From positions 1 through 64,000 of the forward strand of contig NZ_JAHXRW010000014.1 in NCBI RefSeq assembly GCF_019429625.1: a DNA stretch of 64,000 nt, read 5' to 3'. Below, in pieces: positions 1 to 64,000 of the stretch. The first letter of the stretch is position 1, and the number at the start of each line of letters is the position of its first letter. The notes under the pieces were generated by a model, which saw only the letters and a list, made by a program, of their open reading frames with translations, searched no databases and was not told the DNA's origin. Source of the DNA: Celeribacter sp. PS-C1. Its GTDB lineage: Bacteria; Pseudomonadota; Alphaproteobacteria; Rhodobacterales; Rhodobacteraceae. Both the position numbers and the translations under genes were made by a program.

Positions 1-147
1 GAATTTCGCGGCATTGATATCTTCACTGGGCAGATCGACGCATCGAAAGCCAAAAACAAACTGCGCGCTGCGCTGCACAGTGACGTACCAAACGAGACCG
101 TTCTTGAGATCCGCGAGGAGATCGTCCATGTGTTCACGCGAACATGA
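1..147 (+). CDS. C-terminal end of an unidentified gene (truncated by window edge)
   Basis: The first 48 codons read open from the window edge to a TGA at 145-147, ending in ...EIREEIVHVFTRT. The peptide is charged and predicted helical at its end. I do not recognise the family. It points away from the minus-strand parA pair and is separated from it by about 90 bp with no obvious signal. It could be the tail of a replication or mobilisation protein given the neighbouring partition genes, but that is only a guess from context. Confidence 0.5.
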   Translation, partial: EFRGIDIFTGQIDASKAKNKLRAALHSDVPNETVLEIREEIVHVFTRT

Positions 148-240
148 AACTGGTGGTTGTTGACGAGCAGTTTGATCGCGCTTGGCGACCAAACCGCTCC
201 GCTCCATCCTTCAAATGGATAATATACAGTCGCTCACCCC

Positions 241-507
241 TTAAAGACTGCCCTTGGGTTCTGGATCGTCATCATAAGTCTGCATCAAGAGTTCGAGCAT
301 CTCGTAGTACGGTCTGCGTTCCGTTTTGCAGAGCCGTTTGAACTGGTCGAGAATGTCTTGCGGCCCTTTGATCGAAAGTTGACCGTCCTGCTTGCCAAGG
401 TCTCGGCTGGGCCATAGGCCGTGATGATTGTGTCCAGAAAAGCGTGTCTCACGATCTCGCGCGAGTGGCACATCTTTGAGTTTTTGAAAGTCGACTTTCT
501 GCGTCAT
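241..507 (-). CDS. small ribbon-helix-helix-like partition partner of ParA
   Basis: An 88-residue protein whose start codon overlaps the stop of the ParA gene by 4 nt (ATGA), so the two are translationally coupled. The N-terminal half is polar and probably disordered. The C-terminal half has a short beta-strand (DGQLSIKGP) followed by two helices (DILDQFKRLCKTERRPYYEM, then LELLMQTYDD), the layout of ParG/Arc-type ribbon-helix-helix DNA-binding proteins. In type Ib partition modules such a protein binds the centromere and the par operator, and its flexible tail stimulates the ParA ATPase. The call rests on fold pattern and position after parA. A generic CopG-like regulator is the alternative. 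Confidence 0.6.
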   Translation of the reverse strand: MTQKVDFQKLKDVPLARDRETRFSGHNHHGLWPSRDLGKQDGQLSIKGPQDILDQFKRLCKTERRPYYEMLELLMQTYDDDPEPKGSL

Positions 508-1169
508 TTGCCTGCTCCTCCGAGACGCTCAATAATTTCTGCGGCAAATGCCTCCGCATTTGCGATGGCACGCGGGAGGCCTCCGACCTCTTTGGGGCTC
601 ATGTCATATAGAGAGCCCCCCAAGCTGTGCAGCGACGAGAATGCCGTCCGGTCGTGCAGTTCTACGGAAAAGGTTTCCACATTTGCACGCATCAGCCCGT
701 TGAGATCCCGCGCATTCCGGGCTTTGACCGCAGCCTTCGTTCGACCGAACAGAACTGCGGATCTGATTTCCCGTCGTAGTGATCGTTCGAGCAATGCTAT
801 TTGCGCAAGTGCGTCCACCGCAGCGTCAACGTCTTGTTGCTCGTCGCCAGCAGGGACAACGACGAGGTCGCTTTCAGCCAACACCATCGAGTTGAGGTTT
901 GTAGCTGCGCCCTCAAGGTCAACGATCACGACATCAACTCGTGCCGCAGCCTCTGCGATCTCATCTTGAATATGACGCTCTCCGCGTGACGTCCGGATCG
1001 TCATGTTTTCTGGCACATTTCCCCGTTGCGCCCAGGCACATGCACGAGCAGCCGGATCTGCGTCAATGACCTCGACAGTGGCGCCCTGCGACAGGGTTGT
1101 CGCAAGGACGATGGCACTCGTTGTCTTGCCCGCGCCACCCTTCGGAGAACAGAATGAAATGATTGGCAT
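504..1169 (-). CDS. parA: ParA-family Walker-type partition ATPase
   Basis: A 221-residue protein beginning MPIISFCSPKGGAGKTTSA, with the deviant Walker A motif (KGGxGKTT, two lysines) of ParA/MinD/Soj ATPases at residues 10-17. A Walker B-like VVIVDLEG lies near residue 85. It lacks an N-terminal helix-turn-helix, so it is the short (type Ib) ParA class, which relies on a separate small DNA-binding protein; that protein follows with a 4-nt overlap. The start is supported by AGGAGGAG 5 nt upstream. Such proteins move or position plasmid or integrative-element DNA over the nucleoid. It may be a relic of a plasmid or ICE. Confidence 0.85.
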   Translation of the reverse strand: MPIISFCSPKGGAGKTTSAIVLATTLSQGATVEVIDADPAARACAWAQRGNVPENMTIRTSRGERHIQDEIAEAAARVDVVIVDLEGAATNLNSMVLAESDLVVVPAGDEQQDVDAAVDALAQIALLERSLRREIRSAVLFGRTKAAVKARNARDLNGLMRANVETFSVELHDRTAFSSLHSLGGSLYDMSPKEVGGLPRAIANAEAFAAEIIERLGGAGK

Positions 1170-1305
1170 GTTCTCCTCCTTTATTTTACGGCGATCTTGG
1201 CGATATCGGCGTTGGAGATCTCGTGCGTTACCCCTTCTGGCGCAGCAGGCAAAGCTGGCTCGGATCCCGCGGAATGAACCGAAGTTTCTACCCTACGGCT
1301 TCCTA

Positions 1306-1326
1306 TAGAATGGTAGAGTAGAGTAG
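1306..1326. promoter_or_regulatory. putative par operator: repeated GAGTA (ACTC) boxes
   Basis: Between the divergent parA and the small gene at 1359, GAGT occurs at 1316-1319 and 1321-1324 in a 5-bp period; on the other strand these are ACTC boxes. ParG-type ribbon-helix-helix proteins are known to bind arrays of ACTC tetramers, so this fits an operator or centromere for the par pair. The 12-mer atggtagagtag (1310-1321) recurs inverted at 22029-22040. Function is inferred. Confidence 0.4.
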
Positions 1327-1358
1327 CAGGCGAAGGTCTGTGGCTTTTGGGGGACGTC

Positions 1359-1616
1359 ATGAATGACAGGTTTTCTGATCGTGCAAGGGTTTCCATAGTT
1401 TCCTCAAAATTGCTTCTCGCCGTGAGCCAAAGCGCACCCGGCAAAAGGGAATTGGATGCGTTTGCGGAAACCGGAAAAATATTCTTGGATAAATTTGGCC
1501 CGCGCGGGCTCATTGCATTTGAAAACACAGTCCGGCTCAAAGAAATGCTACTTAAAGGCCAGCGCCTTACAGCAAATGACCCAAGTGAAATCCGCGATGT
1601 AGCCGGAGTGCAATGA
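1359..1616 (+). CDS. small hypothetical protein divergent from parA
   Basis: An 85-residue protein (MNDRFSDRARVSIVSSKLLL...). The ATG at 1359 is preferred over an upstream in-frame TTG because GGGGGA lies 4 nt before it. It appears mostly helical, with no transmembrane segment and no motif I recognise. It is divergent from the par pair across a 190-bp region with the ACTC boxes, so it may share regulation with them. Nothing downstream continues the reading frame convincingly. Confidence 0.5.
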   Translation: MNDRFSDRARVSIVSSKLLLAVSQSAPGKRELDAFAETGKIFLDKFGPRGLIAFENTVRLKEMLLKGQRLTANDPSEIRDVAGVQ

Positions 1617-2080
1617 CCGCTTGGAGCACATTTTGCCGTGAGTGCGGTTGCGACAGTTCGCATGCGCAACAAAATCGAACTCGAAAGTACGGCCCCTTGC
1701 TGACGTTTGCAAACTGTTCAAGATGCCGCGGTCGCAGCTCGCTTTCCGGTCATTCGCTGCAAGCGCGAACTCCTGCTTCGTCGAACTCATACATCGCGGG
1801 ACAACGGATGAATTCGTTGCGTCTAAGCGCGAGGCTAATTTCGTTCACGCTTCGAGCCATTGCTGTTGATTGCAAACAAGTTGAACGCCTGCGGTGGGTG
1901 CGACCGTGTTCCAGCAAGAATGTCGGACCATACCTTAATTGAACCTTTTCGATTACTGTCAGGAGGTTCTGCTGCAAGCCGTGTCGAAAATGGGCTGGAT
2001 CTTTCAGGACATTGTGCATCTAAAATTTCAGACTGCCAGCAGCGACACTTTTGTGTCGGTCCCGCGTGCAGTCATTCTTG

Positions 2081-2104
2081 ATGTCCAGATGTCCAGATGT
2101 CCAG
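2081..2104. repeat. three tandem copies of atgtccag in a gene-poor stretch
   Basis: An 8-bp unit (atgtccag) is repeated three times in tandem, just after the 3' end of the beta-propeller gene on the opposite strand. The surrounding 1617-2121 stretch has only short, unconvincing reading frames in all six frames and no gene I can support. This is a simple microsatellite-like tract with no evident function. Confidence 0.6.
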
Positions 2105-2121
2105 ATTGTCTGAAATCTTTG

Positions 2122-3447
2122 TCAACTTGCAGCTTTATTGAGGTGCCGAGCTTCAGTTGTAGTAACACAGATATCACCCGGAACGTCGCAATCATCCAAC
2201 ACCGCAGAAACATCCAGAAGATACATCTGCCTAGATCCCTCGTGTACCGAGTCAATGCAAACGGATTTTTCCGAATGGCTCCAACGTGGATGAAGGTCGC
2301 AGCGGTTGTGCTTGCCGAGATCCGGCGGCGTGTAGAATGATCCGAGATCGTGACTCAGGCCAGTTTCGACATCGTACAGAAAAAGAATCCGTTCGTTGGT
2401 CGTCTTGTCGGGATATGTGTCGGAAAGTATCCAGCGCCCGTTTCTCGAATAGCTCATGTGACCGTTCTCAGTCAGAACATCGCGGCCTACGACTTCCGCA
2501 ATGCCCGAGACATCGTCGTAGAGGTGATAATGAATCGAGCCGTCATGCGGTCCCCAGACAATGATCTCGCGGTCGGATTTCCAGATCGGGTGTGAAATCT
2601 GGTACTCGGATTTCTCATAGTCGAACGTCCCCACCGCGCCCGGGTCGAAGTCTTCACTGAGCTGCGGCAGGGGATGGTCAGTGCATTCCAGAAGCCTCAG
2701 ATCGGTCCCGTCCCCATTGATCGTAAAGAGACGGTGTAGAAAACACGTCTCGTCCTCGACGCGCTCCGTCCAGCGATGGATGAACAGAAAGCGTGTCCCT
2801 GACGGGTTTGCTTCAAGATGCGTGATCCAATGGATCGCCTTTTCCATGGAGGGCACGGGTTGATGGGCCCTGAGTTGCGCAAGGCTGAGGATCAGGTCGT
2901 AGTGGCCCGTCTCAATATCCATACGGTAGATGCCGTCACTGGCTGGCGCAGGATCGAGTGCCGGTTCGGTGTGTGTCGCGGGATAGCCGATGGTCTTGTG
3001 CGTCACCATGAAACGGCTGTAATCGACGCATAGTGCATAGTCTCCCGCCGGAGCGAGGACGTAAACGGGTAGCGGAAGTGTTCGTGTCGAGCCAGTGTCC
3101 AAATCCACGATTGTCGAACAGAAGTCGGGATAGGGCAAATCACCTGCTGGCTTGCTCCGCCTCGTATTAAAGATGACTTGATTGGTCTTTCCGATCCATT
3201 GCAACTGGCTCCCCATTTGCCAATTCCATGTCGTCGTCTGGCCAATTTCATGGAACCGATCGCGATCCTCGAGATCAAAATAGCCGACCTTCGCGATTTG
3301 CTTGCCGGTGATGTCGCCGGTAAACAGATCGACACGTTGCGCCAACAGACGTTGGTCATTTCGGTCGAAGTTAGACTTGTTGTAGTAGCCGAAAAAATGA
3401 TGTTCGCTGGCATCGCCAACTCGCCGGATCGGAGTACTCATCGTCAT
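2122..3447 (-). CDS. beta-propeller protein, possible lyase/hydrolase-like
   Basis: A 441-residue protein without a signal peptide, rich in repeating beta-blade patterns: ...GTRFLFIHRW..., ...SREIIVWGPHDGS..., ...GRWILSDTYPDK.... This is the texture of TolB/WD40-like or oligogalacturonate-lyase-like propellers, and a GHMSYSRNGRWILSDTYP segment resembles the conserved histidine blade of the latter. It lies downstream of the tct transporter genes on the same strand (75 bp after the secreted-protein gene), so it may act on the imported compound in the cytoplasm. The exact reaction cannot be read from the sequence. Starts at 3447 and 3441 are both possible; neither has a strong Shine-Dalgarno. 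Confidence 0.6.
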   Translation of the reverse strand: MTMSTPIRRVGDASEHHFFGYYNKSNFDRNDQRLLAQRVDLFTGDITGKQIAKVGYFDLEDRDRFHEIGQTTTWNWQMGSQLQWIGKTNQVIFNTRRSKPAGDLPYPDFCSTIVDLDTGSTRTLPLPVYVLAPAGDYALCVDYSRFMVTHKTIGYPATHTEPALDPAPASDGIYRMDIETGHYDLILSLAQLRAHQPVPSMEKAIHWITHLEANPSGTRFLFIHRWTERVEDETCFLHRLFTINGDGTDLRLLECTDHPLPQLSEDFDPGAVGTFDYEKSEYQISHPIWKSDREIIVWGPHDGSIHYHLYDDVSGIAEVVGRDVLTENGHMSYSRNGRWILSDTYPDKTTNERILFLYDVETGLSHDLGSFYTPPDLGKHNRCDLHPRWSHSEKSVCIDSVHEGSRQMYLLDVSAVLDDCDVPGDICVTTTEARHLNKAAS

Positions 3448-3522
3448 CGATAACCTGTGTTTTTTAGTGCGGCGGGCGTGCTAGTTCCACGCCCGCGTTT
3501 GATTTCTGGACCAGATTGGAGT

Positions 3523-3891
3523 TTAGTCCGCGAAGTCGATCTTGATCCCGGAAAGGGTGTTGAATTCACCGTTGGTCACGACCAGATCGAAACTACCGGT
3601 TTCAACGAGTCCCTGATTGACGAAGCGCCCATACGACCATGTGGTCTTCCAGTTTCCCGCCGCATCTGCGGACGGCTCGGGATCAAGGGCATAGCCGATA
3701 TCCGACGTAACACCATCGGAGGTGGTGAACAGGAGGAAGACCGGTTCGTTTGACGGGAAGCCGGAGCCAGCAATTTCCACGGTTCCTTCCTCATCCAGCG
3801 CCAGTTTATCTGGCACGGACACCTCTTGCGCCCAGATTGCCCCGGTCAACGATACCAGGAAGGCACTTGTAGTCAGAGATGCGCGGATCAT
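3523..3891 (-). CDS. small secreted/periplasmic protein of the tct cluster
   Basis: A 122-residue protein with a clear Sec signal peptide (MIRASLTTSAFLVSLTGAIWAQ, cleavage near residue 21). The mature part is beta-rich, with an Ig-like texture (GTVEIAGSGFPSNEPVFLLF...). GGGAGA lies 7 nt before the ATG. It sits 26 bp after tctA on the same strand, so it is probably part of the tct operon. It could be a periplasmic accessory binding protein for the transported substrate. I do not recognise the family. Confidence 0.65.
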   Translation of the reverse strand: MIRASLTTSAFLVSLTGAIWAQEVSVPDKLALDEEGTVEIAGSGFPSNEPVFLLFTTSDGVTSDIGYALDPEPSADAAGNWKTTWSYGRFVNQGLVETGSFDLVVTNGEFNTLSGIKIDFAD

Positions 3892-3917
3892 TTGGGTTCT
3901 CCCTTTTGCTAAATCCG

Positions 3918-5423
3918 TTAGCTGTCAAGCATGTGTGAATTGCGGCGGTGCTGAACCACGCCTTGATACAGTGCGAAGGCGCACAGGATCAGAAGCACAA
4001 TACAGATCGGCCGTGTGACGAGTTGCATCGCGAAGGCGCCTATATCGCCCTGGACCAGTGCCAACGAGCGCGCGAGTTCGCCCTCAGCCAGCGTTCCAAG
4101 CACAAGCCCCAGCACCAGCGGAGCGCGCGGCACCGCGAAGTAGTTGAACCCGAACCCGATTGCCCCGACCGCCAGCATGATGAGAACATCATCGACGGAT
4201 CCGCGGATCGAGTAAGCGCCGATTACAGCGAAGGCGAGGATGCAGGGGGCGAGGATTTCGCGGGGAACCATAATCACGCGGGCGCAGTAGCGTGCGAAGA
4301 TCAAACCGACCGGAACGAAGAGAATGTTGGCCACCAACAGGCTCAGTATGAAGCCATATGTGATATCGGCGTTCAGCGTGAAGAGATCCGCACCCGGCCG
4401 CAAGCCGTGGATCATCAGCCCCCCGAGCAATACGGCCGTAACCGGGTTGCCGGGAATGCCTAGCGTGAGAAGCGGGATCAACGTGCCGCCGGTCACTGCG
4501 TTATTGGCCGTTTCACTTGCCACGATACCTTCGGGCGATCCTTTGCCGAACTGCTCCGTGTTCTTCGAAGCGCGCTTCGCGGCGTCATAGGACAGGAAAC
4601 CGCCGACGCTGCATCCGACCCCTGGAATGATACCGACCACGATCCCGATAAGAGACGAACGGATCACGTTGAGCCGTTGCGCTGTGACTTCGCCGAGATA
4701 GGAGAACGGGCCACGTTTTGACGTCAAGTCGGCCTGTGGGCTGACTGCCGTCCGGTTCGAGATCATCGAGACGACCTCCGGGATGGAGTAGAGGCCGATC
4801 AGGGAGACAACCATCGGGATGCCGTCATAGAGCGATGCTTGGCCGAAGGTGAAGCGCAACTCGCCAGTCAGAGGATGCGCGCCAATCGTGCTGAGCAACA
4901 GGCCCAACGCTCCCGCGATCAAACCTTTGGTCATGGCACCCGCCGAAAGCGATGCAATGACGGTGATGCCAAACACGGCGAGCAGGAAGTACTCGGGCGA
5001 TCCGAAGCGCAGCGCGAACTCCGCGAGCGGCGGGGCCAAGAGCAACAGGGCAATTACGCTCAGCAATCCACCGACGCTCGATCCGAACGTGGCCAAGGCC
5101 AAGGCGCGTGTCGTCTCACCCCTCTGGGACATCGGATGCCCGTCAAGCAGTGTCGCGACCGCCGCCGGCGTTCCCGGGATATTGAGGATGATCGCGCTGA
5201 TCGCCCCGCTGTAGGTCGATGCCAGATAGATGCCGCCCAGCATTGCGAGCCCAGCTTCAGGAGGCATCGAAAACGTGAGCGGGATCAACAGAGCTACGCC
5301 CATGGTACTTGTTAGACCAGGCAGCGAACCGATGATCACACCCCCAATCACGCCCATCGTGACCGCGAAGAGTGACATGGGCGTCAATAGGGCACCCAGA
5401 CCAAGAAGGATATTCTCAAGCAT
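3918..5423 (-). CDS. tctA: TctA-family large membrane subunit of tripartite tricarboxylate transporter
   Basis: A 501-residue polytopic membrane protein with the usual TctA length and hallmarks: N-terminal GVIGGVIIGSLPGLTSTMGVAL, then SGAISAIILNIPGTPAAVAT and ETANNAVTGGTLIPLLTLGIPG, the paired glycine/proline-rich loops typical of this family. It forms the inner-membrane permease of a secondary, binding-protein-dependent carboxylate uptake system with TctB and TctC. GAGGAA precedes the ATG. Gene order on the minus strand is tctC, tctB, tctA, then the secreted protein. The substrate cannot be inferred from the permease alone. Confidence 0.93.
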   Translation of the reverse strand: MLENILLGLGALLTPMSLFAVTMGVIGGVIIGSLPGLTSTMGVALLIPLTFSMPPEAGLAMLGGIYLASTYSGAISAIILNIPGTPAAVATLLDGHPMSQRGETTRALALATFGSSVGGLLSVIALLLLAPPLAEFALRFGSPEYFLLAVFGITVIASLSAGAMTKGLIAGALGLLLSTIGAHPLTGELRFTFGQASLYDGIPMVVSLIGLYSIPEVVSMISNRTAVSPQADLTSKRGPFSYLGEVTAQRLNVIRSSLIGIVVGIIPGVGCSVGGFLSYDAAKRASKNTEQFGKGSPEGIVASETANNAVTGGTLIPLLTLGIPGNPVTAVLLGGLMIHGLRPGADLFTLNADITYGFILSLLVANILFVPVGLIFARYCARVIMVPREILAPCILAFAVIGAYSIRGSVDDVLIMLAVGAIGFGFNYFAVPRAPLVLGLVLGTLAEGELARSLALVQGDIGAFAMQLVTRPICIVLLILCAFALYQGVVQHRRNSHMLDS

Positions 5424-5445
5424 TTCGTGTTCCTCAGACGCGTTT

Positions 5446-5892
5446 TCAGAAAGAGACCAGAGCTTCAGGCGGTGACACGCCGAGAAACCAGAAGAATAGA
5501 AACACCAGCAAGCCAGTTAGACCGAGCGCAACGGGTACAAGTATCACAAGGTTCCGTGCGCCGAGCATCGTCATCATTGCGGTCAGAAACAGGACCGTGG
5601 CCGCGGTAAAGCCGATCAGGAGCATTGCGCCAACATAGGCCAAGATGCTGGCAACGATCTTGAGAAATGCCCAAAGTTCATCATTCCCGGTGCCGTCCGC
5701 CCTTTCGACGTTTGGCTCACTGCGGTAGCGCTCAACGCCAAGAGCGAGAGCCAGAAGCGCCACGAAGATCGTCAGTAATCGTGGAAAATAGGCAGAAGCG
5801 CTCTGGTAGGAAAAACTGGCGATCAGCACGATCAGGGCCGCAGCGATTGCCATTGCACAAAACAGAAGATCACGTTTGCGAGTGTCAGACAT
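5446..5892 (-). CDS. tctB: TctB-family small membrane subunit
   Basis: A 148-residue protein with four hydrophobic segments (LLFCAMAIAAALIVLIASF; YFPRLLTIFVALLALALG; FLKIVASILAYVGAMLLIGF; NLVILVPVALGLTGLLVFLFF), the normal TctB topology. The ATG at 5892 has GAGGG about 9 nt upstream; a GTG five codons earlier lacks a site. It lies 26 bp after tctC and 22 bp before tctA. TctB is the small integral subunit of the transporter, needed with TctA for translocation. Confidence 0.88.
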   Translation of the reverse strand: MSDTRKRDLLFCAMAIAAALIVLIASFSYQSASAYFPRLLTIFVALLALALGVERYRSEPNVERADGTGNDELWAFLKIVASILAYVGAMLLIGFTAATVLFLTAMMTMLGARNLVILVPVALGLTGLLVFLFFWFLGVSPPEALVSF

Positions 5893-5918
5893 CGCTAGGG
5901 CCCTCACCTTTTTTCGAG

Positions 5919-6887
5919 TTATTTCAGGAGTTCAATGTAGCCGGATATCTCGGCTTCTGCCTCGGACAGGTAGCTGCCGAATTCGTCCGCTGTCATATAA
6001 GCGAGAGGCAGGCCGAGGCGCTCGATATGCGCAATGAACTCGGGGTCGTTCACGACATCGCGGAAGGCGGCTTCAAGCACGGCCTTGCGCTCAGGATCTA
6101 TGCCTTTGGGTACGGCGACACCGCGCATCGCCGCGCCGATGTTCTTGACGTCCACCCCGGTGGCTTCGGCCACAGTCGGCACGTCCGGCAGATAGGGGTA
6201 ACGCTGAGAAGCAAAGACCGCGAGAGCCTTGAGCCTACCTTCCGTGACTTGGCTCGCCGCCGAACTTGCCGAAGGGATCGACGCATCAACTTGGTTACCC
6301 AAAGTCGCAGTAATCGCAGGTCCCGAACCACTGAAGGGAACGAAGTTGACGTCCATCTCCAGCGCATCCTCGGCTACGACGAGTTGCAACTGGTTATTTG
6401 ATTGCGGACCATCGCCCCCGACCGTGAGCGCGCCCGGCTCGGCCTTCGCGGCGGTGACGAACTCTTCAAACGTGTTATAGGGGCTGTCCGCCGGCACGGT
6501 AAGCACGACAGGGTCCAGCTGAATATTCCCGATCGGCTCGAAATCGGACATCTCGAACGGAACGTTGTCGCGCATCATCTTCACGAGAAAGATTGAAGGC
6601 ACATTGATGAAACCAATCGTGTACCCGTCATTATCCGCACGGGCCAGCTCCGAGAAGCCGACCTGTCCGCCGGCACCTGGCTTGTTGCGGATGATCATTC
6701 TCTGACCGAGATGTTTGTCCATGTAGTTGGCCAGGATGCGCGCTGCAGTGTCGGTGCCACCCCCCGGCGAATACGCGACAATCATGCTGACAGGTTTCCG
6801 CGGAAAATCGTCATCGGCGGCAAAGGCGGCAGAGCCGGACAGGGTCACCGCGGCCCCTAGGACAAACGATTTCAGGAATGCACGCAT
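5919..6887 (-). CDS. tctC: TctC-family periplasmic substrate-binding protein (Bug family)
   Basis: A 322-residue protein with a signal peptide (MRAFLKSFVLGAAVTLSGSAAFA) followed by the Bug-family opening FPRKPVSMIVAYSPGGGTDT, and later the family-typical GAGGQVGFSELARA and FVPFSGSGPAITATLGNQVD. It binds the carboxylate in the periplasm and delivers it to TctAB. GAGGAG lies 7 nt before the ATG at 6887. It is first in the operon and divergent from the GntR regulator across about 160 bp, which is the likely control region. Confidence 0.92.
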   Translation of the reverse strand: MRAFLKSFVLGAAVTLSGSAAFAADDDFPRKPVSMIVAYSPGGGTDTAARILANYMDKHLGQRMIIRNKPGAGGQVGFSELARADNDGYTIGFINVPSIFLVKMMRDNVPFEMSDFEPIGNIQLDPVVLTVPADSPYNTFEEFVTAAKAEPGALTVGGDGPQSNNQLQLVVAEDALEMDVNFVPFSGSGPAITATLGNQVDASIPSASSAASQVTEGRLKALAVFASQRYPYLPDVPTVAEATGVDVKNIGAAMRGVAVPKGIDPERKAVLEAAFRDVVNDPEFIAHIERLGLPLAYMTADEFGSYLSEAEAEISGYIELLK

Positions 6888-7049
6888 CACAGATCTCCTC
6901 TATTGCGCTTCAATAATGTTTCTAATTGCATGCAAACATAAACATTAAAAAACATCAAGAATAAGTTGCTTGTTCTTGAATCATTTTTGAGACGGCACTA
7001 TTTATCCATCCTTATCAGCCCCTTGAAACCGCAAACCGGAGGCCAAACA

Positions 7050-7706
7050 GTGAATGATATCAACGACAACACAGACCTACCTCTGGCTGAACAGGTGTAT
7101 CGACACCTGCTGCAAGACATCCGGGACGGCGATTATAGCCCAGGCGAACGAATCAAGGAGGCTGTCGTTGCCAAGACCCTCGGCCTAAGCCGGACTCCCG
7201 TGCGCGAGGCTATTCGCCGATTGCAGTCCGAGGGGCGTGTCATCATTGAGCCGCAACGGGGGGCGGTCGTTGCCGAACTGGATCGGCTTGAGATTTCCGA
7301 ACTCTACTCGCTACGCAAGGAGATCGAAGGAGTTGCAGCGCGTTTCGCAGCACAGCATGCGTCAGATCTGGAGATCGAGCACTTGGAGGCGATCCTTGAA
7401 AATGCTCACTCAAAAAAAACAAACCTCAGATCTTTCAATCAGAAAAACTGGGATCTACATCAAGCGATTTTCTACGCAGCAAAGAACCGCTACCTGTTGA
7501 AAATTTACGATGCGTTGAAAGATGATCTCGCTTTCATGCGCGGTGAAAAGTACATCCCGGAAGATCGGCCGGATGCGCTGTATCAGGAGCACAAGGCGAT
7601 CGTGGACGCCATCCGCGCAAGAAATCCTGAAGGAGCAGAAGCCGCAGCCAAAGCACACATCGATAACTCCTACCGAATTCACCTCAGGATTTCGTTTGAT
7701 AGCTGA
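7050..7706 (+). CDS. GntR-family (FadR/FCD subfamily) transcriptional regulator
   Basis: A 218-residue protein with an N-terminal winged helix (LAEQVYRHLLQDIRDGDYSP ... LGLSRTPVREAIRRLQSEG, the GntR signature) and a C-terminal all-helical FCD ligand domain with metal-binding-type residues (FNQKNWDLHQAIFYAAKN and later EHKAIVDAI). The GTG at 7050 is chosen because GGAGG lies 7 nt upstream; longer in-frame starts lack a site. It is divergent from tctCBA and probably controls that operon in response to the transported acid, as is common for this arrangement. Confidence 0.88.
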   Translation: MNDINDNTDLPLAEQVYRHLLQDIRDGDYSPGERIKEAVVAKTLGLSRTPVREAIRRLQSEGRVIIEPQRGAVVAELDRLEISELYSLRKEIEGVAARFAAQHASDLEIEHLEAILENAHSKKTNLRSFNQKNWDLHQAIFYAAKNRYLLKIYDALKDDLAFMRGEKYIPEDRPDALYQEHKAIVDAIRARNPEGAEAAAKAHIDNSYRIHLRISFDS

Positions 7707-8104
7707 AGACTCGGATGTCGAGTTGCTCCATTTCTTCGAAGGAAGCCGTTTTCAGACTGGAACTAGCAAGCAATCACCCGACTTTAGCGGAACCTTCATA
7801 TTTACCTGCGGAATCTGAATTGCAGGTCGGACCTGTCATGTCTAGCTCCAGCAATGACGCTGCAGTCGCTTGGCCCGACGCTGTTTCCCGCCAACCGGAA
7901 GCGACATGATTTAGAAGCGCGCCGAGCAGTTGCTTGGCATGTGCGTCAGAATGGCGTCTTCAGATCGCTCATAGGCACAATTACCGCCTTCGACTGGCTA
8001 TAGTGTCAAATGGCGGCCTTGGTGTTATCCAGTCCAACCCCGGACTATTCTGTAACCCCTAAAGGCGCTTCGATAGGGGCGTCTTTCAGGAGTTAACAAA
8101 ACAG

Positions 8105-8317
8105 CTACCCGCCTTCAAAATTTGCTATGATCCGGCGTGCTCGGATGATGTCCTGCGTGAACACCCCGGCGGAGAGGCCATAAGGCGCGCCATTCGCCCG
8201 TGTGATCACGTCATTCTTATATTCAAATTCAAGAACCGCCATGAACGGTCTGAATATCTCTTCGCGCGCGATGGTCATATCGTCTGCAACATCGGCAAAT
8301 TCGATCGGAACGATGCA
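8105..8317 (-). pseudogene. remnant of an aldehyde dehydrogenase C-terminal region
   Basis: The minus strand encodes a stretch recognisable as NAD-dependent aldehyde dehydrogenase: FADVADDMTIAREEIFRPFM, then NDVITRANGAPYGLSAGVFT and RARRIIANFEGG, matching the conserved EEIFGPV...YGLAAGVFT...G region near the C-terminus of betaine-aldehyde-type enzymes. The catalytic cysteine domain and the rest of the ~480-residue enzyme are absent. It is therefore a decayed scrap, probably left by an insertion or deletion at the island edge. Confidence 0.7.
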
Positions 8318-8708
8318 GAAGCCCTCGCACTCAATGTGTGCCGCCCGCGACAAGTAGCGCAAGATCGAGCGATCGAAACATAAACATGATCTGAGCACCG
8401 TAAATATCGGCTCATTCAAAATGACTTGCTAACCGCCACGAGCCTTCACCGGAAAGACTGTTTTCAGCTGGCGCAAAGAAGCTTCTTGGCTGAGTTCAAG
8501 CCTCGCAACTCAAACGAAGATCGGCTGTATTGAAGACCGTCTTGCGGGCTCATAACGGAACACGGTTCTGGATCAAACCCCGTGTCCGCTTGTTGCACGT
8601 CCGCCCGACCGTCTCGCCACCGCGGCGAACGACGGCTTCCCGCCCGATCTTCCTGAGCCTGTATCGGCCCAGTGAAATTCTGCTCATGCTACAGAGGAGA
8701 AGGTAGCG

Positions 8709-8823
8709 ATGAGTATGACGATGGAAGTAAACATCAAACGCTGTGCGGCTTAGCGTGAGACGGCGCCGGTTCTCGAATCCATTTAGGACAAGACAACGGT
8801 TCGTGATTACTCCTGCTCCATGA
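8709..8823 (+). pseudogene. remnant of a small IS-associated transposase ORF
   Basis: Translation from the ATG at 8709 gives MSMTMEVNIKRCAA, stop, RETAPVLESI, stop, DKTTVRDYS. Ignoring the two in-frame stops, this resembles the start of the IS3-like orfA type found in many Rhodobacteraceae (consensus of the form M-x-EV-IKRWTAKRK-ALVL-IIQGKTTVAEAS, from memory). AGGAGAAGG precedes the start. It is inactive, and marks this stretch as a graveyard of mobile DNA. The rest of 7707-9262 holds no supportable intact gene. Confidence 0.45.
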
Positions 8824-8915
8824 TGTAAATTTTCCTTTTCAGACGTGAAGGGTTTTGAGCGCGGCGCGCTCCAATCTCCCTTTCGCCCGGGAAAATCACC
8901 ATCAGGGCGAAGAGG

Positions 8916-9183
8916 ATAATCATCCTGCTCTCAAACCCCTTATTTTACCGGCTCAAAGCGACACCCAATGAAGGATCAGGACGATTGGGCAAAAATTAAA
9001 GGAGCCCTAAAAGGGTCAGTGCAATATTTAAGAAATTGCATTTTCCTCTCTATACTAATTGAAATTATCGTCCTTCGTCCTGCTTTTCTAACGGAATGAT
9101 GAAAGAACCAATTTATTTCAATGCATTAAGACGAAATAGAGACCCAAGACGATAATCCTGCTCAGATTTATCGTCCTGCTATT
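8916..9183. repeat. iteron-like cluster of ATCRTCCTGC boxes, possible replication origin or operator
   Basis: Variants of one 10-bp word recur within 265 bp of AT-rich DNA: atcatcctgc (8919-8928), the inverted caggacgat (8977-8985), ttcgtcctgc (9074-9083, preceded by tatcgtcc), ataatcctgc (9152-9161) and atcgtcctgc (9170-9179). The last two are exactly 18 bp apart. The cluster lies just upstream of a small gene and a phage/plasmid-type replication helicase, the usual place for iterons. Role as an origin is inferred; binding sites for a regulator are equally possible. Confidence 0.45.
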
Positions 9184-9262
9184 CGAAAAAATCTTTAAAA
9201 AATTTCTGCGCAGAATCTTCCGGACATACCTGTTTTCCAGAGACACAAAACAGGATCAGTCG

Positions 9263-9550
9263 ATGAACATTTTGAGAAAGCCCATTTATATCGGGACCGT
9301 TCAACAAGCTCTCGATGTCGAGCTTACGAGCACCATCAATCGCGGCAAGAGTCACGCGGAGAAGACGCGAGAGGCGCGCGTGAAAAACGGCAAGAGCCTT
9401 GTCGGAGAGCCCGTCGCTCTCGTCCGTATCGGCGGCAAGACCTGCGTTGCTCCGCTTCATGAAGCCCATCGCATCTCGAATGCCTACGAAATCTTCGAAA
9501 CCGGTACTCTCACAAGCTGCGACGACGAGGGCGTTATCGCAATCGAATAG
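9263..9550 (+). CDS. small hypothetical protein upstream of the replication helicase
   Basis: A 95-residue protein (MNILRKPIYIGTVQQAL...). CAGGA lies 7 nt before the ATG. It is basic in the first half (KSHAEKTREARVKNGKSL) and beta-rich afterwards (VALVRIGGKTCVAPLHEA). I do not recognise it. Its place directly after the iteron-like boxes and 63 bp before the P4-type helicase suggests a replication or regulatory role within the element, but nothing in the sequence proves this. An overlapping minus-strand frame is judged a shadow. Confidence 0.5.
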   Translation: MNILRKPIYIGTVQQALDVELTSTINRGKSHAEKTREARVKNGKSLVGEPVALVRIGGKTCVAPLHEAHRISNAYEIFETGTLTSCDDEGVIAIE

Positions 9551-9613
9551 AGGATTGTGAAAACAAACTTTCTCAAAACCGCCGGAGAGCAGTGAGGATA
9601 CAGGGCTAACATA

Positions 9614-11647
9614 ATGAAAACACGAGATTACATTGCCGATATTCTGAGAGAGATTGACAGCTGGGAATTGACCGCAACACAGATCCGGGAAACCGCCGAA
9701 CGCGCGGCAGTTTGCGCCTTGCGCAATGCGCGCGGAAGTGACGATTTCTCGACCGTCAAACATCTCCTGCCTGTTGGTGCGGAATTCACATATTTCGAGG
9801 ACGCGCTCAATTCAGAAGATGTGTCAGAAGAGGCGAAGCGCACTATTTCCGACCACATGAAGAGCGCTGGAATTGAGCCAATCAACTCTGCGTATGTCGC
9901 TGATCCGATCCTGCGCACTCTGAGCGGCCGTGATATCTTTTTCTCGCTCTGCCTCGACGATTCCGATGTCGATATGGCGAAGCGACTTCTTGCTGTCTGG
10001 CACGACCGTCTCGGCTATTCGAAGGCGCTTGGTGGGCTTGAGTGGAATGGCACACGTTGGCTGATCGAGGAGGAAGACACTGCGGCCCTTCTTCGAGCGG
10101 CGCAGGAAATCGCGGAGCGTATGGCGAAAGAGCCGCGGGTTGCAAAAATCGTCGCGGATTCCGGGCTGGTCGAAGGTCTTACTTTTACGACCTCCAAGAA
10201 GGATGCGGACCAGGTGCGCAAGGATATGCCGGAAGCGTGGGTTATGTCCCATCAGGAGCTCACAAGTCGCATTAAATCAGCGAAATCTGCGCGTGCCATG
10301 AGTGCAAGCGTCGAAGTTGCGAAAAAGTATATCACGATCAAGCCATCCGAGCTCGATACGTACAAGCACTTGCTGACGACACCAGAAGGCACCATCAATC
10401 TGCGCACAGGCAAGCTCGAAGCGAACAATCCGGAGAACCTGATCACGCGAATGAGCCCGGTGAAAATCGCCAATAGACGCAGAAAGATTGAATTTGATCC
10501 GTCGAAAGCACCGGTTTGGATGAAGGCCCTCAATGAAGCGTTCCTCGGTGACCAGGACCTCATCGACTATATGCAACGCTTCGTCGGATACACGCTCACC
10601 GGAGAAACCACGGAACAGAAGTTTTGGTTTTTTTACGGCACCAGTTCGAACATGAAAGGCCGTTTCTGCGAAGTCATGCGCAAGCTCGTTCCAGAGCAGT
10701 ATTCTGAACTCGATGTAAAGTTCATGATGAAGCAGCATGGCAATACGAAACAGTTGGGTGGCACAAACGAAGAGATTGCCAACCTCCGTGGTGCGCGTCT
10801 CATTCATGCTGAGGAAAGCTCTGCGGACGACGTTCTCGACGAAGCCCCGATGAAGAAGATTTCCGGCGGCGGCAGACTTGAAGCGTCGATGAAGTTCAAA
10901 AGTTCAGTCGCATTCCAACCTGAAGGAAAAATCGTGCTCGAAACGAACCACCGTCCACGCGTACTGAGCCAAGACAACGCAATCTGGCGGCGTATCGTTG
11001 AGATTCCTTTTCTTGCTCACTTCGCAGATCCGGGCGACGCTGGATATATCGAGGGTTTCTCCAAACCCAAAGACCCACTTCTTGACGAGAAACTCGAAAA
11101 TGAGCTGCCGCAGATTTTGGCTTGGGCGGTCGAAGGTGCTGTTCAGTATTACGAACAAAAAGGCCTTGGAGCGGAACCAAAAGCGATTGTCGAAGCGCGA
11201 GAGCACTACAAAACCGAGACTGACGTTCTGGCCGATTTCCTCGCCTGTTGTACGCTGAAAAGCGAAGGCAAGCGCGTCCGCGCCGGAGATGTCTATGCGG
11301 CATATAAAAATTTCATGGAGAAAAACTCTCTCGGGCGTGTCATCTCGTCCCTCGCCTTCTCCGCAGCTATGACTGAGCGCGGGTTCGGGCACGAGCGCAA
11401 AGGCGGCGTGATCTACCGCACCGGCATCTCTCTGAACGTCGCTGGAACATGCTACCAGCGCGGCGTTTTCCCGGGCTCAGAAATGTTCAATTACCGGATC
11501 GGGGATCGGGTTGGACTTGAGGCAAGTTGCGTTGATGATCTGCCAAAAGAAATCAGGGCTATCGTCGCCGGCTCGACCATGGGTCAGATCCCAAGCGTCG
11601 GGACATCCGTCGATACTCCGCTCGGAAAGTTCGTTCGGACAGCCTGA
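9614..11647 (+). CDS. phage/plasmid P4-D5-type superfamily 3 replication helicase
   Basis: A 677-residue protein. The middle (about 120-320) resembles the D5_N helicase-associated domain (GGLEWNGTRWLIEEEDT...). The C-terminal half has the SF3 helicase pattern: FVGYTLTGETTEQKFWFFYG, an acidic Walker B-like ARLIHAEES, the sensor-like KIVLETNHRPRV and the arginine-finger-like IWRRIVEIPF. The P-loop is unusual: GTSSNMKGRF stands where GxxGNGKSxF is expected, keeping the lysine but losing the flanking glycine and Ser/Thr. No N-terminal primase domain is evident. Such proteins drive replication of satellites, plasmids and integrative elements. The divergent P-loop leaves activity uncertain. Confidence 0.85.
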   Translation: MKTRDYIADILREIDSWELTATQIRETAERAAVCALRNARGSDDFSTVKHLLPVGAEFTYFEDALNSEDVSEEAKRTISDHMKSAGIEPINSAYVADPILRTLSGRDIFFSLCLDDSDVDMAKRLLAVWHDRLGYSKALGGLEWNGTRWLIEEEDTAALLRAAQEIAERMAKEPRVAKIVADSGLVEGLTFTTSKKDADQVRKDMPEAWVMSHQELTSRIKSAKSARAMSASVEVAKKYITIKPSELDTYKHLLTTPEGTINLRTGKLEANNPENLITRMSPVKIANRRRKIEFDPSKAPVWMKALNEAFLGDQDLIDYMQRFVGYTLTGETTEQKFWFFYGTSSNMKGRFCEVMRKLVPEQYSELDVKFMMKQHGNTKQLGGTNEEIANLRGARLIHAEESSADDVLDEAPMKKISGGGRLEASMKFKSSVAFQPEGKIVLETNHRPRVLSQDNAIWRRIVEIPFLAHFADPGDAGYIEGFSKPKDPLLDEKLENELPQILAWAVEGAVQYYEQKGLGAEPKAIVEAREHYKTETDVLADFLACCTLKSEGKRVRAGDVYAAYKNFMEKNSLGRVISSLAFSAAMTERGFGHERKGGVIYRTGISLNVAGTCYQRGVFPGSEMFNYRIGDRVGLEASCVDDLPKEIRAIVAGSTMGQIPSVGTSVDTPLGKFVRTA

Positions 11648-11758
11648 TTGGTGACACCGATTTGCGGCAGGATCATGGGCTGCGACATGTTTCCCGGGGC
11701 TTCCGAACGGGACCGTGCGACTGAAACAAACCGCTTTGTAGTCGGTCATTTGGACCCA

Positions 11759-11794
11759 TCTCCCGTTAGTCAAACGCGTTATGCTAACGGGAGA
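11759..11794 (+). promoter_or_regulatory. 11-bp hairpin enclosing a ribosome binding site
   Basis: A perfect inverted repeat, tctcccgttag (11759-11769) with ctaacgggaga (11784-11794), loop 14 nt. Its 3' arm contains the GGGAGA Shine-Dalgarno for the ATG at 11802. Formed in RNA, it would hide the ribosome site; as DNA it could be an operator. The same design recurs at 22180-22210. Confidence 0.55.
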
Positions 11795-11801
11795 AAAGCT
11801 T

Positions 11802-12233
11802 ATGACCGCACAAATCATCCACATTGATCCGGAAATCGAAACCGCAATCCGAGACGGAAAGCTGTCAGAGATCGAGATTACCGAGGCACACATGAGGCTC
11901 TCAAATGGTGCTCTATTGCTGAGGGCGCGAGATCTTTTGCCACAGAAGATCAAAGCTGATGAAGAAAAGGCGCAGGCCAAGACTCCTAAGCAACGTCAGC
12001 GCGATTTCGTGAAACGCAAGAATGAAGCCGGTTTCAAGAAAGATTGGGTGCATCAGAGCATTCAAGAATTGGCCGAAGCCGTTGGCGGCCAAGAAAACAT
12101 TGCGAGCTGTCTCCAACAACTGCGCAAACGTGCTGAAATAGCTGAACAGCGCGCCGAGGTAGCGGAGGCTGAGATACAGAGGATGAAATCCAAGCGGGGG
12201 TGGCTTTCGACTATTCGACGCATGTTGAAATGA
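11802..12233 (+). CDS. hypothetical protein with C-terminal coiled coil
   Basis: A 143-residue protein starting MTAQIIHIDPEIETAIRDGK. The ATG at 11802 is chosen over one 21 nt upstream because GGGAGA lies 7 nt before it. The middle is Lys/Arg-rich (KAQAKTPKQRQRDFVKRKNE). A heptad-like tract follows (residues ~105-130, LRKRAEIAEQRAEVAEAEIQ), then a basic C-terminus (WLSTIRRMLK). I do not recognise the family; basic proteins of this size near replication helicases are sometimes DNA-binding accessory factors. Its ribosome site sits inside a hairpin. Confidence 0.55.
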   Translation: MTAQIIHIDPEIETAIRDGKLSEIEITEAHMRLSNGALLLRARDLLPQKIKADEEKAQAKTPKQRQRDFVKRKNEAGFKKDWVHQSIQELAEAVGGQENIASCLQQLRKRAEIAEQRAEVAEAEIQRMKSKRGWLSTIRRMLK

Positions 12234-12540
12234 CGCGTTCCGAGATGCTTGAAGCCGTTCTCGCAGATCAGCTGGATCACGTCGCCTCGACGGTCGAGAA
12301 AGGTCTTCTGCTCTACGAGAGCGCGGGCAAAGGCTTCGATTGGAATAGCGTCGATGCCATATGTAACGCCGAGTTATCTAATAAATCCATCGGAGAGGGC
12401 ACCGCAAACAAGGGCTTGGGGTTCCACTCCGTCGAAATGCTCACAGACAGAGGCCCAGAGCACCGAAACTTTCGACGTTTTTTGCTTTCACGTTACAGAC
12501 AGCAACACGCTGCTCAGTCTCCAAAGGCATTCAAACTCCT
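12230..12540 (+). pseudogene. possible frameshifted remnant of a GHKL-type (histidine kinase-like) ATPase
   Basis: From the ATG at 12230 the frame encodes MTRSEMLEAVLADQLDHVAS..., then GEGTANKGLGFHSVEMLTD, which resembles the glycine-rich G-box of GHKL ATPases (...G.G..NKG.GF.S...). The similarity then stops in this frame, while an adjacent frame reads TFDVFCFHVTD, the kind of strand that follows the G-box in large GHKL defence or chaperone-like ATPases. This suggests a frameshift and a severe truncation, since such proteins usually exceed 1000 residues. Alternatively it is a short intact hypothetical protein with chance similarity. Confidence 0.35.
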
Positions 12541-12729
12541 GAAAATTGTACGGGAATTCAGAGTTTTGATGCTCTTAGCAGAAAGTCGAACCCGTTGCCT
12601 TCAGTCGAGCCGAGAAGGGAACAAAGGATGAACTTATTTGTGGCAGACTGATTTGAAAGTTGTTATCACTGGCCTGGACCAAGCTGTCATACCCATATAC
12701 AGTGCATAAAAAAGAGAGGTGCGACCTGG

Positions 12730-13776
12730 ATGAGCCAAGGCTTCACATTTATTGATCTTTTTGCGGGAATTGGTGGCTTGCGCCAAGCCATGGAGAGCAT
12801 CGGCGGGCATTGCGTCTTTACGAGTGAATGGGATAAATTCTCAAGACAGACATATGAGGCGAACTACCGCGATAACCGCCCTATCGCAGGTGACATCCGT
12901 GAAGTCGACGCTAAAGACATCCCTCCGCACAATGTTCTGTGCGCAGGTTTTCCCTGCCAGCCATTTTCCTTAGCTGGCGTGTCCAAAAAGAATTCACTCG
13001 GTCGAGAACATGGTTTTCGTGATGAAGCTCAAGGGACACTGTTTTTTGATGTTGTCAGGATCCTCGAACATCATCGTCCTGAAGCCTTCATGCTCGAAAA
13101 TGTCAAAAACCTGACAAGCCATGACAAGGGAAAGACATTTGAAGTGATCATGGGGGCTTTGCGGGAGCTTGGATACTCCGTGACGGCGCAAGTTATCGAC
13201 GCTCAGCACTTTGTGCCTCAGCACCGTCAGAGGATCGTCATTGTAGGCTTCAAAGAGGACACCGGCTTCACTTTTGCAGACCTTCAATTAAAACCTAAGG
13301 GCAGCATCAAGCTCAGTTCGATACTTCATCCTCAGAATGGAACTGAGGCACCCGAAGCGCCTTTTACTGAGGGCCCGGATGCCAAGGTTAACCCGAAATA
13401 TACGCTGACGGATAAACTGTGGGAATACCTTCAAAACTATGCAGCCAAACACAAAGCCGCAGGTAACGGCTTTGGTTTTGGTCTGGTCGGACCCGAGAAT
13501 GTCTCTCGAACTCTGTCTGCGCGTTACCACAAGGACGGGTCTGAAATCCTGATTGATCAGGGGGAAGGTAGTAACCCTCGCCGCCTGACACCGCGTGAAT
13601 GCGCTCGCCTCATGGGGTATTCTGATGACTTCAGAATTCCGGTGTCAGATACCCAGGCCTATCGCCAGTTTGGTAACAGCGTTGCAGTTCCGGTGTTCAA
13701 AGAGGTAGCACGAATTATGGCACCTCACATCGCGCACGTCATGGACAACCGCCCAAAGGAGGCCGTCTCTGTCTGA
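12730..13776 (+). CDS. dcm: Dcm-type DNA cytosine-5 methyltransferase
   Basis: A 348-residue C5 methyltransferase with all main motifs: motif [11 protein letters not shown] (residues 7-16), motif [10 protein letters not shown] with catalytic Cys76, motif VI ENV (123-125), motif VIII QHRQR, and motif [12 protein letters not shown]. It methylates the 5-carbon of a cytosine using S-adenosylmethionine. Immediately downstream are vsr and an MvaI/BcnI-type nuclease, so it is the protective enzyme of a type II system; the partners point to a CCNGG-class site (CCWGG or CCSGG), an inference. The target-recognition domain is between about residues 180 and 280. Confidence 0.95.
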
Positions 13777-14239
13777 TGTTCACGATCAAGCTACCCGCAG
13801 CCGCAACATGGCGGCAATTCGTAGCAAGAACACGAAGCCAGAGCTTCTGATCCGCCGCGGGCTTCACGCTCGCGGCTTTCGCTTTCGCCTTCATGATAAG
13901 GTGCTTCCGGGGACACCAGACATTATCCTGCGCCGATATAGTGCACTGATTGATGTGAGGGGATGCTTCTTTCATGGTCATGATTGCGACCGTTTCCGAC
14001 TGCCTCGGACACGGCGTGAGTTCTGGGATGAAAAAATATCCTCAAACAGAGAGCGAGACATCAAAATAACCAGTGAGCAACTCGAATTGGGCTGGCGGGT
14101 CGCAATTGTATGGGAGTGCGCTCTACGTGGCCCGAAGAAAATCAACTTAGAAACGGTTATTGACTCCCTCACTCAATGGCTGTCCTCTGATGAAAAAATA
14201 TTTGAAATCAGAGGCCTCTACCAATGTTCACCTCCCTGA
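13769..14239 (+). CDS. vsr: Vsr very-short-patch repair endonuclease, probable CTG start
   Basis: Vsr nicks DNA 5' of the T in T:G mismatches made when 5-methylcytosine deaminates at Dcm-type sites. Translation from CTG 13769 gives 156 residues, the same length as E. coli Vsr, and reads [13 protein letters not shown] before the first ATG (13808), clearly matching E. coli ADVHDKATRSKNM. AAAGGAGG (13755-13762) lies 6 nt before the CTG. With this start E25, D51 and H69 and the zinc ligands C66, H71 and C73 fall at E. coli numbering. However position 64, normally a catalytic His, is Arg (codon AGG), 63 is Val for Thr, and 68 is Phe for the intercalating Trp. The gene overlaps dcm by 8 nt. Confidence 0.88.
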
Positions 14240-15534
14240 GAACTCTTATTACAGCGATGCAGGAGGCAGGGGCGCAGCGATTTTATGCGAAGCGTCTTGC
14301 CCCAAATGACAATTCGAAGAACCAAGTTTACCTGGGCGGCGGCTTTGATGCGCTTAACATCATCCCGCATGGTGATATCGAGACCGATTTTTCTGAAAAA
14401 GCTGGAGCTGTCCGGCGGCGCGACAAAGCTTCTGTAGAGTTCTATTGGATAGACAGCCAAGGAACATGGCGAGCACCCAACGCCCAACTCATTCTTTACC
14501 CCAAATATCCCGAAGTCAGGATGTCGGGCTTTCTGCAGAAAGCTGTGAATGCACCGAAGGGCCTCATGGCGTCCCGCGATGAAGGAAGGGTGATGTTTTT
14601 CGGTGTATCCTCCGAGGGGCGCGTATTGGGCTATGTAGGCGCCCATGATTCTGACGTAGTCGCCGAGCTGGAAGCTCAGGGTGAGTTTCCGTCGGAAGGT
14701 GTATTCTCTAACATCACCCGACTGGCGACCAAAGCCAGTCGCGACCCGTGCGAGGTTCTTTTGGAAACACTCCGGAATGTTCATGGGAAGGGCTGGATTC
14801 CCGGGCAGCGCTTGCATTCTGACGGAACAATCAGGGCATATTCTGCACAGAATGGTGGTGGATATACGCTCGAAGCCGAATTGGGAATTATCCCCAATGG
14901 GATTGCCGAACCTGACTTTCTGGGATGGGAAATCAAGCAATATGCTGTCCGAGACTTCGTGAATTTTCGGGCAACATCTCCAGTCACATTGATGACTCCT
15001 GAACCAACTTCAGGAGTGTATGCCGATGATTTCCCTCTGTTTATGAATGACTTTGGTTACGATGACACCCAAGGCCGGCCCCATCGCAGAAACTTTGGCG
15101 GCGTTTACAGATGCGGGGCCAAAGCGCACGCGCGCACCTCGGTTCGGATGGTCGTTGAGGGATACGACCCAGAAACAGGCAAGATCGACGATATGGGGGG
15201 AAACATCTTGCTGGTGGCGCGTGATGATCGCATAGCTGCGGGGTGGGAGTTCAAAAACTTGCTCAATCACTGGAACCGGAAGCATGCTCAGGCAGCTTAC
15301 CTTCCTTCCATATCATCCGGAAACCCAAGGCAATATCAATACGCTGACAGAGTCCAGCTTGGCCAAGGGACCGACTTCTTCAAATTTATGCGCCTCATCA
15401 GCCAAGGCAGTGTCTATCTCGATCCCGCCGTAAAGGTCGAGAATGGCAAGCAGAAGAAGAGAAATCAGTTTCGTGTGAACCACTCAAATCTTCCGGATCT
15501 CTATCAATCATTCGAAACCCAACAGTTTGCTTAA
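14224..15534 (+). CDS. MvaI/BcnI-family type II restriction endonuclease with N-terminal extension
   Basis: A 436-residue protein. The segment LGIIPNGIAEPDFLGWEIKQ holds D231-x4-E236-x-K238, exactly the tight PD-x4-ExK spacing of MvaI and BcnI, which cut CCWGG and CCSGG. It follows dcm and vsr with a 16-nt overlap, forming one operon-like restriction-modification-repair module. MvaI itself is about 250 residues; here roughly 190 extra residues precede the catalytic core, and they may add specificity or an autonomous domain. Cleavage inside CCNGG-type sites is inferred from family and partners. Confidence 0.85.
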   Translation: MFTSLRTLITAMQEAGAQRFYAKRLAPNDNSKNQVYLGGGFDALNIIPHGDIETDFSEKAGAVRRRDKASVEFYWIDSQGTWRAPNAQLILYPKYPEVRMSGFLQKAVNAPKGLMASRDEGRVMFFGVSSEGRVLGYVGAHDSDVVAELEAQGEFPSEGVFSNITRLATKASRDPCEVLLETLRNVHGKGWIPGQRLHSDGTIRAYSAQNGGGYTLEAELGIIPNGIAEPDFLGWEIKQYAVRDFVNFRATSPVTLMTPEPTSGVYADDFPLFMNDFGYDDTQGRPHRRNFGGVYRCGAKAHARTSVRMVVEGYDPETGKIDDMGGNILLVARDDRIAAGWEFKNLLNHWNRKHAQAAYLPSISSGNPRQYQYADRVQLGQGTDFFKFMRLISQGSVYLDPAVKVENGKQKKRNQFRVNHSNLPDLYQSFETQQFA

Positions 15535-15646
15535 TCGTTATCAGATCAGTTAAACTCACCACCGCTTTTCCTCAGCTGTCGAAACTGTGTCTTCGCTTCT
15601 TGAGACAAACCCAGTTCCCAGCCTCCGAGGCACAGTTGATGGAAGT

Positions 15647-15940
15647 TTATTGTCCGCCTTCAAAATTGTCAGTCGTCTCATCTTTTGCGTACACGAGTTT
15701 ACCACACTTACTGAGACCGACACCTTCTCTGCAACGGCGGCGAGCAGCAAAAAAGGCCTCCTCTTGTTTCGAAGGCTTGGACATGGCTGTTACAAACGCG
15801 TCGAGATCGAGCCCTTGGGTATGTCGGTCATTTCGCTGAGGCTCACGTTTAGGCAAGTTGAAATTGTGAATGACATACGCGACGCCCGCACCAGCAACCG
15901 CAGCAGAAAAAATCAAAATGACGCATTCAAGAATAACCAT
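15647..15940 (-). CDS. small single-pass membrane protein (uncertain)
   Basis: A 97-residue frame with one N-terminal hydrophobic helix (VILECVILIFSAAVAGAGVAYVI) and a charged cytoplasmic-type tail (PSKQEEAFFAARRRCREG...). No Shine-Dalgarno is visible before the ATG and no family is recognised. It is convergent with the restriction gene. The membrane helix is the main support; it may be a chance frame. The rest of 15535-16186 carries only the 57-bp repeat and a hairpin. Confidence 0.3.
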   Translation of the reverse strand: MVILECVILIFSAAVAGAGVAYVIHNFNLPKREPQRNDRHTQGLDLDAFVTAMSKPSKQEEAFFAARRRCREGVGLSKCGKLVYAKDETTDNFEGGQ

Positions 15941-16030
15941 ACTTAAGCATACGAGTTTTTCCCTTTAACTTGTAAGGCCTTTTCTGGCTAACCTGATCCC
16001 CCAAAAAGGAAAATCAAAAAGACATCCTAT

Positions 16031-16087
16031 CTCAGCTCCTCTCCTTATAGCAAACTGAGGCAGAAATTTCGCAATCAAACCTGTTTC
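16031..16087 (+). repeat. 57-bp direct repeat, left copy
   Basis: This 57-bp sequence matches 22100-22156 at 52 of 57 positions, with the last 29 bp (16059-16087) identical. It lies 100 bp before the exonuclease/RecQ/UvrD gene. Just at its end, ctgtttc (16081-16087) pairs with gaaacag (16097-16103) to make a 7-bp hairpin with a 9-nt loop that is not present at the other copy. Shared promoter region and insertion scar are both possible explanations. Confidence 0.85.
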
Positions 16088-16186
16088 GTATCTTTAGAAA
16101 CAGAAATTTGAGGTAAGAGCGCACATTTACGCTTTTGAAATTCAAAGAGCTTTGTTCTGTTCAGTCTTGTCGGTAATTATCTGCCT

Positions 16187-19100
16187 ATGGAAATGCGTCA
16201 CAATCAGATTTTATCCAGATGTTTATCGATTGATCTCGAAGTGGACCCGAGTGAGGCGAAAGTTTTTGCGCTCGCGGCAGTGCACCACGATGAACGTCCG
16301 GCTCTAAAGTCGACCAAAGGTATCAGTCCTGCGCTTCTTGATCAGCTCGAGGCACAAATTGGCGATGTTGCACATCCAATTGGGCATAATATCTTGCAGC
16401 ATGATCTGGAGCATCTCATTGCGGCACGCCCCCGGTTGTCGGGGATTATGCAGGCGCCGATCGACACCTTGTGGCTCAATCCGCTCGCATTCCCGCGGAA
16501 TCCCTATCATCACTTGGTGAAGCACTACCACGATGGCCGCCTGGCGACGGGACATGTAAATGACCCCGAGTTGGATGCACGGCTTGTGTTTGAGGTTTTG
16601 GCAAACCAGCTCGATGCTTTTGTAAAACTGGAGGCTGAAGAGCCAGATGCCCTTTCGTCCTACCACTACCTGACGACACGCATGGAGCGGGCTGCTGGTT
16701 TCGATGCGGTCTTTCGCTATGTGCGTGGCAAGGCCTGCCCAAGCTACGAGGAGGCCTGTGCCGCGATACGGCGGTTGCTGGAAGGACGCGCCTGCGGGAA
16801 GCGCGTCGAGCAGACATTGAGCCGATTGAGCAGCCCGCAGAATGGATGGCCCATGGCCTATGCGCTGTCTTGGATCACGGTTGCAGGCGGAGATTCCGTC
16901 ATGCCGCCTTGGGTGCGGGCGCAGTTTCGCGAAGCATCGCTGATCGTGAAGCATTTGCGAGACACGTCTTGCAATGACCCTGCTTGCGCTTGGTGTGCCG
17001 AACAGAATGATCCTGTCCGCGCGTTGGAAAAATGGTTCGGTTTCCCAAGCTTCCGCCCTAAGCCGGTCGATCCGGATGGTCGCCCCTTGCAAGAACGCAT
17101 CGTCGACGAGGCCATGTCGGGCAATAGTCTGCTTGGTATTCTGCCGACAGGCACGGGGAAGTCGCTGTGCTACCAGGTGCCCGCACTGTCTCGGTTCGAC
17201 AAGATCGGGGCGCTGACCGTTGTGATTTCGCCTCTGGTCGCACTGATGTCGGACCAAGTTCAGGGCATGGAGCGGGCCGGCATTTCCTGCTCGGTCACCA
17301 TCAACGGTATGATGTCCATGCCCGAGCGCCAAGATGCCCTTGATAAGGTTCGGATGGGGGATGCCGGAATCCTCATCATTTCTCCCGAACAGTTGCGCAG
17401 TACATCGATCCGCCGTGTATTGGTGCAGCGCGAAGTCGGGCTTTGGGCAATCGACGAAGCACACTGCGTCTCGAAATGGGGGCACGATTTCCGGCCGGAC
17501 TATCGCTACCTCGGACGTTTCATCAAGGAATTCTCTGGCGATCAGCCGCCCGCGCCAGTGATTTGTCTGACCGCGACAGCAAAGCCGGAGGTTGTGGCGG
17601 ATATCATCGAGCATTTTCAGACGAAAGCGGGTGTCGAACTACTTCCTCTCGATGGCGGCGCTTCACGGTCGAACTTGGCATTCGATGTGCGTCCGACGAC
17701 GAAGAATAGCAAGTTGTCAGATGTGCTGACCGTCATTGAGGAACTCCTGCCCAATGAAGGGCGCTCCGGCGCTGTGGTTTATTGCTCCTCTCGGAAAGAG
17801 ACCGAGCGCGTCGCGGAGTTCCTGAAGTCACAGGGGCTCGATGCCGCTTATTTCCATGCCGGGATGTCCGCTGACGACAAACAGGGCGTGCAGGAACGCT
17901 TCCGTGTGGGTGAATTGCGCGTCATCGCGGCGACCAATGCCTTTGGCATGGGAATCGACAAGCCTGACATCCGGCTGGTTGTCCATGCCGATATTCCGGG
18001 ATCTCTGGAAAACTACCTGCAGGAGGCCGGGCGGGCGGGGCGTGACAGGGAGGATGCCCATTGTGTCCTTCTGTTCGCCGCGGATGATGTCGAGCGCCAA
18101 TTCCGTCTCACCGCCAGTTCACGGTTGGCGCGGCACGAAATCGGGGCGATCCTGAAGGCGTTGAGACGGATCGACGAGCGCACGAAAAAGACCGGAAAGG
18201 TCGTTGCAACCTCCGGCGAAATCGTGCGGTCCGAGAAAGATCAGGAGTTCGAACGCGACAGCGCCACTGACGATACCCGTGTCAAGACGGCGGTTTCCTG
18301 GTTGGAAGAAGCGCATCTTGTGTCCCGAGAGGAGAACCGGGTTCAGGTCTTTCCATCTTCCTTGCGGGTCCGGTCGGTTGAGGAGGCAAAGACACGTCTC
18401 GCCGATGCGGATCTGACCCAAGCACATCGCAAGCAGCTCCTATCCATCGTGGAACATCTAATGACGACGCCAGCAGATGAAGGCGTGTCGACCGATGAGC
18501 TTTGCGGCGTGTCGGGTATCTCGCCTGGGGCCTTGCCGAAGGCCATGGCGACATTGGAAAACCTCGGGATCGCACGCAATGATGTGGCGATGACGGTATT
18601 CGTCCATGTAGGGGTTGCCCATTCCTCGGCCCAGCGTCTGGCTCAGGCCTCTACACTGGAAGCCGACCTGATCACGCTGATGCAGGAATTGGCTCCGGAT
18701 TTGGACGACAATGCACCGGTCCCGCTGAACCTCTCCGAGACGTGCCAGCGACTGCGCGACAAGGGGCATCCGGATGTCCGGCCCGACGCGATCGACAAGC
18801 TGGTGCGCGGTATTGCCCAAGATGGTCGAAGCCTGGAGGGGGGGCGCGGGAATATCTCTTTGCGCAAAGCCAGTCGCAATACGCTGATGGTCACTTTGGT
18901 GCGGTCCTGGAAAACGGTGCAGGAGACGGCGAAACTACGATGGTTGGCAGCAGAATTACTGCTGACCTATCTGACAGGGCGTCTGGACAAAGGCGCAAGG
19001 GGCAAGGACCTTCAGGTCGAGACAACGGTTGGCGACTTGCTGGCTCAGTTAACGCAGGATGCCTTCCTGAAGACCAGTGGCGTACGAGACATGACAAAGC

Positions 19101-21769
19101 TGCTGGAACGCGCTTTGATGTGGCTGCACGAACAGGGCGTTCTAACCCTTGGGAAGGGACTTACGGTCTTCCGGTCGGCGATGACCGTCTATCTCGATCC
19201 CGCCGGCGGCCAGTTTACTCAGACCCATTTCGCACCGTTGGAAGATCACTACGGTGAACAGACGTTGCAGACCCATGTCATGGCGACTTATGCGGAAACT
19301 GGCCTTCGGACGATGATCGACGCGGCGCGTTTGTCAGAGGATTACTTCCTGCTCAATAAGGAGCAGTTCATGAAGCGGTGGATGCCGGGCATGGGCCGGG
19401 AGGTCCGGCGTCAGACCACCAGCAAATCTTGGGATACGATTGTCGAGAAGCTTGGCAATAAAATCCAGCAGGAGATCGTGACAGATGATCGGGACCGAAC
19501 GAACGTCCTCGTTCTGGCCGGGCCGGGGTCAGGCAAAACGCGGGTGTTGGTCCATCGGATTGCCTATCTGCTCAGGATGAAACGCGAGGATTCACGTGGG
19601 ATTCTTGTTCTCGCCTACAATAGGCATGCTGCCGCCGAAATTCGCGTGCGGCTGCGGGCACTTGTGGGGGATGACGCCAATGGTGTTACGATTTCCACCT
19701 GCCATGCTCTTGCGATGAAGCTGGTGGGCGCAAGTTTTGTCGGGCAGCGTGCCGACACCGAAGACTTTGATGACATCGTTATGGAGGCCGTGCGTCAACT
19801 CGAGGGAGATGGACTGACGAAATCTGAGGCCGAGGCGCAGCGGGACACTTTGTTGCAAGGCTATCGTTGGATTTTGGTTGATGAATATCAGGATATCGGA
19901 CCGGAGGAGTATCAGCTTATCTCTGCTGTGGCGGGGCGGTCTCTGGAGGATGCCGACCTGAAGCTGAGCCTGTTCGCTGTCGGCGATGACGATCAGAATA
20001 TCTATGCCTTCAACGGGGCCTCAATCGAGTTTATCCGCAAATTCGAAGAGGACTACAAGGCGCGGCCAGCTTTCTTGGTCGAAAACTATCGCTCGACAGG
20101 TCATATCATCACAGCTGCGAATTCGGTAATCTCCGTTGCACAGGAGCGGATGAAAGTTGATCATGAAATCAGGATCAACACTGACCGGAAGCGCAACCCG
20201 CAAGGAGGAATTCTTGAGCAAGAGGATAGTGTCGCTCAAGGCAGGGTGCAGCTTTTGGACGTCCCCGGTGGAGATGTCCCTCAGGCCGTCGCGGCAGTCG
20301 ACGAGTTGATGCGCCTGTCACGGCTCGACCCGAACTGGTCCTGGTCGCGCACTGCCATCATCTCTCGTGATTGGAGAAAACTGGGGGCGGTCCGGTCCTA
20401 TGCCGAACAACAAGGCCTTGATGTTGAGATGGCCAACGAGGACCTGCCAAATATATGGCGGCTTCGGGAGACCCAGACGTTGATGGCAGGTCTCAGGAAG
20501 CGCCAAGGAGAGTTGTTGGGGATACATGACATCCTCACAGTTCTGAATGAGCAGGAGGTCAACAAATGGGTCGAGCTTCTTGCGGAAGGTGTAGCGGAGC
20601 TGGCGCGCGAGTTGAAAGCAAAGACCATGCCCGTGCCGGATATCATTGAGTGGTTTGCCGAGTGGTCGCGCGATACGCGTGGTGAACAGCGCGGATTGCT
20701 TTTGCTGACTGCACACCGGGCTAAGGGGCTTGAGTTCGACCATGTGGTTATTCTCAACGGCGGATGGGATAAACCGTCGAAGAATGAAGACCGCGATGCA
20801 CCGCGACGCCTGTTCTATGTGGCGATGACACGGGCTCAACAGAGCCTCGTTGTTATCACATCTGGGGAACACGCTCTGCTCAAGGTAGGCTCTTCTTCGG
20901 TCCTGCGGCGTCTGGTCAGGCCGGATCCTGAGCTTGGGACGCCACGCCCAAGTGTCTACCAGTTACCTGATTTGAAATATTCCGATTTGTCTTTTGCGGG
21001 TCGCCAGACTGAACGCAATGAGGCCCATGCCGCGATCCGCGCGTGCAAAGTCGGAGATCCCTTAACGCTGGAATTCCGTGATCCTCACTGGGAACTGATT
21101 GATCGGTTCGGGCATGTCATCGGCCGGATGTCGAAGTCTTGGCAATATCCTCACGGATTTGCCTTAACCTCCGGTGCAGTTGGCGCCATTGTCCATTGGC
21201 GCAAGTCGGATGGTAACGATAAATATGCCCACTACGCGCGTCGCGATGCTTGGGAGACCGTCCTGCCTGAATTGGTGTTCTCGCCTGAAGGCGGCCAGTT
21301 GGTTTCGGAGAACAACTCGGTGCGGCCTGAAACAAAGGTCGCTCCTGAGACAATGTCTCCGGCAGATAAAGGTGCGATGTCGTCAGACACAACGGTTACC
21401 CAAGCGGTGTGGGATTTGGAAGCGCTTGGCGAGTTCGCGAAGGACGCCTATGCGACATGTCGATCCTGGGACGAGTTGATCACCGCCTTCAGCGAACATG
21501 GGGTCGAAATCGTGCCCAAGTCAGGTGGACTTGTTCTGAAGGATCGATCCGACGGCAATCAGATCTGCAAGATGTCCGCAGTGGGGCTGAGATACAGGGC
21601 GATGATCCGACACTATGGAGTGGGCTTTCCTGATCACCCAAATCCTTCCTTAACCGAGATGGCTTTGGCGAAGAAGGGGAGCTCCGCCTCTGGATCAAAG
21701 GGGCGTTCGAGAAAGAAAGGGCGTGAGCCTTTGAGGGATGAAGGCGATTTCGACCTCATTGAGGAGTGA
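16187..21769 (+). CDS. giant DEDD-exonuclease-like / RecQ helicase / UvrD helicase fusion
   Basis: An 1860-residue protein. N-terminus: a DnaQ-like DEDD exonuclease pattern with D16-x-E18, D73 and D130. Residues ~290-640: RecQ-type SF2 helicase with LPTGTGKSLCYQ (from ~319), DEAHCVSKWGHDFRPDY (~423), the motif V region ATNAFGMGIDKP and motif VI QEAGRAGRD; winged-helix-like and helical regions follow. Residues ~1105-1570: a complete UvrD-type SF1 helicase with GPGSGKTRVLVHR, DEYQD (~1231), GDDDQNIYAFNGA, VENYRS, TAHRAKGLEFD and FYVAMTRAQ. The C-terminus holds a HIRAN-like segment (VGDPLTLEFRD) and a basic tail. It probably processes foreign or broken DNA. Two full motors of opposite families in one chain is unusual and suggests a stand-alone defence or replication-control protein. 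No Shine-Dalgarno is evident. Confidence 0.9.
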   Translation: MEMRHNQILSRCLSIDLEVDPSEAKVFALAAVHHDERPALKSTKGISPALLDQLEAQIGDVAHPIGHNILQHDLEHLIAARPRLSGIMQAPIDTLWLNPLAFPRNPYHHLVKHYHDGRLATGHVNDPELDARLVFEVLANQLDAFVKLEAEEPDALSSYHYLTTRMERAAGFDAVFRYVRGKACPSYEEACAAIRRLLEGRACGKRVEQTLSRLSSPQNGWPMAYALSWITVAGGDSVMPPWVRAQFREASLIVKHLRDTSCNDPACAWCAEQNDPVRALEKWFGFPSFRPKPVDPDGRPLQERIVDEAMSGNSLLGILPTGTGKSLCYQVPALSRFDKIGALTVVISPLVALMSDQVQGMERAGISCSVTINGMMSMPERQDALDKVRMGDAGILIISPEQLRSTSIRRVLVQREVGLWAIDEAHCVSKWGHDFRPDYRYLGRFIKEFSGDQPPAPVICLTATAKPEVVADIIEHFQTKAGVELLPLDGGASRSNLAFDVRPTTKNSKLSDVLTVIEELLPNEGRSGAVVYCSSRKETERVAEFLKSQGLDAAYFHAGMSADDKQGVQERFRVGELRVIAATNAFGMGIDKPDIRLVVHADIPGSLENYLQEAGRAGRDREDAHCVLLFAADDVERQFRLTASSRLARHEIGAILKALRRIDERTKKTGKVVATSGEIVRSEKDQEFERDSATDDTRVKTAVSWLEEAHLVSREENRVQVFPSSLRVRSVEEAKTRLADADLTQAHRKQLLSIVEHLMTTPADEGVSTDELCGVSGISPGALPKAMATLENLGIARNDVAMTVFVHVGVAHSSAQRLAQASTLEADLITLMQELAPDLDDNAPVPLNLSETCQRLRDKGHPDVRPDAIDKLVRGIAQDGRSLEGGRGNISLRKASRNTLMVTLVRSWKTVQETAKLRWLAAELLLTYLTGRLDKGARGKDLQVETTVGDLLAQLTQDAFLKTSGVRDMTKLLERALMWLHEQGVLTLGKGLTVFRSAMTVYLDPAGGQFTQTHFAPLEDHYGEQTLQTHVMATYAETGLRTMIDAARLSEDYFLLNKEQFMKRWMPGMGREVRRQTTSKSWDTIVEKLGNKIQQEIVTDDRDRTNVLVLAGPGSGKTRVLVHRIAYLLRMKREDSRGILVLAYNRHAAAEIRVRLRALVGDDANGVTISTCHALAMKLVGASFVGQRADTEDFDDIVMEAVRQLEGDGLTKSEAEAQRDTLLQGYRWILVDEYQDIGPEEYQLISAVAGRSLEDADLKLSLFAVGDDDQNIYAFNGASIEFIRKFEEDYKARPAFLVENYRSTGHIITAANSVISVAQERMKVDHEIRINTDRKRNPQGGILEQEDSVAQGRVQLLDVPGGDVPQAVAAVDELMRLSRLDPNWSWSRTAIISRDWRKLGAVRSYAEQQGLDVEMANEDLPNIWRLRETQTLMAGLRKRQGELLGIHDILTVLNEQEVNKWVELLAEGVAELARELKAKTMPVPDIIEWFAEWSRDTRGEQRGLLLLTAHRAKGLEFDHVVILNGGWDKPSKNEDRDAPRRLFYVAMTRAQQSLVVITSGEHALLKVGSSSVLRRLVRPDPELGTPRPSVYQLPDLKYSDLSFAGRQTERNEAHAAIRACKVGDPLTLEFRDPHWELIDRFGHVIGRMSKSWQYPHGFALTSGAVGAIVHWRKSDGNDKYAHYARRDAWETVLPELVFSPEGGQLVSENNSVRPETKVAPETMSPADKGAMSSDTTVTQAVWDLEALGEFAKDAYATCRSWDELITAFSEHGVEIVPKSGGLVLKDRSDGNQICKMSAVGLRYRAMIRHYGVGFPDHPNPSLTEMALAKKGSSASGSKGRSRKKGREPLRDEGDFDLIEE

Positions 21770-21992
21770 ATAAACTTAACCTTGACAGAAAAGCGAGGAC
21801 AGCTGCATCAGTTCGGGCCACAAATGACGAAGTAGATTGCGACGTCATCGAAGCTCTTCCCTCCGTTGGTGCATCAAAGCCGAAGGAAACTGCCCCAAAT
21901 TCGCTCCAAACAGCCAAGATTCTGGCAGCAAAAAAATCGGAAGTTTCTCGGGGTCGCAACGCTGACGCAAGGCAACATTAACAACCATCACG

Positions 21993-22044
21993 TCTACCAT
22001 CCGGAACTCTTCCATATGGTATGGTAGCCTACTCTACCATATGG
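21993..22044. promoter_or_regulatory. palindromic CTACCAT/ATGGTAG cluster
   Basis: The word ctaccat occurs at 21994-22000 and 22034-22040, and inverted as atggtag at 22021-22027, flanked by ccatatgg on both sides, giving an obvious palindrome. The 12-mer ctactctaccat (22029-22040) is the exact reverse complement of 1310-1321 by parA. It may be a remote binding site of the ribbon-helix-helix partition protein, or the operator of the small gene at 22210. No supportable gene lies in 21770-22209. Confidence 0.45.
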
Positions 22045-22099
22045 TTCCCGACTGTCCTCCGGCCTCACACACCTAAGAAAAGTATGGTTCTACTGGGGA

Positions 22100-22156
22100 C
22101 TCAACTCCCCTCCCTATAGAAAACTGCGGCAGAAATTTCGCAATCAAACCTGTTTC
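22100..22156 (+). repeat. 57-bp direct repeat, right copy
   Basis: Second copy of the 57-bp sequence found at 16031-16087, in the same orientation, with five mismatches all in the first half and the last 29 bp identical. It stands 54 bp before the small gene at 22210. Together the two copies bracket the giant helicase gene exactly, so that gene could have been inserted or could be lost by recombination between them. Confidence 0.85.
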
Positions 22157-22179
22157 AGCGTTTTTTATGACGAACCCAC

Positions 22180-22210
22180 TTCCTGACCTCCTAAAGCCGG
22201 AGGTCAGGAA
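22180..22210 (+). promoter_or_regulatory. 12-bp hairpin enclosing a ribosome binding site and start
   Basis: Inverted repeat ttcctgacctcc-type arm (22180-22191) pairing with ggaggtcaggaa-type arm (22199-22210), loop of 7 nt. The 3' arm contains GGAGG (22199-22203), the Shine-Dalgarno, and reaches the A of the ATG at 22210. In RNA it would block initiation. The layout parallels 11759-11794. Confidence 0.6.
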
Positions 22211-22434
22211 TGACGGGAGTTTATCGTACTCTTTCACGTGACAAAAAAATTGACGAACTCGAGCGCGCGCTCGACTACATCGGGACGATGATAACAGAAC
22301 GGAGCGACGGCGAAACGTATACCGGCCTATATGAAACGCTCGAAGCAGAACTCGAAGGATTGCGCGCCCAAGACAATGTGAAAGAGCGTGTTCGTCAACG
22401 TCTTGCCGCGAGAACTATGCCTCTCGCGGCGTAA
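22210..22434 (+). CDS. small helical hypothetical protein under a hairpin leader
   Basis: A 74-residue, strongly helical, charged protein (MTGVYRTLSRDKKIDELERA...). GGAGG lies 6 nt before the ATG, inside a 12-bp hairpin. It overlaps the 3' end of integrase 1 on the other strand by 20 bp. There is no recognised family; size and position beside an integrase would suit a recombination-directionality or regulatory factor, but no helix-turn-helix is evident. Confidence 0.5.
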   Translation: MTGVYRTLSRDKKIDELERALDYIGTMITERSDGETYTGLYETLEAELEGLRAQDNVKERVRQRLAARTMPLAA

Positions 22435-23773
22435 ACATTATCTTTTCATGAATGGCGAGTTTTTTCTCCAAAGGCATATCATCTCCATACTGCTCGCGGC
22501 CCCGAGCTTTTTTAACCGAATGGCCCATCATCTCTGCGCACTTATCGTTCGGAAGATCGATATTTCCCATCCGGGTTTCGAACGCATGTCGGAGACCACC
22601 AATGGTGACGTTTTCCGGTAGTATGTTGTTCTCATGTAGCACCTTATTCGCCGCAGCTGAATAAGTACCCTTGTAGCGATATCTCGGGAAACCCTCGGGA
22701 TGCCGTCGAAAGGCTTCTAACGCGACTCCAACCAACGGGATTTTTCGCTTGCTTGGCTTATTCTTTACTTCTCGGGCCCACTCGCCTGTCTCCTTACCGA
22801 TCCAGATGTGGGGGATTGGATCGTCGAGGAATATGGAATGGGGCGGAATATCCGTGATTTCAGACTGTCGGGCCCCTGTTTCGACCAAGACGTATGTTAT
22901 GTCCCGCAATTCATCATTCATGAAGTGGAGTGCCCCAGGAGCAACAATCTTATCCATGATAATCTCAACTGGAACTTCGAGTTTCCTGCCATCTTCATCG
23001 TCGAGCGCCCCAAACCCTTTGCCCAAATTATAGAAAGGAGATGGGGGCATTTCTCTCTCATCTACGCCCAAATGGTCATGGAATCTCTCCCACAGAGTAT
23101 TCAGTAGTCGCAGCTCTTTTTGCGCAGACTTCCCCAACATATCTTCATCAATAACCCGATCCTTCAAAGCGTCGCGGAGAGCAACAGCTTCTGAACGCGA
23201 GATTTCGTGAAAAACGGGATCGTATCCCAAGAGGCTGACAACCTTGGATGCTGGCCTTGTCCATTGTGCTTTCCAGGTCTTCTTCGCTTTTGCCGCCTTG
23301 TTTTTGATCTTTTCCGGATACCACTCGTGCATCTTCTCCGCGACTTCTGAGATTGTCAGGCTCGGCCTTTCGACCCCGCCCAAAAGGGCCGTTGCCGCCG
23401 CAGAAACATGAGTGTCCTTATTGCTGATTAAGTGGAGCACGCGATCCATGATTGCGTCTGCTCCAGCGGCCTGAATTTCGTCGGCTGTCCAATACGAAAA
23501 GTTCCGTGACGTGGCCAATTCAGCCATTGCTTCGAAGTGATTTGCAGACCCTGGGTTTCTGCCGGCGAGCTTTGCATCCAGTTCGGCAAGAATTTTCTGC
23601 TTCACGGCGCCCATGCGCGCGATGGCTCCATCCAAGTCACCAGTCCCAAGGGTACGATGGATTTCGTTTTTCGTCTCGATAGCCTTATAGCGTGCGGGAA
23701 CCCTCATTCGAAGGTGCCAGATGCCATTTCGGAGGATCATGTTCGACGGAATCTTTTTCTTGGATACAGCCAA
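22415..23773 (-). CDS. int: tyrosine recombinase (integrase 1)
   Basis: A 452-residue phage-type integrase with an N-terminal arm/core-binding region (MAVSKKKIPSNMILRNGIWH...) and a C-terminal catalytic domain. The first arginine is in ETGARQSEIT, the HxxR-type box is GGLRHAFETRM, the second histidine is in MMGHSVKKA, and the nucleophile is probably Tyr in GREQYGDDMP. It starts with TTG, with GGAGGAG 5-8 nt upstream. It lies about 100 bp from a tRNA-Phe-like attachment sequence at 23878, and tttgctac repeats (23787-23794, 23799-23806) sit between, like arm-type sites. It would integrate and excise the left element. Confidence 0.92.
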   Translation of the reverse strand: MAVSKKKIPSNMILRNGIWHLRMRVPARYKAIETKNEIHRTLGTGDLDGAIARMGAVKQKILAELDAKLAGRNPGSANHFEAMAELATSRNFSYWTADEIQAAGADAIMDRVLHLISNKDTHVSAAATALLGGVERPSLTISEVAEKMHEWYPEKIKNKAAKAKKTWKAQWTRPASKVVSLLGYDPVFHEISRSEAVALRDALKDRVIDEDMLGKSAQKELRLLNTLWERFHDHLGVDEREMPPSPFYNLGKGFGALDDEDGRKLEVPVEIIMDKIVAPGALHFMNDELRDITYVLVETGARQSEITDIPPHSIFLDDPIPHIWIGKETGEWAREVKNKPSKRKIPLVGVALEAFRRHPEGFPRYRYKGTYSAAANKVLHENNILPENVTIGGLRHAFETRMGNIDLPNDKCAEMMGHSVKKARGREQYGDDMPLEKKLAIHEKIMFTPREA

Positions 23774-23877
23774 TGGCGCTCCTCCGTTTGCTACTCACTT
23801 TGCTACACAATGCCTTGCTCGTAGAAATCATAAAACATACAAAAACAAAGAGTTAAATGGGTTTTGAAAAATAAACA

Positions 23878-23897
23878 GATTCCGCCCCCGGGCACCA
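23878..23897 (+). other. attachment-site sequence: 3' end of tRNA-Phe (internal junction)
   Basis: gattccgcccccgggcacca is the T-arm/acceptor 3' end of an alphaproteobacterial tRNA-Phe gene including the encoded CCA, but no tRNA body precedes it. Its first 15 bp are identical to 47515-47529. It stands just upstream of integrase 1 and marks the junction between the two elements. Besides this site, 23774-24131 holds integrase arm-type repeats and no gene. Confidence 0.75.
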
Positions 23898-23966
23898 TTT
23901 AAACTCTTCAAGATATTGAATATTTTACAGAACGCACTTTCGAGCGCATTCTGCTGTAACTCTTCC

Positions 23967-23989
23967 AGGCTACACCTAGGCTACATTTT
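23967..23989 (+). repeat. arm-type repeat, left end of element 2
   Basis: Two copies of aggctaca separated by 3 nt and followed by tttt. 21 of 23 positions match 47328-47350 in the same orientation. Each lies inside the attachment sequences, as expected for integrase arm-binding sites of integrase 2. Confidence 0.6.
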
Positions 23990-24131
23990 CGCGCCCATAG
24001 CGCAGGCGGTCGATATTTACTCGCCCCTCCGAAAACGCGGCTTCAGAAAATTTTTCGGCGTTCCCATGCGACGATCAGCTGCCTCCGCTGTATAACTAAG
24101 CACGATAAAATTCCCGAGAAGGATAATCAGC

Positions 24132-24365
24132 TTGTTTACGGCAGAACCACATTCCCACCAATTCTTGAACGTCGACGAAGTCGCGGAGCGCTACAGCACA
24201 AGCAAAGCGTCAATCTGGCGCTGGTGCAAGACCGTCGCGCACTTTCCCAAACCTCTGAAGATCGGACCGAACTGCACGCGCTGGAGAACAGCCGATCTCG
24301 AGAAATACGAGCAGCACCTTCACGACATCAGCATGACCGCCTTTCCGTCACCCTATAATGATTGA
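24132..24365 (+). CDS. AlpA-family excisionase/regulator
   Basis: A 77-residue MerR/AlpA-like helix-turn-helix protein: FLNVDEVAERYSTSKASIWR, then WCKTVAHFPKPLKIGPNCTR and the WRTADLEKYEQ closing helix. AlpA proteins activate excision or integrase expression of P4-like elements. It begins at TTG 24132 with AGAAGG upstream. It is the first gene inside element 2, near the left attachment site, where a recombination-directionality factor is expected. Confidence 0.85.
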   Translation: MFTAEPHSHQFLNVDEVAERYSTSKASIWRWCKTVAHFPKPLKIGPNCTRWRTADLEKYEQHLHDISMTAFPSPYND

Positions 24366-24407
24366 GTCAGTGCGCGCAGGAATGGCTCAAGTTTCGCGAT
24401 CGACGCC

Positions 24408-24578
24408 TCATCCCTCGTCAAGCAGCTCTCTCAGCTTACGAACGCGGTCAGGTGTCGGACGTGGATCACGACCAGCGGAAATCACACGGATGAACTCGAC
24501 CCATGTCTGCTCGTTCTCTGAAAGCTGATCCCATTCGCCGGTCGGAGACGTTGGCAAAGTAATAAGTGATGTCGTCAT
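24408..24578 (-). CDS. 56-residue small protein coupled to the Xre regulator
   Basis: A short frame encodes MTTSLITLPTSPTGEWDQLS... through ...RVRKLRELLDEG. Its ATG overlaps the stop of the upstream Xre gene by 4 nt (ATGA), which argues that it is real and translationally coupled. It has a central amphipathic helix (ENEQTWVEFIRVISAG) and a charged C-terminal helix. I do not recognise it; an antirepressor, a co-regulator or the partner in a toxin-antitoxin-like pair are possibilities. Confidence 0.6.
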   Translation of the reverse strand: MTTSLITLPTSPTGEWDQLSENEQTWVEFIRVISAGRDPRPTPDRVRKLRELLDEG

Positions 24579-24973
24579 TTCCCAAAAATTCTCCTCAGTG
24601 CCGCTCTGGATCGCGTTGTGAGACGCGGGTCGGAATCTTCCGATGCATCTCTGATCTCATCGATCCACTGCTTCTCTCGCTCTGTAACCGGCGTGCCGCA
24701 GACATCGATGATCGCTTTCGCCGCGGTCGCGCCGACCGATTGTTCAAGTGCGAGCCGCATCAAGTATGCCGGATCGACTTCGAGCGCTTTTGCAAGCGCA
24801 GGGACGCGATCAATCGGGATCTTATTGGTCCCTGCCTTCAGATAGCTCAGCATGTTCGGGTTCGGAAAACCCGCCTCATGTGCGATTTGCTTTTGCGTCT
24901 TACGCCGACGAAGTGTGTTGATCCTGTCCGTCAAAAATTTTGCTGCGGGTGTGTTTGCGTGAGGTTCAGCCAT
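24575..24973 (-). CDS. Xre-family helix-turn-helix regulator
   Basis: A 132-residue protein with an N-terminal Xre/Cro-type helix-turn-helix (LRRRKTQKQIAHEAGFPNPN, then MLSYLKAGTNKIPIDRVPAL) followed by ALEVDPAYLMRLALEQ, the usual closing helices, and a C-terminal extension (TPVTEREKQWIDEIRDASED). GGAGCAG precedes the ATG. It is divergent from the serine recombinase and coupled to a 56-residue protein. It probably represses recombinase or element genes. Confidence 0.85.
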   Translation of the reverse strand: MAEPHANTPAAKFLTDRINTLRRRKTQKQIAHEAGFPNPNMLSYLKAGTNKIPIDRVPALAKALEVDPAYLMRLALEQSVGATAAKAIIDVCGTPVTEREKQWIDEIRDASEDSDPRLTTRSRAALRRIFGK

Positions 24974-25238
24974 CTCTGCTCCTGGTCATGGTCACTGTGT
25001 CACCTTGATACCAGTGCGCACCTGACGAAGCGGGTGGGATCTAAATCACGAACATCCGAAACGACCGAAGTCCTAGAAAAATTCGCTCAGGTCAAAGGGG
25101 ATGCGTTATGCGCTCGAGCGCCTCCGACAATTCAACCCTCCACCCTAAGCGCTAACAAAGCCCCCTCAATACAAATGATACATTACGGGGTCATTTCTAT
25201 TTGTTCAGACCCACAAATTCTGATAAAATCGTATACAA

Positions 25239-26132
25239 ATGACCCACCCTAAAAACACATCAGATATGACGATTATACCTAAAGAAACAAAGGCTATCGG
25301 CTACATTCGCGTCTCCACAGAGAAACAGGGGAAACAAGGAGCAGGATTGGAGAGGCAAACCGAGGCAATCCGTAACTGGTGCAGGAAGAAAGGCATGCAA
25401 CTTCTCAGCATTCATCAGGACATCGCTTCTGCTGTAGATACACATAACTACGAGAAACGCTCCGGCCTGTCTGAAGCTCACAGGCAAGCCCTCAGAGAGA
25501 ACGCCATCATGGTTGTCTATGAGCCGACACGCCTGTTTCGCAACATCGATGCCGCGCAGGAATTTCTCGAAAATCTTCCGGTCGGCGTCTTTTCTATCAG
25601 GAACAATCGCTACCTTGGAAAACCAGGCCTGACATCTGCGATCCTCAGAGGAGCTGAAGCTGCCAAGAATATTGCAGCAGGAACCCAGCACGCACTTCAA
25701 GATTTGAAAGACAACCAGAAGAAATCGCTCGGCTCGCCGAAAGGATTGGACAGATCGCGTGTCGCAGCGCTGAAATCACGAAAGATCCGTGCCCAGGATG
25801 TCGTTGAATCTGTCGCGGCTGTCCTTGAGCGAGATGAAGCTTACAGGGATCTGAGCAACCGAGCGCTGGCGGACCTGCTGAACAGAGAAGGCATCCTGAC
25901 CGGCTGGAACCGCCCTTGGACAAGAGATGCCATCAAGAAGACCAGAAAGAAAGCTGAGGAGCATATTCGCGAGCGCGATGCTCTTGAAGCCGAACTGGAT
26001 GCTGAAGAAGCCGTGAAGCAGCCTCTCCCGGCAGAACCGACATCGCCACCTGATGAATCACATCCAAAACTTGAAGAAGCAAATCCAGAACAAGCCGAGC
26101 TGGAGAAGAACCCGAATTTCGGCATGTTCTGA
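25239..26132 (+). CDS. serine recombinase (resolvase family) with C-terminal acidic tail
   Basis: A 297-residue protein with the resolvase N-terminal domain: AIGYIRVSTEKQGKQGAGLE with the catalytic serine in RVST, and later the RLFRN helix region. The Arg cluster is partly divergent. The C-terminal part has DNA-binding-like sequence (RALADLLNREGILTGWNRPW, as in Recombinase-domain proteins) and then a Pro/Glu-rich tail. It could resolve dimers or invert or excise DNA, and is a second recombination system in an element already carrying tyrosine integrases. The word atacaaatga occurs at 25169-25178 and 25233-25242, the latter over the start codon. An ATG at 25266 is an alternative start. Confidence 0.82.
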   Translation: MTHPKNTSDMTIIPKETKAIGYIRVSTEKQGKQGAGLERQTEAIRNWCRKKGMQLLSIHQDIASAVDTHNYEKRSGLSEAHRQALRENAIMVVYEPTRLFRNIDAAQEFLENLPVGVFSIRNNRYLGKPGLTSAILRGAEAAKNIAAGTQHALQDLKDNQKKSLGSPKGLDRSRVAALKSRKIRAQDVVESVAAVLERDEAYRDLSNRALADLLNREGILTGWNRPWTRDAIKKTRKKAEEHIRERDALEAELDAEEAVKQPLPAEPTSPPDESHPKLEEANPEQAELEKNPNFGMF

Positions 26133-26163
26133 GCGGAACAGGCAATCGCACGTCTGGCGTGCA

Positions 26164-27402
26164 TCACCATGTCAGTGCGATCTTGATCTCCTCGGCGATC
26201 TGCTTTCGCAGCACAGAGGGCACGTCGCGAACATCCGCGTAGCCTGACCAGTCACGCACAACGCCATCAATCTCCTCGACGATCTCTGCAGCGCGCTTTT
26301 CCTTGATACCCGCTTTCTTCGCGGCCTCAAGGAAATGCTCTCTACCCGGTCTGCGCCCTTCACCTGCGATGAGAAGTGTATGTTCACCACCGGGGCCGAG
26401 ACTGAAGCTGACATCATAGGCAGGCGCCAATCGCCATTCTCCGGACGCATCCATCAAGAAGGCATGGTTCTTGAGGTGATCGTCGCGGTTCATGACGCGC
26501 GCATTGAATACCATCCGGCGAAACATCTGTTCGACCTCTCGGTAGTCACGCGTCATCATTCGCACGACCTTAAGGAGCTCGATGTAATCTAACTGCGCCG
26601 TTCTGAAATCGACATCCAACAAAGCTGCGACGGTCTGCATGTGCAGCCGCTCATTCTCCTGTCGGTCAAACCGATCTGTAATGAAATATGGCTCACCTTC
26701 AGAGGCGCGCAGAACGGCCACAGGAGTCATCTCGACACCCGCAGCGCGGGCGAGGTCGGAGTAAGCCGCTTCGGCCTCCACAGCGCCCTCTACGTCGCCC
26801 TGCGCGCGTCTCTTCGCGAGAACATGTCGCCATCCATCTTCGAGCGGCATCCGGTGATCATGCAGCCGCTCATTCGCCTCATCAAGGATCGCGACGAACT
26901 TCGGCCTCGCACCCTGTGAGCCGCCAGCAATTCCACGAAGTCGCTCCAGATCTTCGGCGGCGACATCGTTACCAATCTCCGGCACCAATCCATCGAACCA
27001 ATCGAGGTCCAGGTCATCCTCGATGGGATAGTCATCCTCCGGTCGATAACACAGTGCACCCATGCCATGCGAGCCGACCATCGCAAGACGATCCAGATCA
27101 GTGATCTCCGAGCGAGACTTTCCGCGAGACGTTAATGTCCGGTCGATCAGGAGACGCCCCCAACCATCTGGCAGACTATCACCGAATAGACCTGGCAATT
27201 CTCCGAATGCTCGTGCTTTCGGACGCAAGAGGCCGGAATAGGACTTCACGAGCAATGGGCTGACATTCAGACCCGCCTGCGGAAAGTCAGCGTCCCATTC
27301 TGCCACGACTTCGCGCTGCGTCCGATCCCATCCGAGCTGACCGACAGCAATCCCTTCTCCTACGCCGCTAAAATCCAGCGTGACATTCAAACGTCCGGTC
27401 AT
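26164..27402 (-). CDS. hipA: HipA-family serine/threonine kinase toxin
   Basis: A 412-residue HipA-like kinase: N-terminal couple domain (LNVTLDFSGVGEGIAVGQLG), GLFGDSLPDGWGRLLIDR, a glycine loop GGSQGARPKF, FDR, the catalytic NARVMNRDDHLKNHAF with the HipA-type Asp and Asn, and the metal-binding LAPAYDVSFS. HipA of E. coli phosphorylates glutamyl-tRNA synthetase, halting translation; the target here is unknown. It is preceded by its antitoxin with a 4-nt overlap. The lysine-bearing strand near WRHVLAKRR is longer than in E. coli HipA. Confidence 0.92.
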   Translation of the reverse strand: MTGRLNVTLDFSGVGEGIAVGQLGWDRTQREVVAEWDADFPQAGLNVSPLLVKSYSGLLRPKARAFGELPGLFGDSLPDGWGRLLIDRTLTSRGKSRSEITDLDRLAMVGSHGMGALCYRPEDDYPIEDDLDLDWFDGLVPEIGNDVAAEDLERLRGIAGGSQGARPKFVAILDEANERLHDHRMPLEDGWRHVLAKRRAQGDVEGAVEAEAAYSDLARAAGVEMTPVAVLRASEGEPYFITDRFDRQENERLHMQTVAALLDVDFRTAQLDYIELLKVVRMMTRDYREVEQMFRRMVFNARVMNRDDHLKNHAFLMDASGEWRLAPAYDVSFSLGPGGEHTLLIAGEGRRPGREHFLEAAKKAGIKEKRAAEIVEEIDGVVRDWSGYADVRDVPSVLRKQIAEEIKIALTW

Positions 27403-27710
27403 GATCTGCGTCCTTTCGAACTCGCACGCTGTCTCGGCTTCGAACGTTTTTCTAATTCATCCAGAGACGCGATCTCTGGGGACGGAAACAGGCGCGAAAA
27501 CTCTTCCAGCGCATCGAGCGCCTCGGCCAAAGCAAGAAGGCTCGCGAAGGAGATCTCGCCTGTCCGTTCGAAACGCTTCAATGTCCCAAGCGCCACACCA
27601 GAGCGTTCGGACAACTCCGCCTGCGTCAGATCAAGTGCCATACGACGCCCACGCGCCGCATCTCGCACTCGCTCTTGAATTTCCGTTGCGGTCTCTAGAA
27701 TTGGAATCAA
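27399..27710 (-). CDS. hipB: HipB-like antitoxin (Xre helix-turn-helix)
   Basis: About 103 residues, IPILETATEIQERVRDAARG onward, with the helix-turn-helix LTQAELSERSGVALGTLKRF. TTG 27710 is preferred to TTG 27716 because GGAG then stands 7 nt upstream. HipB binds HipA and represses the operon. The basic C-terminal tail (RSKPRQRASSKGRRS) is longer than in E. coli. The ATGA overlap with hipA supports coupled synthesis. Confidence 0.88.
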   Translation of the reverse strand: MIPILETATEIQERVRDAARGRRMALDLTQAELSERSGVALGTLKRFERTGEISFASLLALAEALDALEEFSRLFPSPEIASLDELEKRSKPRQRASSKGRRS

Positions 27711-27742
27711 AGCCAATCTCCACGAAGAGATAACATAATGCC

Positions 27743-27991
27743 CCTTATACTACGAAAATCACACATAAGGACAAAATATTAACCCTTAAAGTATAAACCG
27801 ACGTTGCGGAACGTTGACAGACCTTTACATAGCGGCGCGCGACGTAAACGTTTCAGGCACGAACGGAAACATTCGAGGCCTAAATGTAAAGGTCAGACAC
27901 TTGCTTCGTCACGCAGATGCAACATCTGAGAACGCGCCAAACCCCTTATTTCATGGACGTTTGGAGACCGACGTTTACATGACGTTGACAG
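27743..27991. promoter_or_regulatory. inverted and direct repeats between hipBA and the type I restriction operon
   Basis: This 675-bp intergenic stretch (27717-28392) carries ccttat/ataagg (27743-27748, 27765-27770) and ttatact/agtataa (27745-27751, 27790-27796) near the hipB start, likely operator-type. Further in, gacctttacat (27820-27830) is inverted at 27884-27894, and accgacgtt...acgttgacag appears twice (27797-27820, 27967-27991). The word tttacat or its inverse occurs three times. No reading frame here is convincing. A HipB operator plus a regulated promoter for hsdM is the likely content. Confidence 0.4.
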
Positions 27992-28392
27992 AAAGGGCTG
28001 TTTTGCGAGTTTTTCGCACGACGGGGGTATAACGAGCGAAACGAAATTCGGTTGCTCGCGAACCGGTTGCTGTCAACGCTGGATGACCTCACAGGCTCCA
28101 TTTGGTTTCTACATTGCGCATTTCGATCCTTCGAAGATGAACTCCTAAGGGCAAGTGGTGACGGATGAGCGAGAGCGAAACGACCGCTCCAAGATCGAAA
28201 GGGTGGAGCAAAAAGGAGCGGCTGGCGATCATTCTTCGATCCATTCTCCGGCACAACCCTCCACCTCTTCCCACAATCTGCAGATGATCTGTTGCATCGA
28301 GGCGCCACTGACCGATACTTTGGCCGCGACATCGTATTTCATACAAATCACCAAAGGCGCATTACGGCGCTCAAAACAGGCATTTGGAAGAC

Positions 28393-29943
28393 ATGACGGA
28401 AGAGCAGAAGAAATCTCTGGAGCGCAAACTCTGGAGCATTGCGAATGAGTTGCGTGGGCGGATGGATGCGGATGAGTTTCGCGACTACATCCTCGGCTTC
28501 ATCTTCTACAAATACCTCTCCGAGCGTCTGAACCTCTATGCCGACGACGCGCTCAAGCACGACGGGCTGAAGTTCGCCGCATTGGACGACACCAAAGACG
28601 CTGAAATTCTCGCTGCCGTCGAAGACGCCTGTCTCGAGGCGCTCGGCTACTTCCTCAAACCGTCCGAGCTTTTCTCCGCCATCGCCACCAAAGGCGCGCA
28701 GCCTGGTCAGTTCATCCTCGAAGACCTCACCCAGATTCTGAACAACATCCAGAAATCGACGATGGGCACCGAGTCCGAGGACGATTTCGACAACCTGTTC
28801 GAAGACCTCGACCTCACCTCCACCAAACTCGGGCGCACGGTCGAGGCGCGCAATACACTCATTGGCAAGGTGCTCGGTCACCTCGATAGCATCGACTTCG
28901 AGATTTCGAATTCCAACTCCGACGTGCTCGGCGATGCCTATGAATATCTGATCGGGCAGTTCGCCTCTGGCGCGGGTAAAAAGGCTGGCGAGTTTTACAC
29001 GCCGCAGCAGGTCTCGACCATTCTCGCGCGCATCGTGACCACCGGCAGAGACCGCCTGCGCTCTGTCTATGATCCCACCTGTGGCTCCGGCTCTTTGTTG
29101 CTGCGCGTCTCTCGCGAGGTCTCGCACGTTGGCGACTTCTTTGGACAGGAGATGAACCGCACGACTTACAACCTCGCGCGGATGAACATGATTCTGCACG
29201 GGGTCCACTACCGCAACTTCGACATCAAACAGGACGACACGCTCGAACATCCGCAACACGACGGGCAAAAGTTCGAGGCCATCGTCGCCAACCCGCCCTT
29301 CTCGGCGAAATGGTCCGCGAACAAGCTGTTCGAGTCGGATGACCGTTTTTCAGAATTCGGGAAACTCGCACCGAGCTCCAAGGCCGACTTCGCTTTCGTG
29401 CAGCACATGCTGCATCACCTCGACGAGGACGGCACAATGGCTGTGGTGCTGCCGCATGGCGTTCTGTTCCGTGGCGGGGCGGAGGGCGCGATCCGGCAGT
29501 TCATTGTCGAGAGCAAGAACTGGCTCGATGCGATCATCGGCCTTCCGGCCAACATCTTCTACGGCACGTCCATTCCGACCTGTATCCTCGTGTTCAAGAA
29601 ATGCCGTGAGGCCGATGACGTGTTGTTCATCGATGCATCAAGCTGTTTCGAGAAGGGAAAGAACCAGAACAACCTGCGGGACGAGGACGTGGACCGCATC
29701 GTCACCACCTACCGCACGCGGACCGAGGAAGAGCGGTTCTCGCACAAAGCCACGCGCGCGGAGATCGCTGAGAACGATCACAATCTCAACATTCCGCGCT
29801 ACGTCGACACGTTCGAGCCAGAGCCGGAAGTTGACCTGTCTGTGGTCACGGCCAACCTCAAACGGATCGAGACAGAGATGGGCGACATCGACGAGGTTAT
29901 TCGCGGGTTCTGCGCGGAACTCGGCCTGGAGGCTCCGGTATGA
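28393..29943 (+). CDS. hsdM: type I restriction-modification methyltransferase subunit
   Basis: A 516-residue HsdM: N-terminal helical HsdM_N domain (LERKLWSIANELRGRMDADE), then an N6-adenine methyltransferase fold with QFASGAGKKAGEFYTPQQVS, the SAM motif YDPTCGSGSLLL and catalytic NPPF in VANPPFSAKW. It methylates adenine in the site chosen by HsdS and is part of the restriction complex. The ATG at 28393 is used; a TTG 9 nt upstream is possible. The stop overlaps the next start by 4 nt. Confidence 0.96.
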   Translation: MTEEQKKSLERKLWSIANELRGRMDADEFRDYILGFIFYKYLSERLNLYADDALKHDGLKFAALDDTKDAEILAAVEDACLEALGYFLKPSELFSAIATKGAQPGQFILEDLTQILNNIQKSTMGTESEDDFDNLFEDLDLTSTKLGRTVEARNTLIGKVLGHLDSIDFEISNSNSDVLGDAYEYLIGQFASGAGKKAGEFYTPQQVSTILARIVTTGRDRLRSVYDPTCGSGSLLLRVSREVSHVGDFFGQEMNRTTYNLARMNMILHGVHYRNFDIKQDDTLEHPQHDGQKFEAIVANPPFSAKWSANKLFESDDRFSEFGKLAPSSKADFAFVQHMLHHLDEDGTMAVVLPHGVLFRGGAEGAIRQFIVESKNWLDAIIGLPANIFYGTSIPTCILVFKKCREADDVLFIDASSCFEKGKNQNNLRDEDVDRIVTTYRTRTEEERFSHKATRAEIAENDHNLNIPRYVDTFEPEPEVDLSVVTANLKRIETEMGDIDEVIRGFCAELGLEAPV

Positions 29944-30878
29944 GCAAGCAATACAAACGCATCATGTTGGGACGCAAATCGGTTCATGCTGCTGAAGGCA
30001 TTGCTGGTAATTACATCGGTGCGGGCTTTCTGCCTGAGATCGATCTGAGCGACAAACTCCCGGACGAATGGCGCGTCTTCAACAAAGCTATGATCCCCGT
30101 CTTTCTCGCAGAAAACCCAGGCAAATCCAAAGTCGCGGCCGGTCTCGCCTGTGGCATGTTGCATACGATCTGCAAGGGGATGAAAAAGGGCGACGTGGTG
30201 ATGACGCCGGATCAGGACGGGAATTACCACTTTGGTGAGATTACAGGTGATTACTACTACGACTCAGGCGCACCACTCCCTCATAAACGTCCGGTCCATT
30301 GGTTCGACACGGTGGTGCATCGCAATGACCTGAGTGACCCACTCCAATACTCGATTGGTTCAATCGGCACGGTCAGCTCGGTCGAGAAGCACCAAGACGA
30401 AATCGAGGCAATCATCGGGAACCGGAAAGCTCCGGTTTTGATGGTTGCGGATGAGACGATTGAGGACCCGTCGGTCTTCGCGCTCGAGAAGCACCTCGAA
30501 GACTTCCTCGTCGCCAACTGGCCGAATACACCGCTCGGGCGGACGCATGACATTTATACTGTGGACGGTGAAATCGTCGGACAGCAGTTTCCCTCTGACA
30601 CCGGTCCCATCGACATTCTGGCGATTAGCAAAGACGGGAGCGAACTGCTTATCGTCGAGCTCAAGAAAGGCCGTGCGAGCGATAGCGTTGTTGGACAAAT
30701 CCAACGTTACATGGGTTACGTCCTCTCGGAGCTCGCGGAAAACACCCAGACCGTGCGCGGCGCGATTATCGCGCTCGACAATGACAAACGGATCGAACAC
30801 GCGCTCCGCGTCGCCCCCAACATTGACTTCTATCGCTACCAGATCCGGTTCGATCTTGAGAAGGTGACAGGCGCATGA
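29940..30878 (+). CDS. NucS-like PD-(D/E)xK nuclease encoded between hsdM and hsdS
   Basis: A 312-residue protein. The C-terminal ~120 residues match the endonuclease NucS (DUF91) fold: EDFLVANWPNTPLG, GPIDILAI with D225, LLIVELKKGRAS with E240-x-K242, then VVGQIQRYMGYV. The N-terminal part (VHAAEGIAGNYIGAGFLPEI; KKGDVVMTPDQDG; HFGEITGDYYYD) resembles the small beta-barrel/EVE-like sensing regions attached to restriction nucleases. It overlaps hsdM and hsdS by 4 nt each, so it is made with the type I complex. It may be an extra effector cutting modified, mismatched or unusual DNA. The active residues are intact. Confidence 0.8.
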   Translation: MSKQYKRIMLGRKSVHAAEGIAGNYIGAGFLPEIDLSDKLPDEWRVFNKAMIPVFLAENPGKSKVAAGLACGMLHTICKGMKKGDVVMTPDQDGNYHFGEITGDYYYDSGAPLPHKRPVHWFDTVVHRNDLSDPLQYSIGSIGTVSSVEKHQDEIEAIIGNRKAPVLMVADETIEDPSVFALEKHLEDFLVANWPNTPLGRTHDIYTVDGEIVGQQFPSDTGPIDILAISKDGSELLIVELKKGRASDSVVGQIQRYMGYVLSELAENTQTVRGAIIALDNDKRIEHALRVAPNIDFYRYQIRFDLEKVTGA

Positions 30879-32065
30879 GCGGAGGAAAGGCTTTGGAGCC
30901 GAAGCTACGATTTCCGGAGTTTGAGGGAAATTGGGAAGCAACAAAATTTGGCGAATTAATCGACATAGCAAATGGACAGGTTGATCCGAAAGTCGAACCC
31001 TATGCGTCCATGCCACACATTGCGCCAGACAACATTGAAAGTCGGACAGGCAAACTGAAAAATGTGCGGTCGGCTTGCGAAGATGGCGTAATCTCCGGAA
31101 AATATGAGTTCGACGAAAAAGCTTTGGTTTATTCAAAAATCCGCCCGAACCTCAGCAAGGTCGCCAAACCTGGCTACCGCGGAATCTGCAGTGCTGACAT
31201 GTATCCGATTTGGGCGAAGGCAGACAGATCAGACACCGGCTTCTTGTTTCATCTTATGCTTGGCGAGAAATTTGTCTCCGATGCCATAGCCGTTTCGATG
31301 AGAACGGGCCTTCCAAAGATTAATCGTCCGGATCTGAACGCAATTCGCACTCACGTTCCGAAAACTATTCCAGAACAACAAAAAATCGCCGCCTTTCTCG
31401 ATGCGGCGTCGAAGAAGATCGCGCTGTTGACAGAGAAGCGGGACGGGCTTGTGGCGTATAAGCGCGGGGTGATGCAGCGGCTGTTCTCCGGCGCGCTGCG
31501 CTTCACCCGCCCCGACGGCTCTGCTTTTCCGGATTGGGAATATTTCAGCTTAGACGATCTTGAAGCCCAAGGAAATGTCGAGCTTGGTCGCGGTCAAGTT
31601 ATCTCAAAGGCGGACCTGCGCGCACATCCAGGAAACTATCCCGTATATTCATCTTCTGGCGTCGATGATGGAGAATTCGGACGCTATGGAAAGTGGATGT
31701 TTGATGAAGAGCTCATCACTTGGTCCATTGACGGTGGCGGTCGTTTTTTCCATCGAAAGTGTGGGAAATTTTCAATAACAAACGTCTCAGGTTTTCTTCG
31801 GATATTAAACTCGGAGCCAAACTATGGATACCTATACTCAGCACTTTCATTTCTTCATCAACGTCTTGTCTTTGATTACCAGCTCAAAGCTCACCCGAGT
31901 GTAATAAGAAAGTTGTATAAGAGGATTCCGATCCCACACCCCGACGAACAAACCAAAATTGCCGAAGCCCTTTCCGCTCTCGACGCCAAAATCGACGCGG
32001 TGAGCGCCGAAAATTCCCAGATGGAGACCTTCAAGAAAGGCCTCCTGCAAAAGATGTTCGTTTAA
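30875..32065 (+). CDS. hsdS: type I restriction specificity subunit
   Basis: A 396-residue HsdS with two target-recognition domains. TRD1 spans about 1-165, then a conserved helix spacer (PEQQKIAAFLDAASKKIALL...KRGVMQRLFSGALRF); TRD2 spans about 210-345 and the second spacer is DEQTKIAEALSALDAKIDAV. These spacers form the coiled coil that docks HsdM. The TRD coding regions are visibly more AT-rich than the flanking genes, consistent with exchange of specificity domains by transfer. It sets the bipartite recognition site, which cannot be read by eye. Confidence 0.94.
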   Translation: MSGGKALEPKLRFPEFEGNWEATKFGELIDIANGQVDPKVEPYASMPHIAPDNIESRTGKLKNVRSACEDGVISGKYEFDEKALVYSKIRPNLSKVAKPGYRGICSADMYPIWAKADRSDTGFLFHLMLGEKFVSDAIAVSMRTGLPKINRPDLNAIRTHVPKTIPEQQKIAAFLDAASKKIALLTEKRDGLVAYKRGVMQRLFSGALRFTRPDGSAFPDWEYFSLDDLEAQGNVELGRGQVISKADLRAHPGNYPVYSSSGVDDGEFGRYGKWMFDEELITWSIDGGGRFFHRKCGKFSITNVSGFLRILNSEPNYGYLYSALSFLHQRLVFDYQLKAHPSVIRKLYKRIPIPHPDEQTKIAEALSALDAKIDAVSAENSQMETFKKGLLQKMFV

Positions 32066-32083
32066 GAGTTCTAAAGGAAGTCC

Positions 32084-34969
32084 ATGTCCATTCAGTCCGA
32101 AGCGCAGCTTGAGAAAGAACTGATCCAGCGGCTCACGGGGCTTGGCTGGGTCGAGGTGTCGGTGCCGGATGTCGCGACGCTCCACTCCAATCTCAAGGCG
32201 CAGTTGGAGGCGCATAACGGGCTGACCTTCTCCGATGAAGAGTTCAAGCGCATCCTGAACCGTCTCGAAAAAGGCTCTGTGTTCGACAAGGCCAAGGCAC
32301 TGCGCGACCGCATGGTGCTTCACCGTGATGACGGGACGGTCACGCATATCGAGTTTTTCAACAAAGAGGAGTGGTGCAAGAACCGCTATCAGGTCACGAG
32401 CCAGGTGACGGTCGAAGGGAGCTACAAGACCCGCTACGACGTGACGCTGCTCGTGAACGGGTTGCCACTTATTCAGATTGAGTTGAAGCGCCGAGGCCTC
32501 GGCCTCAAGGAAGCATTCAACCAGATCAACCGCTATCAGCGGCACAGCTTCTGGGCGGGATCGGCGCTGTTTCAATACGTCCAGATTTTCGTGATCTCGA
32601 ACGGCGAGAACACGAAATACTACGCGAACAACCGCAATCAGAGTTTCAAGCAGACGTTCTACTGGGCAAAAGAGAACAACGACACGATCCAGCCGCTCGA
32701 GAAATTCGCGGACGCGTTTCTGGAGAAGTGTTTCGTCTCCAAGATGATCGCGAAATACATCGTGCTGCATGAGGGCGACAAGATCCCGATGATCTTGCGC
32801 CCGTATCAGTATTACGCGGTGGAGGCGATTGTGGACCGCGTGCAGAAGGGTCGAAAGAACGGCTATATCTGGCACACGACCGGATCGGGGAAGACGCTGA
32901 CCTCGTTCAAGGCGAGCCAGATCATTGTCGAGAACCCGAAGGTGGCAAAGGTGGTCTTTGTCGTGGACCGCGCCGATCTCGATTACCAGACCACGAAAGA
33001 GTTCAACGCCTTCTCCGAAGGGTCGGTGGACGGCACGGACAACACGAACAATCTTGTGAAGCAGCTCGCCGAACCGAAGGTGAAGTTGGTCGTGACGACG
33101 ATCCAGAAGCTGAACACCGCGATCACCCGCGAACGTCACGACGCGGCGATGGCGTTGATCAAGGACGAGCGCGTGGTGTTCGTGTTCGACGAATGCCACC
33201 GCAGCCAGTTTGGCGAGACGCACAAGAATATCGTGAACGCGTTCTCAAAGGCGCAGATGTTAGGGTTCACCGGCACGCCGATCCTGGCAGAGAACGCGGT
33301 GGGTAAGAAGACGACGACCGATCTGTTCGGCGAGTGCCTGCATAAATACGTCATCACGGATGCAATCCGCGATGAGAACGTGCTCCGGTTCTCCGTCGAG
33401 TATTGGGGTCGTCTGAAGAAAAAAGACGGGTCGCTTTTGACCGACGAGGAAGTCGGCGGGATCGATCTCAAGGAGTTCTTCGAGAGTGATCAACGTGTCG
33501 AAGGCGTCGTCGATTGGGTGATCGAGAACCACAAGTCGAAGACGCATGATCGGGACTTTTCGGCGATCATGTGCTGCAGCTCTGTCGATGCGTTGACGAA
33601 GACGTATGAGGCGTTCGCGAAACGCAAGGCCGAGGGTGCGCACGATCTCAGAGTGGCGACGATTTTCACGTTTCAGGCCAATGAGGAGGATCAGGACGCG
33701 GATGGCCTGATCGGTGAGCCGGATGTGACGGGCGGACCTGTGAATGCGCAAACGATGCATAGCAGAGACAAGCTGGGAGGCTTCGTAGACGACTACAACA
33801 CGATGTTTGGCACCAACCAGTCGGTGAAAGACGGAAAGGCCTTCTACGCCTACTACAAGGCCGTGGCGAAGCGGATGAAATGGCGTGACAAGAAGGACTT
33901 CGTGCCGGAGAAAGGCATCGATATCCTGCTCGTCGTTAACATGTTCCTGACGGGGTTCGACGCGAAGACCTGCAACACGCTCTACGTCGACAAGAACCTC
34001 AAATACCACGGGCTGATCCAGGCATTCTCACGGACCAATCGCATCCTCGGACAGAAGAAGTCGCAGGGGAATATTGTCTGCTTCCGGAACCTGAAGACGA
34101 AGGTCGACGAGGCGATCGCGCTGTTCTCGAACAAGGACGCGAATGATAAGATCCTGATCGAGCCCTATCAAGTCTATGTGGACCACTTCAACGAGGCCGT
34201 GAGAGCGCTTCTGGACGTCGCGGAGACGCCCGGAGCAGTAGACCGACTGGAAAGCGAAGAATACACTCTGGCGTTCGTCCAGGCGTTCAGAGAGCTCATG
34301 CGCATCCGCAATGTGCTGACGACGTTCGCCGAGTTCAGCGATGATGATCTCTCGATGGAGGAGCAGAGGTTCGAGAAATACAAGAGCAAGTATCTCGACA
34401 TCTATGACCAGCTAAAATCAGACCGCGACGGTCAACCGAAAGCCTCGATCATAGACGAGGTGGATTTCGAACTCGAACTGATCCGGCGCGACAAGATCAA
34501 CGTGGCTTATATCCTCGCCCTACTCGCCTCCATTGGCGACGAAGAGGACGATGAGGCCGGGCGAGCCACAGCGGATGCGAAGAAGAAAGCGGTGCTCGAT
34601 CTTCTCGGATCGGAGGCGCGCCTTCGCAGCAAGCGGGAGCTGATCGAAGAGTTCATTGCTTCGTATCTGACGACGCGCCGCGGAGGTGATGAGACGCGAG
34701 ACGCGTTCAACGAATTCTGGGACGAGAAACGCGAGCAGGCCTTCAAAGACCTTTGCGCAGAAGAAGGTCTCGATCCTGACGGGTTTGCGAAACTGATGCA
34801 ATCTTACCAGTTCACCCAGAAAGAACCGCTTGCCGACGACGTTCTGCCTGTCCTGAAGAAGCCTGTCGGCATTCTACAGCGGAAGTCCGTGATCTCTCGA
34901 ATTGTGGAACGGCTGAAGGGTTTCATCGAGACATTCGATGAGAATATGGGGGATGTGGAGGGGTTATAA
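32084..34969 (+). CDS. hsdR: type I restriction endonuclease/translocase subunit
   Basis: A 961-residue HsdR. The N-terminal nuclease domain has YDVTLLVNGLPLIQIELKRR (D...ExK). The SF2 translocase has IWHTTGSGKTLTSF, VFVFDECHRSQFG and MLGFTGTPI, and the later motifs include GFDAKTCNTLYVDK and QAFSRTNRI. The C-terminal helical region binds the methylase core. It pumps DNA past the bound complex and cuts unmodified DNA at a distance. It lies 18 bp after hsdS with AAGGAAG upstream. The region 34970-35276 that follows has no supportable gene and should hold the promoter of the next operon. Confidence 0.96.
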   Translation: MSIQSEAQLEKELIQRLTGLGWVEVSVPDVATLHSNLKAQLEAHNGLTFSDEEFKRILNRLEKGSVFDKAKALRDRMVLHRDDGTVTHIEFFNKEEWCKNRYQVTSQVTVEGSYKTRYDVTLLVNGLPLIQIELKRRGLGLKEAFNQINRYQRHSFWAGSALFQYVQIFVISNGENTKYYANNRNQSFKQTFYWAKENNDTIQPLEKFADAFLEKCFVSKMIAKYIVLHEGDKIPMILRPYQYYAVEAIVDRVQKGRKNGYIWHTTGSGKTLTSFKASQIIVENPKVAKVVFVVDRADLDYQTTKEFNAFSEGSVDGTDNTNNLVKQLAEPKVKLVVTTIQKLNTAITRERHDAAMALIKDERVVFVFDECHRSQFGETHKNIVNAFSKAQMLGFTGTPILAENAVGKKTTTDLFGECLHKYVITDAIRDENVLRFSVEYWGRLKKKDGSLLTDEEVGGIDLKEFFESDQRVEGVVDWVIENHKSKTHDRDFSAIMCCSSVDALTKTYEAFAKRKAEGAHDLRVATIFTFQANEEDQDADGLIGEPDVTGGPVNAQTMHSRDKLGGFVDDYNTMFGTNQSVKDGKAFYAYYKAVAKRMKWRDKKDFVPEKGIDILLVVNMFLTGFDAKTCNTLYVDKNLKYHGLIQAFSRTNRILGQKKSQGNIVCFRNLKTKVDEAIALFSNKDANDKILIEPYQVYVDHFNEAVRALLDVAETPGAVDRLESEEYTLAFVQAFRELMRIRNVLTTFAEFSDDDLSMEEQRFEKYKSKYLDIYDQLKSDRDGQPKASIIDEVDFELELIRRDKINVAYILALLASIGDEEDDEAGRATADAKKKAVLDLLGSEARLRSKRELIEEFIASYLTTRRGGDETRDAFNEFWDEKREQAFKDLCAEEGLDPDGFAKLMQSYQFTQKEPLADDVLPVLKKPVGILQRKSVISRIVERLKGFIETFDENMGDVEGL

Positions 34970-35276
34970 AGAATTGGTCAACGCGATCTTCTCGTATTTC
35001 AGTTTGCGAAGGCGGGGCGATGCCAGAACAAGCCGAGGAGGCTTCCAAACGAAATTCATTTACGGTGACGATAGCGGATCGCGAACTGAAGGAGTCTCCT
35101 TCAACAATCGTCGCATTTCCTTTCCGCGGCCACACTCTTTGATATCATGACGACATTATTCACATTCAGCTTGTATTGAAGTCAGCAATTTGAAAGCCTC
35201 TCTTCTAGACAGACCAAAAATCAGATTCCGAACCATTCTCTGCGGAACTAAACATTTTTGAAAATTTCGAGTTAGA

Positions 35277-38200
35277 ATGTCCGCACTAGTAAGAACATTG
35301 GAAGCATTTCCCCGTGGTCGCACAACGGAAGAGCTTCTTGTCTTGATGGGGGCAGCATTCAGCCACTCGAAACGCATGCAATGCTTGGCGGAATTAGATG
35401 AGCTCGTGCGCTCGGGGCGAGCAGTGCGTGGCCATGATGGGAAGTGGCGATCCACGAAAACATACTTCTCGAATGAGAAGAACTCTTCCAGTCGCAACAG
35501 AGCGAGCACGGATAGCGCAGATGAAAACTTGCTTCACGCCGCACGAGCGGAATTCTTCCTTTCGAAGATAAGTGAGGATGAACAACCCGAGCGTGGAGAT
35601 CACAGCATCAAGCCCAGTGCCCTTTTGCGGTATTGGCAGTCAGCGCTTCGATCTGATCCGCGCGGCGCTACGACAGCTATCGCAGACCAACATGGCGTGG
35701 ACTGGCATCTTGTCTCGGGCAAAGGGCCCGTTGTGCCGATGGAGGACGGCGTTGTCCGGCTGTTGATCGATCTGGATCAATTGAACGGCGAGTTCCGCCA
35801 GGCGCTTTTGCGTCGAGAGGCAAATGAGAATGCACTTGCGCTCGGTTGGCCGCTTGCTGTGGGGCGGCGTGGCGGCGTGCCTGTCGTCTGGCCTGTCGGT
35901 CTGCTGTCCGCATCGTGGCGCAGAACCGAAACCCATCTTGAAATCCATATCGAAGCCGATGACGTGCTCGTTAACTCTGACTGGATCCACGGAGCAGCCC
36001 GCGCCACCTCTTGGTCCAGAACCGAGCTCGGGGAACTCTTTTCAGACGGCGACACGGTCGGACATCGCGCCGAAGATTTCTTGTTGAAACTCCGCGAAGC
36101 GGTCAGCACTCAGATCCGTGGTAAAGTGACTGGCGAAGCGCTAGTCACACAAGTAGATATGAACGCTCACGGCGTATACGATGTGGCCGCGCTTTTCCTG
36201 CCGGGAGAGTCGAGCTTTACCGCGGGAGCGAGCAAGGATCTAGATAGGCTTGCAACCTGGCCGGAGGAGAGGCTTGCGCGGTCAGCACTCGCGCCTGTGC
36301 TTGGCCTGAAACCGGATCTAGAGCTCAACACTACTGCAGCGATAAACCTCGGGCCGCTAAACGGTGAGCAGCTTCAGGCCGTTCGTAATGCCGTCGAGGC
36401 ACCTTTATCAGTTGTAACGGGGCCACCCGGCACGGGCAAAAGCCAGGCAATTGTCTCCATGGCTGCCTCAGTAATACTGAACGGTGGCAGCGTAATGGTC
36501 GCATCCAAGAACCATCAGGCACTCGACGCGGTGGAGGAACGTCTCGGAAGCATGGCGCCTGACGTGCCTTTTGTGGTGAGAACCCTTGACCCAGCGCGGG
36601 AAATAGACAGATCTTTCGCGGATATCCTTGGCGAATTGATTGTCGCTGAATCTGCTGTATCACAGCTACTCCCAGATGGGCTGATCCGTGACAAAATTCG
36701 TGCTCTGGCCGCTGAACGCGCAGGGGCGCTTGATGCGTCGTTAGAAAAAGCACGCCTAGAGTGCGAGATAGCAGATATCCTTGATAGGATCGAAGCTAGA
36801 GAACAACACAGAGCCGCGAACTCGGAAGAGGCTTCTGTTACAAAAAGGGCAAAGCAATCGAACTTCTGGGAGCGCGTTCTGGAAATGGTCACCGCGCTCT
36901 TCGGCAAACGCAGTGATGCGTCTCCTAGCGAGGAAGTGTCGCCCACGACGCTATCCGAAATGTCGCTTTCTGAGCTGAAAGTCTATCTTGAACAACTCAG
37001 AGCGAAGAGCCGCGCGCTTGTTCTCGAGACAGACACCATCGCGCTGGCAGCAGAAATCCAAGCACTCGTCGTAAAATATCTACCTGAAGAGATGAAGCGC
37101 CGTGTCAAGTTAAGTGAAGATCGTCGTCTTGCTCTGACTGATGCAAAGGACGAAAGCGATTTTCAGGGGAAAGGGCCACTTCCTTCCGAAATCGCGCACA
37201 AGATACTTGAGCATCGTCCGCTTTGGCTCGTGTCGGTGCTCGGCGCCCCCAAGAGAATTCCACTCGACGATGGTATGTTCGATCTGGTGATCTTCGACGA
37301 GGCCAGCCAATGCGACATCGCCTCAGCAATGCCGCTGTTCGCACGAGCCAAGCGGGCTGTCGTAGTGGGCGATGACCGCCAATTGTCGTTCATCCCACAA
37401 TTGGGACGCGCACAGGATCGCAATCTGATGCAAGCGCAGGGTCTACCGTCCAAAGGTATGGCAAGGTTTTCTCAGAGCCGCCGGTCCCTCTTCGATTTCG
37501 CCCTCCGTGTGCCTGATGTGCCGCGTGTCACACTGCGCCATCAATATCGGTCCGCAGGCCAGATTGTGGATTACATCAGCGGTGAATTCTACGGCGGGGA
37601 GCTAATCGTCGCCCAACCACCCGTCGGCGTCAAAGTGCCAAATAATGCGAAACCCGGAATCGCCTGGACCCATGTGCCCGCTCCCGCCATTCCGTCGAAA
37701 GGCAACATCAACAAGGCTGAGGCGCAAGCCATCGCGCGCGAAGTCAAAACGCTGCTGGTGGATCAAGGATATGATGGTTCCATAGGAGTAATCACGCCAT
37801 TCCGTGCGCAGATCGAGGCAATCAGCGCTGCTGTCGAGGGCAACATCCCGCAGCGCCTCTTGGAAAAAGCCGAGTTCCGGATAGGAACGGTGGATGGCTT
37901 TCAGGGACAAGAACGGGACCTGATCCTCTTTTCGCCTGTGCTAGGAGCCAGCAGCGCAGTGACGAGCCTATCTTTTGTCCAGAAAGACCCACGCCGCTTG
38001 AATGTGGCGATCTCCCGTGCTCGAGCTGTTGCCCACGTTTTCGGGGATCTCGACTTTGCCCGTAGCGGTAAGGTGCGTGCATTGGCCCGCCTCGCTGCAA
38101 CCGCCACCGAGCCCCGAAAGCGCAGCGGCGAAGGTCGCTTTGACAGCGAATGGGAGAGCCGCGTGTTTTATGCGCTGAAAGACCGTGGCATGGAGCCTTT

Positions 38201-38447
38201 CCCTCAACACGAGATTGCCGGTCGCTACCTTGATTTTGCGCTTTTCGGTAAGAACGGGGTCAAACTCGATCTCGAGGTGGACGGACGCCGCTGGCATCAG
38301 ACCGCTGACGGGCGACGGAAGACCTCAGATCTCTGGCGCGATGAACAATTAAAATCACTCGGCTGGCGGGTGCGCCGGTTCTGGGTGGACGAACTTTCTC
38401 AAGATATGGATGCCTGCCTTGACCTCGTCGAACAAGACCTTTCCTAA
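35277..38447 (+). CDS. UPF1-like SF1 helicase with N-terminal winged helix and C-terminal Vsr/DUF559-like nuclease
   Basis: A 1056-residue protein. Residues 1-60 look like a winged helix (RTTEELLVLMGAAFSHSKRM...). Walker A is VVTGPPGTGKSQAI (~379-388); a long helical insertion with coiled-coil character runs ~460-620. Motif II is VIFDEASQCDIASAMP (~670), motif III VVGDDRQL, and motif VI RRLNVAISRARAVAHVFG (~910). The last ~110 residues form a nuclease module: FDSEWESRVFYALKDRG, RYLDFALFGKNGVKLDLEVD with the D...ExD pattern, and WRVRRFWVDEL, as in Vsr/DUF559-type PD-(D/E)xK folds. It starts the five-gene operon, and its end overlaps the next gene by 38 nt. Predicted nucleic-acid-unwinding effector, possibly RNA-directed like UPF1 (inference). 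Confidence 0.88.
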   Translation: MSALVRTLEAFPRGRTTEELLVLMGAAFSHSKRMQCLAELDELVRSGRAVRGHDGKWRSTKTYFSNEKNSSSRNRASTDSADENLLHAARAEFFLSKISEDEQPERGDHSIKPSALLRYWQSALRSDPRGATTAIADQHGVDWHLVSGKGPVVPMEDGVVRLLIDLDQLNGEFRQALLRREANENALALGWPLAVGRRGGVPVVWPVGLLSASWRRTETHLEIHIEADDVLVNSDWIHGAARATSWSRTELGELFSDGDTVGHRAEDFLLKLREAVSTQIRGKVTGEALVTQVDMNAHGVYDVAALFLPGESSFTAGASKDLDRLATWPEERLARSALAPVLGLKPDLELNTTAAINLGPLNGEQLQAVRNAVEAPLSVVTGPPGTGKSQAIVSMAASVILNGGSVMVASKNHQALDAVEERLGSMAPDVPFVVRTLDPAREIDRSFADILGELIVAESAVSQLLPDGLIRDKIRALAAERAGALDASLEKARLECEIADILDRIEAREQHRAANSEEASVTKRAKQSNFWERVLEMVTALFGKRSDASPSEEVSPTTLSEMSLSELKVYLEQLRAKSRALVLETDTIALAAEIQALVVKYLPEEMKRRVKLSEDRRLALTDAKDESDFQGKGPLPSEIAHKILEHRPLWLVSVLGAPKRIPLDDGMFDLVIFDEASQCDIASAMPLFARAKRAVVVGDDRQLSFIPQLGRAQDRNLMQAQGLPSKGMARFSQSRRSLFDFALRVPDVPRVTLRHQYRSAGQIVDYISGEFYGGELIVAQPPVGVKVPNNAKPGIAWTHVPAPAIPSKGNINKAEAQAIAREVKTLLVDQGYDGSIGVITPFRAQIEAISAAVEGNIPQRLLEKAEFRIGTVDGFQGQERDLILFSPVLGASSAVTSLSFVQKDPRRLNVAISRARAVAHVFGDLDFARSGKVRALARLAATATEPRKRSGEGRFDSEWESRVFYALKDRGMEPFPQHEIAGRYLDFALFGKNGVKLDLEVDGRRWHQTADGRRKTSDLWRDEQLKSLGWRVRRFWVDELSQDMDACLDLVEQDLS

Positions 38448-39924
38448 GTCAAACAAACACTCCCTGATCGCTGGCATCCTTGCCACGACCGCACTCGTCA
38501 GTGTCGGGATTCTGGGCTTCAGTGTGAGCAAGCTTGACCGTGAATTCGGGAACATTATTCGCGATCGTGCGAGCTATGAAAAGCGCCTCTCCGAGATAAC
38601 GACAGAAGTCGACGATCAGGAAACCCGCCGTGAGGCCGCATGGCAAGAACGCCAAAATATCAATTCGGAAATCACGTCGCTGATATCGCAAAAGGCGGAT
38701 ATCCAGCAGGACGTTGACGACTTGGTGTCCGATCGGGACAATCTACTTTCGCGCATCGACGGCATGAAAACGGATTTGGCCGAAGCGAATGAGACATTGA
38801 AAGAGGCCGCTCAGCTGGAAGCTCTCGTTGCGGACCGCCGTGAAGCGCTCGACGAGCTCTTAGGTAGCGTAATCAAAAAGACGCAAGAACTCGATGATCT
38901 GAACAGTAAGCTCAGCGACGCCCGTGTAGCCCTCTCGGATGCCGAGTCTGCCGCTCAAACCGCCGAGCAGAGGCTAGCTACCCTGCGATCTGATATCTCA
39001 AACGAGAGCGACAAGCTTGAAGCCCTACTGACACAAGTGCGTGGCTTGGAGGCAGACCGCACGGAAAAGAATAGGCTCCAGGACGAACTGGTGGCCTTGA
39101 AACTTGATCGTGACAACCTCCTCAACGACACGGAAAACTTGGTAGCGCGTCAAATCGCTGCGGAAGAGAAACTCGGACAGACGCAGAGTGCACTGACCGT
39201 CGCCAGCGCAGAGCTGAAGAGCGCGGAGGACGCCTTATCCGACGTGCGAAGCGAGGCGGAGCGCGTGCGAGCCGAGCGTGAACTTGCAGTGCGTGCGCGG
39301 GCTGATGCCGAAGCTCGCACCGCTGAAATGACGCGCCAGATTACAGATTTGGAAGCCCGGAAATCAGGCCTTGAACGCGAAGTCGCAGATCTCAACAGCC
39401 GTCGCGCGGCGCTTGCCGTGGAGGTCGAGGGCTTCAATGAGACGAAGCAGCGTTTGGATGCCTTACTCCGTCAGGAGGCTGCGCTTTCCGAACGCGTAAC
39501 GACTCTGACACAAGAACAGGAACGGCTCACGCCCGTCCTAACCGACCTAGAACAGCAGAACGCGACGCTCCGCTCTGAGCAGGCCGATGCCGAAGCAGAC
39601 TTGCAGAAGTTGCGAGAGACGCTACAGGCGCTCAACGGGCGGCGTGGCACTCTGACACAATCCATTGAGGACCTCGAGGCGCGTGAAACAGACGCCCGTG
39701 CGACTGCAGAACAAGCACAAAGCGAGTCTGCGGCACGCCAAACTGAACTTGAAGACTTGCGATCAAAACAGGTGACATTGGAGAGAGAGATTTCTGCGCT
39801 GCGCAGCATACTGGAATCGCTCCAGAGCCAAGTTCAAGCCGAGCCCGACGCTTTAGCCTCCGCACAGCAACCTTCGGCCATCCAACCAACCCAAGAGACG
39901 CCCGTCGAAGCTGCGGCAGAGTGA
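38410..39924 (+). CDS. membrane-anchored coiled-coil protein
   Basis: A 504-residue protein with one N-terminal membrane helix (SLIAGILATTALVSVGILGF, residues 18-37) and about 440 residues of nearly unbroken heptad coiled coil rich in Glu, Ala, Arg and Leu, ending in a short Pro/Gln-rich tail. There is no enzymatic motif. It overlaps the helicase gene by 38 nt and precedes the McrB-like gene by 12 bp. It probably forms a long rod from the inner membrane that scaffolds or senses, pairing with the similarly built N-terminus of the next protein. It lacks MotA/MotB-like sequence, so it is not a Zorya motor component. Confidence 0.85.
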   Translation: MPALTSSNKTFPKSNKHSLIAGILATTALVSVGILGFSVSKLDREFGNIIRDRASYEKRLSEITTEVDDQETRREAAWQERQNINSEITSLISQKADIQQDVDDLVSDRDNLLSRIDGMKTDLAEANETLKEAAQLEALVADRREALDELLGSVIKKTQELDDLNSKLSDARVALSDAESAAQTAEQRLATLRSDISNESDKLEALLTQVRGLEADRTEKNRLQDELVALKLDRDNLLNDTENLVARQIAAEEKLGQTQSALTVASAELKSAEDALSDVRSEAERVRAERELAVRARADAEARTAEMTRQITDLEARKSGLEREVADLNSRRAALAVEVEGFNETKQRLDALLRQEAALSERVTTLTQEQERLTPVLTDLEQQNATLRSEQADAEADLQKLRETLQALNGRRGTLTQSIEDLEARETDARATAEQAQSESAARQTELEDLRSKQVTLEREISALRSILESLQSQVQAEPDALASAQQPSAIQPTQETPVEAAAE

Positions 39925-39936
39925 GGATCATAGACC

Positions 39937-41964
39937 ATGTTGACCAATCTAACTTTGATCGTGCTGATCGTTGCCGCCGCTCTTGCTCTGTTTACCATCG
40001 TTCTCTTCGTGCTCGCACTCAATCACGACAAAGTGGTGACAGCTCAAGGCCCTCTTGCCACGCTTGAAGCACTCATGCAGCAAATCTCGCAGAAAGAGGA
40101 ACTTAAGGCGGATCTCGAGGGTGAGTTGGAAAAGCGGCGTGAGGCGCTTGCCAATGTCGGCAATATCCAGGCCGAGGTCGATGCACTAGTGCGTCAGAAG
40201 GATGAACTTCTCTCGGAATGGGCAACACTCGAGGAGCGTCGTTCCGAGGTGCAAGCGGTGCGCTCAGAGATGGAGGAAGCGATGATCGAGCGTCAGAACC
40301 TCGACGCAGAGCTTGCACAAAGGCGCGAAGAGTATCTGGCAGTTAAGGAGCGGCTGGACAAGGCAGAAGGACTGGTCTCACGCATCGAAGCTCTCAAGTC
40401 CGAACATGAGGAACTGGCACATCGCACCGAAGAGATGCGGAATGAGGTGAGACGCCTCGAAGATGCCGAGAAACGCGTTGCAGATCTCGACGCGAAAACT
40501 GCAGGGCTCGAAGCAGAATCTGCACGACTGGACGGTCGTATCGCAGCCAAAGAGGCCGAGCTAGAAGAAAGCAAAGCCCGCATTGTAACTGAGCGCGAGG
40601 CCTTGGTCGCGGGCCAAGTAGAACTGTCACGCGTTCAGTCCACTCTCGCCGCATCTGAACTTGAAGCTGCAAGTATGCAAGGAGAAATCAACAGCCTTTC
40701 GGAAAAACGTGAGACAATGCAAGCACGCCTAACCTATCTCGAAGGAGAGATTCAAAGGGCCGAAGGTGCCGTGTCGGGCACGGGCGGTGCTGAGGCAGTT
40801 GATCCGCTCAAAGAACTCAAAGAAGCACCGAAAGTCATCACAGAACTCCGTAAGCTACCCGAACGCCCTTCTCAATTGCCAGAGGCTGAGGCCATTCTAA
40901 ACGTTCAGCGACAGCTCAAAGCTAGCGGGCTCGAATATCCGCGCCGCATCATTCGCGCTTTCCATACGGCGATGAAAGTGAATGAAAGCACACAAATGGC
41001 CGTGCTGGCCGGGATTTCCGGCACGGGAAAGAGCCAATTGCCGCGGCAATATGCCAAAGCGATGGGGATCGGCTTTCTACAGGTTCCCGTTCAGCCGCGT
41101 TGGGACAGCCCGCAGGACCTCATGGGCTTCTACAACTACATCGAGGGCAAATTTCGTCCGACGGATATGGCACGAGCTCTCTGGGCGCTTGATCCGCTCA
41201 ACAATGACGAGGCGCTTGAGGATCGCATGATGATGGTCCTTCTCGATGAAATGAACCTCGCTCGAGTCGAGTATTATTTCTCCGATTTCCTTAGTCGCCT
41301 CGAAAGCCGCCCTAGCCCATCCAACGTCTCGGACGAAACCCTGCGTAAGGACGCCGAGATTGAGCTGGAGATCCCTAAACTCCTCAACCCTCCCCGTATT
41401 TTCCCAGGCTATAACCTGTTGTTCGCCGGAACAATGAATGAAGACGAGAGCACCCAATCGCTATCTGACAAGGTAGTGGACCGCGCTAATATCCTGCGCT
41501 TCTCCGCCCCTCAAAAGATCAAGAGCGGTAAGGCGGAAGGCACTGCGCCCGAACCTGCGGCGCTGTCGCAGACCGATTGGCAGCGTTGGCTTCGCCCTGT
41601 GTCCCAAGTCGAAAGCGATCGCACACTGCAATCAGGGCTGGAGACCATGGTCGATATTATGAAAGAGTTCAAACGTCCCTTCGGTCACCGTCTCGGCCGT
41701 GCCATCATGGCCTACGCTGCAAATTATCCAGAACTGGAAGGCTCCAACGGCATTCGTGACGCATTGGCTGATCAGGTTGAGATGCGCCTTTTGCCGAAAC
41801 TTCGCGGTGTCGAGGTCGATAACACCGACCCGCAGTTCTCGAAGCTGCGGAGTTTTGTAGAACAAGAGCTCGGCGATCATGCGCTGGCCGAAGCAATCGC
41901 TCATGCTCGCATGGAAGCGGAGGACTCGACTGGCCAGTTCGTCTGGACCGGGGTCACACGCTGA
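39937..41964 (+). CDS. membrane-anchored coiled-coil McrB-like AAA+ NTPase
   Basis: A 675-residue protein: N-terminal membrane helix (LIVLIVAAALALFTIVLFVL, ~7-26), about 250 residues of coiled coil, then an McrB/MoxR-type AAA+ domain. Walker A is LAGISGTGKSQLPRQ (~359-366), followed by QPRWDSPQDLMGFYN. Walker B is MVLLDEMNLARVEYY (~437), and LFAGTMNEDESTQSLSDKVV (~497) corresponds to the McrB GTPase signature MNxxD region, with an acidic variant. In McrBC this subunit binds DNA and uses GTP to drive the McrC nuclease. Here the N-terminal DNA-binding domain is replaced by the membrane coiled coil. The next gene overlaps by 1 nt. Confidence 0.88.
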   Translation: MLTNLTLIVLIVAAALALFTIVLFVLALNHDKVVTAQGPLATLEALMQQISQKEELKADLEGELEKRREALANVGNIQAEVDALVRQKDELLSEWATLEERRSEVQAVRSEMEEAMIERQNLDAELAQRREEYLAVKERLDKAEGLVSRIEALKSEHEELAHRTEEMRNEVRRLEDAEKRVADLDAKTAGLEAESARLDGRIAAKEAELEESKARIVTEREALVAGQVELSRVQSTLAASELEAASMQGEINSLSEKRETMQARLTYLEGEIQRAEGAVSGTGGAEAVDPLKELKEAPKVITELRKLPERPSQLPEAEAILNVQRQLKASGLEYPRRIIRAFHTAMKVNESTQMAVLAGISGTGKSQLPRQYAKAMGIGFLQVPVQPRWDSPQDLMGFYNYIEGKFRPTDMARALWALDPLNNDEALEDRMMMVLLDEMNLARVEYYFSDFLSRLESRPSPSNVSDETLRKDAEIELEIPKLLNPPRIFPGYNLLFAGTMNEDESTQSLSDKVVDRANILRFSAPQKIKSGKAEGTAPEPAALSQTDWQRWLRPVSQVESDRTLQSGLETMVDIMKEFKRPFGHRLGRAIMAYAANYPELEGSNGIRDALADQVEMRLLPKLRGVEVDNTDPQFSKLRSFVEQELGDHALAEAIAHARMEAEDSTGQFVWTGVTR

Positions 41965-43469
41965 TGTCGAAACTCGGGCGACCATGGTCCGGCTCTTACA
42001 TTCCTGACACGCAAGGTTTTTCACGCAAAGACTGCCTGTTGAGTGAATACGCGCCCGCGCCTCTAGACCGCGAAGAACGGGTCCTCCTGATGAAGGGCGA
42101 ATTCCTTCGTCAGGACCGCTCTCTCTACCTACATCCCTACCCGAAACGCGCTGATGCAGCTGCTCCTATTCGAATGGGGTTTCCTGTGCGGCCAAAGCTC
42201 GGAAACGAACCTCGCGATGATGAGGAGCGCTTCGCTCATGCCTCGCTGACGCGGATGAACGAGGTGCTCGCACGTATTCAGGAGCTTGAGGAAGCGCTTG
42301 ATGACCCTGAAAACGTCTGGTCGCGGTTACGCGAGGCGTGGCGGAGAGCTGAAAACGAGGAAGACCCTCGTATGGCCGAAATCGTCAAACAGGCGCGTGA
42401 TCTCACACCTGTGTTGAAGAGCCTTGAAGCGCGCATCCGTCGAGTGCTGCGCCGCAATCGAGAACTTACCCCGATTGACCGGGTGCAGGAAATGGATCGA
42501 GCCTCTATGGTTTGGCTCTCCCGTCAGCCTGGACGGACCGTTGTGGAGCGGGCTGGAGCATCGCAGCGTATTCTTTCCACAGTCCGTCGTGAGAACTTTG
42601 ACACTCTTGAGAACCGCGTCCTTCACGCATACACAAAGCTCGCAGAGGCTGTGGCACGGGAATGGCTCCGCGAGCACCCCAGAGCCCGTGAGAGTGCCCG
42701 CTACAAATCCGTCCATACCTATCGCAAACTCCTACGAGCTTTCTCTCGGATGCTCGCTGAAATTGATGTCGGTATTGCTGCTCCTCCCGTCACACCCAAC
42801 TATGTTTTGATGCAGGACAGAGGCTACAGGCAAACTTTCAAGGCTTGGGAACGACTTCTGAGGCGCGAAAAGACCCTCGATGAGCTTTGGGCCTGGCAAG
42901 CTCAGGCTTGGACCGATTTTGCAGTCCTAGCCATCGTTCTCGCGCTTGACGAGCTTGATGAGTCTGAACTCATCGCACAGTCCCCTGTCGTCTGGAACGA
43001 AGAGGCTGTAACCGGACGTTGGTTTCATCAAGACAGACCACTCGCCGTCTTTTGGCTCAAACAGACGGGCAGAATTGTGGAGGTCCAATCGCGTCCAGAA
43101 ACTCCGGGCTCACTTTTAACCGCAGCTCGCGCCCATGTGGCTCTACGTATTACCGACCCACAGCGAGAAGATGTCTCTCGCCGCGTAGCCGTCTGGACAC
43201 CTCATGCAATGGAGGAGATCAATCTAACCGAAGCTGTCGACGAATGCTTCGGTCTAGTAAACCAGATTCAGCAGGTGCGAATTGGCGAGGTGCTTCGCCA
43301 CGGAGTGATCATCGCACCCGCCCATGCGCGAGCCGGAAGCGAAAGTAGAAACAGCGGAGGAATGCGTGTCGACGGGATTGCCCTCGGCGCCTCGGGCGAA
43401 AGTCTGGCCCGAGGAATGGAAGCAATACGGTCATTTGCCCGCAGCGAGATCTATCGGGAGGCGCAATGA
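41964..43469 (+). CDS. McrC/DUF2357-like partner protein
   Basis: A 501-residue protein starting at the last base of the McrB-like gene. The central region RRENFDTLENRVLHAYTKLA resembles the DUF2357 segment found before the nuclease in McrC-type proteins (ENRVLK-like). A long helical section lies at ~90-180. Near residues 362-376, PLAVFWLKQTGRIVEVQSRP could be the nuclease core strand, but the motif reads E373-V-Q375 rather than ExK and no clear preceding Asp is seen. The nuclease may therefore be altered or inactive, with cleavage supplied by the helicase-nuclease. The McrC assignment rests mostly on operon position and this motif. Confidence 0.6.
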   Translation: MSKLGRPWSGSYIPDTQGFSRKDCLLSEYAPAPLDREERVLLMKGEFLRQDRSLYLHPYPKRADAAAPIRMGFPVRPKLGNEPRDDEERFAHASLTRMNEVLARIQELEEALDDPENVWSRLREAWRRAENEEDPRMAEIVKQARDLTPVLKSLEARIRRVLRRNRELTPIDRVQEMDRASMVWLSRQPGRTVVERAGASQRILSTVRRENFDTLENRVLHAYTKLAEAVAREWLREHPRARESARYKSVHTYRKLLRAFSRMLAEIDVGIAAPPVTPNYVLMQDRGYRQTFKAWERLLRREKTLDELWAWQAQAWTDFAVLAIVLALDELDESELIAQSPVVWNEEAVTGRWFHQDRPLAVFWLKQTGRIVEVQSRPETPGSLLTAARAHVALRITDPQREDVSRRVAVWTPHAMEEINLTEAVDECFGLVNQIQQVRIGEVLRHGVIIAPAHARAGSESRNSGGMRVDGIALGASGESLARGMEAIRSFARSEIYREAQ

Positions 43470-45841
43470 GAAGAATCCGTCTTTGCGGCTATGACGTTAA
43501 CGGCGTGCGCGACATGTCCGCGCGCAACTGGATGATCCTTCCAGGAGATGAGGAGGTCTTCGACTCCAGCTTTCTGAGTCACGGGGATCGATTTGGTGGC
43601 GTCGTGCGCGTTGGCGCTGAAGCAGGGGTGAATTGGATTGGCGGTCGTCAGGCCGCGCTTGCCCCTCATGGAAGAGGTAACGGATGGGGGAAGGTCGGGG
43701 CGGAAGGGCTTCGCGTTCCTATTCTTGATCTCTTACATGGGCGAACAGACGATGCCATCGCCCTCGGAAGTGCCTTCACTGGGCTTGTAAGTGGCGCACG
43801 CTTTAACGCTGTAGCGATTGACGAGATCGCCGAGGATGTAGAGATATATCAAGAGCGCCTGCTCGCCGCTCTGAGCGCCGAACGAATCTCCAATCCGATG
43901 CTAGTCTGGCGCTCGGTTCTCGCAGTCCTACACCATATGCGAAACACCCAGGTCCGAGAAAGGTCTGTTATTGGCGTAGTGTCTCACGGGTTCGATGGGC
44001 TCCGACTGCAAAAGCTACGGATTCTCAAACAGGCCGGAAACGCGAAAGAGGTGCTTGCACCCGAACGACGCCGCACAGCTATTCATGTGCCGTTCACTCT
44101 GAGCTACAGGCAGCTCGTGTCTAGCGCGCGGGAGCGCCTTCTTGGTGGCGAGGCACTGTCAGCCCGCAACGCGCATATGGCCCAGGCGCGATCTGCTGCA
44201 AATCTTGCGCTTGGCGAGACCTGCGAAGCGGAGGTTCTTAGAAAGAGCAACGGTGATTGGGATGTTCTTCGAGCGCAGGCACCGCTGGACTTGGAAATAC
44301 CGAAATTACCGCACAAGGAATTCGACTGGCTATCTGACTGTGACGAAATTCTGTTCGAAAGCCTCACGACGGGAGATGTGCGTCGGACTGTTCTCTCGGC
44401 TTGCGAACACGCGATAGGCCGAAAAATCACGGCATTACCACAGGAAGCTGTCGCGCTTGGCGCGTTAGAGGCGGCCAAACGCGTCTCAGAGGGCGACCCG
44501 GTCTTTTTCGACTTCTTGCCCAAAATTTCAACCATCGTATATGCTGACGGCGAGGCGGCCAGTTACGATCTTATTGAAGACAGCGAGACACTTGTGGCAG
44601 GTCAGCTCTACCGCAGTCCCAAGCCCGCACGTCTCGGCCTGCCTGGAGGACAGTCCGAAATTTCCATCTACCTTCGCAAAGAGGCGCAAACTTGGCCGCG
44701 TAAGGCGACCGTCAGCATTGGCGCTTCCTTGAAGGACGACACGCCCGTTTCTCTCTATGTCGAACAGAAGCCTGCGGCTGGACGTGCACGTATCGTGATG
44801 CACGCTGACACTATCAGCCACCAGTTCGTCGTCGACTGGGATCTAGCAGAGGAAATTAAGATGGACTGGGATGCGCTTATCGCCTCCCTGGAGGTTCAAA
44901 AACCGTCCATCCCGAACAAACTGGTGCTCCCATGCTCTTCACTTGCATGGGATGAAAGTAATCGAGGACCATCTCTCTATGAGCTTCTGGAGCAGAACGT
45001 TGATCGGCATAGAGTGGACTGGGCATCTTTGGCTGTAAAGCTGGCCTCTCGGCCGAACCAAACCTATTGCATTTCGAGTGAGGGCGCGCTCCCAACCGAA
45101 GTGAGCGACGAGGCAGAAATGCAGCTCAATCGGCTCACCGAACGGGCGATCGCCGAAACACGCGAACGGCTTTCAGGCCGCAGGGACGACGACAATGAAG
45201 CTCTCAAGTTCCTGACTTGGCAATTCAAGCGAGCTCCTGATGAAGTTGCAGACTATCTGCTGGAGTGTATTTCCGCCCGAGATCTGAGGATGTTCAAGCA
45301 CCCGTTTGTAATGAATCATATGAGCTGGGTTCTGGTGTATTACGGCGCGGGGCGGATCATTAGTGACCCGGATCGCGAGCGCAAACTCATGGATGCAATC
45401 TATTCTCGGCCATGGCAGGAATGGAACTGGAGGGTTGAGGTTGCGGCTCTTGCAGTGCTTCTGTCTCGTTCCGACAGCGCGCCCCTATTTCTGACCCCTG
45501 AGCGGGTAGAGATTGCTTTTCTGCGCCTTAGACACGAACTGAAAGAGGCAATCGGCTCCGCTTACACAAAGTTCTCCTACACCCCTTTCCTGCTCGTTGG
45601 TCTGCTAAGATACAGAATGAAAGAGCCTTGGGCACTGGTGCTCGGACGAGATCAGAAAGCCGCAGTCCTGGCAGAAGATGTGAAAGCCGTTCTAAAGGAT
45701 CTGGAACGCCGCGCACGACGCAACGAGAAGATCAAGCGAACCTACGAGAAACGCGCTTCTCAACTTTCCCAAGTTCTCGAAGAGCTTGAAGGAAGCGGCA
45801 CCAACCCTGATTTGCTGCTGGATCTTTTCCATTCAACATAA
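43466..45841 (+). CDS. Hsp70-like protein of the coiled-coil operon
   Basis: A 791-residue protein overlapping the previous gene by 4 nt. The opening RIRLCGYDVNGVRDM sits where Hsp70s have GIDLGTT. ERSVIGVVSHGFDGLRLQKL matches the VIGVPS..NxxQR strand, and ITALPQEAVALGALEAAKRV (~325-345) closely matches the Hsp70 nPDEAVAxGAA helix, followed by DPVFFDFLPKISTIVY like the start of the substrate domain. The rest (~450-791) is helical and unrecognised, with a basic coiled-coil C-terminus. It is probably a divergent Hsp70-type ATPase or pseudo-ATPase that senses a translation or phage component. It ends the operon, 102 bp before integrase 2. Confidence 0.65.
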   Translation: MRRIRLCGYDVNGVRDMSARNWMILPGDEEVFDSSFLSHGDRFGGVVRVGAEAGVNWIGGRQAALAPHGRGNGWGKVGAEGLRVPILDLLHGRTDDAIALGSAFTGLVSGARFNAVAIDEIAEDVEIYQERLLAALSAERISNPMLVWRSVLAVLHHMRNTQVRERSVIGVVSHGFDGLRLQKLRILKQAGNAKEVLAPERRRTAIHVPFTLSYRQLVSSARERLLGGEALSARNAHMAQARSAANLALGETCEAEVLRKSNGDWDVLRAQAPLDLEIPKLPHKEFDWLSDCDEILFESLTTGDVRRTVLSACEHAIGRKITALPQEAVALGALEAAKRVSEGDPVFFDFLPKISTIVYADGEAASYDLIEDSETLVAGQLYRSPKPARLGLPGGQSEISIYLRKEAQTWPRKATVSIGASLKDDTPVSLYVEQKPAAGRARIVMHADTISHQFVVDWDLAEEIKMDWDALIASLEVQKPSIPNKLVLPCSSLAWDESNRGPSLYELLEQNVDRHRVDWASLAVKLASRPNQTYCISSEGALPTEVSDEAEMQLNRLTERAIAETRERLSGRRDDDNEALKFLTWQFKRAPDEVADYLLECISARDLRMFKHPFVMNHMSWVLVYYGAGRIISDPDRERKLMDAIYSRPWQEWNWRVEVAALAVLLSRSDSAPLFLTPERVEIAFLRLRHELKEAIGSAYTKFSYTPFLLVGLLRYRMKEPWALVLGRDQKAAVLAEDVKAVLKDLERRARRNEKIKRTYEKRASQLSQVLEELEGSGTNPDLLLDLFHST

Positions 45842-45943
45842 AGCCTCCTGAGCGGATCACAGGTGAATTAGCATCGCCAGATGGAAGTAGACCCAGTGAC
45901 AGGTAAAGACATGAAAAAGCAAGCCGAAGGAGCCAAGTGCTCG

Positions 45944-47317
45944 TCAAGGAACATCTGAAGCGGTCTCAGCGCCTGCTTCGATCAGCTCGAAAGCGTCGGC
46001 CAGACGTGAAAGCGCTTCTTCTTGAGGATCTCTCGAATTTGTCATGATCTTCGTGACATGAAGATAGTGAGAAGCCGCGCCGCCGAGGTTCTCAGCCTGC
46101 AGAGGTTCTTTGTGAGCAAGAATGCGTTCGACCTCTGACAGCGGGACGTGGAGTTCTTTCATCAAAGTTGCTGCAGTCCGTCTCAGGTCATGCCTATTCC
46201 AGTCGCTCGTTCCAGTCTCTTCGTAAATCGCTGTCTGAATACGCGTCCAGTTCCCGAGTTTACCGCCCACACTGTTTGGAAAGACCAGCTCTTCGGGTTT
46301 CCCCTGATCCCAACCTGGCAGCGAACGCAAGATATCAATGGCTGCGCCCGACAGTGGAAGATCTTGGCCTCGCGCACCTCCTTTCGTCGATTTCACGCTG
46401 GGCTTTCGCCAAACACAGTTTTTCCGATCTAGATCACGCCAACGCATGGCAACGACCTCCTCGCGACGCGCAGCAGTGTAGAGCATGAAGCGCAAAGCGA
46501 TCGGGCGAAAATCTTGGGCAGCGTCGATCTTCATTCCTCCGATTTGTGGCGCGGGATATTTCAGCAGAGGTAGAATTTTTTCCAACTCGACTTGGGTCAG
46601 AACGCGCTTCCGCATTCCGGTGATCGACGGATCAGTCGTGGCGGGGTCATGCACGGCATCAAGGCTCGCAACCTCCAGCTTGGGAACTCGACCAGCCCCA
46701 AGCTTTGCATATGACTTCCGTCCAGCCGCCCAATCGAGCAAAGGCGCAAGATAAGCACGGGCTTTCGACGCTTGTCCATTTGCGGATTTCTTCTCTTCGG
46801 TCAGGCGAACCGGCTTGTAATTGTTCACACACTTCGCGAACGCTTCCACTTTGATTGTCAAAACAGGCTTATCAAGCAGCGGTTCGAAGACGCGTTCCAC
46901 AACTCGTCCCGCTTGTGTCCGCTCAGTCTTCGGCCCAGCTGGAGCCCAAACCTTCTTTTCACCAAAGGCGGCTTCATATTCGCGAAGCAACTCTCGAAGT
47001 GTCGGCGCATCCTTCGCACCTTGCACTGCAGCGCGCTTACGTCGCTTCTCTGCAGTAACGTCCACGCCCGCCTTCAACTCAAGACGCCTCCGCGCCGCCT
47101 CATCTCGCGCCTGCTTGAGAGACATCTCTGGATATTGACCGAGGGTAACGGTTTTCAGTTCGTTGCTGGCGTCTCGTGCTTGGAGAGCGAAAGAGATTTT
47201 GCCCTTTGCTGAAATTCTCGCGCGGAGGCCGGTCATCGCGGCATCGCTGATTGTCTGGGACTTTCCAGTGGGTTTCAGTTTTCGAAGGTAGGCATCGGTA
47301 AGGGCAGTCTTGGTCAT
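45944..47317 (-). CDS. int: tyrosine recombinase of the P4/DUF4102 type (integrase 2)
   Basis: A 457-residue integrase with the DUF4102 N-terminal domain (LTDAYLRKLKPTGKSQTISD; LGQYPEMSLKQARDEAARRR) typical of P4-like integrases that use tRNA genes. Catalytic residues: Arg in YTAARREEVVAM, HxxR in NRHDLRRTAATLM, His in ERILAHKEP and Tyr in SHYLHV. It starts 165-200 bp from the tRNA-Phe remnant at 47484-47529, with the arm-like repeat 47328-47350 just upstream. Integrates and excises element 2. Confidence 0.94.
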   Translation of the reverse strand: MTKTALTDAYLRKLKPTGKSQTISDAAMTGLRARISAKGKISFALQARDASNELKTVTLGQYPEMSLKQARDEAARRRLELKAGVDVTAEKRRKRAAVQGAKDAPTLRELLREYEAAFGEKKVWAPAGPKTERTQAGRVVERVFEPLLDKPVLTIKVEAFAKCVNNYKPVRLTEEKKSANGQASKARAYLAPLLDWAAGRKSYAKLGAGRVPKLEVASLDAVHDPATTDPSITGMRKRVLTQVELEKILPLLKYPAPQIGGMKIDAAQDFRPIALRFMLYTAARREEVVAMRWRDLDRKNCVWRKPSVKSTKGGARGQDLPLSGAAIDILRSLPGWDQGKPEELVFPNSVGGKLGNWTRIQTAIYEETGTSDWNRHDLRRTAATLMKELHVPLSEVERILAHKEPLQAENLGGAASHYLHVTKIMTNSRDPQEEALSRLADAFELIEAGAETASDVP

Positions 47318-47327
47318 TCGCTTTTCT

Positions 47328-47350
47328 AGGCTACATATAGGCTACATTTT
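47328..47350 (+). repeat. arm-type repeat, right end of element 2
   Basis: Right-hand partner of 23967-23989 (21 of 23 identical, same orientation), overlying the leader of integrase 2. It contains two aggctaca words 11 bp apart. Likely integrase arm sites, possibly also autoregulatory. Confidence 0.6.
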
Positions 47351-47483
47351 GAGTGATATTCATTGAAATCCACTGCGACGCAGTGCAACACCATGCGACG
47401 AGAAAATTATATCAAATATCTGTTTATAAATGACTTTTACATGAAGTCGCCCAGACATGAAAGAGCAAAACAACAGGCCGATA

Positions 47484-47529
47484 CAGAGATTGAAAATCCT
47501 CGTGTCGGTGTTTCGATTCCGCCCCCGGG
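47484..47529 (+). other. attachment site: degenerate 3' half of tRNA-Phe
   Basis: The sequence reads cagagattgaaaatcc, then tcgtgtcggtgtttcgattc, then cgcccccggg. This is the anticodon arm (loop TTGAAAA, anticodon GAA), variable loop and T arm of tRNA-Phe, with one G missing in the anticodon stem and a changed acceptor end. The 5' half is absent, so no functional tRNA is encoded. It is the right boundary between element 2 and the chromosome. Confidence 0.8.
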
Positions 47530-47604
47530 GGCTCCGTTTTAAACACCCTCACAATTCCGAATAGTATCTCGGTCTTATCGCTTGGGATGTTTTGTGGCTC
47601 TAAA

Positions 47605-47635
47605 AAAAGCGCCCCCGCAATGCGAGGGCGTTTTC
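47605..47635 (-). terminator. rho-independent terminator of katG
   Basis: GC-rich hairpin gcccccgc/gcgagggc around the loop aat, one C-A mismatch, flanked by A-run and T-run so that on the minus strand the stem is followed by TTTTTTT. It lies 20 bp past the katG stop and may also stop readthrough from the other side. Confidence 0.75.
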
Positions 47636-47654
47636 TTTTCATGTCTACCAAAGA

Positions 47655-49874
<2,220 letters not shown>

Positions 49875-49951
49875 TCATCAAATGAACAGGTCTTCAAACC
49901 GTCGTCGCCGGTCCCGTTAAAACTAGAGGTAACAAGCCTAAAGGATAAATA

Positions 49952-49999
49952 ATAATTGTATTAAATATATGCTACGATAATTTATTCTAATACAATTAT
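49952..49999. promoter_or_regulatory. 12-bp AT-rich inverted repeat upstream of katG
   Basis: ataattgtatta (49952-49963) is exactly inverted as taatacaattat (49988-49999), 24 nt apart, 120-170 bp before katG in strongly AT-rich DNA. Such a palindrome before katG could bind a peroxide or iron regulator (OxyR, Fur or Irr type); I cannot assign which. Apart from this, 49830-50459 shows no supportable gene. Confidence 0.5.
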
Positions 50000-50459
50000 C
50001 TACCAAACTGGTAAAGGATCCTTCCCGTAAAACATAGCGCCCGACGCATCCGAAAAGCATCCCGGACAGGCGATCTCAGCGCAGGCAGCCTCAGAGCCGG
50101 ACACATCACATCGAAAGGCATACTGTGTTTGATTGCTTTCAAATCCGCCCTAGATGGCGTAAATATGCGAAAGTGGCAGATTGAAACTCCATCAACCACC
50201 GCACTCTTGGCCGCAACGACCATCGCTTGCGCGCTCACATCTTGGAATTGTTCACGCCCTGAGCTCCGCCACATCTGATCACCCCTCGCCCTGCCCCTCT
50301 CCGCCGTCGGCGGATCACTTCGAGTCTAAAACCATGTCCGCTCAACCACTTCATCAGCGTCGGCGACTTTTGATCGCCCTGCCCCCAAGGCAGCCCTGTC
50401 TGGCTTTGTCAGCAGAAATTCGCATGGCACGGGTCAGCAATTCACCCTATCCGCCGGGG

Positions 50460-50648
50460 ATGTCACATGAACACAGCCATCCGCATCTCACGACACATGA
50501 GGCCGAGGTGATCGACCGGCTTCTCACCGCCTGCAGCGAATATCAGCACAACGGTGAAGACCTGAACTCTGAGCTTGTTGATCGGATTGGGATGAACATG
50601 ATGCAGGCTTTCATCGCCCGAAATAGTGAAAAATCGGACGACAGCTGA
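50460..50648 (+). CDS. small conserved-looking protein with His-rich N-terminus
   Basis: A 62-residue acidic protein, MSHEHSHPHLTTHEAEVIDR onward, then LLTACSEYQHNGEDLNSELV and DRIGMNMMQAFIARNSEKSD. Two amphipathic helices are predicted. The HEHSHPH start could bind metal. An ATG at 50424 would add 12 residues; neither start has a strong ribosome site. The family is unknown to me. Confidence 0.5.
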   Translation: MSHEHSHPHLTTHEAEVIDRLLTACSEYQHNGEDLNSELVDRIGMNMMQAFIARNSEKSDDS

Positions 50649-50817
50649 GCTAAAAGCCCTCCAAAGATCGAAAGCCCCCGAAAGAGACTACAGCGTGCTC
50701 TCAGTCCGAGACGGCTAATTTGAGCGCCCACCTCGATCATCATCTTGCCTGTCACACAACGCACCGCCCCTCTTGCCAAGACAGGGCTACAGAGCGTAAG
50801 CGAATGGGCACTTTTGA

Positions 50818-52134
50818 TTGATCTGGGCGGCTGTCTTGTTTCTCTATCGTTTCCTTCTGACCCTGCTGAGCCCGCTGTTTGCGCTCGTGTTGTTGCGGCA
50901 ACTGTTGCGCGGTAGGGAACGCCTATCTGATCTCGTGGAACGCTTCGGCGCAGACCTAAAGGCGACATCCCGCTCAAGCACGCCGCTTCTATGGATTCAC
51001 GGCGCCTCGAATGGCGAGCTGACCGCCGCACGCGGCCTGATCGAAGAGGCGCTGGACCGCGCGCCCTGCCTAGACATCCTCGTCACCGTCAACACGGTTA
51101 GTGCACGCAAAATGGTTGCAGGCTGGGCCCTGCCCCGCGTCCAAACCCGGCTCGCACCGATGGATTTGCAGCCTGTGCTCAAGCGTTTCTTGGCAGCCAC
51201 CCGCCCCAGCGCGCTGGTCTCTCTGGAAAATGAGATTTGGCCCAACCGATTTGTCATGCTCGCTCGCCACGACATCCCCGTGATCGTCGCAGGCGCGCGC
51301 ATGTCGGAACGCACGGCGCGGCGTTGGGGTCAAATGGGCGCGCTGCTCGGCGGCACAATCCGTCAGACCATCGCCGCGATTACCAAACTCGCAGCACAGG
51401 ACACCGCCTCTGAACAGCGGCTTTTGCAACTGGGCTTGCCTGCAAACGCGCTGTTGCCGCGGATGAACCTTAAAAGCACGGTCGAGCTGGCCACCGCACC
51501 GGAAGCGGAGCTGACAGATCTGCAAAACATCTTTTCCCGCGACAAGACCCTGCTCGCCGCCTCGACCCATGCGGGCGAGGAGCGCCCGATCGTTGAGGCC
51601 TTTCAAAGCCTGCAAAAAAGCCACCCCGACGCCAGGTTGATCCTCGCCCCGCGCCATCCTTCACGCGCCGAGACCATCGCGACAGAGTTGACCCGCGCGG
51701 GTTTGAGTTTTGCGCGTCGCTCAAAAGGTGACGCCCCCGAAAGCGCGCCGATCTACCTCGCCGATACGCTGGGCGAAATGGCGCTTTGGTATCGCCTCGC
51801 GGGCATCACTTTCGTTGGCGGCTCTCTGACGGATCACGGCGGGCACACGCCCTATGAGCCAGTGCAATTCGACACCGCCATCCTGCACGGTCCGCATGTC
51901 TCCAACCATGCTGCGGCCTATGACGCGCTTGACCGAGGCAACGGCGCGCTTGCATTGGCCGATGCCGCCGCTTTGGCGGAGGCCGTGAGCGCGCTCATGT
52001 CGGAGCCAGAGCGCGCGAAAGAGATGGCCGCACAGGCCCATGTGGCGCTGATCCCGCTGCGTGAGACCCAGCTTCGACAAGAGGCATTTTGGACCGCCTT
52101 GGCCGATCTGCCCAAATTACAGGCATTGAAATAG
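50818..52134 (+). CDS. waaA: 3-deoxy-D-manno-octulosonic acid (Kdo) transferase
   Basis: A 438-residue inner-membrane-anchored GT30 glycosyltransferase that adds Kdo to lipid IVA in lipopolysaccharide synthesis. It has an N-terminal membrane helix (AAVLFLYRFLLTLLSPLFAL), WIHGASNGELTAARGLIEE, LENEIWPNRFVMLARHDIPV, the C-terminal donor-binding LAASTHAGEERPIVEAF, LILAPRHPSRAETI and FVGGSLTDHGGHTPYEP. The start is taken at TTG 50818. Stand-alone chromosomal context. Confidence 0.92.
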   Translation: MIWAAVLFLYRFLLTLLSPLFALVLLRQLLRGRERLSDLVERFGADLKATSRSSTPLLWIHGASNGELTAARGLIEEALDRAPCLDILVTVNTVSARKMVAGWALPRVQTRLAPMDLQPVLKRFLAATRPSALVSLENEIWPNRFVMLARHDIPVIVAGARMSERTARRWGQMGALLGGTIRQTIAAITKLAAQDTASEQRLLQLGLPANALLPRMNLKSTVELATAPEAELTDLQNIFSRDKTLLAASTHAGEERPIVEAFQSLQKSHPDARLILAPRHPSRAETIATELTRAGLSFARRSKGDAPESAPIYLADTLGEMALWYRLAGITFVGGSLTDHGGHTPYEPVQFDTAILHGPHVSNHAAAYDALDRGNGALALADAAALAEAVSALMSEPERAKEMAAQAHVALIPLRETQLRQEAFWTALADLPKLQALK

Positions 52135-52306
52135 CCTCACGCTCGCCGTTTCCGCCCATAAACGGCTCCTGAAACGATTTTTCTTCCCAGCCGTCACAGG
52201 GCTTTGATACTCCTGTGTCACTCTGATGCGACAAACCGGGTGCTGGCGCGATTTTTTCGCGCCACTGAGGAGGACCCGCCGCACTCAGACATTGAGGGAA
52301 GAGCAG

Positions 52307-52786
52307 GTGTCATTGATCCGACCCAGACAACATCCGGTGAAACTCGGGCGAGGCGGCAAAGACGGCGTGCGCACGCAGTTCGGTGCGTTGATCTGGCGTT
52401 GGCGCAAAGACAAACTACAAATCCTTCTGGTCAAATCGCGGCGCCGGAAACGCTGGATCATCCCGAAAGGCTGGCCGATGGACGGGCAAACGCCCGTACA
52501 AGCCGCCGCCACCGAGGCTTGGGAAGAGGCCGGGATCAAAGGCCGCCCTACCCCAATCTGCATCGGGCTTTATTCCTATCTCAAATACCCGCGCGACGGC
52601 AATTTGCCGATGCCCTGCGTTGTCGCGGTGTTTCCACTCAAGGCGCGCTGGGTCTTTGACAGATACCCCGAGGCCAATGAACGCAAACGCAAATGGGTCT
52701 CCGCCAAAAAAGCGGCAAACCTTGTGGATGAGCCCGAGCTGGCCCAGATCATCCGCCATTTCAACCCGCGCCTCTATCGTCTCTGA
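52307..52786 (+). CDS. NUDIX hydrolase (DIPP-like)
   Basis: A 159-residue NUDIX protein with the box GWPMDGQTPVQAAATEAWEE followed by AGI. The catalytic REUxEE core reads TEAWEE, the usual variant in a common alphaproteobacterial subfamily near diphosphoinositol-polyphosphate-type hydrolases. It cleaves a nucleoside- or polyphosphate-linked diphosphate. GTG 52307 has GAGGGA about 7 nt upstream; a longer start at 52226 is possible. Confidence 0.85.
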   Translation: MSLIRPRQHPVKLGRGGKDGVRTQFGALIWRWRKDKLQILLVKSRRRKRWIIPKGWPMDGQTPVQAAATEAWEEAGIKGRPTPICIGLYSYLKYPRDGNLPMPCVVAVFPLKARWVFDRYPEANERKRKWVSAKKAANLVDEPELAQIIRHFNPRLYRL

Positions 52787-52859
52787 GGGGGAGGGCCGCA
52801 TTGCAAAGCCCCTGCACAGTCCCTATTCTAAGGGTCTGGTCTTGGGGAATGCGCAGGTC

Positions 52860-53333
52860 ATGATCCGCTACATGCTCAAATGCTCCGAAGAGCATCAGTT
52901 CGAAAGCTGGTTTCGTTCCGCCGAAGCCTTTGAGACACTGCGCGAAAACGGTCAGTTGAGCTGCCCGACCTGCGGCAAATCTCAGGTGTTCAAAGCCATG
53001 ATGGCCCCACGTGTCAGCACGGCGCGCAAGGCCGAGAGCCCCGCCCCCGAGGCGACCACATCCACCCCACCGTCGCAGAACGCCCCAATGGAGCCGCCAC
53101 GTCCCTCCGCAGAAGAGGTCGAAAAGGCGGTCGCCAAACTCAGAGCAGAGGTTGAGGCCAATTCCGATTACGTCGGCGTCGAATTCGCCAAGGAGGCGCG
53201 CAAAATCCACGAAGGCGAGGCCCCCGCGCGTGCGATCTACGGCGAGGCGAAACTGGACGACGCCAAGGCCCTTTTGGAAGAGGGTGTGCCGGTCCTTCCG
53301 CTGCCCTTCACGCCCAAGCGCAAACTGAACTGA
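52860..53333 (+). CDS. DUF1178 family protein
   Basis: A 157-residue protein: MIRYMLKCSEEHQFESWFRS, then a CPTCG knuckle (LSCPTCGKSQVFKAMMAPRV), a Pro-rich linker, and the conserved C-terminal FAKEARKIHEGEAPARAIYG ... EGVPVLPLP. This is the DUF1178 pattern of alpha- and betaproteobacteria. Function unknown; the two N-terminal Cys pairs suggest zinc binding. It follows the NUDIX gene on the same strand by 73 bp. Confidence 0.9.
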   Translation: MIRYMLKCSEEHQFESWFRSAEAFETLRENGQLSCPTCGKSQVFKAMMAPRVSTARKAESPAPEATTSTPPSQNAPMEPPRPSAEEVEKAVAKLRAEVEANSDYVGVEFAKEARKIHEGEAPARAIYGEAKLDDAKALLEEGVPVLPLPFTPKRKLN

Positions 53334-53358
53334 CACCTCCCCTACAAAGGCAATCGAC

Positions 53359-54006
53359 ATGGACACGGCTCTCATCACCGGCGCCTCGCGCGGCATTGGC
53401 GCGGCTCTGAAATCCGAACTCGGCACGCGCGGCTATGAGGTCACCGGCACCTCGACGCGCGGCGCAGACGGCCTTTTGCCGCTTGATGTCAAAGACCCGC
53501 AGAGCGTTTCGGGTCTGGCCAGCACGTTGAAAGATCGCCCGCTGGACCTGTTGGTCTGTAACGCCGGGCTTTATCTCGACAAAGGGCAAGCGCTCGAGAC
53601 CGACTACCCCGCAGACATGTGGGCCGAAGAATTCGCCGTCAATGTCACGGGCGTCTTCCTGACGGTGCAGGCCTTTCTCCCCGCCTTGCGCGCCGCGCGC
53701 GGCAAGATCGCGATCATTTCGTCCCAGATGGCGTCCCACACCCGCGCGCCCGGTGGCTCTTACATCTACCGCGCGTCGAAAGCCGCGGCTCTGAACCTGG
53801 GCCGCAACCTTGCCTCCGATCTCAAATCGGACGGCATTTCGGTCGGCATCTACCACCCCGGCTGGGTCCAGACCGATATGGGCGGCGCCTCGGCCGAGAT
53901 CACGCCGACCATGGCCGCCACAGGATTGGCGGATCGTTTTGCCGAGCTGTCGCTGACCTCCACCGGTTGTTTCCTGACCTGGGACGGGCATCCACACGCC
54001 TATTGA
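53359..54006 (+). CDS. short-chain dehydrogenase/reductase
   Basis: A 215-residue SDR: TALITGASRGIGAALKSELG (Rossmann TGxxxGIG), LLVCNAGLY (NAG motif), and catalytic Ser and Tyr-x3-Lys in IISSQMASHT...YIYRASKAAALNLG, then YHPGWVQTDMGG. NAD(P)-dependent oxidoreductase of unknown substrate. It lies 25 bp after the DUF1178 gene, possibly co-transcribed. Confidence 0.9.
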   Translation: MDTALITGASRGIGAALKSELGTRGYEVTGTSTRGADGLLPLDVKDPQSVSGLASTLKDRPLDLLVCNAGLYLDKGQALETDYPADMWAEEFAVNVTGVFLTVQAFLPALRAARGKIAIISSQMASHTRAPGGSYIYRASKAAALNLGRNLASDLKSDGISVGIYHPGWVQTDMGGASAEITPTMAATGLADRFAELSLTSTGCFLTWDGHPHAY

Positions 54007-54128
54007 GGCCTCTTTGAAGCAAAAATACTCAGTAAAATATGCGCTGGCACCGCGCGCCACTCTTGCGCTTGGGCCTTAAGCCACTTAGAGAACCGTGACC
54101 ACTCTGACGACGGGGGATAAGGCCAGAG

Positions 54129-55364
54129 ATGCCCATTCTCGTGATGAAATTCGGCGGCACATCCGTCGCCACGCTCGACAAGATCAAACGCGCCGCGAAA
54201 CGCGTCGGCCGCGAGGTTGCCAATGGCTACGACGTGATCGTCGTGGTCTCTGCCATGTCCGGCGAGACCAACAAGCTCGTGGGTTACGTGAACGAGACCT
54301 CTCCGATGTATGACGCGCGCGAATATGACGCCGTTGTCTCCTCTGGCGAGAACGTGACCGCGGGCCTCATGGCGCTGACGCTTCAGGAAATGGACGTGCC
54401 TGCGCGCAGCTGGCAGGGCTGGCAAGTGCCGCTCAAGACCAACTCCGCGCATGGCGCCGCACGGATCGAAGAGATCCCGCCGGAGAACATCCTCGCCAAA
54501 TTCGGCGAAGGCATGAAAGTCGCCGTCGTGGCGGGCTTCCAGGGTATTTCGCCCGAAGGCCGCATCACCACGCTGGGCCGGGGTGGTTCCGACACCACCG
54601 CCGTGGCCTTCGCCGCCGCTTTTGAGGCCGAGCGTTGCGACATCTACACCGACGTGGACGGGGTCTACACCACCGACCCGCGGATCGAGAGCAAGGCGCG
54701 CAAACTTGAGAAAGTCGCCTTTGAAGAGATGTTGGAACTCGCGTCTCTTGGTGCGAAAGTGCTTCAGACCCGTTCGGTCGAGCTGGCGATGCGTTACGGC
54801 GTGCGCCTGCGCGTCCTGTCGTCTTTCGAGGAATATGACCCCAATGCCGGCACGCTGATCTGTGCCGAGGAGGATATCGTGGAAAACAAACCTGTCTCGG
54901 GCATTGCCGCCTCCCGCGAAGAAGCCAAAATGACCCTCGTGTCGGTCGCTGACCGCCCCGGCATCGCCGCCGCCATTTTCGGTCCGCTGGCCGAAGCGGG
55001 TGTGAATGTCGATATGATCATTCAGAACATCTCCGAAGAAGGTCGCACCGACATGACCTTCTCCTGCCCCGTCGATCAGGTGAACCGCGCCAAAGCGGCG
55101 CTGGACGCGGCGAAGGACCGTGGAGCCTTCAACTTTGGCGAACTGATCTCCGACACCGAAGTGGCGAAGATTTCACTCGTCGGCATCGGCATGCGCTCGC
55201 AATCCGGTGTGGCCGCAAAGATGTTCAAAGTGCTCTCCGACGAAGGCATCAACATCAAGGTCATCGCGACCTCCGAGATCAAGATTTCCGTTCTGATCGA
55301 CCGCAAATACACCGAGCTGGCCGTGCAGGCGCTCCATGATGCGTTCGAGCTGAACGTCGCCTGA
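54129..55364 (+). CDS. lysC: aspartate kinase
   Basis: A 411-residue aspartokinase catalysing the first step to lysine, threonine and methionine. KFGGTSVATLDKIKRAA at the N-terminus is the kinase signature; VVSAMSGETNKLV and TLGRGGSDTTAVAFAAAFEA, then YTDVDGVYTTDPR, bind ATP and aspartate. Two ACT regulatory domains (~265-411; ISLVGIGMRSQSGVAAKMFK) confer feedback control by lysine or threonine. It is followed by a strong terminator. Confidence 0.97.
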   Translation: MPILVMKFGGTSVATLDKIKRAAKRVGREVANGYDVIVVVSAMSGETNKLVGYVNETSPMYDAREYDAVVSSGENVTAGLMALTLQEMDVPARSWQGWQVPLKTNSAHGAARIEEIPPENILAKFGEGMKVAVVAGFQGISPEGRITTLGRGGSDTTAVAFAAAFEAERCDIYTDVDGVYTTDPRIESKARKLEKVAFEEMLELASLGAKVLQTRSVELAMRYGVRLRVLSSFEEYDPNAGTLICAEEDIVENKPVSGIAASREEAKMTLVSVADRPGIAAAIFGPLAEAGVNVDMIIQNISEEGRTDMTFSCPVDQVNRAKAALDAAKDRGAFNFGELISDTEVAKISLVGIGMRSQSGVAAKMFKVLSDEGINIKVIATSEIKISVLIDRKYTELAVQALHDAFELNVA

Positions 55365-55390
55365 GACCCAGGCCTTTTGCAAAACATATG

Positions 55391-55420
55391 ACCCCCGCCA
55401 CCTGCGGGGGTTTATTTTTT
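55391..55420 (+). terminator. rho-independent terminator after lysC
   Basis: cccccgc (55392-55398) pairs with gcggggg (55404-55410), extended by an A-T pair, loop 5 nt, followed by tttatttttt. It lies 27 bp after the lysC stop. Confidence 0.9.
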
Positions 55421-55442
55421 AAAGCATTTTGAAAGTCCGCTT

Positions 55443-55808
55443 ATGATTTTTTGGCAACGCCTCGAGGGCGCCCTCATTTTCGTGACCTGCATGACCGCCC
55501 TTTGGGCCATGGGCGTGTCCCTGCCCATTTGGGCCATGGTGCTTTTGTTCTTCGCCCCCGACTTGTCGTTTGCGGGCTATGCTCTCGGCCCGCGTATGGG
55601 CGCGATTGGCTACAACCTGACGCATCTCTATGCCACCGGCGCGCTCATAGCGCTCTTCGGATGGCTTAGTGGCACGCCTGTCGTTACGTCACTGGGGCTG
55701 TTGTGGATCGCGCATGCTGGGTTTGATCGGGCCCTTGGATATGGCCTCAAATCCGCGCAGGGCTTTGTGATCACACATCTCGGACGGATCGGCAAAAACA
55801 CGGCCTAG
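55443..55808 (+). CDS. DUF4260-like small membrane protein
   Basis: A 121-residue protein with three to four membrane helices (LIFVTCMTALWAMGVSLPIW; MVLLFFAPDLSFAGYALGPR; IGYNLTHLYATGALIALFGW) and LLWIAHAGFDRALGYGLK, the closing pattern of DUF4260. No assigned function. It starts 22 bp after the lysC terminator and so is transcribed separately. Confidence 0.8.
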   Translation: MIFWQRLEGALIFVTCMTALWAMGVSLPIWAMVLLFFAPDLSFAGYALGPRMGAIGYNLTHLYATGALIALFGWLSGTPVVTSLGLLWIAHAGFDRALGYGLKSAQGFVITHLGRIGKNTA

Positions 55809-56003
55809 TGCGCAGCCGCAGCACTCTCTTTCTGCAACTGCATCCACAAGTTGCGGATTTTTCTGCACTTTTTGCACGCAAATAGCGCGTAAATATTGGA
55901 CAAGGTGCCGTGCCGAGGTTGATTTTTCTGGGCAAAAGCCACATCTGTGCTCTAAAGAATTTGACGCCCAGAAGAACAGGCGCAAAACAAGACCGACGGG
56001 GAC

Positions 56004-58256
56004 ATGGTGCATAATCTGGAAAGCGAAAGCCGGAAGCTTTTGGGCCGGCTCAGGGACACGCTGGCCGAAGACAGTGCCGGTCAGGCACGTCTCGACCGCA
56101 TCACCCATCTGATCGCCGACAGCATGCAGACCGAGGTCTGTTCGATCTATCTCTTCCGCGATGCAGACACGTTGGAGCTCTGCGCCACCGAAGGCCTCAA
56201 AGCCGAAGCTGTCCACAAGACGCGCATGCGCATTGGCGAGGGTCTTGTCGGCCGTGTCGCCCGCACGCGCCTCATGGTCAACGCCGCCGACGCGCCCTCG
56301 GAGCGGGGCTTTCGCTACATGCCTGAGACCGGCGAGGAATTATTTTCGAGCTTTCTCGGCCTGCCGATCCAACGTCTGGGTGAAATTCTTGGGGTTTTGG
56401 TTGTCCAGTCGAAAGAGGCCCGCGCCTTTACCGAGGACGAGGTCTATGCCCTCGAGGTGGTCGCCATGGTGCTGGCCGAGATGACCGAACTCGGCGCTTT
56501 CATCGGTGATGAAGGCGGCATGGCCGCGCTTCACCAGCATCCGGTGATGTTCCGCGGCGCAACCGGGCAAGAGGGTGTGGCCGAGGGCAATGTCTACCTG
56601 CACGAGCCGCGCGTCGTGGTCACAAACCCGGTGGCCGACGACCCGGATGCGGAAAAGGAGCGGCTGCGCAAGGCCGTGGATGAGTTGCGGATTTCTGTGG
56701 ACAGCATGCTGGCCGCCGTCGAGCCCGGCGAGAAAGACCAGCGCGAGGTGCTTGAAGCCTACCGCATGTTCGCCAATTCCCGTGGCTGGATGCGGCGGAT
56801 GGAAGAGGACATCGACCGAGGCCTCTCCGCAGAGGCCGCCGTAGAGAAAGAACAGGGCGCGGCCCGCACGCGACTGGCGCAGGTGCCGGACCCTTACATG
56901 CGCGAGCGTCTCCACGATCTTGATGACCTGTCGAACCGGCTGCTGCGCATTCTCACCGGGCAAGGCAACGAAACAGGCGCGGAAATGCCAGAGAACCCGA
57001 TTCTCGTCGCCCGCAACATCGGCCCCGGCGAATTGCTCGATTACGGCAAGGACCTCAAAGGCATCGTGCTGGAACAAGGTTCCGTCGGCTCGCATGCCGC
57101 CGTGGTGGCGCGCGCTTGGGCGATTCCTCTTGTGATTCACGCCGAGGGCATCACCACCGAGGCGCTGAACGGCAACGCCATTTTGGTCGATGGCGATCAA
57201 GGCGTGGTGCATTTGCGCCCGGAGGACTCGGTCGCCGCCGCCTTTCGCGACAAAATCGCGATGCAGGCCGAGGCCCAGCAACGCTATGCGGGTCTCGTGG
57301 GTCTGCCTGCCGAAACGCTTTGCGGCAAGAAAATCGCCATGCATATGAACGCGGGATTGATGGCGGATCTGCCGTCTCTGGCCTCGTCGGGCGCCGAAGG
57401 CGTTGGCCTGTTCCGCACCGAATTGCAATTTCTCATCCGCAACAAAGTGCCCCGCCGGGGCGAGTTGGCGACGCTTTACGCGCGCGTCATGGATGCGGCG
57501 CGTGGCAAACGTGTGGTGTTCCGCACCCTCGACATCGGGTCCGACAAGGTGCTGCCCTATATGAAACCCCAAGACGAGCCGAACCCCGCAATGGGCTGGC
57601 GTGCGATCCGTGTGGGGCTCGATAAGCGCGGCGTCATGCGGATGCAGCTTCAGGCGCTCATCCGCGCCGCCTCGGGTCGTCCTTTGACGATCATGTTCCC
57701 CTTCGTGGCGCAGTTCGACGAATACCGTCAGGCCCGTGCAATCTTGGAAGAGGTGCTCGAATCCGAGCAAAAGCTGGGCTATGTGCCGCCCTCCTCCGTA
57801 GAGATTGGCGCGATGTTGGAAACACCCTCTCTGGCCTTCGCGCCCGACCTGTTTTTCCAACAGACCGACTTCATTTCCATCGGCGGCAACGACCTCAAAC
57901 AGTTCTTTTTCGCCGCTGATCGCGAAAACGAACGGGTGCGCCGGCGCTATGACACGCTGAACTATTCCTTCCTGAGCTTCATCCGACAGATCGTTGAACG
58001 CTGCGATCAGTTCGACACGCCTGTGTCGTTTTGTGGCGAGGATGCCGGGCGGCCGTTGGAAGCGGTGGCTCTAGCCGCGATGGGCGTGCGCACGCTGTCG
58101 ATGCGCCCGGCCTCGATCGGCCCGGTGAAGGCGATGTTGCGGCGGCTCGACCTCGATGAAGTGGCAAACGTCATTGATCAAGCCGCAGACGCGGGAGCGC
58201 AATCGGTGCGCGAAGAGTTGAGTGGCTATCTGGTAAAACAGGGCTTCATGCTCTGA
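56004..58256 (+). CDS. ptsP: phosphoenolpyruvate phosphotransferase PtsP (enzyme I-Ntr)
   Basis: A 750-residue protein: N-terminal GAF domain (~15-160, EVCSIYLFRDADTLELCATE, GEGLVGRVARTR), enzyme I N-domain, phospho-His region LEQGSVGSHAAVVARAWAIP, and the PEP-binding barrel GVGLFRTELQFLIR, FRTLDIGSDKVLPYM, SIGGNDLKQFFFAADR and CGEDAGRP. It starts the nitrogen-type phosphotransfer chain that controls potassium, nitrogen and stress responses. In alphaproteobacteria it commonly lies just after lysC, as here. Confidence 0.96.
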   Translation: MVHNLESESRKLLGRLRDTLAEDSAGQARLDRITHLIADSMQTEVCSIYLFRDADTLELCATEGLKAEAVHKTRMRIGEGLVGRVARTRLMVNAADAPSERGFRYMPETGEELFSSFLGLPIQRLGEILGVLVVQSKEARAFTEDEVYALEVVAMVLAEMTELGAFIGDEGGMAALHQHPVMFRGATGQEGVAEGNVYLHEPRVVVTNPVADDPDAEKERLRKAVDELRISVDSMLAAVEPGEKDQREVLEAYRMFANSRGWMRRMEEDIDRGLSAEAAVEKEQGAARTRLAQVPDPYMRERLHDLDDLSNRLLRILTGQGNETGAEMPENPILVARNIGPGELLDYGKDLKGIVLEQGSVGSHAAVVARAWAIPLVIHAEGITTEALNGNAILVDGDQGVVHLRPEDSVAAAFRDKIAMQAEAQQRYAGLVGLPAETLCGKKIAMHMNAGLMADLPSLASSGAEGVGLFRTELQFLIRNKVPRRGELATLYARVMDAARGKRVVFRTLDIGSDKVLPYMKPQDEPNPAMGWRAIRVGLDKRGVMRMQLQALIRAASGRPLTIMFPFVAQFDEYRQARAILEEVLESEQKLGYVPPSSVEIGAMLETPSLAFAPDLFFQQTDFISIGGNDLKQFFFAADRENERVRRRYDTLNYSFLSFIRQIVERCDQFDTPVSFCGEDAGRPLEAVALAAMGVRTLSMRPASIGPVKAMLRRLDLDEVANVIDQAADAGAQSVREELSGYLVKQGFML

Positions 58257-58287
58257 ATCCGGCGCCTTGGCGCACGACAGGACCGCA

Positions 58288-59055
58288 TCAGCGCGCCATT
58301 TCCGCCCGAAGCAAGTCTTTGAGTTCTTCGAAGGACAGATCGCTGTCCTCGGCCATGCGGAGCATGCCGAAACTCACATGCGCCATGTCCTGATAATAGG
58401 CGGTATAGGCGTAATTCGTCGCCGCCCCCGCCACCGCGCCCAGCACCGGCACGGTCTGCGCCGCCAGTTTTTGCCCCAGAACCACCGAAAGGCGCGGCGC
58501 GACCTTGGCAATAATACCGTTTAGCGTTGCGCCGGTGAGCGTTGTTCGGGCCGCGATAAAGCCGAGGTCAGCGCCATCGTCGTCTTCCAGAGGCCCCGCG
58601 GCGGCAAAGACCTGAATACAGGCTTTGCGCACATCGTCGCGGGACGGATCAAAGCCGTGATCTTCGGCAACGCCCTGGATCGCATGGAGCAGCACCGTTG
58701 TCGTGACCGGCAGTTCCGCAAGAGCCGTCGGCAGACCGCCAATGCCACCCACAGCCCCCAGCCCCGAGGTCACCGCGCGCGACATCCAAGTGCTGCCTTT
58801 GACCGAGCGCCGCCCACGCGCCGCGCCGTCAAACGCCAGTTCCAGCGCCGAAAGAGTTGCACCCTCAAGCTGGCCCCTGATTTTATTAGGAAGTTTGTCG
58901 AACAGCCCGTCCGCCGTGCCGCCCACAATGTTCAAAAGCTGCATGCCGGGATGATTGGCACGTTTCAGCCGCCGCGCCAGCGCGCGGATCGCCTCCGGCG
59001 TGGGAGCCTGCAACACGGCATGAGAGCCATCGGTGAGGGTCGGCAATTTTTCCAT
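58288..59055 (-). CDS. EcsC-family protein
   Basis: A 255-residue protein beginning MEKLPTLTDGSHAVLQAPTP. It has glycine/alanine-rich hydrophobic stretches (SGLGAVGGIGGLPTALAELP; TVPVLGAVAGAATNYAYTAY) typical of EcsC. ATG 59055 is preferred since longer starts would run into the upstream acetyltransferase gene. Role unknown; B. subtilis EcsC is linked to an ABC transporter. Convergent with ptsP. Confidence 0.82.
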   Translation of the reverse strand: MEKLPTLTDGSHAVLQAPTPEAIRALARRLKRANHPGMQLLNIVGGTADGLFDKLPNKIRGQLEGATLSALELAFDGAARGRRSVKGSTWMSRAVTSGLGAVGGIGGLPTALAELPVTTTVLLHAIQGVAEDHGFDPSRDDVRKACIQVFAAAGPLEDDDGADLGFIAARTTLTGATLNGIIAKVAPRLSVVLGQKLAAQTVPVLGAVAGAATNYAYTAYYQDMAHVSFGMLRMAEDSDLSFEELKDLLRAEMAR

Positions 59056-59071
59056 ACCGATACAGATGGGG

Positions 59072-59563
59072 TCAGTCGTCCTTGTGGACAAGCCCCTCGA
59101 CCCCGTCCCAAGCACCGGGACGCAGAGCCACGCCCAAAACCCGTTCGGGGTTGGTCGGTGGCGGCATCTCTACATGGTCGAGCTTTTCAAAGCCGAAACG
59201 CGAATAATAGGGCGCATCCCCCACCAACATCACACGCTCCCAGCCGAGCCGCACGGCCTCGGCCATCGACTCATTCATGAGCAATCCGCCCAGGCCCTCG
59301 CCCTGTCGCGTGTGGTGCACGGCAATAGGCCCCAAGAGCAACGCGCGATGTTCGCCCGCGCCGATGCGAATGGGCCAATAGCGGATCGCAGCGGCCAGAA
59401 CGCCATGCTCATCGCGGGCCAAAAGACAGAGATCGGTGACCTTTTCGACCCCATCACGCAGGCGATAGGAAGACAAAAGCTCGCGCCCCGGCGCGAAACA
59501 GGTGTCGTAGAGGGCTTCCACCTCCCAAAGATCGTCCGGTGTCTCTGTCTCGATCTGATACAC
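59072..59563 (-). CDS. GNAT-family N-acetyltransferase
   Basis: A 163-residue GNAT enzyme with the acetyl-CoA loop LLLGPIAVHHTRQGEGLGGL (Q/RxxGxG/A) and the following MAEAVRLGWERVMLVGDAPY, then YYSRFGF, typical of the YhbS-like subfamily. GTG 59563 is favoured by AAAGGG 6 nt upstream. Acceptor unknown. It lies just before the EcsC gene on the same strand. Confidence 0.88.
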   Translation of the reverse strand: MYQIETETPDDLWEVEALYDTCFAPGRELLSSYRLRDGVEKVTDLCLLARDEHGVLAAAIRYWPIRIGAGEHRALLLGPIAVHHTRQGEGLGGLLMNESMAEAVRLGWERVMLVGDAPYYSRFGFEKLDHVEMPPPTNPERVLGVALRPGAWDGVEGLVHKDD

Positions 59564-59668
59564 GCTTATCCCTTTCTCAGCGCACAGATTTTGCACGCGG
59601 ATTTGGCTCGAAATTCTGCTATCACAGCCCTAAATGGTGAGCAACGCGAAGAAAAGGACACATCCCAG

Positions 59669-60253
59669 ATGTATTACCGCCCCAGCGATGGCCATAACCT
59701 GCCGCACAATCCATTCAACGCCATCGTCTCGCCACGTCCCATTGGCTGGATCTCGACGCGGTCCTCCTCAGGGCATGAAAACCTCGCGCCCTACTCGTTT
59801 TTCAACGCGGTCGCCTATGTGCCTCCGCAGGTTATGTTTGCCTCAATCGGCTCTAAAGATACGCTGCGCAAACTGCGCGAGACCGGCGAGTTTTGCGTCA
59901 ACCTGGTGGGGGCCGACCAGATTGCGGTGATGAATGCCTCCTCCGCGGCGTTTGAGTTCGAGGAAGACGAGTTCTCCCAATCCGGCGCGCTGCGTGCGGC
60001 CTGTCGCGAGATTGCCTGTTCTCGGGTCGAGGACGCGCCGGCGTCCTTGGAGTGCAAAATGACCCAGATCGTCGAACTTGCAGGCAAGGACAATCACCTC
60101 GTGATCGGCGAAGTCGTCGGCATCCACATCCGTCCCGACCTGATTGTGGACGGGCGGTTCGATGTGGTGAAAGCCCGCATGCTGTCGCGTCTGGGTTATC
60201 GCGATTACGCCGAGGTCACGGAAGTATTTGAGTTGACGCGTCCGAATGACTAA
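59669..60253 (+). CDS. flavin reductase-like FMN-binding protein
   Basis: A 194-residue protein: NPFNAIVSPRPIGWISTRSS, then YSFFNAVAYVPPQVMFASIG, and later FCVNLVGADQ, the FMN-binding split-barrel pattern of the flavin reductase/DIM6-NTAB family. It reduces flavin or a flavin-dependent substrate with NAD(P)H. The ATG is 59669; upstream in-frame extensions are antisense to the acetyltransferase and are rejected. Confidence 0.9.
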   Translation: MYYRPSDGHNLPHNPFNAIVSPRPIGWISTRSSSGHENLAPYSFFNAVAYVPPQVMFASIGSKDTLRKLRETGEFCVNLVGADQIAVMNASSAAFEFEEDEFSQSGALRAACREIACSRVEDAPASLECKMTQIVELAGKDNHLVIGEVVGIHIRPDLIVDGRFDVVKARMLSRLGYRDYAEVTEVFELTRPND

Positions 60254-60419
60254 AGCCTCTGAACGAAGAGTGTCAGGAACCTCTTTCGCGGGCTGACCGT
60301 TGTCAGACATTGAACCCGCAAACAGATGCCGCATCACACGGTCGACTGCAGCACCTGAATGATCATACGAGCCACATCAGTAACACGCCCCGTCCCCAGT
60401 CATCCCAAATGGAGAAGTC

Positions 60420-61196
60420 ATGCGCATCCAGATCGACGTCGCGATGACCTACAGGTTCCCGAACCCGAACACGGTTTTTCTGGCGCTTGAAGCCGCAAAA
60501 ATTGAAGGGCAAGAGATCGAATACGAAAGTCTTCTGCTGGGCGATGCGACCGTGAGGCGGATCACGGGAGACTCGGGCGTCGGCGAACGGGTTTTTGCGC
60601 TAGTGCCCGGAACCGAAATGATTCTGAACTACAGCGCCCTTGTGAACATCACCCGACCTCACAACGGGATCGAAAGCCTCGACGCCGCGCCCTTGCATAT
60701 GATCCCGGGAGAGGTCGTCCCCTATCTGCGACCCTCGCGCTATTGTCAGTCCGACAAATTCGTGAGCTTTGTCCGCAAACGCTTCGGCAATCTGCAAGGC
60801 GGGGTAAAGGTGGCCGCCATCCGGGACTGGATCGAAAGCAATCTCTCCTACGTCCCGGGCAGTTCCGATGCCGACACCAACGTGTTGGAGACGTTCGCCG
60901 GACGGCAAGGCGTGTGTCGCGACTACGCGCATTTGATGTGTTCGATGGTGCGTGCCGCGCAAATTCCGGCGCGAATGGTGGCGGTCTACAGCCCCAATGT
61001 CACCCCACAGGATTTCCACGCGGTAGCAGAGGTTTGGCTCGGCGGGGAATGGGTCCTCGTAGACGCCACGGGCATGTGCAACCCCGATGATATGGCCGTG
61101 ATCGCAGTTGGGCGGGATGCCTACGACATCGCCTTTATGGAGTCGCAGGAGCCGGCAGAACTGCTCTACCAATCCGTCATGGCGAAGCCTGTTTAA
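60420..61196 (+). CDS. transglutaminase-like protease-fold protein
   Basis: A 258-residue protein. The C-terminal half carries the transglutaminase triad: TFAGRQGVCRDYAHLMCSMV (Cys), DFHAVAEVWLGGEWVLVDAT (His and Asp). The N-terminal half is a beta-sandwich as in bacterial transglutaminase_N proteins. Probably a cytoplasmic peptidase or ligase of unknown substrate. GGAGA precedes the ATG by 5 nt. Confidence 0.9.
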   Translation: MRIQIDVAMTYRFPNPNTVFLALEAAKIEGQEIEYESLLLGDATVRRITGDSGVGERVFALVPGTEMILNYSALVNITRPHNGIESLDAAPLHMIPGEVVPYLRPSRYCQSDKFVSFVRKRFGNLQGGVKVAAIRDWIESNLSYVPGSSDADTNVLETFAGRQGVCRDYAHLMCSMVRAAQIPARMVAVYSPNVTPQDFHAVAEVWLGGEWVLVDATGMCNPDDMAVIAVGRDAYDIAFMESQEPAELLYQSVMAKPV

Positions 61197-61261
61197 CGAC
61201 AGGATGCAGGTAGAAAGCCGCCTGCGCTTTCTTTGTCATCAGAGACGTCGCCCAAACTGAA

Positions 61262-61288
61262 AAAGGCCTCCCTGAAAGGGAGGCCTTT
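61262..61288. terminator. bidirectional terminator between transglutaminase and SulP genes
   Basis: A perfect 12-bp stem, aaaggcctccct / agggaggccttt, with the 3-nt loop gaa, lies between the convergent genes. The A/T ends serve both strands. Confidence 0.9.
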
Positions 61289-61312
61289 CGCGTTCACATC
61301 TTCGGAAAAAGC

Positions 61313-62923
61313 TCAGTGCCCAGCGCCCAAGACACCGGTGCGCACGACATAATCGGTCGCGATCTGGTAATCCGGGTCATCGTCACTATCGACCATCAAG
61401 TGACCGGCGTTGGACAAAAGCCGGTGACAATCGCGGCTCAGGTGGCGCAGTTGGATTTCCTTGTCCACAGCTTCGTATTTCGCAGCCAGGCTTTCGATCG
61501 CGTTGAGCGCGGATTGGTCGGCGACGCGGCTGTCGGCGAAATCGACGATCACCATGGAGGGGTCATTCGCTGGATCAAAAAGTTCAAGGAAACCCTCGGC
61601 GGAACCGAAGAACAGCGGACCTTGGATTTGGTAGACCTTCGCGCCCTCGGGGGACTCATAAGTCTTAGCATGGATGCGCGAGGCGTTCTGCCACGCGTAG
61701 GCCAGCGCGGAGACGATCACGCCCACGACCACAGCGACCGCAAGGTCTTCTAGCACGGTGACCACGGTGACGAGCACAATGACGAAAGCGTCGACACGGG
61801 GCACTTTGCGCATCACGCGGAAGGAGTTCCAAGCAAAGGTGCCGATCACCACCATGAACATCACACCGACGAGGGCCGCGAGCGGGATTTGTTCAATGAG
61901 CGGCGAGGCCACCACGATGAAAAGGAGCAAAAACAGCGCCGCCGTGATGCCCGCCAGACGCGTGCGCCCGCCGGATTTCACGTTGATCATCGACTGGCCG
62001 ATCATGGCGCAGCCGCCCATCGAGCCGAAGAAGCCGGAGATCACGTTGCCAGCACCCTGCGCCAGACATTCCTGCGACACACCACCGCGCTCACCTTTGA
62101 TCTCGCCCACGAGGTTGAGGGTCAGAAGGCTTTCGATCAGGCCCACAGCGGCACCAATGAGCGCGTAGGGCAGGATGATCTGCATCGTGGCGAGGAAGCT
62201 CTCCATGCTATCGAACATCGGCACGGAGGGGATGTGGAAGGTCGGAAGCCCGCCCTTGATCTGCGCCATATCACCGACGCGCGGCACGTCGATGCCAAAG
62301 GCAATCACCACCACGGCGGTGATAAGAATGCCCGCCAGCGGCGCCGGGATGATGTTGGTCACTTTCGGCAAGAAATGCACGACGGCCATGGTCAGACCGA
62401 CCAGAGCCAGCATGATGATCAGCGGCATACCGGTCATGTAGCTGTCGGTGCCCGGCACTTTGAACTGGGTCAGCTGGGCGAGGAAAATCACGATCGCGAG
62501 CCCGTTCACAAAGCCCAACATCACCGGATGCGGCACGAGGCGGATGAACTTGCCAAGGCGGAAGACGCCTGCGAGGATCTGCAAAATCCCCATGAGCACA
62601 ACGGTGGCGAAGAGATATTCGACGCCATGCTCAACCACGAGGGCCACAAAGACCACAGCGATCGCCCCGGTCGCCCCAGAGATCATCCCCGGACGGCCCC
62701 CAAAGACGGCGGTCACCAGCCCCATGATGAAGGCAGCGTAAAGACCGACGAGCGGGTGAACATGGGCGACGAAAGCAAAGGCCACAGCCTCGGGCACAAG
62801 TGCCAGCGCAACGGTGAGGCCGGAGAGCACATCGGTTTTCGCCTGCGCCGGCGTCAGTTTGGTCGATGTGGTTCCGGAAATAGACAGGTTCTTCGCGAAA
62901 GACGCGAGTGCGGATTGGATCAC
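61313..62923 (-). CDS. SulP-family anion transporter
   Basis: A 536-residue transporter with the SulP signature start (DVLSGLTVALALVPEAVAFA), GAIAVVFVALVVEHGVEYLF and about twelve membrane helices. A C-terminal STAS domain (~415-500, VYQIQGPLFFGSAEGFLELF, VIVDFADSRVADQSALNAIE) follows. It moves sulfate, bicarbonate or similar anions; the ligand is not evident. GTG start at 62923 with GGGGGA upstream. Confidence 0.92.
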   Translation of the reverse strand: MIQSALASFAKNLSISGTTSTKLTPAQAKTDVLSGLTVALALVPEAVAFAFVAHVHPLVGLYAAFIMGLVTAVFGGRPGMISGATGAIAVVFVALVVEHGVEYLFATVVLMGILQILAGVFRLGKFIRLVPHPVMLGFVNGLAIVIFLAQLTQFKVPGTDSYMTGMPLIIMLALVGLTMAVVHFLPKVTNIIPAPLAGILITAVVVIAFGIDVPRVGDMAQIKGGLPTFHIPSVPMFDSMESFLATMQIILPYALIGAAVGLIESLLTLNLVGEIKGERGGVSQECLAQGAGNVISGFFGSMGGCAMIGQSMINVKSGGRTRLAGITAALFLLLFIVVASPLIEQIPLAALVGVMFMVVIGTFAWNSFRVMRKVPRVDAFVIVLVTVVTVLEDLAVAVVVGVIVSALAYAWQNASRIHAKTYESPEGAKVYQIQGPLFFGSAEGFLELFDPANDPSMVIVDFADSRVADQSALNAIESLAAKYEAVDKEIQLRHLSRDCHRLLSNAGHLMVDSDDDPDYQIATDYVVRTGVLGAGH

Positions 62924-63046
62924 GGGTGTCCCCCAGATGTCAGGAAATGCGTTTGGCCCCTCTTAGCGCGATTGTCGCAGGAGCGCAAAGACAGGCTCCT
63001 CGTCTCGAACCGCGTGGAGTGGCCTCTTCGCAACAGATTTGACGTC

Positions 63047-63664
63047 TCAACCGACGAATTGCGCAGGAATGAGGCCTCTAAGCGAGTTTCCGACCCATAG
63101 ACGCTCCGCTGCACGCAGGTCTGTCACGGTCAACACCGCTTCCTGAGCGCGGCCCGCGGACAGCAACTCTTCGCGCAGCACACCCGGCAAAAGCCCCGAG
63201 GACAAGGCGGGGGTCAGTATGTCGCCGTTCCGCTCTAGAAACACGTTTGTGATCGTCCCTTCGCAAAGTTCTCCTCGCGTGTTGAGGAACAACATTTCGT
63301 CGATGCCCTCCGGCAAATCGGCGCGCGCTTGGTCGTAGAGGCTGCGTTCGGTCGTTTTGACCGGAAGCCACGGGTCCGCCGGATCAAGGCGGGTCTCATG
63401 CAGTTGCACTCGGAACAGAGGTTTGGACGGCGCGAGAGGGGCGTCTTGCAGTTCGAGCCCCCCTGCCCGATCCAGCGTCATGCGCATTCGACGCGGGGTC
63501 TCGGCGTGAAACTCTGCCATCAGGTGCTCGGCCTGCGCTTGATCAAACGCCACGTCCAGCTTTGCGGCCGTACGCGCCATCCGCGCGAGGTGCCGTGCCC
63601 CCCGCGTCATGCCTTGCTCCGGCACATAGCCGAAGGTCTCGATGATGCGGAAACTTTCGCTCAT
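63047..63664 (-). CDS. pabC: aminotransferase class IV, probable 4-amino-4-deoxychorismate lyase
   Basis: A 205-residue protein of the branched-chain aminotransferase/lyase fold: ARHLARMARTAAKLDVAFDQ, VKTTERSLYDQARADLPEG with the PLP lysine in VKTTER, EMLFLNTRGELCEGTITNVF, and GLLPGVLREELL. It overlaps pabB by 4 nt, so it likely converts aminodeoxychorismate to para-aminobenzoate for folate. It is shorter than E. coli PabC. Confidence 0.85.
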   Translation of the reverse strand: MSESFRIIETFGYVPEQGMTRGARHLARMARTAAKLDVAFDQAQAEHLMAEFHAETPRRMRMTLDRAGGLELQDAPLAPSKPLFRVQLHETRLDPADPWLPVKTTERSLYDQARADLPEGIDEMLFLNTRGELCEGTITNVFLERNGDILTPALSSGLLPGVLREELLSAGRAQEAVLTVTDLRAAERLWVGNSLRGLIPAQFVG

Positions 63665-64000
63665 GACAACGGCTCCAAATCGGCAAAGCGGGATTTCAGC
63701 AGCGCCTCATCATATTCCGACTGCGCCTCACTATCATACACCACACCGCCGCCAACATGCAGCCGCGCGCTGCCTTCCGCCATCTCCAACGTGCGGATCG
63801 CCACATTGAACGAAGACCGCCCATCCGGCGCGGCCCAGCCGATCGAGCCGCAATAATGTCCGCGCGGCCCCGCTTCCAATTCATGAATAATCTGCATCGC
63901 GCGGATTTTCGGCGCGCCCGTCACAGAGCCGCAGGGGAAGAGGGCACGGAAGCGATCATAGAGGCCGATCTCAGGCAAAAGCTTTGCTGTGACGGTCGAG
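63661..64000 (-). CDS. pabB: aminodeoxychorismate synthase component I, C-terminal part (runs off the window)
   Basis: The last 112 codons of a chorismate-binding enzyme: STVTAKLLPE..., FPCGSVTGAPKIRAMQIIHE (PIKGT/GAPK-type signature), then GHYCGSIGWAAPDGRSSFNV and the closing GGGVVYDSEAQSEYDEALLK. It makes 4-amino-4-deoxychorismate from chorismate and ammonia. The N-terminus lies beyond the right edge. Coupled to pabC. Confidence 0.93.
   Translation of the reverse strand, partial: STVTAKLLPEIGLYDRFRALFPCGSVTGAPKIRAMQIIHELEAGPRGHYCGSIGWAAPDGRSSFNVAIRTLEMAEGSARLHVGGGVVYDSEAQSEYDEALLKSRFADLEPLS

Follow-up and report, generated by a model that had tools for sequence, protein, structure and literature searches.

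The window analysed here is a 64,000-nt stretch of the Celeribacter sp. PS-C1 genome, and encodes five closely packed genes, here called cnuH, cnuA, cnuB, cnuC and cnuD, between a type I restriction-modification (RM) operon and a tyrosine integrase gene (Table 1). The first-pass annotation had treated the five genes as one unit, and its coordinates, strand and junctions (-38, +12, -1 and -4 nt between the ORFs as annotated) match ours, except that the 38-nt overlap of cnuH and cnuA is probably 29 nt. Read from ATG 38410, cnuA would be an ORF of 504 aa (38410-39924). However, cnuH contains a TTG codon 29 nt from its 3' end in 20/20 of the homologous loci described below (window included; position 38419), and GGAGG occurs in the 18 nt 5' of this conserved TTG in 17 of the 20, being absent from the window, L008 and L026. 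For these reasons, TTG 38419 is probably the cnuA start.

Table 1. Features of the window at and around the five-gene operon
Feature	Position	Strand	Length	Description
left tRNA-Phe fragment	23878-23900	+		20 nt of tRNA 3' end (23878-23897) plus 3 nt downstream; 100% identity
type I RM operon	28384-34969	+		upstream neighbour, outside CoCoNuT
hsdM	28384-29943	+		type I RM operon
PDC-S02/NucS-C-like gene	29940-30878	+		inside type I RM operon
hsdS	30875-32065	+		type I RM operon
hsdR	32084-34969	+		type I RM operon
cnuH	35277-38447	+	1056 aa	UPF1/SMUBP2/Sen1-like SF1 helicase; C-terminal Vsr/DUF559-like PD-(D/E)xK nuclease region
cnuA	38419-39924	+	501 aa	coiled coil; predicted single N-terminal transmembrane helix; alternative start ATG 38410
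cnuB	39937-41964	+	675 aa	predicted transmembrane helix aa 5-28; coiled coil ~aa 40-280; McrB-like AAA+ domain
cnuC	41964-43469	+	501 aa	DUF2357 (McrC N-terminal domain); C-terminal region with PL...EVQ
cnuD	43466-45841	+	791 aa	Hsp70-like fold aa 3-461; all-helical C-terminal region aa 468-790
tyrosine integrase	45944-47317	-		Pfam Arm-DNA-bind_3, Phage_integrase; presumably of carrier element
right tRNA-Phe fragment	47488-47529	+		42 nt, 41 identical

A search of plasmids with CnuC matched 24 records, of which three rhizobial ones spanned at least 80% of CnuC at 59-60% identity. An alignment of these three with CnuC of the window retrieved 20 further loci from a species-genome collection, all alphaproteobacterial by title and hosted by Rhodobacteraceae-type genera, Rhizobiaceae and MAGs; this count is a lower bound, because the scan was seeded with two short peptide patterns. 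The resulting set comprises 24 loci (the window, L002-L004 and L008-L027), which are partly non-independent: L017, L018, L019 and L023 are identical across 9476 bases, and L004 shows one difference. The order H-A-B-C-D is conserved in all 20 loci that span the five positions, so that the conserved order envisaged in the first-pass annotation does occur elsewhere and a chance juxtaposition of the genes was rejected. Four further loci (L011, L012, L015 and L021) are truncated at contig ends, and agree with this order as far as they can be read. The system is rare, being found in 1/61 relatives and in 1/385 genomes of the class, whether scored by CnuC or by CnuD, with the genome of the window included in each count. 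CnuB of the type assigned below was present in 2/398 genomes of the phylum, the first being that of the window and the second that of L024, as shown by 14,577/14,577 identical bases between the second hit and L024. Among viral contigs, 44 stretches matched the search pattern, none of them encoding a relative.

The first-pass annotation had described a UPF1-like SF1 helicase-nuclease, an McrB-type AAA+ protein, an McrC-like (DUF2357) protein and an Hsp70-like protein, and all four descriptions were borne out by domain searches, motifs, closest relatives or structural models. CnuH matched the Pfam SF1 helicase families AAA_11 and AAA_12, and its C-terminal nuclease region (~aa 955-1056) matched MTES_1575 (E=3.4e-12) and DUF559 (E=6.1e-7), both above the Pfam cut-off; against the PDB, this region gave a weak match to an endonuclease-like protein (E=0.019). 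The helicase core models as UPF1-like in a whole-protein model of weak overall confidence (pLDDT 61.5). The rows of the fold comparison were filled by helicases, the closest being mostly the RNA helicases SETX, UPF1 and IGHMBP2, with Dna2 also among the matches. Type III-B CnuH is described as carrying an N-terminal Sul7s-like wHTH, an OB-fold domain and a fused C-terminal Vsr-like nuclease (PMC11090510). In our model, aa 3-59 form a helix-helix-helix-strand-strand arrangement resembling a wHTH (pLDDT 75-86), and aa 143-226 form seven strands, the alignment to UPF1 and IGHMBP2 running from aa 110 (low confidence). The insertion after Walker A residue K388 (aa 447-644), a helical insertion at this place being a mark of CnuH in Types II and III, is modelled as helices at low confidence and has no heptad periodicity (z -0.4); coiled coils have been predicted in the CnuH insertion (PMC11090510). 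In L004, L017, L018, L019 and L023, cnuH begins at what is residue 320 in the window, and in L004 an IS21 element lies directly upstream of the gene.

CnuA showed strong heptad periodicity (z 11.3), and an ORF with the same N-terminus sits between cnuH and cnuB in 20/20 loci. In CnuB, the periodicity of aa 40-280 was lower (z 2.7); SMC/Rad50-type coiled-coil models matched this protein below their cut-offs, and in a PDB search with a CnuB profile the best 60 of 103 matches consisted of coiled coils and, in a few cases, P-loop proteins. All 22 full-length CnuB copies contain the Walker A motif GISGTGKS (aa 359 in the window) and the shortened McrB motif NxD (NED in GTMNEDEST), which is described as strictly conserved in the branch that includes the CoCoNuTs (PMC11090510). 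Pfam AAA_5 fell just below its cut-off on CnuB (20 bits vs 22), and the PADLOC model PDC-M26A matched with E=1.6e-42. Since PDC-M26A also matches CnuB of Types III-A, III-C and II, it marks a wider group and not Type III-B; no paper on PDC-M26 was found in the open-access literature searched. A MoxR-type or other non-McrB AAA+ domain was rejected on the basis of the NxD motif, the DUF2357 partner and the closest relatives, which are CnuB proteins of the CoCoNuT type.

CnuC matched Pfam DUF2357 (PF09823; E=8.4e-7), and its profile matched CnuC of Type III-C (E 3.4e-27; 99.1% by hhalign) as well as CnuC of Types III-A and II. In its C-terminal part, the expected place of a nuclease fold, the family has P-L or P-I and E-V-Q, E-I-Q or E-V-H at the positions where an active enzyme would be expected to carry PD and (D/E)xK. 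On our reading of the motifs, this fits the inactivated PD-(D/E)xK nuclease that is described for Type III-B, in which CnuC also has an N-terminal Ig-like beta-sandwich (PMC11090510). Alignment of CnuC to two McrC-like proteins by hhalign yielded no nuclease alignment (5.5% and 0.1%), and the best match of its profile to PDB sequences was unrelated (E 0.047), with no McrC retrieved. Within the limits set, CnuD matched no family of Pfam, PADLOC or NCBIfam, and its profile found no Hsp70 among PDB sequences (best E 0.37). The Hsp70 likeness comes from fold comparison only: the modelled aa 3-461 adopt an Hsp70-like nucleotide-binding and beta substrate-binding fold, for which the rows of the comparison were filled by Hsp70. 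The remainder, all-helical in the model, lacks marked heptad periodicity (z 0.4 for aa 475-791); HEAT-like helical repeats are described for Type III-B CnuD, in which coiled coils are usual and not required (PMC11090510). The CnuD profile gave marginal matches to III-A CnuCD (E 0.005-0.7 among 22 sequences) and no match to Type III-C genes. Separate genes for CnuC and the Hsp70-like CnuD are characteristic of Type III-B; among the loci read, cnuC and cnuD are fused as one ORF in L011 only, in line with a partnership of the two proteins.

The first-pass annotation had suggested a CoCoNuT-type or sister system, a proposal which our analysis supports and to which a subtype name can be added. The operon fits Type III-B CoCoNuT, a predicted antiviral system; none of the defining features that we tested failed, and the products agree component by component with the anatomy published for that type (PMC11090510). 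The agreement extends to the five components, their domains and fusions as far as tested, and the alphaproteobacterial hosts: both the plasmid and the species-genome searches found full-length relatives in alphaproteobacteria only, as published for Type III-B. As in the published type, TerY-P genes were seen neither among the ORFs searched in the window nor in the annotated stretches of L002 and L004. In a CnuB tree, the window lies within a single III-B clade (support 95/99), with III-C adjacent at weak support (81/47) and III-A outside. Only the III-B clade is firm, because four of the seven reference sequences were flagged as long branches, and the clade is called III-B by gene content, no III-B sequence of PMC11090510 being among the references. 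The types of the reference loci (III-C, L005; III-A, L028-L030; II, L032) were likewise assigned here by gene content.

Outside the III-B clade, the nearest CnuB in plasmids was the III-C-type protein of Synechocystis (pSYSX, L005; 43.8% identity), followed by III-A-type proteins at 34-38%. Locus L005 resembles the window in its homologous CnuC and in the N-terminal hydrophobic helix of CnuB, but has a PLD-family gene in place of the Vsr-like fusion, no annotated gene recognized as CnuA, and two hypothetical genes (467 and 800 aa) that the III-B CnuH and CnuD profiles did not match with E below 0.1. The Type III-A and II loci share an NxD McrB-like CnuB with a coiled coil, a UPF1-like CnuH and DUF2357, but differ in having TerY-P genes, a gene in the place of cnuE (CnuE being a HEPN RNase; PMC11090510) and a CnuB devoid of a transmembrane helix; in Type III-A, CnuC and CnuD are also fused. 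Canonical McrBC has the McrB-like AAA+ protein and DUF2357 partner in common with the operon, which here adjoins a type I RM system. Unlike McrBC, however, the operon has NxD rather than NxxD and no active McrC nuclease motif that we could see, and it adds helicase-nuclease, Hsp70-like and coiled-coil subunits. Druantia I/II, equated with Type IV CoCoNuT, has a related CnuB with a coiled coil, but that CnuB is inactive and an SF2 YprA helicase replaces the UPF1-like SF1 enzyme (PMC12458937).

The placement of the system at the inner membrane, also proposed in the first-pass annotation, agrees with the hydropathy of the family. An N-terminal hydrophobic helix is present in 22/22 full-length CnuB copies (peak hydropathy 2.35-3.23) and in 20/20 CnuA copies with an intact start (1.54-2.35); CnuA of L012 and L015 appears without the helix because the gene is truncated by the start of its contig. 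The helices of both proteins have an uncharged core of 17-25 residues, and past residue 60 no comparable stretch occurs (maximum 0.94 in CnuB and 1.16 in CnuA). The single III-C CnuB sequence has such a helix too (2.39 at residue 4), and the helix is absent from three III-A and one Type II CnuB, which reach 0.78-1.16 across the whole protein. The positive-inside rule was used to orient the helices by flanking charge, counted after dropping identical N-termini (17 CnuB and 16 CnuA with a helix). CnuB has zero K/R before the helix and a mean of 1.4 after it, and its AAA+ domain is on this count predicted to be cytoplasmic. CnuA has means of 3.4 K/R and 0.1 D/E before the helix and 2.2 K/R and 3.2 D/E after it, which under the same rule would make its coiled coil periplasmic. 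This orientation is indicated more weakly and by a small margin, window CnuA itself having 3 K/R before the helix and 4 after. If periplasmic, the CnuA coiled coil would be unable to pair with the cytoplasmic coiled coil of CnuB. The conserved anchors of both proteins suggest that Type III-B works at the inner membrane.

New here are the predicted membrane tether shared across the family and the mapping of the carrier element described below, the CoCoNuT class itself being already known. In the main text of PMC11090510, no membrane anchor is mentioned for Type III-B, and its CnuA is said to have no recognizable domain beyond the coiled coil. The word 'membrane' occurs there six times, always within 'transmembrane' and never about III-B; the occurrences concern CoCoPALM, EssC and relatives, a 4-TM neighbour protein, ShdA or a reference. 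Passages of the preprint likewise make no mention of a membrane for III-B.

The operon lies on a putative tRNA-Phe integrative element. Between the two tRNA-Phe fragments are 23.65 kb that contain the tyrosine integrase, a resolvase, a HipA-like gene, the type I RM operon and the CoCoNuT genes, and an intact tRNA-Phe is present on another contig of the same genome (C9:404-478). To the right of the element, similarity to two congeners starts at ~47605-47659 (katG, 90-91%). Neither congener revealed an empty integration site: the two differ from each other in the DNA left of katG, and no tRNA lies in either stretch. On its left, the element adjoins another stretch, which has an integrase of its own (22415-23773). 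In other genomes, Type III-B is also carried on plasmids.

In a census of neighbours in 15 loci, two had no flanking ORF of >=180 aa and the other 13 had 68 in total, of which 30 were searched. The first-pass annotation had noted a type I restriction neighbourhood, which is present at the window; with 30/68 flanking ORFs searched, type I RM was seen beside three loci, the window, L012 and L020, and is therefore not a constant partner. Shedu adjoins L016 and L002, the latter also having another restriction-modification gene set, and such defence genes beside some loci count towards a defence reading. An integrase adjoins L008, several loci lie among metabolic genes, and homologues of the type I RM system, integrase and other island genes of the window occur in few of the fetched loci.

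With the gene order, the CnuD and CnuH helicase-core folds, the motifs, the hydrophobic N-terminal helices and the tRNA-fragment boundaries computed here as a starting point, we infer the activities, complex, target and defence role as follows. We consider it reasonably probable that the locus is a Type III-B CoCoNuT on a tRNA-Phe integrative element, with a membrane-held CnuB ring, CnuC and CnuD as partners and CnuH as effector. CnuB would form an AAA+ ring with its NTPase on the cytoplasmic side, and the N-terminal helix and coiled coil would hold this ring at the inner membrane. CnuC may dock on the ring, stimulating hydrolysis in the manner of McrC on McrB and linking the ring to CnuD. The Hsp70-like fold of CnuD, with its degenerate nucleotide loop, could serve in binding, the probable ligand being RNA or ribosome-bound material. 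The helicase of CnuH would load on single-stranded nucleic acid, which the fused Vsr-like nuclease would cut, and CnuA, the second predicted membrane-anchored coiled coil, may be a scaffold for the complex or an envelope sensor. The membrane helices constrain this scheme, in that the NTPase ring would have to act beside the inner membrane, with CnuA possibly facing the periplasm. A bolder version, which we regard as rather doubtful, is that the long coiled coil of signal-anchored CnuA reaches the periplasm, senses phage attachment or genome entry, and signals across the membrane to the CnuB ring, triggering the CnuH helicase-nuclease at the entry point. If this were true, the system would be an McrBC relative that senses the envelope, with a logic nearer to that of Zorya than to that of classical Type IV restriction.

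Several alternatives were weighed against the proposed scheme. One of them, unlikely but not negligible, is restriction of DNA rather than RNA: CnuB and CnuC would translocate on DNA, and invading DNA, perhaps nicked beforehand by the neighbouring type I enzyme, would be cut by the Vsr-like nuclease that CnuH carries. MTES_1575 and DUF559, into which the CnuH nuclease falls, are DNA-nuclease families, and Dna2, a DNA nuclease-helicase, is among the UPF1-like matches. The closest helicase folds are nevertheless mostly those of RNA helicases, and the type I RM operon that adjoins the window, L012 and L020 is an inconstant neighbour. RNA is also the target to which the Hsp70-like subunit and the III-A kin point in the reading of the CoCoNuT authors (PMC11090510). 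The membrane location itself would be lost if the hydrophobic N-termini were buried packing segments and the system cytoplasmic like other CoCoNuTs. The hydropathy of CnuA is indeed moderate in some members (1.54 in L009), and shuffled sequences reached 1.5 in the first 60 residues in 2-4% of cases (CnuB, 194/4400; CnuA, 86/4000). Against this, the helix recurs in every full-length CnuB and every CnuA copy with an intact start, its core of 17-25 residues is uncharged, and nothing similar follows past residue 60, which makes the packing explanation improbable.

The operon might also encode a membrane or cell-division complex with no role in defence, akin to the CoCoPALM clade, whose McrB carries a fused FtsB-like transmembrane coiled coil. 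The order transmembrane helix, coiled coil and NxD McrB domain in CnuB equals that of CoCoPALM, for which the section on that clade describes signal-peptidase-like partners and mentions neither CnuH nor CnuD (PMC11090510). The metabolic surroundings of several loci would suit such a function. However, none of the five genes matched a signal-peptidase or pilus family (Pfam, PADLOC, NCBIfam), the helicase-nuclease and Hsp70-like subunits are III-B parts, and the distribution is patchy at 1/61, 1/385 and 2/398 genomes, own genome included. Its location on a tRNA island in this genome and on plasmids in others also speaks against it, as does the protection against phage reported for a related Type II CoCoNuT (PMC12735699), and we regard a membrane or cell-division role outside defence as very improbable.

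For the proposed membrane-held Type III-B CoCoNuT, the family-wide helices provide a cheap and concrete entry point, the location of CnuA and CnuB. The compact operon also occurs in culturable rhizobia, with copies in Sinorhizobium meliloti GR4 and Rhizobium leguminosarum, which makes deletion and transfer tests practical. CoCoNuTs are a large predicted class, and the statement of the first-pass annotation that they rest on prediction holds for III-B, for which no experimental test was found in the open-access literature searched, but not for the class: a Type II system cloned into Pseudomonas aeruginosa PAO1 is reported to give resistance to at least one phage (PMC12735699), the only protection test found in that literature. 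A Type I-B CoCoNuT is present in an S. aureus genome, in a report in which no phage test of it was seen. In one Pseudomonas syringae study, a Type I-C CoCoNuT correlated with phage susceptibility, not resistance (PMC12447246), which counts against a defence role.

The CoCoNuT operon and the type I restriction-modification (RM) operon upstream of it are both carried by a putative integrative element bounded on both sides by tRNA-Phe fragments. The intact tRNA-Phe was found on another contig of the same genome (C9). Within the RM operon, we observed a gene with a near full-length match (E=2e-147) to PDC-S02, one of the PADLOC candidates; NucS_C matched it as well. A second mobile-type stretch is located to the left of the element. 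In one chain, a protein of 1860 aa combines an N-terminal DEAD/RecQ-type helicase, for which PADLOC ranked DpdF best and PsyrT second, with a C-terminal UvrD/GajB-like helicase.

Coordinates of features in the window and of variant CoCoNuT loci in other genomes
Feature	Location	Details
Putative integrative element	window 23878-47529	23.65 kb; tRNA-Phe fragment at each end
312-aa gene	window 29940-30878	between hsdM and hsdS
Second mobile-type stretch	window about 9600-23900	left of element
D5_N primase-like protein	window 9614	in left stretch
C5 methylase	window 12730	in left stretch, with endonuclease
MvaI/BcnI-like endonuclease	window 14224	in left stretch, with methylase
Tyrosine integrase	window 22415-23773	in left stretch
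1860-aa protein	window 16187-21769	two helicase parts, single chain
Isolated CnuC fragment	L007 9992-10243	R. leguminosarum RCAM0626 plasmid; 38 aa at 79%
CnuC C-terminal region alone and full CnuD	L006 12016-14843	Jannaschia sp. W003, 21-kb plasmid; 170 and 772 aa
CnuC-CnuD, one ORF	L011 3211-7068	Loktanella MAG

Near-identical copies of the CoCoNuT in the R. tropici group (L004, L017, L018, L019 and L023) lack the first third of cnuH, with the other four genes open; in L004, an IS21 element adjoins the shortened copy. The short CnuC fragment of R. leguminosarum is apparently a decayed copy.

The CnuC-CnuD fusion of the Loktanella MAG parallels the CnuCD fusion of Type III-A, and could alternatively have originated from an assembly indel. 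With neither CnuH nor CnuB matched in this stretch, the Jannaschia pair is either a remnant or a CnuC-CnuD module that stands as an orphan. Plasmids yielded no further example of such a pair. The pair adjoins nitric oxide synthase oxygenase and radical SAM genes.
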